Positions 1 through 64,000 of a stretch of DNA of 64,000 nt are shown one piece after another. A program made the translations under genes and the position numbers. The stretch comes from Lamellibrachia columna (Eukaryota > Annelida > Polychaeta > Sabellida > Siboglinidae): contig OY759266.1 of NCBI GenBank assembly GCA_963662155.1, positions 1,831,001 to 1,895,000 on the forward strand, read 5' to 3'. The notes under the pieces are model-generated. The model was given only the letters and a program-made list of their open reading frames with translations. It made no database searches and was not told the DNA's origin. The stretch's first letter is position 1. Every line of letters starts with the position of its first letter.

Positions 1-3000
1 AACACCTTCTGTCGAAGTTACACCTACAACGGAATCGGTGGAACAGCAGTTGGTTGTAACACCTTCTGTCGAAGTTACACCTACAACGGAATCGGTGGAA
101 CAACAGTTGGTTGTAACACCTTCTGTCGAAGTTACACCTCCAACGGAATCGGTGGAACAGCAGTTGGTTGTAACACCTTCTGTCGAAGTTACACCTACAA
201 CGGAATCGGTGGAACAACAGTTAATTGTAACACGTTCTGTCGAAGTTACACCTACAACGGAATCGGTGGAACAGCAGTTGGTTGTAACACCTTATGTCGA
301 AGTTACACCTACAACGGAATCGATGGAACAGCAGTTGGTTGTAACACCTTCTGTCGAAATTACACCTACAACGGAATCGGTGGAACAGCAGTTGGTTGCA
401 ACACCTTCTGTCGAAGTTACACCTACAACGGAATCGGTGGAACAACAGTTGGTTGCAACACCTTCTGTCGAAGTTACACCTACAACGGAATCGGTGGAAC
501 AGCAGTTGATTGTAACACCTTCTGTCGAAATTACACCTACAACGGAATCGGTGGAACAACAGTTGGTTGTAACACCTTCTGTCGAAGTTACACCTACAAC
601 GGAATCGGTGGAACAACAGTTGGTTGTAACACCTTCTGTCGAAGTTACACCTACAACGGACTCGGTGGAACAACAGTTGGTTGCAACACCTTCTGTCGAA
701 GTTACACCTACAACGGAATCGGTGGAACAACAGTTGGTTGCAACACCTTCTGTCGAAGTTACAGCTACAACGGAATCGGTGGAACAGCAGTTGGTTGTAA
801 CACCTTCTGTTAAGTTACACCTACAACGGAATCGGTAGAACAACAGTTGGTTGCAGCACCTTCTGTCGAAGTTACACCTACAACGGAATCGGTGGAACAA
901 CAGTTGGTTGTAACACCTTCTGTCGAAGTTACACCTACAACGGAATCGGTGGAACAGCAGTTGGTTGTAACACCTTCTGTCGAAGTTACACCTACAACGG
1001 AATTGGTGGAACAACAGTTGGTTGTAACACCTTCAGTCGAAGTTACACCTACAACGGAATCGGTGGAACAACAGTTGATTGTAACACCTTCTGTCGAAGT
1101 TACACCTACAACGGAATCGGTGGAACAGCAGTTGGTTGTAACACCTTCTGTCGAAGTTACACCTACAACGGAATCGATGGAACAGCAGTTGGTTGTAACA
1201 CCTTCTGTCGAAATTACACCTACAACGGAATCGGTGGAACAACAGTTGGTTGCAACACCTTCTGTCGAAGTTACACCTACAACGGAATCGGTGGAACAGC
1301 AGTTGGTTGCACCACCTTCTGTCGAAGTTACACCTACAACGGAATCGGTGGAACAGCAGTTGATTGTAACACCTTCTGTCGAAGTTAAACCTACAACGGA
1401 ATCGGTGGAACAACAGTTGGTTGCAACACCTTCTGTCGAAGTTACACCTACAACGGAATCGGTGGAACAGCAGTTGGTTGCAACACCTTCTGTCGAAGTT
1501 ACACCTACAACGGAATCGGTGGAACAACAGTTGGTTGTAACACCTTCTGTCGAAGTTACACCTACAACGGAATCGGTGGAACAACGGTTGGTTGCAACAC
1601 CTTCTGTCGAAGTTACACCTACATCGGAATCGGTGGAAAAGCAGTTGGTTGTAACACTTTCTGTCGAAGTTACACCTACAACGGAATCGGTGGAACAACA
1701 GTTGGTTGCAACACCTTCTGTCGAAGTTACACCTACAACGGAATCGGTGGAACAACAGTTGGTTGCAACACCTTCTGTCGAAGTTACATCTACAACGGAA
1801 TCGGTGGAACAACAGTTGGTTGTAACACCTTCTGTCGAAGTTACACCTACAACGGAATCGGTGGAACAGCAGTTGGTTGTAACACCTTCTGTCGAAGTTA
1901 CACCTACAACGGAATCGGTGGAACAACAGTTGGTTGTAACACCTTCTGTCGAAGTTACACCTACAACGGAATCGGTGGAACAGCAGTTGGTTGTAACACC
2001 TTCTGTCGAAGTTACACCTACAACGGAATCGGTGGAACAACAGTTAATTGTAACACGTTCTGTCGAAGTTACACCTACAACGGAATCGGTGGAACAACAG
2101 TTGGTTGCAACACCTTCTGTCGAAGTTACACCTACAACGGAATCGGTGGAACAGCAGTTGGTTGCACCACCTTCTGTCGAAGTTACACCTACAACGGAAT
2201 CGGTGGAACAGCAGTTGGTTGTAACACCTTCTGTCGAAGTTACACCTACAACGGAATCGGTGGAACAACAGTTGGTTGCAACACCTTCTGTCGAAGTTAC
2301 ACCTACAACGGAATCGGTAGAACAGCAGTTGGTTGTAACACCTTCTGTCGAAGTTACACTTACAACGGAATCGGTGGAACAACAGTTGGTTGCAACACCT
2401 TCTGTCGAAGTTACACCTACAACGGAATCGGTGAAACAGCAGTTGGTTGCAACACCTTCTGTCGAAGTTACACCTATAACGGAATCGGTGGAACAGCAGT
2501 TGGTTGCAACTCCTTCTGTCGAAGTTAAACCTACAACGGAATCGGTGGAACAACAGTTGGTTGCAACACCTTCTGTCGAAGTTACACCTACAACGGAATC
2601 GGTGGAACAACAGTTGGTTTCAACACCTTCTGTCGAAGTTACACCTACAACGGAATCGGTGGAACAGCAGTTGATTGTAACACCTTCTGTCGAAATTACA
2701 CCTACAACGGAATCGGTGGAACAACAGTTGGTTGTAACACCTTCTGTCGAAGTTACACCTACAACGGAATCGGTGGAACAACAGTTGGTTGTAACACCTT
2801 CTGTCGAAGTTACACCTACAACGGAATCGGTGGAACAACAGTTGGTTGCAACACCTTCTGTCGAAGTTACACCTACAACGGAATCGGTGGAACAACAGTT
2901 GGTTGCAACGCCTTCTGTAGAAGTTACACCTACAACGGAATCGGTGGAACAGCAGTTGGTTGCAACACCTTCTGTCGAAGTTACACCTACAACGGAATCG

Positions 3001-5278
3001 GTAGAACAACAGTTGGTTGCAGCACCTTCAGTCGAAATTACACCTACAACGGAATCGGTGGAACAACAGTTGGTTGTAACACCTTCTGTCGAAATTACAC
3101 CTACAACGGAATCGGTGGAACAGCAGTTGGTTGTAACACCTTCTGTCGAAGTTACACCTACAACGGAATCGGTGGAACAACAGTTGATTGTAACACCTTC
3201 TGTCGAAGTTACACCTACAACGGAATCGGTGGAACAGCAGTTGGTTGTAACACCTTCTGTCGAAGTTACACCTACAACGGAATCGGTGGAACAACAGTTA
3301 GTTGCAACACCTTCTGTCGAAGTTACACCTACAACGGAATCGGTGGAACAACAGTTGATTGTAACACCTTCTGTCGAAGTTACACCTACGACGGAATCGG
3401 TGGAACAACAGTTGGTTGTAACACCTTCTGTCGAAGTTACACCTACAACGGAATCGGTGGAACAACAGTTGGTTGTAACACCTTCTGTCGAAGTTACACC
3501 TACAACGGAATCGGTGGAACAACAGTTGGTTGCAACACCTTCTGTCGAAGTTACACCTACAACGGAATCGGTGGAACAACAGTTGGTTGCAACACCTTCT
3601 GTCGAAGTTACACGTACAACGGAATCGGTGGAACAGCAGTTGGTTGTAACACCTTCTGTCGAAGTTACACCTACAACGGAATCGGTGGAACAACAGTTGA
3701 TTGTAACACCTTCTGTCGAAGTTACACCTACGACGGAATCGGTGGAACAACAGTTGGTTGTAACACCTTCTGTCGAAGTTACACCTACAACGGAATCGGT
3801 GGAACAACAGTTGGTTGTAACACCTTCTGTCGAACTTACACCTACAACGGAATCGGTGGAACAACAGTTGGTTGTAACAACATCTGTCGAAGTTACACCT
3901 ACAACGGAATCGGTGGAACAACAGTTGATTGTAACACATTCTGTCGAAGTTACACCTACAACGGAATCGGTGGAACAGCAGTTGGTTGTAACACCTTCAG
4001 TCGAAGTTACACCTACAACGGAATCGGTGGAACAACAGTTGGTTGTAACACCTTCTGTCGAAGTTACACCTACAACGGAATTGGTGGAACAACAGTTGGT
4101 TGTAACACCTTCTGTCGAAGTTACACCTACAACGGAATCGGTGGAACAACAGTTGATTGTAACACCTTCTGTCGAAGTTACACCTACAACGGAATCGGTG
4201 GAACAGCAGTTGGTTGTAACACCTTCTGTCGAAGTTACACCTACAACGGAATCGGTAGAACAACAGTTGGTTGCAGCACCTTCAGTCGAAGTTACACCTA
4301 CAACGGAATCGGTGGAACAACAGTTGGTTGTAACACCTTCTGTCGAAGTTACACCTACAACGGAATCGGTGGAACAGCAGTTGGTTGTAACACCTTCTGT
4401 CGAAGTTACACGTACAACGGAATCGGTGGAACAGCAGTTGGTTGTAACACCTTCTGTCGAAGTTACACCTACAACGGAATCGGTGGAACAACAGTTGATT
4501 GTAACACCTTCTGTCGAAATTACACCTACGACGGAATCGGTGGAACAACAGTTGGTTGTAACACCTTCTGTCGAAGTTACACCTACAACGGAATTGGTGG
4601 AACAACAGTTGGTTGTAACACCTTCTGTCGAAGTTACACCTACAACGGAATCGGTGGAACAACAGTTGATTGTAACACCTTCTGTCGAAGTTACACCTAC
4701 AACGGAATCGGTGGAACAGCAGTTGGTTGTAACACCTTCTGTCGAAGTTACACCTACAACGGAATCGGTAGAACAACAGTTGGTTGCAGCACCTTCAGTC
4801 GAAGTTACACCTACAACGGAATCGGTGGAACAACAGTTGGTTGTAACACCTTCTGTCGAAGTTACACCTACAACGGAATCGGTGGAACAGCAGTTGGTTG
4901 TAACACCTTCTGTCGAAGTTACACCTACAACGGAATCGGTGGAACAACTGTTGATTGTAACACCTTCTGTCGAAGTTACACCTATAACGGAATCGGTGGA
5001 ACAGCAGTTGGTTGTAACACCTTCTGTCGAAGTTACACCTACAACGGAATCGGTGGAACAACAGTTGGTTGTAAAACCTTCTGTCGAAGTTACACCTACA
5101 ACGGAATCGGTGGAACAACAGTTGATTGTAACACCTTCTGTCGAAGTTACACCTACAACGGAATCGATGGAACAACAGTTGATTGTAACACCTTCTGTCG
5201 AAGTTACACCTACAACGGAATCGGTGGAACAACAGGTGGTTGTAACATCTTCTGTCGAAGGTACACTTACAACGCCAA
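1..5278. repeat. 57-bp minisatellite, about 92 units, open to the left edge
   Basis: The unit is 57 bp with the core GTCGAAGTTACACCTACAAC followed by a GGAATCGGTGGAACA-type stretch. Units differ almost only by substitutions, so the period stays at 19 codons. Several frames are therefore open for a long way: plus-strand translation gives Val/Thr/Pro/Glu-rich repeats (SVEQQLVVTPSVEVTPTTE) and the minus strand gives Cys/Ser/Thr/Val repeats. A one-base deletion near 809-812 breaks the plus frame at 838, and it reopens in another frame to 5412; the same lesion stops the minus-strand frame at 810. A larger-scale repeat is visible: a block carrying the VAAPSVEV variant recurs 513 bp apart (9 units) near 4272 and 4785. 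A Thr/Pro-rich secreted or mucin-like exon is conceivable, but no signal peptide, splice site or non-repeat domain supports it, so I call it a satellite. Confidence 0.95.
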
Positions 5279-6795
5279 CTGTGATCACAACCCGTGCTGG
5301 ATGGCCGTTGCGGGCCCCAGTGAAACTTAAAGGGAACAACAACAACGACTGCTTGAGATCATATTATATTACATCTTGTAGTATATTTCCGCAACATAAA
5401 AAAATTCATTAGAATTCCATTAATTAATAATTCCAAGTAATACTCTGTTCTACCGGCTTACCTCGTTTAAGCATATTTTAACGCGCTTATCGGCAAGCTT
5501 CGCCGTGACGTCACTGATGATAAGGAAGTGCTACGACATTGGGACTGTCGTTTCATTCACCGTTTACTGCGATTGAGGTTGTTTAGAAGCGAGCGTCATA
5601 ACGGTATATTGTGTGGCATTCGATTGTTATGCAAACAGTAGTAAGAATATGTAGTTTGTTTAAGTTTCCTACGGAGCTATCTTTGTTTAAAAAAGCAAAC
5701 GTCAAGGCGACGAAACAGCTTTGAAATAGGATGATGTGCTCAAATTATCCTCAGTAGTAGAAGCTGTGTTGATGCCACCAATCCGTCGAACACAGGCAGC
5801 GACACGGGCGTCGACGACCGCGGTCCACCTAGGATCGAAGCGAGCTGTCAGCGCGGATACAGGTGATGGCGGCTCACGGTGAATTCAGATAGCAATCTTT
5901 GGAGAGTTCGGCCCGCAACTCTGGTAACTTCGGGCTCAGTGCACAACGGTGATGGTGATCTCGGCCCAAACGACTGTGTAGCGAGCACCTGAAGTTTAAT
6001 ATGTGTCTTTCTGTGAATAAAGCATTTTATTTATTCTCACATGTGTTAATTGATTTATTTCCACATTAACTTCAAATTTTTACTTTGTAACTGCTTTTAT
6101 AGTTTTCGCTTCTTTTCGCATAAAGTTCGGCGCTATAATTTTTCCATTTTTACACGCAGTCAACGCGATGATCATTAGGACTTATACAATTCTTTGTATC
6201 CTTAAAATTCATATCATATAATATATTACACAAAAAACTATAATATTATATACAGTTGAATAATTTTAATAACTTAAATTACAATTATCATAATATTTTG
6301 TTTCTATATTTCAGACTTTCATGTGTTTCCCTCATCAGGGAAATTCTCCCCAATTTGTTTTTATTAAATCAAATGCAGGCAATGACTACGATAAGCGATT
6401 ATTGTATTGTGAATACAACGGAGCCACTTGCACATAGTCTTTGATCTATACAGTGTTTTTCGTCAGATCATTTTGAATGTGAAGCATGGTCTTTTATTCA
6501 CACTTGCTCACTGTACGAAACAGACGAAACATTGTATTTCAACGGTATCTAGTTAAACACAGCATCTCTTAGATGACAAGTACAGGAATAACAAAAAACA
6601 AACCAACAAAGTGAAGACTAGACAATTGCTAGAACTGAAAAGATCTTGCGTGTCACATCAGTCACCGAAAGCACCAAGCCGAAATAACATGGCAGTTGGG
6701 CCGAATTCTACGGGGGGGGGGGGGCGAGATCACCACCACCCGTCAGCGCTACTCCTGCTATTGCGATGTTTAATAGTAATAATAATAATAATATA
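5279..6795. other. Unannotated AT-rich spacer
   Basis: I see no coding exon here. The array decays into unique sequence after 5278. Short open stretches (such as 6256-6444 and 6611-6805) are low-complexity and unlike any family I know. A run of about 14 G lies at 6711-6724 and an (AAT)n-like run at 6775-6790. Confidence 0.6.
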
Positions 6796-6799
6796 TTTT

Positions 6800-7375
6800 A
6801 TTTGATATAGTCTAGCGCCAGATCCAATTTTAAATTGTTCGAGGCGCTTTACATGGCAGATAGTTGCAACATTGTTAAATAAACATGCAATTCTTTACAA
6901 ATACATTATACAAGCTAGTTAAAATAAGAATATAAAATATATATAATGTAATAAAATATAATACAATAATCATAAACTATAATAATTATATATATATATA
7001 TATAAGTTAATTAAAGTTAAATGAATTAAGATTACTAAAATACAGATAAGTACAGTAATTAAATATACTAAAAATGGTTGTCATAACTAGAGCTCAATAG
7101 TGTTAATATTATGTAGAAATATATAACTAAAATAATGTACATGAAGTTATAATCAATAAATAAATATATACATAGGTTAATACGTAATAAGATAAATATA
7201 TTAGTGCATGAACTACCATGTTGGACTAGAATGAGAGTCGATATAAACTAGTCTTTAGGCGTGTCTTGAAAGGAGAAAGAGTGTCCGACATGTTAAAGTC
7301 ATTAGGCAGAGTGTTCTACAAAGTCGCCGCGGCGACCGCAAACGAGCTGTCCCCAGCTTTGACATAAGTCCGCCA
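6800..7375. repeat. Possible dispersed repeat, AT-rich body
   Basis: The left end has the words CTAGCGCCAGATCC and GAGGCGCTTTACATGGCA, and the right part around 7250-7370 has an arrangement (CTTTAGGCGTGTCTTGAAAG, then GGCAGAGTGTTCTACAAAG) that I associate with dispersed elements common in marine invertebrate genomes. No intact reading frame is present. Element class is not established from the sequence alone. Confidence 0.35.
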
Positions 7376-7613
7376 AACTTCTCATACATTTACCATACAT
7401 ATATACACATGTTACGTTGTTAAACATTACTCTTACTTCCACGTAACGAACGTAAACAATTACAAATTATATCTTCTACGCCTAACTCCGCTAAGTTAGG
7501 CATAGGAGTTGACACGTTTTTGCTTGTTTTGATCTTTATTTGGAAGTAAGAGTAATGTTTGACCACGTCACAAGTGTATGCGTGTGGTAGATATATGAGG
7601 AGAAGTTTGGTGG
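7371..7613. repeat. Diverged inverted repeat with a perfect 20-bp core
   Basis: AAACATTACTCTTACTTCCA at 7421-7440 is the exact reverse complement of 7541-7560. Similarity extends outward with mismatches: the left arm near 7371-7440 (CCAAACTTCTC, then TTACGTTGTTAAAC) pairs with the right arm near 7541-7613. The arms are about 70 bp with a spacer of about 100 bp. This could be a MITE, a foldback element or a fossil hairpin RNA source. There is no open frame worth calling. Confidence 0.7.
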
Positions 7614-8099
7614 TTTTCATATTTCGGTCAGAAAGTAAATAAGTTCCAAGTCAAAGGCTACTGGCGTCGATAAACTGCTCCGAAAGAGGCGAATTCGAAG
7701 GTGATTATGTGGTTCGAAATCGTTACATTATACGTTTTATTATGGAGAATTGACATCGCCATCACTCGCTATAGTAACACGAGTGAAACTATACTGAAGC
7801 ATTGCAAAGAAATCACTGACTGAATGTAAACCCATATCACCATTGACGTCACAAAACCACGTGACCGCCCATCTCATTAACTTCGCATTTTTACGTGCGC
7901 TTTGCGAGTTAGATGCATTAAACATCTAATTTTACCTATAAATACATTTTTCCTAATTTTGTTTGGCATGTATTCCATAAGATTACGTCAGTATCCGTCG
8001 TTCTGTCCGTATTAAAATATGTTCACCACGTTGTTTGTTGTTCGCTACGAAGTCAGTATATTACAAGTTTATTGTTACAAGATGTAACACAATCCACAA
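7614..8099. other. Unannotated spacer
   Basis: AT-rich unique sequence. I see no gene, RNA or repeat that I can support. Confidence 0.5.
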
Positions 8100-8523
8100 T
8101 CTTCACTGATCCTTTACTAATTTTACCTCATGTCCTCTAGTTCTACTATCTTTCTTGAGTGAGAAAAACTATTTCTAGCAATACTTTCCTACCCATTCAT
8201 CTTAGAAACTTCAATTTAATCTTCTCTTAACCTCCTATCTCTAGAATTGTTAAACCACATTTTTACGCGCGTTCTTCATAACTAAGGTCTCTTAGTCCTG
8301 GAATCATTTTAGTTGTTTTCCTCTGTATTCGTTCAAGCGTATCTATATCATTCTTGCGATATGGTCTCCACGATTGTATACAGTATTCTAAATGAGGCCT
8401 AACTATTGCGTTATACACATAGAAACAGCTTTTTTCCGTATGTGTTATATTTCTCCTAATCAACACAAAAACGTCATTACCCTTTGAGGCTGCAATACCA
8501 AACTGCTCTGAAACTTTCAACAC
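8100..8523 (-). pseudogene. Non-LTR retrotransposon reverse transcriptase, C-terminal remnant
   Basis: Read on the minus strand, 8523 to 8263 gives an open stretch with the post-RT region of CR1/L2/jockey-like retrotransposons: AIVRPHLEYCIQSWRPY, then a KNDIDTLERIQRKTTKMI stretch and LRDLSYEERA. These words are characteristic of the region after the polymerase domain of such elements. Similarity continues without an open frame to about 8100 (RRLRED, then NSFSHSRK). The upstream half of the same enzyme lies at 9158-9620, separated by a 40-bp minisatellite. Stops and frameshifts make it non-functional. The clade within the non-LTR elements is not certain. Confidence 0.85.
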
Positions 8524-9157
8524 TTATTGTTACTCATAAGTCCTTTTCCTTTACGGTAGTACCTTATTGTTACTCATAAGTCCTTTTCCTTTACGGTAGT
8601 ACCTTATTGTTACTCATAAGTCCTTTTCCTTTACGGTAGTACCTTATTGTTACTCATAAGTCCTTTTCCTTTACGGTAGTACCTTATTGTTACTCATAAG
8701 TCCTTTTCCTTAACGGTAGTACCTTATTGTTACTCATAAGTCCTTTTCCTTTACGGTAGTACCTTATTGTTACTCATAAGTCCTTTTCCTTTACGGTAGT
8801 ACCTTATTGTTACTCATAAGTCCTTTTCCTTTACGGTAGTACCTTATTGTTACTCATAAGTCCTTTTCCTTTACGGTAGTACCTTATTGTTACTCATAAG
8901 TCCTTTTCCTTTACGGTAGTACCTTATTGTTACTCATAAGTCCTTTTCCTTTACGGTAGTACCTTATTGTTACTCATAAGTCCTTTTCCTTTACGGTAGT
9001 ACCTTATTGTTACTCATAAGTCCTTTTCCTTTACGGTAGTACCTTATTGTTACTCATAAGTCCTTTTCCTTTACGGTAGTACCTTATTGTTACTCATAAG
9101 TCCTTTTCCTTTACGGTAGTACCTTATTGTTACTCATAAGTCCTTTACGGTAGTACC
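8524..9157. repeat. 40-bp minisatellite, about 16 units, inside the RT relic
   Basis: Near-identical 40-bp units (TTACTCATAAGTCCTTTTCC, then TTTACGGTAGTACCTTATTG). One substitution (CCTTAACGG) is near 8710 and the last unit is shortened by 8 to 9 bases. It sits between the two halves of the reverse transcriptase pseudogene, where the catalytic Y-x-D-D region would be expected. Confidence 0.97.
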
Positions 9158-9620
9158 GTCAAACGTCAGTAGTTTGTTGTTGTATCATCGTCCAAGTCAT
9201 TGAGAATAATAAAAGTCCTAATAATTATCCTTTTAGTACCCCACTCAAAACTGATTTCCAGTTTGTAACCTCCCCATCTACTACAACATGCTATCTTCTG
9301 TCAGTCAGCCATTGTTCTATCCAGTCAATTATGCCATCCCCGATACCATGGGCTTTTAATTTAAGTAGTAATCTTTAATGTGGCACTTTGTCAAAAACTT
9401 TCTGAAAATCTAAGTAGATAATACCTACTGGCGATCCCTCGTATATCCACTTAGCGATTTCTTTAAAAACATAACATATTTGTTAAGCATGACCTCGAGT
9501 TACAATTAACTGTCCTAAATATTCAGATTTAGCCTACTAAATTTTTTATGGCAATGAGTGCAGTTTCATGTCTCGCTGCCCTGTCAATTCGTTTTGATGG
9601 CGTAGAACCTTCTTGGCCAA
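9158..9620 (-). pseudogene. Non-LTR retrotransposon reverse transcriptase, palm/fingers remnant
   Basis: The minus strand reads PVGIIYLDFQKVFDKVPH at about 9440-9385. This is RT motif A of CR1/L2/jockey-like elements, with its metal-binding Asp. It is followed by LLLKLKAHGI, DWIEQWLTDRR, a stop in place of a sense codon, and VVVDGEVTNWKSVLSGVLKG. An NDLDDD segment then follows after a frameshift. In-frame stops (after VPH, after TDRR, after LKG) show it is dead. It is collinear with the C-terminal remnant at 8100-8523 in the same orientation, so both belong to one copy. Confidence 0.85.
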
Positions 9621-9885
9621 AAAACAACGAACCAGACGCGTCAAGTTCCTGGCGACATGAGACACACGACCCGTGATGACAGATCGACTTGTCCAGCGAG
9701 CGGCGTAGCCCTAGACGTGAAGGTCAACGTTTGCCACTCGTTCGTCAGTGACGTTTTGTTCACGTGAAGAAGACAGATACCACCCGCTACGTTCAATGTG
9801 TCCAGTTCCGTCCTGTTGACCACGAGAGTCGGCCAATGTTCCATCAGTGCGTGCTCGGACCAAGAAAGTTCTACATTGCACATAG

Positions 9886-10233
9886 GTAAGTTAACACATA
9901 GGGTCGTCTAGGTAAGTTAACACATAGGGTCGTCTAGGTAAGTTAACACATAGGGTCGTCTAGGTAAGTTAACACATAGGGTCGTCTAGGTAAGTTAACA
10001 CATAGGGTCGTCTAGGTAAGTTAACACATAGGGTCGTCTAGGTAAGTTAACACATAGGGTCGTCTAGGTAAGTTAACACATAGGGTCGTCTAGGTAAGTT
10101 AACACATAGGGTCGTCTAGGTAAGTTAACACATAGGGTCGTCTAGGTAAGTTAACACATAGGGTCGTCTAGGTAAGTTAACACATAGGGTCGTCTAGGTA
10201 AGTTAACACATAGGGTCGTCTAGGTAAGTTAAC
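9886..10233. repeat. 26-bp minisatellite containing TAG|GTAAGT
   Basis: Thirteen exact 26-bp steps from the GTAAGT at 9886 to the one at 10224, built of GTAAGTTAACACATAGGG plus TCGTCTAG. Each unit junction reads CGTCTAG|GTAAGTTAA: an AG directly followed by a consensus 5' splice site. No exon similarity is evident. Confidence 0.97.
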
Positions 10234-10299
10234 ACGCCACCGTTTCAAACAGATGCGATGCATCAGATATTATACGCTTCTGTTTTCTTGGTGTGGGAT

Positions 10300-10401
10300 G
10301 TTCTTTACAACCAGATGTTCTTTACAACCAGATGTTCTTTACAACCAGATGTTCTTTACAACCAGATGTTCTTTACAACCAGATGTTCTTTACAACCAGA
10401 T
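10300..10401. repeat. 17-bp minisatellite, about 6 units
   Basis: The unit ATGTTCTTTACAACCAG is repeated almost perfectly. Because 17 is not a multiple of 3, the short open frames across it are artefacts. Confidence 0.95.
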
Positions 10402-10751
10402 GCAGTACATCAGGTGATTACACGCGACGTTGTTGCTGTAACTCGATATCACGGACTAAATGTAATACATTTGATACATATGCGCAGCTTTTTTAGTGTG
10501 AGGTATTCGTAGATTTTTAAGAAATTGCATTTAATCGCGAACACAGCTCCTTTTTTATTGTAGTATACTTATTGATACATTTTTGTAGCGTATCTCTTTG
10601 TGGTCAACTTACTGTAGTATTAATAATTTTAGCTTTTCAGTGTGTAGCATAAAATATGTATACACTCGCACCGGAGTTGAGTCATACTGCGTCGTGCCGG
10701 TCTACGCGTCGCCGGCTCGACTACATCCTACTGGTAGCTGCTCTCTTTGAC
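10402..10751. other. Unannotated spacer
   Basis: Unique AT-rich sequence between two small arrays. No supportable feature. Confidence 0.5.
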
Positions 10752-11116
10752 TGCAGCCAGCGGGTAGCCATGCAGCCAGCGGGTAGTCATGCAGCCAGCG
10801 GGTAGCCATACAGCAAATGGGTAGCCATGCAGCCAGCGGGTAGCCATACAGCAAATGGGTAGCCATGCAGCCAGCGGGTAGCCATGCAGCCAGCGGGTAG
10901 ATATACAGCAAATGGGTAGCCATACAGCCAGCGGGTAGCCATGCAGCCAGCGGGTAGCCATACAGCCAACGGGTAGCCATGCAGCCAGCGGGTAGCCATG
11001 CAGCCAGCGGGTAGCCATACAGCAAATGGGTAGCCATGCAGCCAGCGGGTAGCCATGCAGCCAGCGGGTAGCCAAACAGCCAACGGGTAGCCATGCAGCC
11101 AGCGGGTAGCCATGCA
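10752..11116. repeat. 19-bp minisatellite, about 19 units
   Basis: The unit CATGCAGCCAGCGGGTAGC has a recurring variant (CATACAGCAAATGGGTAGC). The 19-bp period opens all three minus-strand frames with the same Trp/Leu/Pro-rich peptide, which marks these frames as by-products. Confidence 0.95.
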
Positions 11117-11845
11117 GCTAGTTTTCTCCATCTGGAACTTGTAATCGTTGCCTGCGTGTGTTTAACGAGCATTTACCGATCGATTTTGTACACCGAAAGC
11201 ACCTGTCGCGTGCTATTTATACACGTTCCCATAGACAGGTTTCATGCAGGCCGGTTGACGTTAACGCCGAAGTGGACCAGAGATAATCCCGTAGTGGACC
11301 AGGGATCATCCCGGAGTGGACCAGGGATCATCTCGGAGTGGTTAGACAGCGCTCCACGTCTCCCAGCCTGGCGGGAAGACGGAGCTAAAGCGACGTCTGG
11401 AAGTGAAGATTGCCCAGAGAGATATCAGAGGCGGCCCGCGCGAGGCGCGTTCTAAGTAATAATGTTTATCGCTATTAATTAGCAGTGTCGTGATCAGCAC
11501 TGTCATCGTAATCACTGTCATGATTACCACATCAGTCGTACGATTGCGAGAGAACAATGTGGAAATTGATAGTGACCAGGAATGTGCTCTGTTGTGAGCA
11601 TGTTGTGAGCATGTTGTGAGCATGTTGTGAGCATGTACAAACCTACGTCAAGAATGATCTTCCATTGTACCAACTTAATCTAACTTGGGGGTCAGTGACC
11701 GGCGCTTATTTAAGGACAAGTGAAACGTGTGAATTAATAATAAATGAAAGCACATGTTTATTGGCGATGTGAAGTAATTATCATGGGTGCTGCATTGTAG
11801 TTCTATGTTTGTAATTCCGGGATTTCCGTTTTTCTTCAGCGTTGC
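11117..11845. other. Spacer with small tandem repeats
   Basis: Holds about three copies of a roughly 22-bp GTGGACCAGGGATCATC motif near 11270-11340 and four copies of GTTGTGAGCAT at 11591-11634. No gene recognised. Confidence 0.6.
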
Positions 11846-12018
11846 TGTAACCGTAACTCGCTGTAACTTGAGTGATCCGTAACCGTAACTCGCTGTAACT
11901 TAAGTGATCCGTAACCGTAACTCGCTGTAACTTAAGTGATCCGTAACCGTAACTCGCTGTAACTTAAGTGATCCGTAACCATAACTTGCTGTTACTTAAG
12001 TGATCCGTAACCGTAACC
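11846..12018. repeat. 32-bp minisatellite, about 5 units
   Basis: The units contain CCGTAACTCGCTGTAACTTA followed by AGTGATCCGTAA. The last unit decays into CCGTAACCATAACC. Confidence 0.9.
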
Positions 12019-13565
12019 ATAACCTACATTCAATGTAAATATCATGTAAATGTAAATAGTGTATGCGTGAATGGCAACCGTACACTCTGTGCACAGTGAC
12101 TGACATCACTCTCAGCGCGAATGTGACACGCGTTTGTCAACAATTAGCGAGAAAGCAGTGTAAATGAAGCTACGAAAGGAACTAATGTGACTAGCGGAGT
12201 AATACACGTCCCGGGGGTGTTACGTTCGTGGAATCAGGTGACGTCATGCTACTGTTTGTCTTCCTTTAAACAGCCAACGGTGGTGGGGATAACAGAAACA
12301 GCGCGCGTTGTCTTCAAGTGACGACGGAGTCGTACTGGGTGCGTGGTAGCCGGTCACGTCCCTGTTGGGTTGGCTAGGACGGGGGTGGGGGTGGGTGGGG
12401 GTTTGAGAGGATAGACCGAACGGGCGGGGATGGGGGTGGTTGAGCGGGTATATTGAACACCCGCACACAAAGGCTTTATTCTTACTACTGTAAAACAGTC
12501 TAAATATTAGCATATACTGTATTTATCAAACAACGATTGAGTTAGCAGTAGGCCCCTATTTGCCGCCGGTCTGTGGCGCTTTGTACTGATGCCCTGACGC
12601 GGTGTCGCTATGCCTCGAACGAGGTCGCCCACGCATGTCGACGAATGTCACACACTGACCGGGGTCTGGCTACCGACTAGCGGCCTTGTAACAAGACAGG
12701 GGTCTGGCGGCTAGAGGCCGTGTGACGCAAACGACCGTTCCCGTCAAGTCTTCGACGGATTACGTTAATCTTAGATGTACGTTTATTCTTGATATTAAAC
12801 AGATCAGCTTACGCCAAGCAGCGTTCATGTACACATAAGAGTCAGTGTAATCTCCGACGCGCCCTGCACGTGCGACTGCTCCGTGTATTGAGACGTCTAC
12901 GGTAGACTCCCCCGGGTCACGACTATTCACGCTCCGTTTACGCCGGATTTTTATTGCTGTCGTATCGACAGATATAGTGGTGATTCGTGACGTCTGCTTA
13001 CTGACGTACACCGACGTGAGTTCACACCTGCCGTCCAGTGGGAGCGGGAGCCCTGAGAGACGTGTCGACGTTAGCGAGCTACAGTTCTGTGCAGGTAAGT
13101 CGGAAACACGCAGGTCTATCGGGGCAGAACAACACAGCCTCGGCAAGCATATCCGTTGTGCTTGTTGACATATGTATACAAAGCCGGTCTTTTCTTAGGG
13201 CTGTTCCGTTTATTACCGTCACCCTATCTCAGGCGACACCACTTTTTTCTCTGGCCGGGTGGCGGGAGAGCTGGAGTACAACAGATGTCTGTCTGTTTGA
13301 AATACCGGCTTCAGCATTATTAATATGATTTAACAAGATTATCACCCAAAACAAAAACCCCGGGTGGTAAATGGACAAGGAAGCCATTTTTTATGTAGAG
13401 AGTCCAACAATTCTTCATCTATGTATAATCCGCTCTTCTGGTTTTGGTCAATTTTGTTTTTTTAATATTCGCACTGCTGCATTTACCCAGTTAGTAGATA
13501 CTTTGTTTCATGATTTGTTGTCTTCTGTGCGAATGGATACTTTCGGATATTTCGTATTCATCGAT
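12019..13565. other. Unannotated unique sequence
   Basis: A G-rich tract at about 12377-12440 (runs of GGGGGTGGG) has quadruplex potential on the plus strand. Open stretches at 12760-13146 and 12977-13328 show no recognisable domain and I do not call them. No tRNA or rRNA seen. Confidence 0.5.
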
Positions 13566-13566
13566 T

Positions 13567-15914
13567 GTTGACTAACGCTATTTCGTATACACCGTTCGTT
13601 CACTAACGCTATTTCGCATACACCGTTCGTTCACTAACGCTATTTCGTATACACCGTTCGTTCACTAACGCTATTTCGTATACACAGTTCGTTCACTAAC
13701 GCTATTTCGTATACACCGTTCGTTCACTAACGCTATTTCGTATACACCGTTCGTTCACTAACGCTATTTCGTATACACAGTTCGTTCACTAACGCTATTT
13801 CGTATACACCGTTCGTTCACTAACGCTATTTCGTATACACCGTTCGTTCACTAACGCTATTTCGTATACACCGTTCGTTCACTAACGCTATTTCGTATAC
13901 ACCGTTCGTTCACTAACGCTATTTCGTATACACCGTTCGTTCACTAACGCTATTTCGTATACACAGTTCGTTCACTAACGCTATTTCGTATACACCGTTC
14001 GTTCACTAACGCTATTTCGTATACACCGTTCGTTCACTAACGCTATTTCGTATACACCGTTCGTTCACTAACGCTATTTCGTATACACCGTTCGTTCACT
14101 AACGCTATTTCGTATACACCGTTCGTTCACTAACGCTATTTCGTATACATCGTTCGTTCACTAACGCTATTTCGTATACACCGTTCGTTCACTAACGCTA
14201 TTTCGTATACACCGTTCGTTCACTAACGCTATTTCGTATACATCGTTCGTTCACTAACGCTATTTCGTATACATCGTTCGTTCACTAACGCTATTTCGTA
14301 TACACCGTTCGTTCACTAACGCTATTTCGTATACACCGTTCGTTCACTAACGCTATTTCGTATACACCGTTCGTTCACTAACGCTATTTCGTATACACCG
14401 TTCGTTCACTAACGCTATTTCGTATACACCGTTCGTTCACTAACGCTATTTCGTATACACCGTTCGTTCACTAACGCTATTTCGTATACACCGTTCGTTC
14501 ACTAACGCTATTTCGTATACACCGTTCGTTCACTAACGCTATTTCGTATACACCGTTCGTTCACTAACGCTATTTCGTATACACCGTTCGTTCACTAACG
14601 CTATTTCGTATACACCGTTCGTTCACTAACGCTATTTCGTATACATCGTTCGTTCACTAACGCTATTTCGTATACATCGTTCGTTCACTAACGCTATTTC
14701 GTATACACCGTTCGTTCACTAACGCTATTTCGTATACACCGTTCGTTCACTAACGCTATTTCGTATACACCGTTCGTTCACTAACGCTATTTCGTATACA
14801 TCGTTCGTTCACTAACGCTATTTCGTATACACCGTTCGTTCACTAACGCTATTTCGTATACACCGTTCGTTCACTAACGCTATTTCGTATACACCGTTCG
14901 TTCACTAACGCTATTTCGTATACACCGTTCGTTCACTAACGCTATTTCGTATACACCGTTCGTTCACTAACGCTATTTCGTATACATCGTTCGTTCACTA
15001 ACGCTATTTCGTATACACCGTTCGTTCACTAACGCTATTTCGTATACACCGTTCGTTCACTAACGCTATTTCGTATACACCGTTCGTTCACTAACGCTAT
15101 TTCGTATACACCGTTCGTTCACTAACGCTATTTCGTATACATCGTTCGTTCACTAACGCTATTTCGTATACACCGTTCGTTCACTAACGCTATTTCGTAT
15201 ACACCGTTCGTTCACTAACGCTATTTCGTATACACAGTTCGTTCACTAACGCTATTTCGTATACACCGTTCGTTCACTAACGCTATTTCGTATACACCGT
15301 TCGTTCACTAACGCTATTTCGTATACACCGTTCGTTCACTAACGCTATTTCGTATACACCGTTCGTTCACTAACGCTATTTCGTATACACCGTTCGTTCA
15401 CTAACGCTATTTCGTATACACCGTTCGTTCACTAACGCTATTTCGTATACACCGTTCGTTCACTAACGCTATTTCGTATACACCGTTCGTTCACTAACGC
15501 TATTTCGTATACACCGTTCGTTCACTAACGCTATTTCGTATACACAGTTCGTTCACTAACGCTATTTCGTATACACCGTTCGTTCACTAACGCTATTTCG
15601 TATACACCGTTCGTTCACTAACGCTATTTCGTATACACCGTTCGTTCACTAACGCTATTTCGTATACACCGTTCGTTCACTAACGCTATTTCGTATACAT
15701 CGTTCGTTCACTAAAGCTATTTCGTATACACCGTTCGTTCACTAACGCTATTTCGTATACATCGTTCGTTCACTAACGCTATTTCGTATACACCGTTCGT
15801 TCACTAACGCTATTTCGTATACACCGTTCGTTCACTAACGCTATTTCGTATACACCGTTCGTTCACTAACGCTATTTCGTATATACCGTTCGTTCACTAA
15901 TGCTATTTCGTATT
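13567..15914. repeat. 31-bp minisatellite, about 76 units
   Basis: The unit is TTCACTAACGCTATTTCGTA plus TACACCGTTCG. It is extremely homogeneous: the main variation is one position (ACACC, ACATC or ACACA) before GTTCG. There are no indels over 2.3 kb, which points to recent amplification or strong homogenisation. Confidence 0.97.
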
Positions 15915-16268
15915 GTCTAGTTCTTCTGTTTCTACTGAGTGTGAAAAACACAGTGTTATCAATATTTACTCTCTTCTATATTCTGTCGGATGATGCCGAT
16001 TGGAGTTTGCCATTTGCTGAACTCATCCCTACCGATTGTGTAGCATTACCAGGACGCACAGCTGGAGGCTCAGTGTGCGCGCAGTCAGTCCGAACACATT
16101 CAATCGCGTTGTCTATCAACTGAGGGTGTATCACACACACTTTGCCACTTACATAGCATAGTAAGTAATACGTTCATACTGTTGAATGTCTTCCAATGTG
16201 CACATTGTTTCGTTTCAAATCAAGATTTTGTGAGATGAATCAGACTAATAAATGACAGGTATTGAATG

Positions 16269-16327
<59 letters not shown>

Positions 16328-16689
16328 TTTCACGTTACTGCCTTATCATAAGCAATGAGGACAAATTCGCTTAAGGATATTCCGGCTAAGGATCTGATCT
16401 GTGTCGAGGACAGTTGGTAGTGTCGTTCGAGCTCGCCAGCCAGCCACGTCAGCGGGTGTGAAACATTGATCTATGGCCAGCTGTGCAGGGGCTACACGTG
16501 GCATGTAGAGCACGTGTCCAGACAGACTCCACCAAGCTCTGATGGCGGACAAGCTGAGTGGGCCGCACCACATTTGCGGTATTTCAATGTATTATTAAAG
16601 GTAGTAAAATTAACATTACTTGTATTATTACTGTTGCTTGCAACATTAGTCGTATTGAAGATGTGATGTCCCGTCGAGTCTTGCAACTT
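15915..16689. other. Spacer with a (GTGC)n microsatellite
   Basis: A pure GTGC tetranucleotide run occupies about 16267-16327. The rest is unique. Overlapping short open frames on both strands near 16346-16755 are not supported by any domain. Confidence 0.6.
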
Positions 16690-19600
16690 CAGGTGACGTC
16701 CACGATCAGCTGTCTCCAACCAATCCTGTCTTTTGTTACTTAAGGTGACATCCACGATCAGCTGTCCCCAACCAATCCTGTCTTTTGTTACTTAAGGTGA
16801 CTTCCACGATGAGCTGTCTCCAACCAATCCTATATTTTGTTACTTAAGGTGACATCCACGATTAGCTGTCCCCAACCAATCCTGTCTTTTGTTACTTCAG
16901 GTGACTTCCACGATGAGCTGTCTCCAACCAATCCTATCTTTTGTTACTTAAGGTGACATCCACGATTAGCTGTCCCCAACAAATCCTGTGTTTTGTTACT
17001 TAAGGTGACATCCACGACGAGCTGTCTCCAACCAATCCTGTCTTTTGTTACTTCAGGTGACTTCCACGATGAGCTGTCTCCAACCAATCCTATCTTTTGT
17101 TACTTAAGGTGACATCCACGATGAGCTGTTCCCAACCAATCCTGTCTTTTGTTACTTAAGGTGGCATCCACGACGAGCTGTCCCCAACCAATCCTGTCTT
17201 TTGTTACTTCAGGTGACTTCCACGATGAGCTGTCCCCAACCAATCCTGTCTTTTGTTACTTAAGGTGACATCCACGATGAGCTGTCCCCAACCAATCCTG
17301 TCTTGTGTTACTTAAGGTGACATCCACGATGAGCTGTCCCCAACCAATCCTGTCTTTTGTTACTTAAGGTGACATCCACGATGAGCTGTCCCCAACCAAT
17401 CCTGTCTTGTGTTACTTAAGGTGACATCCACGATGAGCTGTCTCCAACCAATCCTGTCTTTTGTTACTTAAGGTGACATCCACGATCAGCTGTCCCCAAC
17501 CAATCCTGTCTTTTGTTACTTAAGGTGACTTCCACGATGAGCTGTCTCCAACCAATCCTGTCTTTTGTTACTTAAGGTGACATCCACGATTAGCTGTCCC
17601 CAACCAATCCTGTCTTTTGTTACTTCAGGTGACTTCCACGATGAGCTGTCTCCAACCAATCCTATCTTTTGTTACTTAAGGTGACATCCACGATTAGCTG
17701 TCCCCAACAAATCCTGTGTTTTGTTACTTAAGGTGACATCCACGACGAGCTGTCTCCAACCAATCCTGTCTTTTGTTACTTCAGGTGACTTCCACGATGA
17801 GCTGTCTCCAACCAATCCTATCTTTTGTTACTTAAGGTGACATCCACGATGAGCTGTTCCCAACCAATCCTGTCTTTTGTTACTTAAGGTGGCATCCACG
17901 ACGAGCTGTCCCCAACCAATCCTGTCTTTTGTTACTTCAGGTGACTTCCACGATGAGCTGTCCCCAACCAATCCTGTCTTTTGTTACTTAAGGTGACATC
18001 CACGATGAGCTGTCCCCAACCAATCCTGTCTTGTGTTACTTAAGGTGACATCCACGATGAGCTGTCCCCAACCAATCCTGTCTTTTGTTACTTAAGGTGA
18101 CATCCACGATGAGCTGTCCCCAACCAATCCTGTCTTGTGTTACTTAAGGTGACATCCACGATGAGCTGTCTCCAACCAATCCTGTCTTTTGTTACTTAAG
18201 GTGACATCCACGATGAGCTGTCCCCAACCAATCCTGTCTTGTGTTACTTAAGGTGACTTCCACGATGAGCTGTCTCCAACCAGTCCTGTCTTTTGTTACT
18301 TAAGGTGACATCCACGATTAGCTGTCCCCAACCAATCCTGTCTTTTGTTACTTCAGGTGACTTCCACGATGAGCTGTCTCCAACCAATCCTATCTTTTGT
18401 TACTTAAGGTGACATCCACGATTAGCTGTCCCCAACAAATCCTGTGTTTTGTTACTTAAGGTGACATCCACGATCAGCTGTCCCCAACCAATCCTGTCTT
18501 TTGTTACTTAAGGTGACTTCCACGATGAGCTGTCTCCAACCAATCCTATATTTTGTTACTTAAGGTGACATCCACGATTAGCTGTCCCCAACAAATCCTG
18601 TGTTTTGTTACTTAAGGTGACATCCACGACGAGCTGTCTCCAACCAATCCTGTCTTTTGTTACTTCAGGTGACTTCCACGATGAGCTGTCTCCAACCAAT
18701 CCTATCTTTTGTTACTTAAGGTGACATCCACGATGAGCTGTTCCCAACCAATCCTGTCTTTTGTTACTTAAGGTGGCATCCACGACGAGCTGTCCCCAAC
18801 CAATCCTGTCTTTTGTTACTTCAGGTGACTTCCACGATGAGCTGTCCCCAACCAATCCTGTCTTTTGTTACTTAAGGTGACATCCACGATGAGCTGTCCC
18901 CAACCAATCCTGTCTTGTGTTACTTAAGGTGACATCCACGATGAGCTGTCCCCAACCAATCCTGTCTTTTGTTACTTAAGGTGACATCCACGATGAGCTG
19001 TCCCCAACCAATCCTGTCTTGTGTTACTTAAGGTGGCATCCACGACGAGCTGTCCCCAACCAATCCTGTCTTTTGTTACTTCAGGTGACTTCCACGATGA
19101 GCTGTCCCCAACCAATCCTGTCTTTTGTTACTTAAGGTGGCATCCACGACGAGCTGTCCCCAACCAATCCTGTCTTTTGTTACTTCAGGTGACTTCCACG
19201 ATGAGCTGTCCCCAACCAATCCTGTCTTTTGTTACTTAAGGTGACATCCACGATGAGCTGTCCCCAACCAATCCTGTCTTGTGTTACTTAAGGTGACATC
19301 CACGATGAGCTGTCCCCAACCAATCCTGTCTTTTGTTACTTAAGGTGACATCCACGATGAGCTGTCCCCAACCAATCCTGTCTTGTGTTACTTAAGGTGA
19401 CATCCACGATGAGCTGTCTCCAACCAATCCTGTCTTTTGTTACTTAAGGTGACATCCACGATGAGCTGTCCCCAACCAATCCTGTCTTGTGTTACTTAAG
19501 GTGACTTCCACGATGAGCTGTCTCCAACCAATCCTGTCTTTTGTTACTTAAGGTGACATCCACGATTAGCTGTCCCCAACCAATCCTGTCTTTTGTTACT

Positions 19601-21472
19601 TCAGGTGACTTCCACGATGAGCTGTCTCCAACCAATCCTATCTTTTGTTACTTAAGGTGACATCCACGATTAGCTGTCCCCAACAAATCCTGTGTTTTGT
19701 TACTTAAGGTGACATTCACGACGAGCTGTCTCCAACCAATCCTGTCTTTTGTTACTTCAGGTGACTTCCACGATGAGCTGTCTCCAACCAATCCTATCTT
19801 TTGTTACTTAAGGTGACATCCACGATGAGCTGTTCCCAACCAATCCTGTCTTTTGTTACTTAAGGTGGCATCCACGACGAGCTGTCCCCAACCAATCCTG
19901 TCTTTTGTTACTTCAGGTGACTTCCACGATGAGCTTCCCCAACCAATCCTGTCTTTTGTTACTTAAGGTGACATCCACGATGAGCTGTCCCCAACCAATC
20001 CTGTCTTGTGTTACTTAAGGTGACATCCACGATGAGCTGTCCCCAACCAATCCTGTCTTGTGTTACTTAAGGTGACATCCACGATGAGCTGTCTCCAACC
20101 AATCCTGTCTTTTGTTACTTAAGGTGACATCCACGATCAGCTGTCCCCAACCAATCCTGTCTTTTGTTACTTAAGGTGACTTCCACGATGAGCTGTCTCC
20201 AACCAATCCTGTCTTTTGTTACTTAAGGTGACATCCACGATTAGCTGTCCCCAACCAATCCTGTCTTTTGTTACTTCAGGTGACTTCCACGATGAGCTGT
20301 CTCCAACCAATCCTATATTTTGTTACTTAAGGTGACATCCACGATTAGCTGTCCCCAACAAATCCTGTGTTTTGTTACTTAAGGTGACATCCACGACGAG
20401 CTGTCTCCAACCAATCCTGTCTTTTGTTACTTCAGGTGACTTCCACGATGAGCTGTCTCCAACCAATCCTATCTTTTGTTACTTAAGGTGACATCCACGA
20501 TGAGCTGTTCCCAACCAATCCTGTCTTTTGTTACTTAAGGTGGCATCCACGACGAGCTGTCCCCAACCAATCCTGTCTTTTGTTACTTCAGGTGACTTCC
20601 ACGATGAGCTGTCCCCAACCAATCCTGTCTTTTGTTACTTAAGGTGACATCCACGATGAGCTGTCCCCAACCAATCCTGTCTTGTGTTACTTAAGGTGAC
20701 ATTCACGATGAGCTGTCCCCAACCAATCCTGTCTTTTGTTACTTAAGGTGACATCCACGACGAGCTGTCCCCAACCAATCCTGTCTTTTGTTACTTCAGG
20801 TGACATCCACGATGAGTTGTCTCCAACCAATGCTGTCTTTTGTTACTTCAGGTGACGTCCACGATGAGCTGTCTCCAACCAATCCTGTCTTTTGTTACTT
20901 AAGGTGACATCCACGATGAGCTGTCCCCAACCAATCCTGTCTTGTGTTACTTAAGGTGACATCCACGATGAGCTGTCCCCAACCAATCCTGTCTTTTGTT
21001 ACTTAAGGTGACATCCACGACGAGCTGTCCCCAACCAATCCTGTCTTTTGTTACTTCAGGTGACATCCACGATGAGTTGTCTCCAACCAATGCTGTCTTT
21101 TGTTACTTCAGGTGACGTCCACGATGAGCTGTCTCCAACCAATCCTGTCTTTTGTTACTTCAGGTGACATCCACGATGAGCTGTCTCCAACCAATCCTGT
21201 CTTTTGTTACTTCAGGTGACTTCCACGATGAGCTGTCCCCAACCAATCCTATATTTTGTTACTTCAGGTGACATCCACGATGAGCTGTCTCCAACCAATC
21301 CTGTATTTTGTTACTTCAGGTGACATCCACGATGAGCTGTCTCCAACCAATCCTGTCTTTTGTTATTTCAGGTGACATCCACGATGAGCTGTCTCCAACC
21401 AATCCTGTCTTTTGTTAGTTCAGGTGACGTCCACGATGAGCTGTCTCCAACCAATCATGTCTTTTGTTACTT
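16690..21472. repeat. 52-bp minisatellite, about 92 units, with a 728-bp higher-order repeat
   Basis: Units contain GGTGACATCCACGATGAGCT, then CCAACCAATCCTGTCTTTTG and TTACTTAA or TTACTTCA. A rare variant (GATTAGCTGTCCCCAACAAA) recurs at 16965, 17693 and 18421, exactly 728 bp (14 units) apart, then at 18577, 19669 and 20344. This shows 14-unit blocks were copied as a whole. One base is missing near 19935 (GAGCTTCCCC). Each unit boundary with TTACTTCAG|GTGAC looks like a 3' splice site with a pyrimidine tract. Confidence 0.97.
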
Positions 21473-21835
21473 CTGTCAACTCGTCCATCGACAGCTGTGT
21501 GATATCTTTGATCTGTTCCATCTGTCTCGTGTCTAGTCTTGCTGTCTGCCGCTGTTATTCATTCCGATCGTTATCGGCTCTACCAACCTGTCGCCTCTTA
21601 CACACACGGTTGGCCCGAAGAACGACAGTTTCTCTTTCGAGATTAGTGCTTGCAGTGGGCGGATCCGATTTACTTATTAACTCTGCAATATTTAGTAGTG
21701 TCGTGAAAATCACCTCTGTATGTTACACCTTCAGTACGTCAAATCACCAGAGACTCTCTATTACAAGGTAATTGAATTGGAGTATACATATATGTAACAT
21801 TGTTTTCAGTGTACCCATTCTCCTAACATTTCCAA
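21473..21835. other. Unannotated spacer
   Basis: Unique sequence after the 52-bp array. An open frame running out of the array to 21771 shows no recognisable domain. Confidence 0.5.
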
Positions 21836-22150
21836 TTATTGATTCGTTATGGATGTTTTACATATTGATTGATTGATTCACTATGGATGTCTTACATATT
21901 GATTGATTGATTCACTATGGATGTTTTACATATTGATTGATTTATTCACTATGGATGTCTTACAGATTGATTGATTGATTGATTGATTGATTCACTATGG
22001 ATGTTTTACATATTGATTGATTGATTCACTATGGATGTCTTACAGATTGATTGATTGATTGATTCACTATGGATGTTTTACAGATTGATTGATTTATTCA
22101 CTATGGATGTTTTACATATTGATTGATTTATTCACTCTGGATGTCTTACA

Positions 22151-22182
<32 letters not shown>

Positions 22183-22648
22183 CACTATGGATGTTTTACA
22201 TATTGATTGATTGATTCACTCTGGATGTCTTACAGATTGATTGATTGATTGATTCACTATGGATGTTTTACATATTGATTGATTGATTCACTATGGATGT
22301 CTTACAGATTGATTGATTGATTCACTATGGATGTTTTACATATTGATTGATTTATTCACTCTGGATGTCTTACAGATTGATTGATTGATTGATTGATTGA
22401 TTCACTATGGATGTTTTACATATTGATTGATTTATTCACTATGGATGTCTTACAGATTGATTGATTGATTGATTGATTCACTATGGATGTTTTACATATT
22501 GATTGATTGATTCACTATGGATGTCGTACAGATTGATTGATTGATTGATTCACTATGGATGTTTTACAGATTGATTGATTGATTCACTATGGATTTCGTA
22601 CAGATTGATTGATTGATTGATTGATTCACTATGGATGTTTTACATATT
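21836..22648. repeat. Compound minisatellite with embedded (GATT)n
   Basis: Units consist of TTCACTATGGATGTTTTACA or GTCTTACA followed by a variable number of ATTGATTG steps. The unit length therefore varies (about 33 to 49 bp) by whole GATT steps: a microsatellite nested inside a minisatellite. Confidence 0.93.
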
Positions 22649-24235
22649 CGCCAAATGTTGCAATTATATAAATAAGTAAATTTACTGTAATTATTATTAT
22701 TAGTAGCAACAGCAGCAGAAACAGTATGTGGCAACACGGTGCTTTATGATTATTGTTGTACGACAATAGTTGAGTAGACGTTGTGAGTAGCGACACAAGA
22801 GAAACAGCCTTTATCTCGGTCACCGGCAATTTATGCTCAGTGGGCCGTGAGTGCTACGTTGGAGACAGGTGGCGAACTCCGGCTCCACGTGGTACACTCT
22901 GGCCACGTGGTGGGATAGAATTACTCAACGCTAAACAGTTCTCCGCAGTATTTTAATATAACTGGATTACTTCACACACGCAGACGTGCAAGCACCACAC
23001 ACACGCAGACGTGCAAGCACCACACACACGCAGACGTGCAAGCACCACACACACGCAGACGTGCAAGCACACACGCATGCACGAACTCCTGGAGGAACTA
23101 CCGGAGCAACACGTACAGGGCGGTCCACGGAATGTTCAGCTGGGCTCGTTCGAACCCCAATTTCTGCGTAATCCTCGCTGGTGAGTTATTCGCGCAGAAA
23201 TATAACTCCAGTTCAATGCTATACGCAAGTAATAATAAAAGGATCAAAATCCCACAGGAATCTTGTCATAATTATCCACACAAAAAGCCTGTGCATAAAG
23301 GCTGAATGGTTTCTTAGATGTAACGACCCGTCAATTAAACGAGACAAATAAATGCAACATAGTGACAGTCTGCACGAAACACCGTTCTCCACAGACGCTG
23401 ACTTGTGGCGGTAGTGAGACGTTGTTTATGTATGAAGTCGGCCGTCGTCGACAGCGGGCGCTTTCACCGACAGCGGGCGCTTTCACCGACGTGCTGATCG
23501 GGTCACATCCACTGCTCTGTCACACCAGGTGGATAAATTATAGCTACCTTTTCACAAATATTGTGATACTGTGTTTGTTGAGAAGACGGTCATTCGACTT
23601 TTCATTTATTCACGACCCGTCCTTTTTTAGGGCGTGGTTTGTCAGATAACCAATCAAGAAGGTCACATGACCATCGATATATCGTGAAATTGCTCGCTGA
23701 AACTAAACAACTCGCTTTTAAAGTCATTTAATCAGGCCGTCTTTATCTACTTTATATTCACTGCATGTATTTTATATGCATCATAAAAATAAATATAATT
23801 TCCGACAACATCATTTGTCTCCGATACACTGTCCTTATGTGGTTTTCTAAAATTGCCAAACAATTTTTGTAAACAATCCCAACACGAGTCACATTAGTGC
23901 TTAGTCTTTGCATTTACTTTAGAGCGACATTTACTTTAGAGCGACATTTACTTTAGAGCGACGTGCTAAGTTAGCTTCGGTAAGTTCACGTGGACCACTG
24001 ACAATGTTAACAACTGCTATTGTAAAGATAAAAGGTCGTGTGTAATCAACTTCCACACAGTCTGCTTGTTAACGTGCTCATGTTTCTTCATAAATATTAT
24101 GATCTAGTAGTTGAGTAGGCTGTTGAGCAGTGTTTTGGTGTGATGAGTTATGTAATCGTTGGCGTTTGTGAAGATAGTGTTACAGCAAGTTGTAACATTT
24201 TCTCGTGGACAATTGTAAAATTGCCGTATTAAGCG
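22649..24235. other. Spacer with small repeats
   Basis: Contains about four copies of a 25-bp unit (ACGCAGACGTGCAAGCACCA) at 22980-23068, a duplicated GACAGCGGGCGCTTTCACC near 23450-23490, and three copies of TTTACTTTAGAGCGACAT at about 23914-23960. No supportable gene. Confidence 0.6.
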
Positions 24236-27200
24236 AAACATGTCACCAGGGAACAGCGGGTTGGGGAAGTGTCACTCATTGTGAAACATGTCACCAGGGA
24301 ACAACGAGTTGGATGAAGTGTCACTCATTGTGAAACATGTCACCAGGAAACAACTGGTTGGGGAAGTGTCACTCATTGTTTGTGAAACATGTCACCAGGG
24401 AACAACGTGTTGGGGAAGTGTCACTCATTGTGAAACATGTCACCAGGAAACAACGTGTTGGGGAAGTGTCACTCATTGTGAAACATGTCGCCAGGGAACA
24501 ACGTGTTGGGGAAGTGTCACTCATTGTGAAACATGTCACCAGGAAACAACTGATTGGGGAAGTGTCACTCATTGTGAAACATGTCACCAGGAAACAACGT
24601 GTTGGGGAAGTGTCACTCATTGTGAAACATGTCACCAGGAAACAACTGGTTGGGGAAGTGTCACTCATTGTGAAACATGTCACCAGGGAACAACGTGTTG
24701 GGGAAGTGTCACTCATTGTGAAACATGTCACCAGGAAACAACTGGTTGGGGAAGTGTCAATCATTGTGAAACATGTCACCAGGAAACAACGTGTTGGGGA
24801 AGTGTCACTCATTGTGAAACATGTCACCAGGAAACAACTGGTTGGGGAAGTGTCACTCATTGTGAAACATGTCACCAGGGAACAACGTGTTGGGGAAGTG
24901 TCACTCATTGTGAAACATGTCACCGGGTAACAACGTGTTGGGGAAGTGTCACTCATTGTGAAACATGTCACCAGGAAACAACGGGTTAGGGAAGTGTCAC
25001 TCTTTGTGAAACATGTCACCAGGAAACAACTGGTTGGGGAAGTGTCACTCATTGTGAAACATGTCACCAGGGAACAACGAGTTGGATGAAGGGTCACTCA
25101 TTGTGAAACATGTCACCAGGAAACAACTGGTTGGGGAAGTGTCACTCATTGTGAAACATGTCACCAGGGAGCAACGAGTTGGATGAAGTGTCACTCATTG
25201 TGAAACATGTCACCAGGAAACAACTGGTTGGGGAAGTGTCAATCATTGTGAAACATGTCACCAGGAAACAACGGGTTGAGGAGGTGTCACTCATTGTGAA
25301 ACATGTCACCGGGAAACAACGGGTTGGGGAAGTGTCACTCATTGTGAAACATGTCACCAGGAAACAACTGGTTGGGGAAGTGTCACTCATTGTGAAACAT
25401 GTCACCAGGGAACAACGTGTTGGGGAAGTGTCACTCATTGTGAAACATGTCACCGGGAAACAACGGGTTGAGGAGGTGTCACTCATTGTGAAACATGTCA
25501 CCGGGAAACAACGGGTTGGGGAAGTGTCACTCATTGTGAAACATGTCACCAGGAAACAACGTGTTGGGAAGTGTCACTCATTGTGAAACATGTCACCAGG
25601 GAACAACGTGTTGGGAAGTGTCACTCATTGTGAAACATGTCACCAGGGAACAACGTGTTGGGAAGTGTCACTCATTGTGAAACATGTCACCAGGGAACAA
25701 CGAGTTGGATGAAGTGTCACTCATTGTGAAACATGTCACCAGGAAACAACTGGTTGGGGAAGTGTCACTCATTGTGAAACATGTCACCAGGGAACAACGA
25801 GTTGGATGAAGTGTCACTCATTGTGAAACATGTCACCAGGAAACAACTGGTTGGGGAAGTGTCACTCATTGTGAAACATGTCACCAGGGAACAACGTGTT
25901 GGGGAAGTGTCACTCATTGTGAAACATGTCACCAGGGAACAACGAGTTGGATGAAGTGTCACTCATTGTGAAACATGTCACCGGGAAACAACGGGTTGGG
26001 GAAGTGTCACTCATTGTGAAACATGTCACCAGGGAACAATGTGTTGGGGAAGTGTCACTCATTGTGAGACATGTCACCAGGGAACAACGTGTTGGGGAAG
26101 TGTCACTCATTGTGAAACATGTCACCAGGGAACAACGGGTTGGGGAAGTGCCACTCATTGTGAAACATGTCACCAGGAAACAACTGGTTGGGGAAGTGTC
26201 ACTCATTGTGAAACATGTCACCAGGGAACAACGTGTTGGGGAAGTGTCACTCATTGTGAAACATGTCACCAGGGAACAACGGGTCGGGGAAGTGCCACTC
26301 ATTGTGAAACATGTCACCAGGAAACAACGGGTTGGGGAAGTGTCACTCATTGTGAAACATGTCACCAGGGAACAACGGATTGGGGAAGTGCCACTCATTG
26401 TGAAACATGTCACCAGGAAACAACGGGTTGGGGAAGTGTCACTCATTGTGAAACATGTCACCAGGGAACAACGGGTTGGGGAAGTGTCACTCATTGTGAA
26501 ACATGTCACCAGGGAACAACTGGTTGGGGAAGTGCCACTCATTGTGAAACATGTCACCAGGGAACAACGGGTTGGGAAAGTGTCACTCATTGTGAAACAT
26601 GTCACCAGGGAACAACGGGTTGGATGAAGTGTCACTCATTGTGAAACATGTCACCAGGAAACAACGGGTTGGGGAAGTGTCACTCATTGTGAAACATGTC
26701 ACCAGGAAACAACTGGTTGGGGAAGTGTCACTCATTGTGAAACATGTCACCAGGGAACAACGAGTTGGATGAAGTGTCACTCATTGTGAAACATGTCACC
26801 AGGAAACAACTGGTTGGGGAAGTGTCACTCATTGTGAAACATGTCACCAGGGAACAACGTGTTGGGGAAGTGTCACTCATTGTGAAACATGTCACCAGGG
26901 AACAACGAGTTGGATGAAGTGTCACTCATTGTGAAACATGTCACCGGGAAACAACGGGTTGGGGAAGTGTCACTCATTGTGAAACATGTCACCAGGGAAC
27001 AATGTGTTGGGGAAGTGTCACTCATTGTGAAACATGTCACCAGGGAACAACGTGTTGGGGAAGTGTCACTCATTGTGAAACATGTCACCAGGGAACAACG
27101 GGTTGGGGAAGTGCCACTCATTGTGAAACATGTCACCAGGAAACAACTGGTTGGGGAAGTGTCACTCATTGTGAAACATGTCACCAGGGAACAACGTGTT

Positions 27201-27945
27201 GGGGAAGTGTCACTCATTGTGAAACATGTCACCAGGGAACAACGGGTCGGGGAAGTGCCACTCATTGTGAAACATGTCACCAGGAAACAACGGGTTGGGG
27301 AAGTGTCACTCATTGTGAAACATGTCACCAGGGAACAACGGATTGGGGAAGTGCCACTCATTGTGAAACATGTCACCAGGAAACAACGGGTTGGGGAAGT
27401 GTCACTCATTGTGAAACATGTCACCAGGGAACAACGGGTTGGGGAAGTGTCACTCATTGTGAAACATGTCACCAGGGAACAACTGGTTGGGGAAGTGCCA
27501 CTCATTGTGAAACATGTCACCAGGGAACAACGGGTTGGGAAAGTGTCACTCATTGTGAAACATGTCACCAGGGAACAACGGGTTGGATGAAGTGTCACTC
27601 ATTGTGAAACATGTCACCAGGAAACAACGGGTTGGGGAAGTGTCACTCATTGTGAAACATGTCACCAGGGAACAACGGGTTGGATGAAGTGTCACTCATT
27701 GTGAAACATGTCACCAGGGAACAACGGGTTGGGGAAGTGTCACTCATTGTGAAACATGTCACCAGGGAACAACTGGTTGGGGAAGTGCCACTCATTGTGA
27801 AACATGTCACCAGGGAACAACGGGTTGGGAAAGTGTCACTCATTGTGAAACATGTCACCAGGGAACAACGGGTTGGGAAAGTGTCACTCATTGTGAAACA
27901 TGTCACCAGGGAACAACGGGTTGGATGAAATGTCACTCATTGTGA
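24236..27945. repeat. 48-bp minisatellite, about 77 units, with a 963-bp internal duplication
   Basis: Units read GTGTCACTCATTGTGAAACA, then TGTCACCAGGGAACAACGGG, then TTGGGGAA. A TTGGATGAAG variant adds one base. The block at about 25926-26635 is repeated at 26889-27598, offset 963 bp, with almost no differences (one visible: GTGAGACATG against GTGAAACATG), so a 20-unit block was duplicated very recently. The 48-bp period opens several frames on both strands, which I regard as by-products. Confidence 0.96.
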
Positions 27946-28498
27946 AACGCACGGCGATTACTAAACGTTTTGTAATTAAAATTATACTTCTCTTTACAGT
28001 GTGTTCACGATGTTCCAAATTGGAGATCTACTAATTTCTTGGTAGATAAGTATTTTAGGTAGGACCTATTTAATCTTATATGCTAGTCATATATCCTAGA
28101 TTTGTATTAAAACATTATAAAGCGGTTAATTTATTATATTGTATCCACATTTCTACATGATACGAACGCAAACACTGGTATCCTGATAGAAATGTGGATA
28201 ATTAGAAGTCCTGCCAGCTGGTGTCTTTTTGGGGGAACTGAACACCCCCCCGCAGGGTCTGCGTCCGCCCCGCCCCCGCAGGGTCTGGGTCCGCCGCCCC
28301 CCTCAGGGTCTGGATCCGCCCATGCTTCACTGTGCGGATTTTCGAAGGTCACGTGTCTTCGTGTTTGCGTAGCGTGGGCTCTAGACTCTCAACCGATCTG
28401 AAATATTTATGACGACGTCTGACTGACGTCATCCGTGCCCGCCTCCTACCGGACTGAAGGCGCGAGGACGGAGCGATGAGGCTCACGGGACTCAGCAG
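27946..28498. other. Unannotated spacer with a C-rich patch
   Basis: 28235-28325 carries three diverged copies of a CCCGCAGGGTCTGGGTCCGC motif. Otherwise unique, with no gene seen. Confidence 0.5.
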
Positions 28499-29566
28499 GC
28501 AGCCCAGTGTCGACCCCCCCCCACACACAGCTCCCGTTCCGTACAGGTCACTCCAGACAGCCCAGTGTCGACTCCCCCCACACACAGCTCCCGTCCCGTA
28601 CAGGTCACTCCAGACAGCCCAGTGTCGACTCCCCCCACACACAGCTCCCGTCCCGTACAGGTCACTCCAGACAGCCCAGTGTCGACTCCCCCCACACACA
28701 GCTCCCGTCCCGTACAGGTCACTCCAGACAGCCCAGTGTCGACTCCCCACACACACAGCTCCCGTCCCGTACAGGTCACTCCAGACAGCCCAGTGTCGAC
28801 TCCCCCCACACACAGCTCCCGTCCCGTACAGGTCACTCCAGACAGCCCAGTGTCGACCCCCATATACAGCTCCCGTCTCGTACAGGTCACTCCAGACAGC
28901 CCAGTGTCGACTCCCCCCACACACAGCTCCCGTCCCGTACAGGTCACTCCAGACAGCTCAGTGTCGACTCCCCCCACACACAGCTCCCGTCTCGTACAGG
29001 TCACTCCAGACAGCCCAGTGTCGACTCCCCCCACACACAGCTCCCGTCCCGTACAGGTCACTCCAGACAGCCCAGTGTCGACCCCCATATACAGCTCCCG
29101 TCTCGTACAGGTCACTCCAGACAGCCCAGTGTCGACTCCCCCCACACACAGCTCCCGTCCCGTACAGGTCACTCCAGACAGCCCAGTGTCGACCCCCCCC
29201 CACACACAGCTCCCGTCCCGTACAGGTCACTCCAGACAGCCCAGTGTCGACTCCCCCCACACACAGCTCCCGTCCCGTACAGGTCACTCCAGACAGCCCG
29301 GTGTCGACTCCCCCCACACACAGCTCCCGTCCCGTACAGGTCACTCCAGACAGCCCAGTGTCGACTCCTCCCACACACAGCTCCCGTCCCGTACAGGTCA
29401 CTCCAGACAGCCCAGTGTCGACTCCCTCACACACAGCTCCCGTCCCGTACAGGTCACTCCAGACAGCCCAGTGTCGACCCCCATATACAGCTCCCGTCTC
29501 GTACAGGTCACTCCAGACGGCCCAGTGTCGACCCCCAAGTACAGCTCCCGTCCTGTACAGGTCACT
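28499..29566. repeat. GC-rich 57-bp minisatellite, about 19 units
   Basis: Units start CCCAGTGTCGACTCCCCCCA, then CACACAGCTCCCGTCCCGTA, then CAGGTCACTCCAGACAG. Copies vary in the length of the C run and in a CCCATATACAGC variant. These length changes move the frame, so three Pro/Ser/Thr-rich plus-strand frames and several minus-strand frames stay open. No domain is present. It is unrelated in sequence to the 57-bp array at the left edge. Confidence 0.95.
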
Positions 29567-29646
29567 CAACATATACCCTGAATACACCATGGCGACTTCT
29601 TGTTAGGAAAACATTGTAGAGTCATTATATAATCATTAAATAACCC

Positions 29647-29737
29647 CAGTGTTGTGCGACATTACCAATACCGCAATATCGCGATATTTGTTCTGCGCGG
29701 TACGCCTTCAATGCACTGGTATATACTATATATATAT

Positions 29738-29791
<54 letters not shown>

Positions 29792-30247
29792 TATATACTT
29801 TATTGTTGCATTTCCAGCTTGTTAAAAGTGAGGTTACTGAATAATTATGAGGTATGATTGAACCAGATCCAGTCACTAATCTTTATTATTATTGTTTTTA
29901 TGGTTCAGGCTTGAGTAATTTATTCTCACAGTTTAGGTTTATGTATACCAGACAGGGTGTATTTGTGCATTTAAATATTGAATTAAGCAGTCTTTGTAAT
30001 TTCCATATTTACAACTCCAGTTAACTATGTTTAAAAGTCACCAAAATTACTTCTACACATTGAAACATTTGTTTAGTTATTGCTTAATTTAAATAGTCAG
30101 TAAATCAGTCAGACAAATATAAAATATAATATAACACAACAGGTAAGTCATCTTATATCTTAGCCAAAATAACCACAATATATTGTGCACTGCGGTCATT
30201 CGTATCGCGATATATCGCGATACAAAAAGTTTGGCAATGCCCAAGCC
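29647..30247. mobile_element. Probable non-autonomous DNA transposon (MITE-like)
   Basis: The left end CAGTGTTGTGCGACATTACC and the reverse complement of the right end (TAGGCTTGGGCATTGCCAAA) align imperfectly as terminal inverted repeats. Just inside both ends are TATCGCGATA palindromes (near 29680 and 30200). There is no coding capacity. A (TA)n tract interrupted once fills 29727-29790. Target-site duplications are not clear. The ends resemble hAT-type MITEs, which is inference. Confidence 0.5.
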
Positions 30248-30287
30248 TACATCATTTTATACTTGCACGTGGTGATACTATGAAGTG

Positions 30288-30463
30288 TGAATTCATTGTC
30301 GCTATACCATAGCCTAAACGTAGCAGGTTGAGTTCATTGTCGCTATACCATAGTGCCTAAATGTAGCAGGTTGAATTCATTGTCGCTATACCATAGTGCC
30401 TAAACGTAGCAGGTTGAGTTCATTGTCGCTATACCATAGCCTAAACGTAGCAGGTTGAGTTCA
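30288..30463. repeat. 41-43-bp tandem repeat, 4 units
   Basis: Units carry TTCATTGTCGCTATACCATA followed by (GTG)CCTAAACGTAGCAGGTTGA. A two-base insertion distinguishes the middle units. Confidence 0.9.
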
Positions 30464-30557
30464 TTCATTAGACCACCGATCTCAGTGTGTATTTATTCGT
30501 GTAATAATTAAAGTAATTGTATCAGGATATAACAACATTACATAGTTTAGTGATGTC

Positions 30558-30645
30558 GATAGTTCATGTAGTTATTGGATAGTTCATGTAGTTATTGGAT
30601 AGTTCATGTAGTTATTGGATAGTTCATGTAGTTATTGGATAGGTC
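30558..30645. repeat. 20-bp tandem repeat, 4 units
   Basis: The unit is ATAGTTCATGTAGTTATTGG. Confidence 0.92.
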
Positions 30646-30829
30646 ATAATCTTTCCGCCGTACGTAGAAAACAATTAAATAAATGCCTGTTATCTGCAAC
30701 AAATTATTGACGTGCTAGTATATTTTAACGCATTATATCAACACGACTTATAGTGGCTGAATTGTTCTCATTATTGCATGAACAACTGTTAAGCGGCATA
30801 TTGTACCTAGACGGGAATCGACAGAAACA

Positions 30830-31190
30830 TGTGATTGTGTACAGTGCATCTACAGAAATACGGGTACAGTGTGACTGTGTACAGTGTATCTACAGAGATA
30901 TTGGTACAATGTGATTGTGTACAGTGCATCTACAGAAATACGGGTACAATGTGACTGTGTACAGTGTATCTACAGAGATATTGGTACAATGTGACTGTGT
31001 ACAGTGTATATACAGAAACACGGGTACAATGTGACTGTGTACAGTGTATCTACAGAAATACGGGTACAATGTGACTGTGTACAGTGTATCTACAGAAATA
31101 CGGGTACAATGTGACTGTGTACAGTGTATCTACAGAAATACGGGTACAATGTGACTGTGTACAGTGTATCTACAGAAATACGGGTACAAT
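30830..31190. repeat. 40-bp minisatellite, about 9 units
   Basis: Units contain GTGACTGTGTACAGTGTATC, then TACAGAAATACGGGTACAAT. The first units alternate with an AGAGATATTGG variant. Confidence 0.93.
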
Positions 31191-31988
31191 GAATACAACA
31201 GATCATATAGTACATTACTATATACCGTTCAACTGTACTATGTCCTCGCTTCGCAGCCTGCGTGAGCACAAATGACGGCCGACCATGAACGGTTAGCCCT
31301 GACTGCGGGGAACCTGCGCTGTCACCACGGCCAAGTTTGCCTCTGTGGGGGTGTGATGGAGAGACGTGGGTGACTCCGGAATAGCGACATCTGATCGTCG
31401 TCAGTCGCTGCGATCGACTCGGTGCAGAGGCAACCACGAGCGTCTCTCCTCTTACCGCGCGTCGCTGTCACGGTTATTGTTACCACCGAATTTAATTTGA
31501 CAGTTATCCCGATAATGCTTCGTCGTTTGATTTTTGTGCACGATGTAATATAGCTCGTCTTTCTCCGGATAGTTTCAGCCAGTTCCCCGTTGCCGTGTCT
31601 AGGCGGGTAATCCGATAGCGTGGTTCTTGTTCTTGTTGTAGGTGGCGCTGTCGTGACAGTGGTTGACGCACCCGTACAAAGGCGACAAGATACTGGACAT
31701 AAAGGTGACATGATACTGGACATAAAGGTGACATGATGCTGGAAGACCCACGAGAATAACTAATCAGACAGTCGGCACGCAAGGCCACCGGTCAATGGAT
31801 ATCGCTAAGTAATTAACAAAGGGAAGTTGCGGATTGTATTCGGTTATCAAGAACGCCGCGAGGCACCTAATTGTGTCCGCAATGTTGACTTGTTGACGCC
31901 TTACCGCAAGTTGACGACACGCTTTGACTGTCGGAGAGTCGACCAATGTCGGCGTATTAGATAGCACTTATACTGCGCAAGCTAGAAA
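31191..31988 (+). promoter_or_regulatory. 5' flank of the FAM20-like gene (candidate promoter/5' UTR)
   Basis: There is about 800 bp between the last array and the start codon of the kinase gene. I see no clear TATA box and cannot place a transcription start. It includes about three copies of a 23-bp unit (AAAGGTGACATGATACTGGA) at 31680-31740. Open frames on the minus strand here have no recognisable domain. An upstream non-coding exon further left cannot be excluded. Confidence 0.35.
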
Positions 31989-32581
31989 ATGGCGCTTAAA
32001 CTAAAACAGCGCGTTCTCGTTGGCACAGGGGGCGCTGCTGTCACCGTCATCTTTCTGATACATATGAACTATTTGGGAAGACTTGGAACGATCTCACAGA
32101 TGGAACCTCGAATACATAGCAGCAATATACACAAAGTGAGCGTTCTCCGAACTAATGGCGCTGAACTACCGAACTCTCGTGTTCACCTTCCGGTCATGCG
32201 CAAAGACCTCGACCTGAGCGCCTACGCTAGTCTCGAGGCAGACACAAAGAACATGACGGACTCGAGGCTGCTCGAACTAGTTCTCAAGGACCGACACCTG
32301 CAGAAGAAAGGGGCTGTCGATGGCTTCATTCGAGTTGCGCACCTTCTCGAGTCGTACCAGAACAAACATCGACAGAAGGCGAGGTCGGCGAACACGTCGG
32401 CAGCGGAAGGTGCCGGTCGTCGAGGTTCGTCGTCGGCGGAAGGCGGCACCTCGACCGGCGGCCTTGATCCGATGATCGTTGAGCGGCTGTCGGCGATTGT
32501 GCATCGAATGGCGGGGTCGCTCCGGAAGACGAAGAAACGGAGAGGACCACAACTAAACCTGTACGCTGAGGACTCGCCCAC
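31989..32581 (+). CDS. FAM20-like exon 1: cytosolic tail, signal-anchor, stem
   Basis: ATG in a favourable context (GAAAATGG), with an in-frame TAG two codons upstream (31983-31985), so this is the natural start. It encodes residues 1-197 plus two bases. MALKLKQR is a short basic tail; [20 protein letters not shown] is a hydrophobic segment fitting a type II signal-anchor. The rest is a hydrophilic, low-conservation stem with charged and Ser/Gly-rich stretches, as in other FAM20 proteins. An N-glycosylation sequon (NMT) lies near residue 88. It ends CCCAC|GTAAGT, phase 2, with a consensus donor. Codon use is GC-rich, unlike the flanks. Confidence 0.85.
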
Positions 32582-35500
32582 GTAAGTAGACAATGTGTTT
32601 TACGTTGAGGCGTTGCAGGGGCTATGTCTAGTGGCACAGGTGTGCCACAAAAACGTGTCAGGAATGGTTTAACAAATCCGAGGGTGTGCGTCCTACTGAG
32701 TCAGTAGAATAGTCTTGCAACACGTCGGTGTTTTAGTGTTCTCCTAGTTGCAGCCAGCTATGTTCATTTACTGCTTTACTGCCAATTGAAATTATTTTAT
32801 AAAATAACACTATGAACGTAGTGCCACAAATAACACTATGAACTTAGTGTCCCAAATAACACTATGAACTTAGTGCCACTAATAACTCTATGAACTTAGT
32901 GCCACATAGGATTTACAATTGTCAAATAACCGCGCACCGAAAAAAATAATTATATTAACCTATTCTTTCATGCAAAACAAGACATACATTTCTCTATTCA
33001 TTTCTCTATTCATTTCCTCTGATTTTACGTGAGCATTTTTGTTATTCCTAATTTGGCACAATTCTGAAATATTATAGCCTTGGATAATTGATGGACTCTT
33101 TGGCTCAGTTTACGTTGACAATGTTTCTGGTTAGATTGGGATGTGTGCGATGTTGTTTACTCCACTCCAGTTTGACTGTCCAATAACATACACGTCATCG
33201 AAACAATGACGTTTGGCTAAACTGTCATTGGCACCCGTATATCTTGAAAGATAGTTGGCGGAATCAGTTTTTTTTAAATAGTTAAATGTACTGGCAAAAT
33301 TTCAACAATTGTACTTAATTGTTCGCGCAGCGTTGACGTCAGTGGTACGTTGACGTCAGTGGTACGTTGACGTCAGTGGTACGTTAACGTCAGTGGTACG
33401 TTGACGTCAGTGGTACGTTGACGTCAGTGGTACGTTGACGTCAGTGGTACGCAATAACTACGAAGGATAATTCGATTGTTCGTAGAAAGGGCAACAGCGT
33501 GGTGAATTAAAAAAAAAACTGAGCCTATCTCACAGTGGAGTCGTAAATGAACTCATGAAACGCACGCACGCACACACGCACACACGCACACACGCACACA
33601 CGCACACACGCACACACGCACACACGCACACACGCACACACGCACACACGCACGCACTTGCTGGGTTATTGTAAGATATGCGGATCGTGACCCAAAACCG
33701 CAAATATCGACCTACTCTAAACATCAAACCAGTTTCGTTGCACGATACGGTTTCTGTGTGACTGATATTCAATTTAGTCGGAAAAACCACGAAGACCATA
33801 AAGTGGCGACATCTGCTGGCCGCTGGATGAAAAAGAACGTCGCGAACACTCGTTTTTGCTAGAAGATGTTGGTCGTGTTTTGACTGCAGAAATATATTTT
33901 GTAACAGGTCAGTTTCAACTAATGACACGTTCACGCCGAATTACATTTTTGCGCCAAATCGAGCGTCGACGCCGAATCGCCTTTGTAGAACTAAGCACGT
34001 TTACGTCGAACCACACTCCTACCACACTCCTACCACAGTCCTACGACAGTCCTACCACACTCCTAACACACTACTACCACACCCCTACCACACACGTTAC
34101 GCCAAGTGTTGTACTTCAACATAACCAAATTTCCAGACAATGGCTTATTTACATGGGCGTGGCCTAGTGGTCCCGCCCCAGTCTTTGGCTTAATTGTGTT
34201 TTTTTCCGCATTTTCCGTTGCGCCGCCACATGGTATCTTGGTAAACAAATTGGTGGCCAACCTTACACCCTCCTTGGCCTTCCCCATAGACCTCCACCTT
34301 GGCCGAAGTCCTTGCGAGATCCTAGATACGGCACAGCTTCCAGACAGGAAACGCACCGCTGACGTCTTCTAGAAAGACTCGTCTACAGGCTGCCGACGTT
34401 GTCACTGCATGGTCTGCGTGCTAAGACTCGTCTACAGGCTGCCGACGTTGTCACTGTATGGTCTGCGTGCTAAGACTCGTCTACAGGCTGCCGACGTTGT
34501 CACTATATGGTCTGCGTGCTAAGCATATGCGACCAATTTGTTCGTAGATCATACCGGTTTTCAAAACTTGGTTTATACAATGCATATGTTCTTTATAAGT
34601 AGGCCTGGTCGGTTTGTCACTGAGCACGTGGGACTTGACAATAACACATGAAACTTAGGACACGGAGAGAAGAGACGCGCGAAACAGAGAGGGGGATACG
34701 TGTCATTGAGCACGTGAAACGGAGGAAGGAGACGTGTCACTGTGCACGTGGAACGGAGGAAGGAGACGTGTCACTGAGCAGGTGAAACGGAGGAAGGAGA
34801 CGTGTCACTGAGCACGAGAAACGGAGGAAGGAGACGTTTCACGGAGCACGTGAAACGGAGGAAGGAGACGTGTCACTGAGCACGTGAAACGGAGGAAGGA
34901 GACGTGTCACTGAGCACGTGAAACGGAGGAAGGAGACGTGTCACTGAGCACGTGAAACGGAGGAAGAAGACGTTTCACGGAGCACGTGAAACGGAGGAAG
35001 GAGACGTGTCACTGAGCACGTGAAACGGAGGAAGGAGACGTGTCACTGAGCACGCGGAACGGAGGAAGGAGACGTGTCACTGAGCACATGGAACGGAGGA
35101 AGGAGACGTGTCACTGAGCACGTGGAACGGAGGAAGGAGACGTGTCACTGAGCACGCGGAACGGAGGAAGGAGACGTGTCACTGAGCACGTGAAACGGAG
35201 GGAGGAGACGTGTCACTGAGCACGTGAACGGAGGAAGGAGACGTGTCACTGAGCACGTGAAACGGAGGAAGGAGACGTGTCACTGAGCACGTGAAACGGA
35301 GGAAGGAGACGTGTCACTGAGCACGTGAAACGGAGGGAGGAGACGTGTCACTGAGCACGTGAACGGAGGAAGGAGACGTGTCACTGAGCACGTGAAACGG
35401 AGGAAGGAGACGTGTCACTGAGCACGTGAAACGGAGGGAGGAGACGTGTCACTGAGCATGTGAACGGAGGAAGGAGACGTGTCACTGAGCACGTGAAACG

Positions 35501-36710
35501 GAGGAAGGAGACGTGTCACTGAGCACGTGAAACGGAGGAAGGAGACGTGTCACGGAGCACGTGGAACTGAGGAAGGAGACGTGTCACTGCACACGTGAAA
35601 CGGAGGAAGGAGACGTGTCACGGAGCACGTGGAACTGAGGAAGGAGACGTGTCACTGAGCACGTGAAACGGAGGAAGGAGACGTGTCACGGAGCACGTGG
35701 AACTGAGGAAGGAGACGTGTCACTGAGCGCGTGAAATGGAGGAAGGAGACGTGTCACTGAGTACCCAACTGTTTTATTAATCCCCCTCACGCCATCCATC
35801 AACATATATTCGACAATGACACCAAATGAACGTCACTGTAAACCGCACACACTAATGGAGTTTATTGTATACTTGTCACGACGCGAACCACGCTGTGTCT
35901 TCCCGGCGTGTGCGTGACATTTAGCTCTGATGAATCAGTGTTACATATCGACTAACCAATCATATCTCGCTGGTGACAACTGCAAAACAGAGGGATGTGT
36001 GTGGAGGGTCGTGGTCGCCGATGTCACCAGACACGGCACATCACGATGAAGAAGATTATATATTATTATAAGTGTCGTCGTGTTTCATATAGCATCAAAT
36101 CTAGATGACTTGGATGTCTTACTCCAGTCGCGGTGTTCTTGTTGTCAACATCATGTCGATTTATTTGTCAGCTTATCCACTTCGTTGCTTGGCGGGGAAG
36201 GTTATGTGGCGAAATGGAAGAGGAAGTGACCGCTCTCATAACACAAAGTTTACCGTCACGCTTACGAGGTGGGGTCTATGGGCAAACGTGACGAAGCGTT
36301 ACATTGGGGTGCGGTGGGGGGGGTTCTCTGGGCCAACGTTACTACGCCAATATCCGATAGATAGTTGTAATTGTTAAGCCAATTTTGGCATATTTCAAAA
36401 GCATTTCAAAGACAAACCAGCATCATACGGGGGTATTTGTCAAAACAAACGTAATTATAGGGGGATGTACATGCGTTACAAAGTGTTACAACGGGGTGGG
36501 GGGTCTCAAAACGTCAAAAAATAGCCTGACGTACTATATGGATGGCGTGAGGGGTATTATATTTATACCTAAATAAATTTTTTACCTCGATATCAATATA
36601 ACACTGCAATATCTAGAAAACCACGGAACCGATTTTCATGCAATTTTCATTGTTGTCATCAATTATACACCAGACGGTTTCTTCGCTGAATTGTTTTGCT
36701 CAATCAACCG

Positions 36711-36768
<58 letters not shown>

Positions 36769-36777
36769 GCATATATA

Positions 36778-36873
<96 letters not shown>

Positions 36874-39800
36874 CGTGCGTGCGTGTGCGTCTGTCTAAGT
36901 GTGTGTGTGTAAATGTATCTGTCTAATTGTATTTGTCTGTGGGTATATGGCTAAGTATGTATATGTCTAAGTGTATAATTTAATTATGTACAAGTGTATA
37001 TGTATAAGTGTATCGTCGTGTACCCGAGCAGGAGTCACCTGTCGGCGTGGAAGTCGTTCCACAACCACATCAGTCAGTACTCGCTGTACGACCCGACCGA
37101 CCCGGTGATTGAGACGCTCCTTCAAGACATCGTCTCTCAGCCGATCGTCAAACTATACCAACACGAGGGCGGCACGCAACTCAAACTCGTCTTCTACCTT
37201 GCCAACAACGCCAGAGTCATGTGGAAGCCGCGCAGGTAGGCGATCGGTTGGTGGCAGCACTGGTATGGCGCCAGGTCGGAAAACACTTATAAGGCGACCA
37301 TAAGGCAAACATAAGGCGACCATAAGGCGACCATAAGGCAAACATAAGGCGACCATAAGGCGACCATAAGGCAAACATAAGGCGACCATAAGGCAAACAT
37401 AAGGCGACCATAAGGCAAACATAAGGCGACCATAAGGCGACCATAAGGCAAATATAAGGCGACCATAAGGCAAACATAAGGCGAATATAAGACAAACATA
37501 AAGCGACCATAAGGCAAACATAAGGCGACCATAAGGCAAACATAAGGCGACCATAAAGCTATTAGTTGAACAATAGCAAGTTAGCAATTCACCAATTGAA
37601 TTTGATAAATTTGATTCTAAAATATGTTTACTAACATTGTACCATGATTATTCATCATTGATAAGTACCTCAATAAGTACCTCAAGCATAAACTGATTTG
37701 AATTCAAATTGGATGTAGCATTGAACTTATTGAAACTCTACCCTTATTACTATTGATGAAGAAATTAAATTTGTTTAAATTAAACACATGAACTCTGATG
37801 GTAATGTTATTTTAACTAACAATTCATGAACATAAAACCGTTATTCAATATCTGTATTTACGTCGCCTGGTTGTAGGTTTCCCCGCGACACGGAGACGCT
37901 CCCGAATCACTTTTACTTCAACGACTACGAGAGGTTCAACGCAGAGATCGCCGCCTTCCATCTCGACAGGTTAGATGGCTGAGGTTCACATTGTCTTTCG
38001 TCTTCGTTTCCAGCTCTCGATATGTTATAGTAACTGACTAATGCACAGTGGCATTTACATGTTGTGGTTACCAGAATACGGTGGTCTTACAGGTCTTACA
38101 GGTCTTACAGGTCTTACAGGTCTTACATGTCTTACAGGTCTTACAGGTCTTACAGGTCTTACATGTAAATTTTAGAACATCACGCCAAGCCGACCTTTCT
38201 GGCACCGAGGACAGTCACTCAATGTCGTTCTCGTTTGTTCTTTTACTCACTCGTAATATTAACGAGTTAATTTTAAAATGTTCATAGCTTTTACGACAAA
38301 CCTGGGGTACCGCTCGGGTTTCTTGGTGACATTATATGTCATTTACCACCACCAGGGCGGCGCCAACTACTGCGACATGAAGTAATCTTAGTATGTATGA
38401 GTCACCGTCACCAGAGACAATTAAATTATTAACGTATTTCTTTCATTATATATGAATTTATTGAAGATGTTCAAGATGTTTGAGTGCTAACTGCTTTGTC
38501 ACATTATATCATATGTTTCTTCTTCGTGTGTCATATAAACTCGTCCGAATCATTGAAAAACCAATACGCTCACCTCGATATATCCTGACTAGCGGTTTCA
38601 CACTAACGTACATCAATATTACTTGCCTGCCAGAAAGCTGATCAATTGTAGTCGCTGAACGTATTTCAATTTGTAGTCGGCAGCTGTTGGTTGTCGGTCG
38701 ACGTTCTGGGTCGAGGGAGTGAATCAATTCCGTCCGGGAATAAATATCGCAATATCGTAAACAGTGTTATTCGATGACTTCTCTGGTTGCGTGAGACGTA
38801 CCTGGATTGTGATCATATAAAGAGGATGGAAGGCGAAACCGTCATACATCGACTAAGTTGTCCAGTAGTGTAAATAATAACTAAGTCTAGTGTTTACCAG
38901 CGTAACATAAAAAGCCCCACAGTAGTGAAATTACGTTTTCAAGGACAACTTTCAATTATATAGATGTCTCACTGACACGAGTCTTCTCTCCCCGCCAGAA
39001 TCCTCGGACTGAACCGCGTGCCTCCAACGGCGGGCAGACTAATCAACATGACACACGACATCCTACGACTGGCTGACCACAAGCTCGCAAAGACATTCTT
39101 CATTTCTCCAGGTCAGCACGATGTTTCAACAATTAGGCCTATATCCACTTCCCCGTTTAGAATAATTATTAGCAGTATGATAAAAACAGTCCGTGTTCTT
39201 TGTGCAACTAGTAACGCCTGGCAGTAGGACTTCTGGGGTCTCAGACTTTGTGCAACTAGTAACGCCTGGCAGTAGGACTTCTGGGGTCTCAGACTTTGTG
39301 CAACTAGTAACGCCTGGCAGTAGGACTTCTGGGGTCTCAGACTTTGTGCAACTAGTAACGCCTGGCAGTAGGACTTCTGGGGTCTCAGACTTATTCCCAG
39401 AGACCAACACGCGGCGCCTCACTCATCGAATCCGATGTTAGATCAGTATTTACCTTAAAGGTCCCTCCTCAATTACATTTTTTTTACTAGTCTTATATCA
39501 AATTCATTTGTGAAATATCAAACCTACCCAGTATCCATTGCTACATGCCAGCTCGTTTGTGCAATTGTTGCATGTAGGTTTTGTGAAATCATCAGACAAA
39601 CTATTAAATTACTTAATGTTTGGTCAAACATTAAGTGAGGTAAAAATGGAAACGCTGAGAACTCACAAATTTCACAAATTTCACTCTTGGTGAAATTGTG
39701 TAACTTTGTCATGTGCCCTGCGAGAAGAAGGAAGTGACGTCCGTGATCAGCATCGACCCGCAAAGTGTTTACATTATTGGATATCCAGTATGTTGAGTTT

Positions 39801-42800
39801 TAACCAGATATAATAACTCAATAAGTCAATACTTTCGATGATTTGAACCAAAATACGTTTTTTTTTTTAAATTGACTGCGAATTCGCGATAGGCTAAATC
39901 AGTTGAGGATGAAGTTTTAACACTCGGTGAATAATGTGTGAATAATTTAAGTAAAATGCGCAGTCGGTAAAATAATAAAATAAAAAATGCGGACTTTTGT
40001 TAAATCATCGAAATAAGTTAATTTGATCGTGGATCGGGTAACTCGCGAAAGTGTTCGACTGCGCACAGCCTTATGATATAGTAAATAATGCCGGACTATT
40101 TTTGACTTGTTTTTCCGATTTCTGTCCGGATCCGATTAAAAATAATTTAACAGTTTGTCCCATGATTTCACCAAAATCAAATAAAATGATTGTACAAGCG
40201 AGCCATCACGTCCTAGTGGATACTAGATCCATCACGTCGTAGTGGATACTAGAGCCATCACGTCCTAGTGGATACTAGATCCATCACGTCGTAGTGGATA
40301 CTAGAGCCAGCACGTCGTAGTGGATACTAGAGCTAGCACGTCGTAGTGGATACTAGAGCCAGCACGTCGTAGTGGATACTAGAGCCAGCACGTCATAGTG
40401 GATACTAGAGCCAGCATGTCCTAGTGGATACTAGAGCCAGCACGTCGAAGTGGATACTAGAGCCAGCATGTCCTAGTGGATACTAGAGCCAGCACGTCGT
40501 AGTGGATACTAGAGCCAGCAAGTCGTTGTGGATACTAGAGACAGCACGTCGTAGTGGATACTAGAGCCAGCACGTCGTAGAGGATACTAGAGCCAGCACG
40601 TCGTAGTGGATACTAGAGCCAGCACGTCGTAGTGGATACTAGAGCCAGCACGTCGTAGTGGATACTAGAGCCAGCAAGTCGTAGTGGATACTAGAGACAG
40701 CACGTCGTAGTGGATACTAGAGCCAGCACGTCGTAGAGGATACTAGAGCCAGCACGTCGTAGTGGATACTAGAGCCAGCACGTCGTAGTGGATACTAGAG
40801 CCAGCATGTCCTAGTGGATACTAGAGCCAGCACGTCGCAGTGGATACTAGAGCCAGCACGTCGTAGTGGATACTAGAGACAGCACGTCGTAGTGGATACT
40901 AGAGCCAGCACGTCGTAGTGGATACTAGAGCCAGCACGTCGTAGTGGATACTAGAGCCAGCACGTCGTAGTGGATACTAGAGCCAGCATGTCCTAGTGGA
41001 TACTAGAGCCAGCATGTCCTAGTGGATACTAGAGCCAGCACGTCCTAGTGGATACTAGAGCCAGCACGTCCTAGTGGATACTACAGCCAGCATGTCCTAG
41101 TGGATACTAGAGCCAGCACGTCGTAGAGGATACTAGAGCCAGCACGTCGTAGTGGATACTAGAGCCAGCATGTCCTAGTGGATACTAGAGCCAGCACGTC
41201 GTAGTGGATACTAGAGCCAGCAAGTCGTAGTGGATACTAGAGACAGCACGTCGTAGTGGATACTAGAGCCAGCACGTCGTAGTGGATACTAGAGCCAGCA
41301 CGTCGTAGTGGATACTAGAGCCAGCACGTCCTAGTGGATACTAGAGCCAGCACGTCGTAGTGGATACTAGAGCCAGCACGTCGTAGTGGATAGTAGAGCC
41401 AGCACGTCGTAGTGGATACTAGAGTCAGCACGTCGTAGTGGATACTAGAGCCAGCACGTCCTAGTGGATACTAGAGCCAGCACGTCGTAGTGGATACTAG
41501 AGCCAGCATGTCCTAGTGGATACTAGAGCCAGCATGTCCTAGTGGATACTAGAGCCAGCACGTCCTAGTGGATACTAGAGCCAGCACGTCGTAGTGGATA
41601 CTACAGCCAGCATGTCCTAGTGGATACTAGAGCCAGCACGTCGTAGAGGATACTAGAGCCAGCATGTCGTAGTGGATACTAGAGCCAGCACGTCGTAGTG
41701 GACACTAGAGTCAGCACGTCGTAGTGGATACTAGAGCCAGCACGTCCTAGTGGATACTAGAGCCAGCACGTCGTAGTGGATACTAGAGCTAGCACTTCGT
41801 AGTGGATACTAGAGCCAGCACGTCGTAGTGGATACTAGAGCCAGCACGTCGTAGTGGACACTAGAGCCAGCACGTCGTAGTGGACACTAGAGTCAGCACG
41901 TCGTAGTGGATACTAGAGCCAGCACGTCCTAGTGGATACTAGAGCCAGCACGTCGTAGTGGATACTAGAGCCAGCACGTCGTAGTGGATACTAGAGCCAG
42001 CACGTCGTAGTGGATACTAGAGCCAGCACGTCGTAGTGGATACTAGAGCCAGCACGTCGTAGTGGATACTAGAGCCAGCACGTCGTAGTGGATACTAGAG
42101 CCAGCACGTCGTAGTGGATACTAGAGCCAGCACGTCGTAGTGGATACTAGAGCCAGCACGTCCTAGTGGATACTAGAGCCAGCACGTCGTAGTGGATACT
42201 ATAGCCAGCACGTCGTAGTGGATACTAGAGCCAGCACGTCGTAGTGGATACTAGAGTCAGCACGTCGTAGTGGATACTAGAGCCAGCACGTCGTAGTGGA
42301 TACTAGAACCAGCACGTCCTAGTGGATACTACAGCCAGCACGTCGTAGTGGATACTAGAGCCAGCACGTCCTAGTGGATACTAGAGCCAGCACGTCGTAG
42401 TGGATACTAGAGCCAGCACGTCGTAGTGGATACTAGACTCAGCACGTCCTAGTGGATATAAGAGCCAGCACGTCGTAGTGGATACTAGAGCCAGCACGTC
42501 GTAGTGGATACTAGAGCCAGCACGTCGTAGTGGATACTAGAGCCAGCACTTCGAAGTAGAGAAGAGGTACATTTAACATTAGCGACAACGATAAAACGGA
42601 AGTAGCTCAAGTCACAGCCAGTCACCTCCAATTTCCATCAAATCCGATAATCCTGTTTCCGGGAAAATCCGAGTGGATCGCACTGCAGGCCGTCAGCATC
42701 AAATCAACGAGATTTGTTTTCATGTGCAGTGGATCACTCTGTCACTGACGCCTTCATATCCCACCATCAAGCAGCTTGAAATGCCAATCGATGTACAGAA

Positions 42801-45800
42801 AAAGTCTCGTAGACGAAGCATAGGTCAATATTAGGTGACCTTCAAAACTCTTTTTGTGTCAGAGCCAAAAGGCGGCTGCATGCGAACTTCTTGGAGGCTA
42901 CTTGGAAACGATATCCCGTATACCATGTTCTATATCTTGTTTTATAATTATTGTGTTATATCTTGCTTTATATATTGTTTTATATCTTGTTATTTTATAT
43001 AGATCTCGTTTTATAAATATCTTATTTGATATATGTCCTGTTTTATATAGATCTTGTTTTATATTTACTTTATTAATTTCATTTATCAAATTATAAAGGT
43101 TTCCATACTGAAAATAATTAGTTTTTCTAATCTTATCCTATCTTCGTGACCACACCCTTCATGACGTCCTACACGTGACCACATCCTTCATGACCTCCTA
43201 CACGTGACCACATCCTTCATGACCTCCTACACGTGACCACATCCTTCATGACCTCCTACACGTGACCACATCCTTCATGACCTCCTACACGTGACCACAT
43301 CCTTCATGACCTCCTACACGTGACCACATCCTTCATGACCTCCTACACGTGATCATACCCCCACGCCTGTCATGTCATTTCAACCACCTTTCTCAAATAA
43401 TACAGACATCTTAACAACTTAACAGTATACACATAATATGGACGACTTTGTGGCACAGTAAGATTTATTGTTTTCTTATAGACGTGCGTCGATTAAACGG
43501 AGCTTTATTTTCTTCGAACGTAGCAATATTCACCCTAATGTGTATAAAAGTATAAAACGACGGCTGCGGTTGACACGGGTCACCGCTCTTTGATGACACG
43601 GTTCACCACTCTTTGATGACACGGGTCACCGCTCTTTGATGACACGGGTCAATGTCCTTTGATGACACGGGTCACCGTTCTTTGATGACACGGGTCATCG
43701 CTCTTTGATGACAAGGGTCATCGCTCTTTGATGACACGGGTCACCGCTCTTTGGTGACACGGGTCACCACTCTTTGGTGACACGGGTCACCACTCTTTGA
43801 TGACACGGGTCACCGCTCTTTGATGACACGGGTCACCACTCTTTAATGGCACGGATCACCACTCTTTGATGACACGGGTCACCGTCCTTTGATGACACGG
43901 GTCACCTTCCTTTGATGACACGGGGCACCACTCTTTGATGACACGGGTCACTGTCCTTTGATGGCCGCTGATAATGCGTTAATAGCGAGTACATTAAGTC
44001 GAAAACGTCGCTGCAACTTAATCTCGTTAGAGATGCATCTAATAACTGCAGCTTATCTGACACAACGCAATATATAAGGTCATAACCTGCGTCGACTCAA
44101 CAGTTACGATTAAAGCCGTCTTTGACTGTCTCCCTTCCCGTCTAATGTAGGCCTGTTTCAGCCGGCAACGTGTGCTTCCACTTCCCGTCTAATGTAGGCC
44201 TGTTTCAGCCGGCAACGTGTGCTTCCACTTCCCGTCTAATGTAGGCCTGTTTCAGCCGGCAACGTGTGCTTCCACTTCCCGTCTAATGTAGGCCTGTTTC
44301 AGCCGGCAACGTGTGCTTCCACTTCCCGTCTAATGTAGGCCTGTTTCAGCCGGCAACGTGTGCTTCCACTTCCCGTCTAATGTAGGCCTGTTTCAGCCGG
44401 CAACGTGTGCTTCCACTTCCCGCATAATGTAGGCCTGTTTGAGCCGGCAACGTGCGCTTCCACCTCATGTCTAATGTAAGTCTGTTTGAGCTGGCAACGT
44501 GTGCTTCCACTTCCTCCTGTCTAATGTAGGCTTGTTTTAGTCGTCAACGTGTGCGTCTACTTCCCGTCAAATGTAGGCCTGTTTCAGCTGGCAACGTGTG
44601 CTTCCACGGCCAGTGCGACTACTACTGCGACACGAACCACGCCGTGTGCGGGCACCCAGACACGCTCGAGGGCTCCGTGTCTGCCTTCCTACCCAGCAGT
44701 AATATCGTGGATCGCACCACGTGGCGCCACCCCTGGCGTCGCTCTTACAGGTTCGTATCTTTCAGTATGTCGCATTTCCAATGTGGCCAACGTTCCTGAA
44801 TTGACAAATAAACACGTCAACATACGTAGCGCGCGCAAGCGCGCGCGCACACACACACTCACACGCACGCACTCACCAATATATATGCAAACGTAAACAC
44901 ACTAACAGAGGTAACGGACAGACACACCAACAGAAGTAACGGACAGACACACCAATTTAAGTAACGGACAGACACATCAATAAAAGTAACGGACAGACAC
45001 ACCAACAGAAGTAACGGACATACACACCAATATAAGTAACGGACAGACACTTCAATAGAAGTAACGGACATGCACACCAATATAAGTAACGGACAGACAC
45101 ACTGATATAAGTAACGCACAGACACACCAATAGAAGTAACGGACATACACGCCAATAGAAGTAACGGACATACACGCCAATATAAATAACGCACAGACAC
45201 ACCAATAGAAGTAACGGACATACATGCCAATATAAGTAACGGACATACAGGCCAATAGAAGTAACGGACATACACGCCAATAGAAGTAACGGACATACAC
45301 GCCAATAGAAGTAACGCACAGACACACCAATAGAAGTAACGGACATACACGCCAATAGAAGTAACGGACAGACACGCCAATAGAAGTAACACACAGACAC
45401 GCCAATAGAAGTAACGGACATACACGCCAATAGAAGTAACGGACAGACACGCCAACAAGGCGCCAAGCCCAGATACGCCAACTTCCACAATATGCAGCAG
45501 GTGCACGGGCTGTTGTTAGCCACCTTCTGCAGGTGTGGAGTTCAGTGAAGCAGTCAACATGTCATCACCGATGTTGATAGCATGGAGATTACATGACATA
45601 ATGAATTAGCTCTCCAATATCAGTATTGTTGTGCACTGTATGGACCTCAACTATGGCCACTGTGGCATGACAGTGTTAACAAGATGTGCACACAGTGGCC
45701 TAATGCTTTGTGCAAGGTATGGAAGCTACCATTCGATTCGCACAGAGATTTACTAAGTATAAATGTAAATAAATGTGGAATATCAATGTCAATGCTACAT

Positions 45801-48800
45801 ACTATGACAATGCAAAAAGGCTTTGACATAGCATTGTTCGACGTGTTGTCTACGAGTCATCATCGACTGCCTTAAAGGATGTGAGTCGTAGCATTCAATC
45901 GGTCATATAGTATAATACAAGATGCGCAGATCGATCGAATGTAATTATTAGCTTACCACGTAATGACCATGACATGTGAATTATCTATGTTGATGTATTA
46001 TCTGTGTTGATGTATTGATCATAACAGAGATTATTGTTTCGTATGTGTTAACACTCACAGCGCTACAAACAAATAGTTATTCAAAGTACGGCAGTCATTT
46101 CTCTTTGTAAATAATACTGTTTGTAATGTCCCTCTCTCTCCTCCTCCCTCTCTCTCCTCCTCCCTCACTCTCCTCCTCCCTCTCTCTCCTCCTCCCTCAC
46201 TCTCCTCCTCCCTCACTCTCCTCCTCCCTCTCTCTCCTCCTCCCTCTCTCTCCTCCTCCCTCTCTCTCCTCCTCCCTCTCTCTCCTCCTCCCTCTCTCTC
46301 CTCCTCCCTCTCTCTCCTCCTCCCTCACTCTCCTCCTCCCTCTCTCTCCTCCTCCCTCACTCTCCTCCTCCCTCTCTCTCCTCCTCCCTCTCTCTCCTCC
46401 TCGCTCCCACGGGAGCCCTCGTAATAAAACAATTTTACACAATCGTGGCTGTCCGATAATCTTTTAGCGGCCCATCACAATTGAGCCAGTTCGATGTGGG
46501 TCGACGTCAATACGAGGTTCCTCAAAGCCGCCTACGGCGTTACGGAAACATTAGCGTACATTCGTTCTAATTTCGGTGGATCGATTTTGACGCGCGAGAA
46601 AACGCTGATGAACCCGGTGTGGTAGGGAATGAGAGGGTGTGGAAGGGTGTGGAATGGTGTGGAAGGGTTCTTGTTGTTGATTTTGTTGGTATCCAGTAAT
46701 ATCGAGGATAACGGATTAAAGCACCACAACGCACCTTATTTCCAATGTGGTCCTCCTGGTTTTTACGAGTGTCCTTCTCTAGAGTTAGTGAGTCCATCAC
46801 AGTTTTTACCATTTCCCTGCATGGGATCTTTTACTTTCCCTGGCATAGACACCAAATAGAAGGGACCAACGGCTTTAAGTGGGGTGAACGAAATTGCACA
46901 ACCTTCGAAACGGCGGAGGTGGTTTCGAACCTCGGTCCCTTCGACCGAAAGCCCGAAGCTATATCACGTGACCACCGCGCCCCACAAAGTATGTGGAATG
47001 GTGTGGAGAGGTGTAGAAAGGTGTGTAGACGTGTGTCAGGGTGTGACAGAATGTGATTATAGTTGTCAATTTAAAACAAACCTTTGTGCGAATTGTAGCA
47101 AACATCGCAGGGCAATGTGGGAGAGACAGGAAGGATACTGCGACACAGTGCGCGCGCAACCTCCGTACAACAGCGGACGCAGTCTGCTTGACCTCACAGA
47201 CTTGGCCGTCTTTGACTTCTTCACCGGTACGTGTCATCGCTCTGTCTTTGGCTTCTTCGCCGCTACGTGTCATCTCTCTGTCTTTGAATTCTTCACTGGT
47301 ACTTGTCATCATTACGTCTTTAACTTTTTCACTGGTCATCGTTCTGTATTTTACATCTTCTAGCGTAAGTGTCATCACGCTGTCTTTATCAGGCACACTC
47401 ACGTACACGCACACGCGCACGCACGCGCGCATACCAGACACCACTCAATATAGTTGCCGTATGGTCGTCTCATATAAGACATATAACTGTCAGCTGGACT
47501 ACACGCGGGCCACATTAGTGCGTAGATGTGGCCACGGTGTCTCGCAACTCAGTAGAACTCTCTGTGCATTAATTATACTGCACACACGAAACACGTTGTA
47601 CGGTGCAAGTCATACGTTGTACGGTGCAAGTCATACGTTGTACGGTGCAAGTCATACGTTGTACAGTGTAAGTCATACGTTGTACGGTGCAAGTCATACG
47701 TTGTACGGTGTAAGTCATACGGTAGTCGGCGCTTGTTCGTTGTATTCGTTTTGATAACATTACATTATTTACTTTTCGAAAATGCTTACGGTGGTACAAA
47801 CAAGATGAAAGTAATCGTTTACGAGGAATCTTAGACTAAAGTCTCGCTGGCCGTTTCAAGCAGCCGAAGGTGGTGTGGTATATCGCGTCAGCAAACCAGT
47901 TTATCTTCTGAACAATGGTCAGTGATACGACATATATAATTGCTCTGACCAGTCGCGAGTCTACGAGAAAGTGACCGTGTGGTTTGAGTACCCTCTGGGT
48001 CGAGGTTCCTTCTTTAAAACAATGTACTTGTGCATTCGTCGGTGGCTGAACACACCGTCTTTGCCACAGAGAGTATGGGAGCATGTAAGTCAGCTAACAC
48101 ACCGTCTATGCCACAGAGAGTATGGGAGCATGTAAGTCAGCTAACACACCGTCTTTGCCACAGAGAGTATGGGAGCATGTAAGTCAACTAACACACCGTC
48201 TATGCCACAGAGAGTATGGGAGCATGTAAGTCAGCTAACACACCGTCTATGCCACATAGAGTATGGGAGCATGTAAGTCAGCTAACACACCGTCTTTGCC
48301 ACAGAGAGTATGGGAGCATGTAAGTCAACTAACACACCGTCTATGCCACAGAGAGTATGGGAGCATGTAAGTCAGCTAACACACCGTCTTTGCCACAGAG
48401 AGTATGGGAGCATGTAAGTCAACTAACACACCGTCTATGCCACAGAGAGTATGGGAGCATGTAAGTCAGCTAACACACCGTCTTTGCCACAGAGAGTATG
48501 GGAGCATGTAAGTCAACTAACACACCGTCTATGCCACAGAGAGTATGGGAGCATGTAAGTCAGCTAACACACCGTCTATGCCACATAGAGTATGGGAGCA
48601 TGTAAGTCAGCTAACACACCGTCTTTGCCACAGAGAGTATGGGAGCATGTAAGTCAACTAACACACCGTCTATGCCACAGAGAGTATGGGAGCATGTAAG
48701 TCAGCTAACACACCGTCTTTGCCACAGAGAGTATGGGAGCATGTAAGTCAACTAACACACCGTCTATGCCACAGAGAGTATGGGAGCATGTAAGTCAGCT

Positions 48801-51800
48801 AACACACCGTCTTTGCCACAGAGAGTATGGGAGCATGTAAGTCAACTAACACACCGTCTATGCCACAGAGAGTATGGGAGCATGTAAGTCAGCTAACACA
48901 CCGTCTATGCCACATAGAGTATGGGAGCATGTAAGTCAGCTAACACACCGTCTTTGCCACAGAGAGTATGGGAGCATGTAAGTCAACTAACACACCGTCT
49001 ATGCCACAGAGAGTATGGGAGCATGTAAGTCAGCTAACACACCGTCTTTGCCACAGAGAGTATGGGAGCATGTAAGTCAACTAACACACCGTCTATGCCA
49101 CAGAGAGTATGGGAGCATGTAAGTCAGCTAACACACCGTCTATGCCACAGAGAGTATGGGAGCATGTAAGTCAGCTAACACACCGTCTTTGCCACAGAGA
49201 GTATGGGAGCATGTAAGTCAGCTAACACACCGTCTTTGCAACAGAGAGTATGGGAGCATGTAAGTCAGCTAACACACCGTCTTTGCCACAGAGAGTATGG
49301 GAGCATGTAAGTCAGCTAACACACCGTCTATGCCACATAGAGTATGGGAGCATGTAAGTCAGCTAACACACCGTCTATGCCACAGAGAGTATGGGAGCAT
49401 GTAAGTCAGCTAACACACCGTCTATGCCACATAGAGTATGGGAGCATGTAAGTCAGCTAACACACCGTCTATGCCACAGAGAGTATGGGAGCATGTAAGT
49501 CAGCTAACACACCGTCTTTGCCACAGAGAGTATGGGAGCATGTAAGTCAGCTAACACACCGTCTTTGCCACAGAGAGTATGGGAGCATGTAAGTCAGCTA
49601 ACACACCGTCTTTGCCACAGAGAGTATGGGAGCCTGTAAGTCAACTAACACACCGTCTATGCCACAGAGAGTATGGGAGCCTGTAAGTCAGCTAACACAC
49701 CGTCTTTGCCACAGAGAGTATGGGAGCCTGTAAGTCAGCTAACACACCGTCTTTGCCACAGAGAGTATGGGAGCATGTAAGTCAACTAACACACCGTCTA
49801 TGCCACAGAGAGTATGGGAGCATGTAAGTCAGCTAACACACCGTCTTTGCCACAGAGAGTATGGGAGCCTGTAAGTCAGCTAACACACCGTCTTTGCCAC
49901 AGAGAGTATGGGAGCATGTAAGTCAACTAACACACCGTCTTTGCCACAGAGAGTATGGGAGCATGTAAGTCAGCTAACACACCGTCTATGCCACAGAGAG
50001 TATGGGAGCCTGTAAGTCAGCTAACACACCGTCTATGCCACAGAGAGTATGGGAGCATGTAAGTCAACTAACACACCGTCTATGTCACAGAGAGTATGGG
50101 AGCCTGTAAGTCAGCTAACACACCGTCTATGTCACAGAGAGTATGGGAGCATGTAAGTCAGCTAACACACCGTCTATGCCACAGATAGTATGGGAGCATG
50201 TAAGTCAGCTAACACACCGTCTATGCCACAGAGAGTATGGGAGCATGTAAGTCAGCTAACACACCGTCTATGCCACAGAGAGTATGGGAGCCTGTAAGTC
50301 AGCTAACACACGGTCTTTGCCACAGAGAGTATGGGAGCATGTAAGTCAGCTAACACACCGTCTTTGCCACAGAGAGTATGGGAGCATGTATGTCAGCTAA
50401 CACACCGTCTATGCCACAGAGAGTATGGGAGCCTGTAAGTCAGCTAACACACCGTCTTTGCCACATAGAGTATGGGAGCATGTAAGTCAGCTAACACACC
50501 GTCTTTGCCACAGAGAGTATGGGAGCATGTATGTCAGCTAACACACCGTCTATGCCACAGAGAGTATGGGAGCCTGTAAGTCAGCTAACACACGGTCTTT
50601 GCCACAGAGAGTATGGGAGCATGTAAGTCAGCTAACACACCGTCTTTGCCACAGAGAGTATGGGAGCATGTATGTCAGCTAACACACCGTCTATGCCACA
50701 GAGAGTATGGGAGCCTGTAAGTCAGCTAACACACCGTCTATGCCACAGAGAGTATGGGAGCATGTAAGTCAGCTAACACACCGTCTATGCCACAGAGAGT
50801 ATGGGAGCATGTAAGTCAGCTAACACACCGTCTATGCCACAGAGAGTATGGGAGCATGTAAGTCAGCTAACACACCGTCTATGCCACAGATAGTATGGGA
50901 GCATGTAAGTCAGCTAACACACCGTCTTTGCCACAGAGAGTATGGGAGCATGTAAGTCAGCTAACACACCGTCTATGCCACAGAGAGTATGGGAGCATGT
51001 AAGTCAGCTAACACACCGTCTTTGCCACAGAGAGTATGGGAGCCGGTAAGTCAGCTAACACACCGTCTTTGCCACAGAGAGTATGGGAGCATGTAAGTCA
51101 GCTAACACACCGTCTTTGCCACAGAGAGTATGGGAGCCTGTAAGTCAGCTAACACACCGTCTTTGCCACAGAGAGTATGGGAGCATGTAAGTCAGCTAAC
51201 ACACCGTCTATGCCACAGAGAGTATGGGAGCATGTAAGTCAGCTAACACACCGTCTTTGCCACAGAGAGTATGGGAGCCTGTAAGTCAGCTAACACACGG
51301 TCTTTGCCACAGAGAGTATGGGAGCATGTAAGTCAGCTAACACACCGTCTTTGCCACAGAGAGTATGGGAGCATGTAAGTCAGCTAACACACCGTCTATG
51401 CCACAGAGAGTATGGGAGCCTGTAAGTCAGCTAACACACGGTCTTTGCCACAGAGAGTATGGGAGCATGTAAGTCAGCTAACACACCGTCTTTGCCACAG
51501 AGAGTATGGGAGCATGTATGTCAGCTAACACACCGTCTATGCCACAGAGAGTATGGGAGCCTGTAAGTCAGCTAACACACCGTCTTTGCCACATAGAGTA
51601 TGGGAGCATGTAAGTCAGCTAACACACCGTCTTTGCCACAGAGAGTATGGGAGCCTGTAAGTCAGCTAACACACCGTCTATGCCACAGAGAGTATGGGAG
51701 CATGTAAGTCAGCTAACACACCGTCTATGCCACAGAGAGTATGGGAGCATGTAAGTCAGCTAACACACCGTCTATGCCACAGAGAGTATTGGAGCATGTA

Positions 51801-54723
51801 AGTCAGCTAACACACCGTCTATGCCACAGAGAGTATGGGAGCATGTAAGTCAGCTAACACACCGTCTATGCCACAGAGAGTATGGGAGCATGTAAGTCAG
51901 CTAACACACCGTCTTTGCCACAGAGAGTATTGGAGCATGTAAGTCAGCTAACACACCGTCTATGCCACAGAGAGTATGGGAGCATGTAAGTCAGCTAACA
52001 CACCGTCTATGCCACAGAGAGTATGGGAGCATGTAAGTCAGCTAACACACCGTCTATGCCACAGAGAGTATGGGAGCATGTATGTCAGCTAACACACCGT
52101 CTATGCCACAGAGAGTATGGGAGCCTGTAAGTCAGCTAACACACCGTCTTTGCCACAGAGAGTATGGGAGCATGTAAGTCAGCTAACACACCGTCTATGC
52201 CACAGAGAGTATGGGAGCATGTAAGTCAGCTAACACACCGTCTATGCCACAGAGAGTATTGGAGCATGTAAGTCAGCTAACACACCGTCTATGCCACAGA
52301 GAGTATGGGAGCATGTATGTCAGCTAACACACCGTCTATGCCACAGAGAGTATGGGAGCCTGTAAGTCAGCTAACACACCGTCTTTGCCACAGAGAGTAT
52401 GGGAGCATGTAAGTCAGCTAACACACCGTCTTTGCCACAGAGAGTATGGGAGCCTGTAAGTCAGCTAACACACCGTCTATGCCACAGAGAGTATGGGAGC
52501 ATGTAAGTCAGCTAACACACCGTCTTTGCCACAGAGAGTATGGGAGCATGTAAGTCAGCTAACACACCGTCTATGCCACAGAGAGTATGGGAGCCTGTAA
52601 GTCAGCTAACACACCGTCTATGCCACAGAGAGTATGGGAGCATGTAAGTCAGCTAACACACCGTCTATGCCACAGAGAGTATGGGAGCATGTATGTCAGC
52701 TAACACACCGTCTATGCCACAGAGAGTATGGGAGCCTGTAAGTCAGCTAACACACCGTCTTTGCCACAGAGAGTATGGGAGCATGTAAGTCAGCTAACAC
52801 ACCGTCTTTGCCACAGAGAGTATGGGAGCATGTAAGTCAGCTAACATCTCATCAGCATATGTCAGCAGTAAACGTAGTTGAGCAGTAATGAGATAGAGTC
52901 AGGTGCACTAAACCCTGGCAAGGGTCGATTAATTTTTTTAAAGTTGTTGCAATTACTAGTTGCTATTGTATTAACTCTTTGCCTGTGTATTCCCACTCAT
53001 TCGGACCAGTGGCGCTTTTAACATTCCACATGTTAAACCTGTCGGTGTATTTTGGAACGTCAGTAATAACACTATTTTATTATGAACTTGCGTGCACATG
53101 GGGCAGCAGGTTGTGGTGCTAACGTTTTATTGTGTAATAAAATGACAGTTCGTCTTACTTACCTACTCCAGACCCAACCATACAGCCTCTTACCCCTGGT
53201 GGAGCTGGCTGCAAAACCCGAATTTCATTACCCCAGGTGTGACGTATGCAGGCATACTCTTAAAACAGCGCAAGGGGTAGTTACACGAGCCACTAAACAG
53301 TCGCCTAATTAATGGTTTACTCTCCTTTTGTTGCTGGCGAAGCCGCTGACGACGAGTGTTAAATGACGACAAACGATGGAGATCCCTCGTGGCAACCAGT
53401 GATGGACTGACCAGGCCTACTCAGACTGACTAGGCCTACTCAGACCGACCAGGCCTACTCAGACTGACCATGCCTACTCGGACCGACCAGGCCTACTCAG
53501 ACTGACCAGGCCTAATCAGACTGACCAGGCGTACTCAATCATAACCGAGACTTTAGACCTTTCGAGCAATGCTAATGTAAAGCCAGACGTACTGTACACG
53601 ACCCGTGGCTTCGGCTCATCAGTCGAGGGAAGGATGCTTGTTATAAGTAGGACACACCTTCCATCTCTGCCGTTCGCACATGTGTTTAAGTTAGTAACTG
53701 TCGCAGTGTCATTGGCTACCTTCCAGTCATTGGCTACCTTCTAGTCATTGGCTACATTCTAGTCATTGGCTACCTTCCAGTCATTGGCTACCTTCCAGTC
53801 ATTGGCTACCTTCCAGTCATTGGCTACCTTCTAGTCATTGGCTACCTTCCAGTCATTGGCTACCTTCCAGTCATTGGCTACCTTCCAGTCATTGGCTACC
53901 TTCTAGTCATTGGCTACCTTCCAGTCATTGGCTACCTTCTAGTCATTGACTACATTCTAGTCATTGGCTACCTTCCAGTCATTGGCTACCTTCCAGTCAT
54001 TTGCTACCTTCCAGTCATTGGCTACCTTCCAGTCATTGGCTACCTTCTAGTCATTTGCTACCTTCCAGTCATTGGCTACCTTCCAGTCATTGGCTACCTT
54101 CCAGTCATTGGCTACCTTCTAGTCATTGGCTACCTTCTAGTCATTGGCTACCTTCCAGTCATTGGCTACCTTCCAGTCATCGACGTATCTTTGGGACCAC
54201 AACACATACAGTAAACATTACTTGTAAACGTCTCCCGTGCGTTGTCACCACCGTGGGAGTGCTTTGTGTAACTACGATCTACGGTAACCTGACGATTAAC
54301 GCCTGTGACATACGTCAGTATCACGATCAACAGCTCCTCGCGTGTACCTGTTGACCCGTACTCTGTAAAACATGGCGCTGCTCGGTCGACGCTGGTAATG
54401 AGAAGTTAACGCACCGACGCCACCAGACTATTTCAACCAGGCACCGACTCACCGTTCAAAAAGTGTGTCTTCGGGAACGTCACCCAAAAGACAGGTGTTT
54501 TATTTTATAAACATTCCAATGTTACTGTAGCGTACTAATTCACCGACCATTACGATAACGGTCACCGGTATGACATGATTATATAGGCCTAGATCCCTTT
54601 GTACACTTGCTTTGAAGATACACATATTTGTCTGGCACATAGCATATCTGTGTACACCATCGAGTCTTCAACAGTGTGCGTGCGTGCATGTGTGCGTGTG
54701 GCCTACGAACGATCACAGTATAA

Positions 54724-54772
<49 letters not shown>

Positions 54773-57700
54773 ACAAATCACCATAGTATAAATAACCTCC
54801 GTCGCTAAATCTGTGCGCCACAATCGTCGAAGAGATCAGTCGCGAGAGACCGTGCATCACGCAATAACGTCCTGTAAAATCATCACCTAGTTGTGGTTGA
54901 TCCTGGTGTGGTGGAAAGCTATTACTGTCGTGGTTGATAGATTCCACGCTCATCTAAAGTGACATTTTGACCCAGCGTTGTCTTCCCACAGGTAACATGG
55001 ACCGCCATCATTACGTTGTGATCGTTGCTCTCTGTCTTCCCACAGATAACATGGACCGCCATCATTACGTTGTGATCGTTGCACTCTGTCTTCCCACAAA
55101 TAACATGGACCGCCATCATTACGTTGTGGTCGTTGCTCTGTGTCTTCCCACAGGTAACATGGACCGCCATCATTACGTTGTGATCGTTGCTCTGTGTCTT
55201 CCCACAGATAACATGGACCGCCATCATTACGTTGTGGTCGTTGCTCTCTGTCTTCCCACAGGTAACATGGACCGCCATCATTACGTTGTGGTCGTTGCTC
55301 TGTGTCTTCCCACAGGTAACACGGACCGCCATCATTACGTTGTGATCGTTGCTCTGTGTCTTCCCACAGGTAACATGGACCGCCATCATTACGTTGTGGT
55401 CGTTGCTCTCTGTCTTCCCACAGGTAACATGGACCGCCATCATTACGTTGTGATCGTTGCTCTGTGTCTTCCCACAGGTAACATGGACCGCCATCATTAC
55501 GTTGTGGTCGTTGCTCTGTGTCTTCCCACATGTAACATGGACCGCCATCATTACGCTGTGGTCGTTGCTCTGTGTCTTCCCACAGGTAACATGGACCGCC
55601 ATCATTACGTTGTGATCGTTGCTCTGTGTCTTCCCACAGGTAACATGGACCGCCATCATTATGTTGTGATCGTTGCTCTGTGTCTTCCCACAGGTAACAT
55701 GGACCGCCATCATTACGTTGTGGTCGTTGCTCTGTGTCTTCCCACAGGTAACATGGACCGCCATCATTACGTTGTGGTCGTTGCTCTCTGACTTCCCACA
55801 GATAACATGGACCGCCATCATTACGTTGTGGTCGTTGCTCTCTGTCTTCCCACAGGTAACACGGACCGCCATCATTACGTTGTGATCGTTGCTCTGTGTC
55901 TTCCCACAGGTAACATGGACCGCCATCATTACGTTGTGATCGTTGCTCTGTGTCTTCCCACAGGTAACATGGACCGCCATCATTACGTTGTGATCGTTGC
56001 ACTTTGTCTTCCCACAGGTAACACGGACCGCCATCGTTACGTTGTGGTCGTTGCTCTGTGTCTTCCCACAGGTAACATGGACCGCCATCATTACGTTGTG
56101 ATCGTTGCTCTGTGTCTTCCCACAGGTAACATGGACCGCCATCATTACGTTGTGGTCGTTGCTCTCTGTCTTCCCACAGGTAACATGGACCGCCATCATT
56201 ACGTTGTGGTCGTTGCTCTCTGACTTCCCACGGATAACATGGACCGCCATCATTACGTTGTGGTCGTTGCTCTGTGTCTTTCCACAGGTAACATGGACCG
56301 TCATCATTACGTTGTGGTCGTTGCTCTGTGTCTTCACACAGGTAACATGGATCGCCATCATTACGTTGTGGTCGTTGCTCTGTGTCTTCCCACAGGTAAC
56401 ATGGACCGCCATCGTTACGTTGTGGTCGTTGCTCTGTGTCTTCCCACAGGTAACATAGACCGCCATCGTTACGTTGTGGTCGTTGCTCTGTGTCTTCCCA
56501 CAGATAACACGGACCGCCATCATTACGTTGTGGTCGTTGCACTGTGTCTTCAGGTAACATGGACCACCATCATTACGTTGTGATCGTTGCTCTCTGTCTT
56601 CCCACAGGTAACATGGACCGCCATCATTACGTTGTGGTCGTTGCTCTGTGTCTTCCCACAGGTAACATGGACCGCCATCATTACGCTGTGGTCGTTGCTC
56701 TGTGTCTTCCCACAGATAACATGGACCGCCATCATTACGTTGTGATCGTTGCTCTCTGTCTTCCCACAGGTAACATGGACCGCCATCATTACGTTGTGGT
56801 CGTTGCTCTGTGTCTTCCCACAGGTAACACGGACCGCCATCATTACGTTGTGGTCGTTGCACTGTGTCTTCAGGTAACATGGACCGCCATCATTACGTTG
56901 TGATCGTTGCTCTCTGTCTTCCCACAGGTAACATGGACCGCCATCATTACGTTGTGGTCGTTGCTCTGTGTCTTCAGGTAACATGGACCGCCATCATTAC
57001 GTTGTGATCGTTGCACTCTGTCTTCCCACAGGTAACATGGACCGCCATCATTACGTTGTGATCGTTGCACTCTGTCTTCCCACAGGTAACATGGACCGCC
57101 ATCATTACGTTGTGATTGTTGCTCTGTGTCTTCCCACAAGTAACATGGACCGCCATCATTACATTGTGATCGTTGCTCTCTGTCTTCCCACAGGTAACAT
57201 GGACCGCCATCATTACGTTGTGATCGTTGCACTCTGTCTTCCCACAGGTAACATGGACCGCCATCATTACGTTGTGGTCGTTGCTCTGTGTCTTCCCACA
57301 GGTAACACGGACCGCCATCATTACGTTGTGATCGTTGCTCTGTGTCTTCCCACAGGTAACATGGACCGCCATCATTACGTTGTGATCGTTGCTCTGTGTC
57401 TTCCCACAGGTAACATGGACCGCCATCATTACGTTGTGGTCGTTGCTCTGTGTCTTCCCACAGGTAACATGGACCGCCATCATTACGTTGTGGTCGTTGC
57501 ACTCTGTCTTCCCACAGGTAACATGGACCGCCATCATTACGTTGTGATCGTTGCTCTCTGTCTTCCCACAGGTAACATGGACCGCCATCATTACGTTGTG
57601 GTCGTTGCACTCTGTCTTCCCACAGGTAACATAGACCGCCATCATTACGTTGTGGTCGTTGCACTCTGTCTTCCCACAGGTAACATGGACCGCCATCATT

Positions 57701-60700
57701 ACGTTGTGATCGTTGCACTCTGTCTTCCAACAGGTAACACGGACCGCCATCGTTACGTTGTGGTCGTTGCTCTGTGTCTTCCCACAGGTAACATGGACCG
57801 CCATCATTACGTTGTGATCGTTGCTCTGTGTCTTCCCACAGGTAACATGGACCGCCATCATTACGTTGTGGTCGTTGCTCTCTGTCTTCCCACAGGTAAC
57901 ATGGACCGCCATCATTACGTTATGGTCGTTGCTCTCTGACTTCCCACGGATAACATGGACCGCCATCATTACGTTGTGGTCGTTGCTCTGTGTCTTTCCA
58001 CAGGTAACATGGACCGTCATCATTACGTTGTGGTCGTTGCTCTGTGTCTTCACACAGGTAACATGGATCGCCATCATTACGTTGTGGTCGTTGCTCTGTG
58101 TCTTCCCACAGGTAACATGGACCGCCATCGTTACGTTGTGGTCGTTGCTCTGTGTCTTCCCACAGGTAACATAGACCGCCATCGTTACGTTGTGGTCGTT
58201 GCTCTGTGTCTTCCCACAGGTAACACGGACCGCCATCATTACGTTGTGGTCGTTGCACTGTGTCTTCAGGTAACATGGACCGCCATCATTACGTTGTGAT
58301 CGTTGCTCTCTGTCTTCCCATAGGTAACATGGACCGCCATCATTACGTTGTGGTCGTTGCTCTGTGTCTTCCCACAGGTAACATGGACCGCCATCATTAC
58401 GCTGTGGTCGTTGCTCTGTGTCTTCCCACAGATAACATGGACCGCCATCATTACGTTGTGATCGTTGCTCTCTGTCTTCCCACAGGTAACATGGACCGCC
58501 ATCATTACGTTGTGGTCGTTGCTCTGTGTCTTCCCACAGGTAACACGGACCGCCATCATTACGTTGTGGTCGTTGCACTGTGTCTTCAGGTAACATGGAC
58601 TGCCATCATTACGTTGTGATCGTTGCTCTCTGTCTTCCCACAGGTAACATGGACCGCCATCATTACGTTGTGGTCGTTGCTCTGTGTCTTCAGGTAACAT
58701 GGACCGCCATCATTACGTTGTGATCGTTGCACTCTGTCTTCCCACAGGTAACATGGACCGCCATCATTACGTTGTGATCGTTGCACTCTGTCTTCCCACA
58801 GGTAACATGGACCGCCATCATTACGTTGTGATTGTTGCTCTGTGTCTTCCCACAAGTAACATGGACCGCCATCATTACATTGTGATCGTTGCTCTCTGTC
58901 TTCCCACAGGTAACATGGACCGCCATCATTACGTTGTGATCGTTGCACTCTGTCTTCCCACAGGTAACATGGACCGCCATCATTACGTTGTGGTCGTTGC
59001 TCTGTGTCTTCCCACAGGTAACATGGACCGCCATCATTACGTTGTGATCGTTGCTCTGTGTCTTCCCACAGGTAACATGGACCGCCATCATTACGTTGTG
59101 ATCGTTGCTCTGTGTCTTCCCACAGGTAACATGGACCGCCATCATTACGTTGTGGTCGTTGCTCTGTGTCTTCCCACAGGTAACATGGACCGCCATCATT
59201 ACGTTGTGGTCGTTGCTCTCTGACTTCCCACAGATAACATGGACCGCCATCATTACGTTGTGGTCGTTGCTCTGTGTCTTCCCACAGGTAACACGGACCG
59301 CCATCATTACGTTGTGATCGTTGCTCTGTGTCTTCCCACAGGTAACATGGACCGCCATCATTACGTTGTGATCGTTGCTCTGTGTCTTCCCACAGGTAAC
59401 ATGGACCGCCATCATTACGTTGTGGTCGTTGCTCTGTGTCTTCCCACAGGTAACATGGACCGCCATCATTACGTTGTGGTCGTTGCACTCTGTCTTCCCA
59501 CAGGTAACATGGACCGCCATCATTACGTTGTGATCGTTGCTCTCTGCCTTCCCACAGGTAACATGGACCGCCATCATTACGTTGTGGTCGTTGCACTCTG
59601 TCTTCCCACAGGTAACATAGACCGCCATCATTACGTTGTGGTCGTTGCACTCTGTCTTCCCACAGGTAACATGGACCGCCATCATTACGTTGTGATCGTT
59701 GCACTCTGTCTTCCCACAGGTAACACGGACCGCCATCGTTACGTTGTGGTCGTTGCTCTGTGTCTTCCCACAGGTAACATGGACCGCCATCATTACGTTG
59801 TGATCGTTGCTCTGTGTCTTCCCACAGGTAACATGGACCGCCATCATTACGTTGTGGTCGTTGCTCTCTGTCTTCCCACAGGTAACATGGACCGCCATCA
59901 TTACGTTGTGGTCGTTGCTCTCTGACTTCCCACGGATAACATGGACCGCCATCATTACGTTGTGGTCGTTGCTCTGTGTCTTTCCACAGGTAACATGGAC
60001 CGTCATCATTACGTTGTGGTCGTTGCTCTGTGTCTTCACACAGGTAACATGGATCGCCATCATTACGTTGTGGTCGTTGCTCTGTGTCTTCCCATAGGTA
60101 ACATGGACCGCCATCGTTACGTTGTGGTCGTTGCTCTGTGTCTTCCCACAGGTAACATAGACCGCCATCGTTACGTTGTGGTCGTTGCTCTGTGTCTTCC
60201 CACAGGTAACACGGACCGCCATCATTATGTTGTGGTCGTTGCACTGTGTCTTCAGGTAACATGGACCGCCATCATTACGTTGTGATCGTTGCTCTCTGTC
60301 TTCCCACAGGTAACATGGACCGCCATCATTATGTTGTGGTCGTTGCTCTGTGTCTTCCCACAGGTAACACGGACCGCCATCATTACGTTGTGGTCGTTGC
60401 ACTCTGTCTTCCCACAGGTAACATGGACCGCCATCATTACGTTGTGGTCGTTGCTCTGTGTCTTCCCACAGGTAACATGGACCGCCATCATTACGCTGTG
60501 GTCGTTGCTCTGTGTCTTCCCACAGATAACATGGACCGCTATCATTACGTTGTGATCGTTGCTCTCTGTCTTCCCACAGGTAACATGGACCGCCATCATT
60601 ATGTTGTGGTCGTTGCTCTGTGTCTTCCCACAGGTAACACGGACCGCCATCATTACGTTGTGGTCGTTGCACTGTGTCTTCAGGTAACATGGACCGCCAT

Positions 60701-63700
60701 CATTACGTTGTGATCGTTGCTCTCTGTCTTCCCACAGGTAACATGGACCGCCATCATTACGTTGTGGTCGTTGCTCTGTGTCTTCAGGTAACATGGACCG
60801 CCATCATTACGTTGTGATCGTTGCACTCTGTCTTCCCACAGGTAACATGGACCGCCATCATTACGTTGTGATCGTTGCACTCTGTCTTCCCACAGGTAAC
60901 ATGGACCGCCATCATTACGTTGTGATTGTTGCTCTCTGTCTTCCCACAGGTAACATGGACCGCCATCATTACGTTGTGATCGTTGCACTCTGTCTTCCCA
61001 CATGTAACATGGACCGCCATCATTACGTTGTGGTCGTTGCTCTGTGTCTTCCCACAGGTAACATGGACCGCCATCATTACGTTGTGGTCGTTGCCCTGTG
61101 TCTTCAGGTAACATGGACCGCCATCATTACGTTTTGGTCGTTGCACTCTGTCTTCCCACAGGTAATACGGACCGCCATCATTACGTTGTGATCGTTGCTC
61201 TGTGTCTTTCCACAGGTAACATGGACCGCCATCATTACGTTGTGGTCGTTGCCCTGTGTCTTCAGGTAACATGGACCGCCATCATTACGTTTTGGTCGTT
61301 GCACTCTGTCTTCCCACAGGTAACATGGACCGCCATCATTACGTTGTGATCGTTGCACTGTATCTTCCCACAGGTAACATGGACCGCCATCATTACGTTG
61401 TGGTCGTTGCACTCTGTCTTCAGGTAACATGGACCGTCATCATTACGTTGTGATCGTTGCACTGTATCTTCCCACAGGTAACATGGATCGCCATCATTAC
61501 GTTGTGATCGTTGCACTCTGTCTTCCCACAGGTAACATGGACCGCCATCATTACGTTGTGGTCGTTGCACTCTGTCTTCAGGTAACATGGATCGTCATCA
61601 TTACGTTGTGATGGTTGCACTGTATCTTCCCACAGGTAACATGGATCGTCATCATTACGTTGTGATCGTTGCTCTGTATCTTCCCACAGGTAACATGGAC
61701 CGCCATCATTACGTTGTGATCGTTGCACTCTGTCTTCCCACAGATAACATGGATCGTCATCATTACGTTGTGGTCGTTGCTCTGTGTCTTCAGGTAACAT
61801 GGACCGCCATCATTACGTTTTGGTCGTTGCACTCTGTCTTCCCACAGGTAACATGGACCGTCATCATTACGTTGTGATCGTTGCACTGTATCTTCCCACA
61901 GGTAACATGGACCGCCATCATTACGTTGTGATCGTTGCACTCTGTCTTCCCACAGGTAACATGGACCGCCATCATTACGTTGTGATCGTTGCTCTGTGTC
62001 TTCCCACAAATAACATGGACCGCCATCATTACGTTGTGATCGTTGCACTGTGTCTTCCCACAGGTAACATGGACCGTCATCATTACGAGACGTTCGAAGA
62101 CTTCGGCAACGACACCTATCCTATGATACTGGACAACGGCAGAGGGTAAATGTCGCAAGCAGTTAACTTACACCCAAACAGAGAATAGATGACCACTGGG
62201 GTTGAACTTGGTTGTGGGGCTGGAAGAAAGTTAACTCGTAGACACTCGAGATCCACACATGATACTAGGTGTCGCGTCGTCCACACGTCACATGGTCAAT
62301 ACCTACGCGACGCATTTTTTATACCTAGGGTTCTCAGCATGGGTTACGCGTACCCCCAGGGGTACACAATAAGTTTTCCAGGGTTACGCGGAGAATTGGC
62401 TGAAGCTAAGGTTGCGTGCAATGGTGCAATAATGTTGTCACTTTGTGTGGTCCACGAAGGAGAAAATGTCTTTCTGTAATACTATCAAATTCACACAAAA
62501 ACATATTCCTGCGAAGCAAACAGTCTACGCTATTAGATAACGTCGTCATCAAAGTCCATCAATTGCTATCTCGAAGGGCCTAACATTTTCCCAGTTAAGA
62601 TACTTCCTAGATTAAGTTACGACGATTTCGCCTTGTTTCAAAGGTTAGCGCCTAACTGGTAAGTTTGCGTCATCAAGTCAAACGTCATCAAGTCAAACGT
62701 CATCAAGTCAAACGTCATCAAGTCAAACGTCATCAAGTCAAACGTCACCAAGTCAAACGATCCCAGTACTAGGCTCTTCTGCCTCTTGCGCGAAGAGTTT
62801 GATACGGAGCAAGAAGGATGCTCTTCCACACTGAGGTCCGTTGGCTCTCACGAGAGAACGTAGTGTCTAGTGTGGTGTCGCAGAAAGATGAGATCACCAA
62901 TTCTTTGACCGCGTCGGCAAGGAGCAGTCTCGAAAATTCGTCGAAAATCTTTCGGACAAAGGTATCTCTTGAAGCTGGCATGCTTGGAAAACATCGTTTT
63001 CCACCTGAGATCGCTTAACAAGTCATTCCAAAGCCGGTTCACCGTGGTGATTGATTTCGTGGACAAAGCCGGTTCACCGTGGTGATTGATTTCGTGGACA
63101 AAGCCGGTTCACCGTGGTGATTGATTTCGTGGACAAAGCCGGTTCACCGTGGTGATTGATTTCGTGGACAAAGCCGGTTCACCGTGGTGATTGATTTCGT
63201 GGACAAAGCCGGTTCACCGTGGTGATTGATTTCGTGGACAAAGCCGGTTCACCGTGGTGATTGATTTCGTGGACAAAGCCGGTTCACCGTGGTGATTGAT
63301 TTCGTGGACAAAGCCGGTTCACCGTGGTGATTGATTTCGTGGACAAAGCCGGTTCACCGTGGTGATTGATTTCGTGGACAAAGCCGGTTCACCGTGGTGA
63401 TTGATTTCGTGGACAACGTACACGCATCTTTGACAGAATTGTGTTAATTGCAAAATTTTCACAAATCGTCCCAGAAATCCACGGCTGATTGTGTACGCTC
63501 GAACCCCTCTTTAACTGTCTGGGCACTGGGCTCTCCTCTCTTCGAGGAGTCTCACACATACATACATCATTCCCGGATGTGAGTGCGCTGGGTTCGAAAT
63601 TCCTCCGTTCAGTGCAGATGTGCAAGAGGATTTGTAGAAGTTCGTGAACGAATCCACCGCGCGTGATGCATTTGACGCCCTACCCCTGCCAAAGTGTTGG

Positions 63701-64000
63701 CCTAAGATGAGAGAATCGTATCCATAAGTAGCTGATGCGTCCATGAGGGTATTGCTGATGCGTCCATGAGGGTATTGCTGATGCGTCCATGAGGGTATTG
63801 CTGATGTTCCCATTTAATATCTCGTAAATGTCCTGCATGTAAACTAAATTAATTTCGTGCCCGACTTGTGTATGATGGACGACCTCCGCGTCTTGTCCTT
63901 AATTCTTCCCTGATTCGACACTCTGGTTTTAACCAGGTAAACTCAGCTCTCACATTGAGGTAATTATTATTATTATTATTATTATTTGTTGCAGGTTCGG
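31989..64000 (+). CDS. FAM20C-like secretory-pathway kinase gene (8 exons seen, 3' end beyond window)
   Basis: This is the only host gene I can support. FAM20 proteins are Golgi or secreted kinases; FAM20C phosphorylates S-x-E motifs of secreted proteins, including biomineralisation proteins, and FAM20B phosphorylates xylose. Exons: 31989-32581, 37032-37235, 37877-37969, 38999-39111, 44588-44750, 47111-47226, 62064-62145 and 63995 onward. All joins keep frame and total 456 codons so far. Visible in order: signal-anchor (about residues 9-29), stem, GGTQLKL, WKP lysine, [10 protein letters not shown] glutamate, RVPPTAGRL, Cys-rich [30 protein letters not shown] catalytic loop and DNGRGFG metal site. 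FAM20C rather than FAM20B is preferred because the loop reads GNMD (FAM20B has GNGD in my recollection), and FAM20A is less likely because the metal-binding Asp is intact. About 100 C-terminal residues should lie to the right. Introns total about 30 kb, mostly minisatellite. Confidence 0.92.
32582..33331 (+). other. Intron 1, proximal unique part
   Basis: AT-rich intron sequence. About four diverged copies of AATAACACTATGAACTTAGT (23-24 bp spacing) lie at 32803-32903. No exon recognised. Confidence 0.6.
33332..33450. repeat. 17-bp array of CRE octamers in intron 1
   Basis: Seven exact 17-bp units of GTTGACGTCAGTGGTAC. Six carry the palindromic cAMP-response element TGACGTCA; the fourth has TAACGTCA. 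This is a homotypic cluster with sites spaced 17 bp apart. Confidence 0.95.
33560..33657. repeat. (CACACACG)n microsatellite
   Basis: An 8-bp ACACACGC repeat, about 11 units, with CACGCACG ends. Confidence 0.93.
34010..34100. repeat. Degenerate 10-11-bp repeat
   Basis: TCCTACCACAC-type units, about 8 copies with variants (CCTACGACAG, CTAACACAC). Confidence 0.75.
34371..34521. repeat. 49-bp tandem repeat, 3 units
   Basis: Units contain AAGACTCGTCTACAGGCTGC, then CGACGTTGTCACTGTATGGT, then CTGCGTGCT. Confidence 0.93.
34620..35763. repeat. 34-bp minisatellite, about 32 units, rich in CACGTG E-boxes
   Basis: Units read GGAGGAAGGAGACGTGTCAC, then TGAGCACGTGAAAC. Most contain the palindromic E-box CACGTG; variants have CACGCG, CACATG or CATGTG. 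The first 80 bp are diverged. Some units are 33 bp (one A missing in GTGAACGG). Located in intron 1. Confidence 0.95.
35764..36712 (+). other. Intron 1 distal part with a possible dispersed repeat
   Basis: About 36180-36580 has the arrangement GACGAAGCGTTACATTGGGG, G-rich runs and CTGACGTACTATATGGATGG that I associate with terminal regions of dispersed elements in marine invertebrates. No intact frame. Class not determined. Confidence 0.35.
36713..36861. repeat. (AT)n microsatellite followed by (GT)n-like tract
   Basis: Nearly pure TA/AT dinucleotides, broken by AATGC at about 36765 and ATGTGTGT near 36780. It continues into GTGTGCGTGC at 36865-36890. It lies about 170 bp upstream of exon 2. 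Confidence 0.97.
37032..37235 (+). CDS. FAM20-like exon 2: start of kinase domain
   Basis: Encodes [16 protein letters not shown], then [36 protein letters not shown] and KPR. The WKP lysine corresponds to the nucleotide-binding Lys of the family (LFKP in vertebrates). I chose the acceptor CGAGCAG|GAG because it restores phase 2 from exon 1. An acceptor four bases upstream (CCCGAG|CAG) would need a different phase fill but is also in frame when one codon is added, and the pyrimidine tract is poor for both, so the left border is the least certain in the gene. The donor is CGCAG|GTAGGC, phase 2. Confidence 0.85.
37288..37556. repeat. 11-bp repeat in intron 2, two alternating unit types
   Basis: AAGGCGACCAT and AAGGCAAACAT units in mixed order, about 24 copies. 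Open minus-strand frames across it are by-products. Confidence 0.93.
37557..37876 (+). other. Rest of intron 2
   Basis: AT-rich unique sequence up to the exon 3 acceptor. A short duplication (AATAAGTACCTC twice) lies at 37660-37686. Confidence 0.6.
37877..37969 (+). CDS. FAM20-like exon 3: [10 protein letters not shown] segment
   Basis: Acceptor GGTTGTAG|GTTTCC and donor CGACAG|GTTAGA, both phase 2. It encodes [19 protein letters not shown] followed by [12 protein letters not shown]. The Glu in AEIAAFHLD is the conserved helix glutamate that positions the active-site metal and lysine in FAM20 kinases. Both borders are fixed by the family alignment and by phase. The donor is weak (GTTAGA). 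Confidence 0.92.
38088..38166. repeat. 10-bp repeat TCTTACAGGT in intron 3
   Basis: About eight units of GGTCTTACA, each with TTACAG|GT, which resembles a minimal 3' splice site followed by GT. Two units read TTACATGT. Confidence 0.92.
38167..38998 (+). other. Rest of intron 3
   Basis: Unique sequence with no exon recognised, ending in a strong pyrimidine tract before exon 4. Confidence 0.5.
38999..39111 (+). CDS. FAM20-like exon 4: RVPPTAGRL segment
   Basis: Strong acceptor (GTCTTCTCTCCCCGCCAG|A) and donor CCAG|GTCAGC. Encodes [18 protein letters not shown], then [19 protein letters not shown]. It enters in phase 2 and leaves in phase 1. RVPPxAGR and the FISPAGN junction with exon 5 are family signatures. 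NMT is a potential N-glycosylation site conserved in position in the family. Confidence 0.93.
39205..39394. repeat. 48-bp repeat in intron 4, 4 units
   Basis: Units contain GTGCAACTAGTAACGCCTGG, CAGTAGGACTTCTGGGGTCT and CAGACTTT. They are nearly identical. The period keeps frames open on both strands, but no coding role is supported. Confidence 0.95.
39395..40202 (+). other. Intron 4 unique part
   Basis: AT-rich unique sequence. A diverged pair of segments near 39590-39640 and 40080-40150 looks similar on opposite strands (both contain AGTTTGTC/CAAACTAT-like words). No gene called. Confidence 0.4.
40203..42551. repeat. 26-bp minisatellite in intron 4, about 90 units
   Basis: Units of CCAGCACGTCGTAGTGGATA plus CTAGAG. 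Variants (CATGTCCTAG, AAGTCGTAG, GTAGAGGATAC, AGTCAGC) recur in the same order, showing block duplication. There are almost no indels over 2.3 kb. Confidence 0.97.
42552..43143 (+). other. Intron 4 unique part
   Basis: No exon recognised. 42940-43090 holds diverged TATATCTTGTTTTATA repeats of about 20-30 bp. Confidence 0.5.
43144..43352. repeat. 29-bp repeat, 7 units
   Basis: Units contain GTGACCACATCCTTCATGAC followed by CTCCTACAC. Confidence 0.95.
43572..43965. repeat. 23-bp repeat, about 17 units
   Basis: Units of GATGACACGGGTCACCGCTC plus TTT, with substitutions (CCACTC, CGTCC, GGTGACACGG). Each carries a GGTCACC or GTGACAC motif. Confidence 0.94.
44132..44587 (+). repeat. 47-bp array of duplicated exon 5 splice acceptors
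   Basis: Nine decoy copies precede the true acceptor. AG dinucleotides end at 44161, 44208, 44255, 44302, 44349, 44396, 44443, 44490 and 44540, with the true one at 44587; spacing is 47 bp except one step of 50. Each unit is about 27 nt of intron end (TCTAATGTAGGCCTGTTTCA) plus 20 nt of exon start (GGCAACGTGTGCTTCCAC, reading GNVCFH). The six distal units are near-identical. The three closest to the real exon have drifted and have weaker acceptors (TTTGAG, TTTTAG). 47 is not a multiple of 3, so a single upstream jump shifts the frame. Confidence 0.95.
44588..44750 (+). CDS. FAM20-like exon 5: cysteine-rich insert
   Basis: Acceptor CTGTTTCAG|CTGGCAACG and donor TTACAG|GTTCGT, phase 1 in and 2 out. 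Encodes [20 protein letters not shown], then [16 protein letters not shown] and [13 protein letters not shown]. The four cysteines match the disulphide-bonded insert of FAM20 proteins. The acceptor and first 20 nt of this exon are present nine more times directly upstream at 47-bp spacing (44,132-44,587), so correct use of the most downstream copy is essential: the 47-bp shift changes frame. Confidence 0.94.
44751..44891 (+). other. Start of intron 5 with (CG)n and (CA)n tracts
   Basis: GCGCGCAAGCGCGCGC at about 44830-44846 is followed by ACACACTC/ACACGCAC runs. The first could form Z-DNA or a small hairpin. Confidence 0.6.
44892..45457. repeat. 25-bp repeat in intron 5, about 22 units
   Basis: Units of GAAGTAACGGACATACACGC plus CAATA, with GACAGACAC and GCACAGACAC variants. 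Open frames on the minus strand are repeat by-products. Confidence 0.94.
45458..46122 (+). other. Intron 5 unique part
   Basis: No exon recognised. Short open stretches on both strands near 45647-45875 have no known domain. Confidence 0.5.
46123..46403. repeat. 16-bp pure pyrimidine repeat
   Basis: CTCCTCCCTCTCTCTC-type units, about 17 copies, some with TCACTC. The plus strand is almost entirely C/T for about 280 bp and so can form intramolecular triplex (H-DNA). Confidence 0.95.
46670..46990 (-). mobile_element. Probable tRNA-derived SINE
   Basis: The minus strand from about 46985 begins GGGGCGCGGTGGTCACGTGA (an A-box-like TGGTCACGTGA) and about 45 bases later has GAGGTTCGAAACC, which fits the polymerase III B box GGTTCGANNCC. 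The body continues with TTAAAGCCGTTGGTCCCTTC, AAGATCCCATGCAGGGAAAT and CTGTGATGGACTCACTAACT, wording I associate with dispersed invertebrate SINEs. It ends near 46680 in a GTTGGTATCCAGTAATATC-type region (plus-strand text reversed). No coding capacity. Confidence 0.6.
47111..47226 (+). CDS. FAM20-like exon 6: YCDTV to FDFFTG
   Basis: Acceptor ACATCGCAG|GGCAATG and donor TTCACCG|GTACGT, phase 2 in and 1 out. Encodes [37 protein letters not shown] and TG. The segment leads directly into the catalytic loop. The acceptor has only a weak pyrimidine tract. The last 19 nt and the donor are repeated downstream with decay (47,227-47,395), and the frame stays open through these copies to a TAG at 47361. 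Confidence 0.9.
47227..47395 (+). repeat. 36-bp diverged copies of the exon 6 donor region
   Basis: The exon end GTCTTTGACTTCTTCACCG and donor GTACGTGTCATC start at 47208. Diverged copies start at 47244, 47280, 47316, 47346 and 47382 (steps 36, 36, 36, 30, 36). The donor position reads GTACGT (true, 47227), CTACGT (47263, dead), GTACTT (47299), GTCATC (47335) and GTAAGT (47365, consensus). The reading frame of exon 6 remains open through the first three copies and stops at TAG 47361. Confidence 0.88.
47585..47727. repeat. 21-bp repeat in intron 6, about 6-7 units
   Basis: Units of ACGTTGTACGGTGCAAGTCA plus T, with GTAAGTCAT variants. Confidence 0.93.
47728..48039 (+). other. Intron 6 unique part
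   Basis: No exon recognised between the 21-bp and 47-bp arrays. Confidence 0.5.
48040..52845 (+). repeat. 47-bp array of microexon-like units, 102 copies, intron 6
   Basis: From the TGCCACAG at 48062 to that at 52809 is 4747 bp, exactly 101 steps of 47, so there are no net indels. Each unit reads TCTTTGCCACAG, AGAGTATGGGAGCAT, GTAAGTCAGCTAACACACCG: a plausible acceptor, 15 nt, and a consensus donor. Variants occur at T/A in TTTGCC/TATGCC, CAGCT/CAACT, GAGCAT/GAGCCT and CATAGAG for CAGAGAG (acceptor AG moved). The CATAGAG variant recurs at 329-bp (7-unit) steps at 48251, 48580 and 48909, so the left part has a higher-order repeat. A few units have GTATGT in place of GTAAGT. Confidence 0.96.
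52846..53403 (+). other. Intron 6 unique part
   Basis: No exon recognised. An open stretch at 53082-53312 lacks a known domain. Confidence 0.5.
53404..53535. repeat. 19-bp repeat, about 7 units
   Basis: Units of GACTGACCAGGCCTACTCA with substitutions. Confidence 0.9.
53705..54181. repeat. 18-bp repeat, about 26 units
   Basis: The unit CATTGGCTACCTTCCAGT, with CTTCTAGT and ATTTGCTACC variants. It is 6 codons long, so one frame stays open as a Leu-Pro-Ser-Ser-His-Trp repeat; I do not consider it coding. Confidence 0.95.
54182..54975 (+). other. Intron 6 part between two arrays
   Basis: Contains a (TA)n tract at about 54727-54770 and a GTGCGTGC run near 54675-54700. No exon recognised. Confidence 0.5.
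54976..62063 (+). repeat. 54-bp array of duplicated exon 7 splice acceptors, about 132 extra copies
   Basis: Each unit is CTGTGTCTTCCCACAG (intron end) plus GTAACATGGACCGCCATCAT TAC (exon 7 start, reading GNMDRHHY) plus GTTGTGGTCGTTG. The first acceptor AG ends at 54991 and the true one at 62063. The interval of 7072 bp equals 132 steps of 54 if about 14 units lack four bases (CTTCAGGTAAC for CTTCCCACAGGTAAC), which is the number of short units I counted. A 1716-bp higher-order repeat (32 units) is visible: the same variant strings recur at 56105 and 57821, and at 56544 and 58260. The units read open as [18 protein letters not shown] in frame with exon 7. Confidence 0.97.
62064..62145 (+). 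CDS. FAM20-like exon 7: catalytic loop GNMDRHHYE and DNGRG
   Basis: Acceptor TCTTCCCACAG|GTAACATGG and donor CAGAGG|GTAAAT, phase 1 in and 2 out. Encodes [20 protein letters not shown] and MILDNGRG. The Asp of MDRHHY is the catalytic base position of FAM20 kinases and the Asp of DNGRG is the metal-binding position, so the active site is intact. This exon is the right-hand end of the 54-bp array: the preceding units are copies of its acceptor and first 24 nt (reading GNMDRHHY). The real copy is marked by CGT for the CGC Arg codon and by the turn into GAGACGTTCGAAGAC. Confidence 0.95.
62669..62758. repeat. 15-bp repeat inside hAT relic, 6 units
   Basis: The unit GTCATCAAGTCAAAC reads VIKSN in the transposase frame, matching the conserved (V/I)NFIKS-type segment before RLF. 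The last unit has GTCACC. Confidence 0.95.
63030..63414. repeat. 35-bp repeat inside hAT relic, 11 units
   Basis: Identical 35-bp units (AAAGCCGGTTCACCGTGGTG, then ATTGATTTCGTGGAC). It starts directly after the NKSFQ codons of the transposase. No differences between units are visible, so it is very recent. Confidence 0.97.
63731..63805. repeat. 23-bp repeat inside hAT relic, 3 units
   Basis: GCTGATGCGTCCATGAGGGT plus ATT, starting within the transposase segment ADASMRVLL. Confidence 0.93.
63995..64000 (+). CDS. FAM20-like exon 8, first 6 nt (cut by window edge)
   Basis: TTTGTTGCAG|GTTCGG: with the two bases left over from exon 7 this reads Gly-Phe-Gly, giving the family DNGRGFG motif. An (ATT)n run at about 63965-63987 lies just before the acceptor. 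Confidence 0.85.

Follow-up and report, generated by a model that had tools for sequence, protein, structure and literature searches.

A 132-copy array of the exon 7 acceptor junction in a FAM20C-type kinase gene of the annelid Lamellibrachia columna, probably a tolerated mirage minisatellite

Intron 6 of a kinase gene in Lamellibrachia columna runs into its exon through more than one hundred near-identical copies of its own acceptor junction, raising the question of what kind of repeat this is and how one right acceptor could be picked among so many. We approached this question within a window of 64,000 nucleotides (contig OY759266.1, positions 1,831,001 to 1,895,000); the coordinates given below are those of the window, and the gene parts and arrays of the host gene all lie on its forward strand.

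The gene model starts with exon 1 (31989..32581), which carries a putative start codon and an N-terminal hydrophobic stretch and joins in frame to exon 2 (37032..37235); a homologue of exon 1 is also present upstream of the paralogues. Exon 3 (37877..37969), exon 4 (38999..39111), exon 5 (44588..44750), and exon 6 (47099..47226, donor ACCG|gtacgt) are followed by an intron of 14.8 kb, by the true exon 7 (62064..62145, donor GAGG|gtaaat), and by the first bases of exon 8 (63995..64000), which continues beyond the window. With the C-terminal exons lying beyond the window, the spliced exons matched the Pfam family Fam20C (PF06702, E 1.5e-55) as well as solved structures of FAM20 kinases (5yh0, E 3.3e-97), and the 28 residues translated from exon 7 also matched FAM20C structures (5yh0, E 9.5e-11). 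These matches bear out the original prediction that exon 7 encodes the catalytic loop GNMDRHHY of a FAM20 kinase. Ten other open reading frames of the window gave no Pfam match above the cut-off and two weak matches below it.

The array occupies positions 54979..62087, as determined by TRF, junction anchors, and a column tally. TRF reported a period of 54 bp, 132.7 copies, and 93% matches, and anchoring on the exonic part recovered 133 junctions, i.e., 132 array copies and the true exon 7, in line with the predicted location and the approximately 132 tandem copies. Each 54-bp unit combines 30 nt from the end of intron 6 with 24 nt from the start of exon 7; the exonic share had been predicted correctly, but the intronic share is longer than the approximately 16 nt proposed. 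The array is flush with the true exon 7, its final 24 nt being the start of that exon, so that a unit unrelated to exon 7 could be ruled out on the 24 coding nucleotides held in common. Anchors and column tally likewise agreed with the view that the unit is the exon's own acceptor plus exon start and that a full exon stands only behind the last copy. The 132 junction spacings were 54 bp in 118 cases and 50 bp in 14, the shorter units all missing the same 4 bp, ending in TCTTCAG, and keeping AG|GT. An acceptor AG was found at 124 of the 133 junctions including the true one (123/132 among array copies), and AG|GT at 115 of the 133, again including true exon 7. The proposed series of some 130 acceptors needs correcting in that nine of the 132 copies have lost the AG.

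The differences among the units look neutral and give no hint of coding constraint. The 132 copies comprise 54 distinct unit sequences, and the tally showed variable columns in 12 of the 24 exonic positions, 6 of the 17 spacer positions, and 10 of the last 13 intron positions, one of these ten varying through the 4-bp deletion alone. In a comparison confined to the array, the splice site was no more conserved than the positions around it, with changes in 3, 6, and 14 of 132 units at the final two letters of the intron and the opening letter of the exon, respectively. Junction columns 2 to 4 (TAA after G) were invariant throughout, which counts against a purely neutral reading. Distinct exonic changes were non-synonymous in seven cases and synonymous in four, and 7 of the 23 transitions possible in the exonic part are synonymous. 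Across the whole unit in the first 28 copies, read in the exon's frame, 7/18 distinct changes were synonymous versus an expected fraction of 0.27, a slight excess by inspection that likewise counts against it. An open frame through the array together with coding constraint was not found. Mean exonic differences from exon 7 amounted to 1.08 in the last 12 units and to 1.17–1.83 in the other groups of 12, so that the units next to the exon resemble it just slightly more. Superimposed on this scatter are long blocks that are recent duplicates, with 21 units repeated at a lag of 37 (8 differences in 1134 columns) and 16 units at a lag of 32 (2 differences in 864 columns).

The exon 7 acceptor is one of three junctions of the host gene that lie within arrays, the others being the exon 5 acceptor and the exon 6 donor. 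The exon 5 acceptor array (44134..44607; 47 bp x10 by TRF) starts with six identical copies followed by diverged ones, its regular copies carrying AG|CC. The exon 6 donor array (47208..47336) was called by TRF as 36 bp x3.6 and contains, by pattern, five degenerate units. Donors are also affected in nearby paralogues, namely that of exon 3 (28 bp, x6.7 in L011 and x15.7 in L013) and that of exon 6 (36 bp, x16.4 in L011 and x18.7 in L012); the exon 6 donor array thus differs among gene copies of one assembly (3.6, 16.4, and 18.7 copies). Paralogue L011 has a single exon 7 acceptor with AG|GC, at the same intron place and phase and free of an exon 7 array, indicating that intron 6 is older than the array; L011 is the sole paralogue whose exon 7 acceptor could be read, and the comparison for this junction depends on it. 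The presence of an active-site motif in the repeat, pointed out in the original prediction, looks incidental: the exonic columns vary as much as the rest, distinct exonic changes are distributed 7:4 in favor of non-synonymous ones, and other junctions are amplified too.

We assigned the array to the mirages, taken here as tandem repeats in which an exon fragment, its splice site, and neighboring intron sequence recur together, with splice dinucleotides in many but not all units. Further traits expected of a mirage are homogenization in the interior that spares the edge copies, and a length that varies between individuals or cells. The array unit is composed in exactly this way, and AG (124/133) and AG|GT (115/133) are present in most junctions. 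The array is an exceptionally large representative of a repeat kind already known, and the claim that no such case had been described does not stand against published mirages of amphioxus (PMC3087553, PMC3902484) and repeats in human segmental duplications (PMC2812944). In the sections of the amphioxus reports considered here, mirages are minisatellite-like tandem repeats across exon-intron boundaries of Adh3, the globins BflGb6 and BflGb9, PGBD5, and troponin C (PMC3087553, PMC3902484), affecting donors as well as acceptors, with AG/GT in many but not all units, homogenized units, and normal mRNA by RT-PCR (PMC3087553). Our arrays share with these the junction-spanning unit, the involvement of both site types, and, in the exon 7 array, the AG/GT in most units, whereas the 132 copies contrast with haplotypes of 6 and 3 units reported for BflGb6 and 2–7 units for PGBD5, and the three junctions in one gene belong to an annelid rather than a cephalochordate. 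Mitochondrial gene order also points to an annelid and spoke against amphioxus as the source. It was read from the first 10 kb of the 16.8-kb mitochondrial contig, with protein genes named by eye, rRNAs placed from gaps, atp8 tentative, and 20 to 23 tRNAs called by ARAGORN under mitochondrial settings (some of them spurious), and was compared from trnC onward with the table in PMC8924214. In human segmental duplications, genes are described that carry internal tandem repeats across exon-intron boundaries, with units averaging 30 bp and four copies, and whose transcripts show new introns (PMC2812944). The likeness is a minisatellite expansion at a junction of duplicated genes; the difference is that the intron here is old. 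For the earthworm metallothionein gene, the consulted part of the report gives exon 4 duplications and intronic minisatellites, and no junction-spanning array was found there (PMC12783039).

With a probability of roughly 85%, we regard the array as a mirage, in other words a minisatellite with a unit that by chance covers a splice junction, expanded here to 132 copies within intron 6. A reading as coding repeat, in which units act as exons or as part of exon 7 and add 18-residue repeats to the kinase, appears very unlikely: read in frame with the exon, the 54-bp unit has no stop, and acceptors 128–131 would add 36–90 in-frame residues without one, but for 119 of the 123 array acceptors that are intact, simple read-through meets a stop or frame shift before exon 7, the frame is shifted by 14 units, the units show no coding constraint, and solved FAM20 relatives have no insertion at this site. 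Precedent for an assembly artefact, in which the animal itself would have far fewer units or none, comes from one amphioxus globin mirage whose draft-genome assembly was aberrant (PMC3087553). The 54 distinct unit sequences, the block structure, the location in a 63-Mb contig, and the similar junction arrays elsewhere in the same genome argue against it, making this explanation highly improbable. Each unit is also a GT...AG stretch, and intron gain by tandem duplication of a segment with AGGT has been described (PMC4974935). A new intron in the making can nevertheless be dismissed with near certainty, and intron gain ruled out as the array's origin, as L011 shares this intron in both position and phase without the exon 7 array.

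Selection for the array, whose units would tune the splicing of the 14.8-kb intron by acting as decoy acceptors or as sites of recursive splicing, seems improbable. CAG|GTAACA at 112 of 133 junctions matches 7/9 letters of the donor consensus, the same score as six of the seven donors of the gene itself, and resembles the published ratchet consensus (Y)nNCAG|GTAAGT; as at ratchet points or zero-length exons (PMC5126111), an acceptor is directly followed by a GT donor within a long intron. The fit extends to GTAA but fails at +5 and +6, and the array differs from the ratchet points described there in being tandem, neutral-looking, and without +5 G and +6 T. Moreover, AG|GT is lost at 18/133 junctions, the donor that would be re-formed at the end of exon 6 reaches just 6/9, L011 has AG|GC at the site without an exon 7 array, and the exon 5 mirage is unable to work recursively because its regular copies are AG|CC. 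A separate reading, rather unlikely, would see a self-correcting splicing ladder, where exon 6 may join any one of over 100 sites and undergo further rounds of splicing up to true exon 7. Because acceptor and donor are fused in a single phase in most units, such an array could grow at almost no cost. If true, this would account for the huge size that an AG|GT mirage can attain, and would provide material from which new exons and control of splicing rate could arise.

For the favored mirage reading, slippage or unequal exchange would have duplicated the stretch made up of the 30-nt intron end and the 24-nt exon start, and later exchanges may have added copies, recently in the blocks of units observed, which would then have drifted without sign of coding constraint. 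The array is probably tolerated rather than useful, since the last copy, adjoining the exon body, is intact; survival of the gene is taken to follow, with normal splicing assumed. Exon definition might favor the last acceptor. Alternatively, a wrong choice might be repaired by a second splicing to a later acceptor, because most units are AG|GT and exon 6 joined to one of them would be left with a new GT donor.

Preferential location of arrays at junctions was rejected. Using 56 arrays hand-merged from 73 TRF rows (leaving out rows overlapping a listed array and AT-rich rows at 6930-7005) and exon 6 with a start 12 nt shorter (47111), we found a depletion, with 3 of 14 junctions inside arrays versus a mean of 8.3 at random; three or fewer occurred in 68 of 5000 random placements. 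A 57-bp array at 1-5274 was rejected as coding repeat, its synonymous fraction being close to expectation in all six frames (78/92 units).

Junction-spanning minisatellites are hereby shown in an annelid; their copy number greatly exceeds that of the amphioxus mirages cited, and one gene family hosts several of them, shared as well as private. Together with its paralogues, the array offers a natural test bed for how the spliceosome picks one right acceptor among more than 100 near-identical ones, and for exon definition versus re-splicing. Gene-prediction programs may call mirage units exons.

Tandem repeat analysis with TRF placed the exon 7 acceptor array of the FAM20C-type gene at 54979-62087, with a period of 54 and 132.7 copies. 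Anchoring on exonic letters recovered 133 junctions, of which 132 belong to array copies and one, at 62064, to the true exon 7, and thereby confirmed the originally predicted ~132 copies of this acceptor. Counted from the junction, the consensus unit consists of an exon part of 24 nt (GTAACATGGACCGCCATCATTACG), as predicted, followed by an intron part of 30 nt (TTGTGGTCGTTGCTCTGTGTCTTCCCACAG) instead of the proposed ~16 nt. Units are spaced by 54 bp in 118 of 132 cases and by 50 bp in 14, the shorter ones all lacking the same four letters with AG|GT retained. The acceptor AG is kept at 124/133 junctions, the true exon 7 among them, leaving 9 of the 132 array copies without it; AG|GT is kept at 115/133. 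As far as the assembly goes, the array is real, and it is striking in scale.

The 132 units comprise 54 distinct sequences, and neighbouring units differ on average at 3.77 positions, the same as randomly drawn pairs. Long blocks recur in near-identical form: one spans 21 units, repeats at lag 37, and shows 8 differences over 1134 columns, and another spans 16 units at lag 32 with 2 differences over 864 columns, showing that the array grew via duplication of blocks. Within 23 exonic positions, we counted 11 distinct changes, all transitions, seven being non-synonymous and four synonymous; 7/23 of the possible transitions in those positions are synonymous. These 11 changes gave no sign of coding constraint on the exonic part. 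For whole units of the first 28 copies, read in the frame of the exon, 7 of 18 distinct changes are synonymous versus an expected proportion of 0.27, a slight excess in a raw comparison. At the junction, the final two letters of the intron are altered in 3 and 6 of 132 units, respectively, and the initial letter of the exon in 14; the following three letters are invariant in the array. Most likely, the array is neutral.

Minisatellite-like repeats spanning an exon-intron boundary, known as mirages, have been described before. The consulted parts of two reports on amphioxus list tandem repeats across donors and acceptors of globin genes, Adh3, troponin C, and PGBD5, which are reported or held to be harmless to splicing (PMC3087553, PMC3902484). 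Human paralogues in segmental duplications carry, according to an excerpt, variable tandem repeats averaging 30 bp x4, some of them at exon-intron boundaries and with new introns (PMC2812944). The original prediction that no such amplified splice junction had been described does therefore not hold; its observation was confirmed overall, its interpretation partly supported. The array is a very large mirage of a kind already known. It resembles amphioxus BflGb6 in its repeats over the boundary but differs in number, the BflGb6 haplotypes having 6 and 3 units (PMC3087553, PMC3902484, in part) compared with 132. In the portions of open-licence papers covered, neither an annelid mirage nor one of comparable copy number was noticed; annelids are probably a phylum new for mirages.

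Exons of the host gene were placed using a piece of human FAM20C as query, plus reading of splice junctions. Spliced together, they encode a product matching zebrafish Fam20C (5yh0, E 3.3e-97) and Pfam Fam20C (E 1.5e-55). A start of exon 6 at 47111 was rejected, the alignment to solved FAM20C proteins being short by four residues there; a start at 47099 (TAG|CAAACATCGCAG) restores them in frame. Exon 8 starts at the end of the window. Two further junction-spanning arrays, absent from the original prediction, were found in this gene, one at the exon 5 acceptor (44134-44607, 47 bp x10) and one at the exon 6 donor (47208-47336, 36 bp x3.6). Arrays avoid exons: they contain 3 of the 14 junctions of the gene versus a mean of 8.3 when these 33 arrays are placed at random, and 63 of 1364 exon bases versus ~702, a base count as low as this occurring in none of 5000 placements. 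The three arrays reaching an exon do so at its edge, with 20, 19, and 24 exonic nt of exons 5, 6, and 7. Tandem repeats with a period of at least 9 make up 64% of the window, 10% and 5% of two 5-kb pieces elsewhere in the genome, and 1% to 62% of fourteen pieces in or around FAM20 genes. The window belongs to a 63-Mb contig, 1.8 Mb away from the contig end. Its positions 1-5274 host a 57-bp array of 92 copies in which several frames, from either strand, are open over long distances and synonymous changes are not in excess. On a small 15-kb contig, the 10 kb read (L024, C29:1-10000) are 86% tandem repeat.

Within the 880-Mb genome of 30 contigs (window, C6:1831001-1895000), FAM20 relatives lie ~0.1-0.2 Mb downstream on the opposite strand. 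These pieces (coordinates on the reverse complement, rc) bear exon 6 donor arrays in L011 (rc 6947-7543, 36 bp x16.4) and L012 (rc 4459-5127, x18.7) as well as exon 3 donor arrays in L011 (rc 5527-5712, 28 bp x6.7) and L013 (rc 4377-4812, x15.7). Both exon 6 donor arrays finish in a nearly identical flank, different from that of the window array, which makes it very likely that the two descend from one array. The donor GT is retained in 3/4 (window), 13/15 (L011), and 11/16 (L012) of the pattern-caught exon 6 donor units, more degenerate ones being missed. Exon 7 of L011 has the same position and phase with a single acceptor (TTCCCAG|GCAATCTGG), lying outside an upstream TATG repeat. Judged from this comparison, intron 6 predates the exon 7 acceptor array, which is either private to the window's gene copy or lost from L011. 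A 47-bp array ends before the exon 2 acceptor in L011 and L013, and no array was found within 30 nt of any matched exon in the fetched pieces with more distant relatives (L016-L018, on C12 and C10).

Gene structure varies among the relatives. Window intron 5 (44751-47098) is missing from L011, exons 5 and 6 being continuous there (rc 6661-6965), and exons 6 and 7 form one exon in L016. The L012 paralogue (C6:2029001-2039000) looks like a pseudogene: exons 5 and 6 were not found in this piece, despite its exon 6 donor array, and exon 7 (rc ~7300-7600) has no acceptor, being directly preceded by a stretch that by eye resembles the terminal portion of a LINE-type retroelement, including a GAAGTGAAGTGAA tail. 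On C12, 20 of 34 FAM20-family exon matches, among the matches listed, cluster at 19.90-20.07 Mb, which suggests tandem gene amplification.

The point of interest is the choice of one acceptor among 124. Joining exon 6 to an array acceptor, with no further splicing, would give a frame shift or stop for 119 of 123 intact array acceptors; acceptors 128-131 would add 36-90 residues in frame. Use of a wrong acceptor is presumably rare or repaired. In a simple count, the CAG|GTAACA found at 112/133 junctions has 7 of 9 donor consensus letters, a score shared by six of the seven native donors in this gene, so that wrong junctions could in principle be repaired via re-splicing; a donor re-created at exon 6 matches at 6 of 9. 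The recursive splice site consensus is given as (Y)nNCAG|GTAAGT in the consulted part of PMC5126111. Regular copies of the exon 5 acceptor array read AG|CC, unfit for re-splicing, which is therefore no general requirement of mirages.

The 10 kb read of the mitochondrial contig, C30, has the order F-E-P-T-nad4L-nad4-C-M-(rrnS)-V-(rrnL)-L1-A-S2-L2-nad1-I-K-nad3-S1-nad2-cox1-N-cox2-D-Y-G-cox3 on one strand, with protein genes named by eye and rRNAs inferred from gaps. Compared with published orders, this marks the source as probably an annelid. Excerpts of earlier work give the annelid order, on one strand, as C-M-rrnS-V-rrnL-L1-A-S2-L2-nad1-I-K-nad3-S1-nad2-cox1-N-cox2-D-atp8-Y-G-cox3 (PMC8924214) and describe the protein-gene order of Pleistoannelida as highly conserved (PMC4866719).
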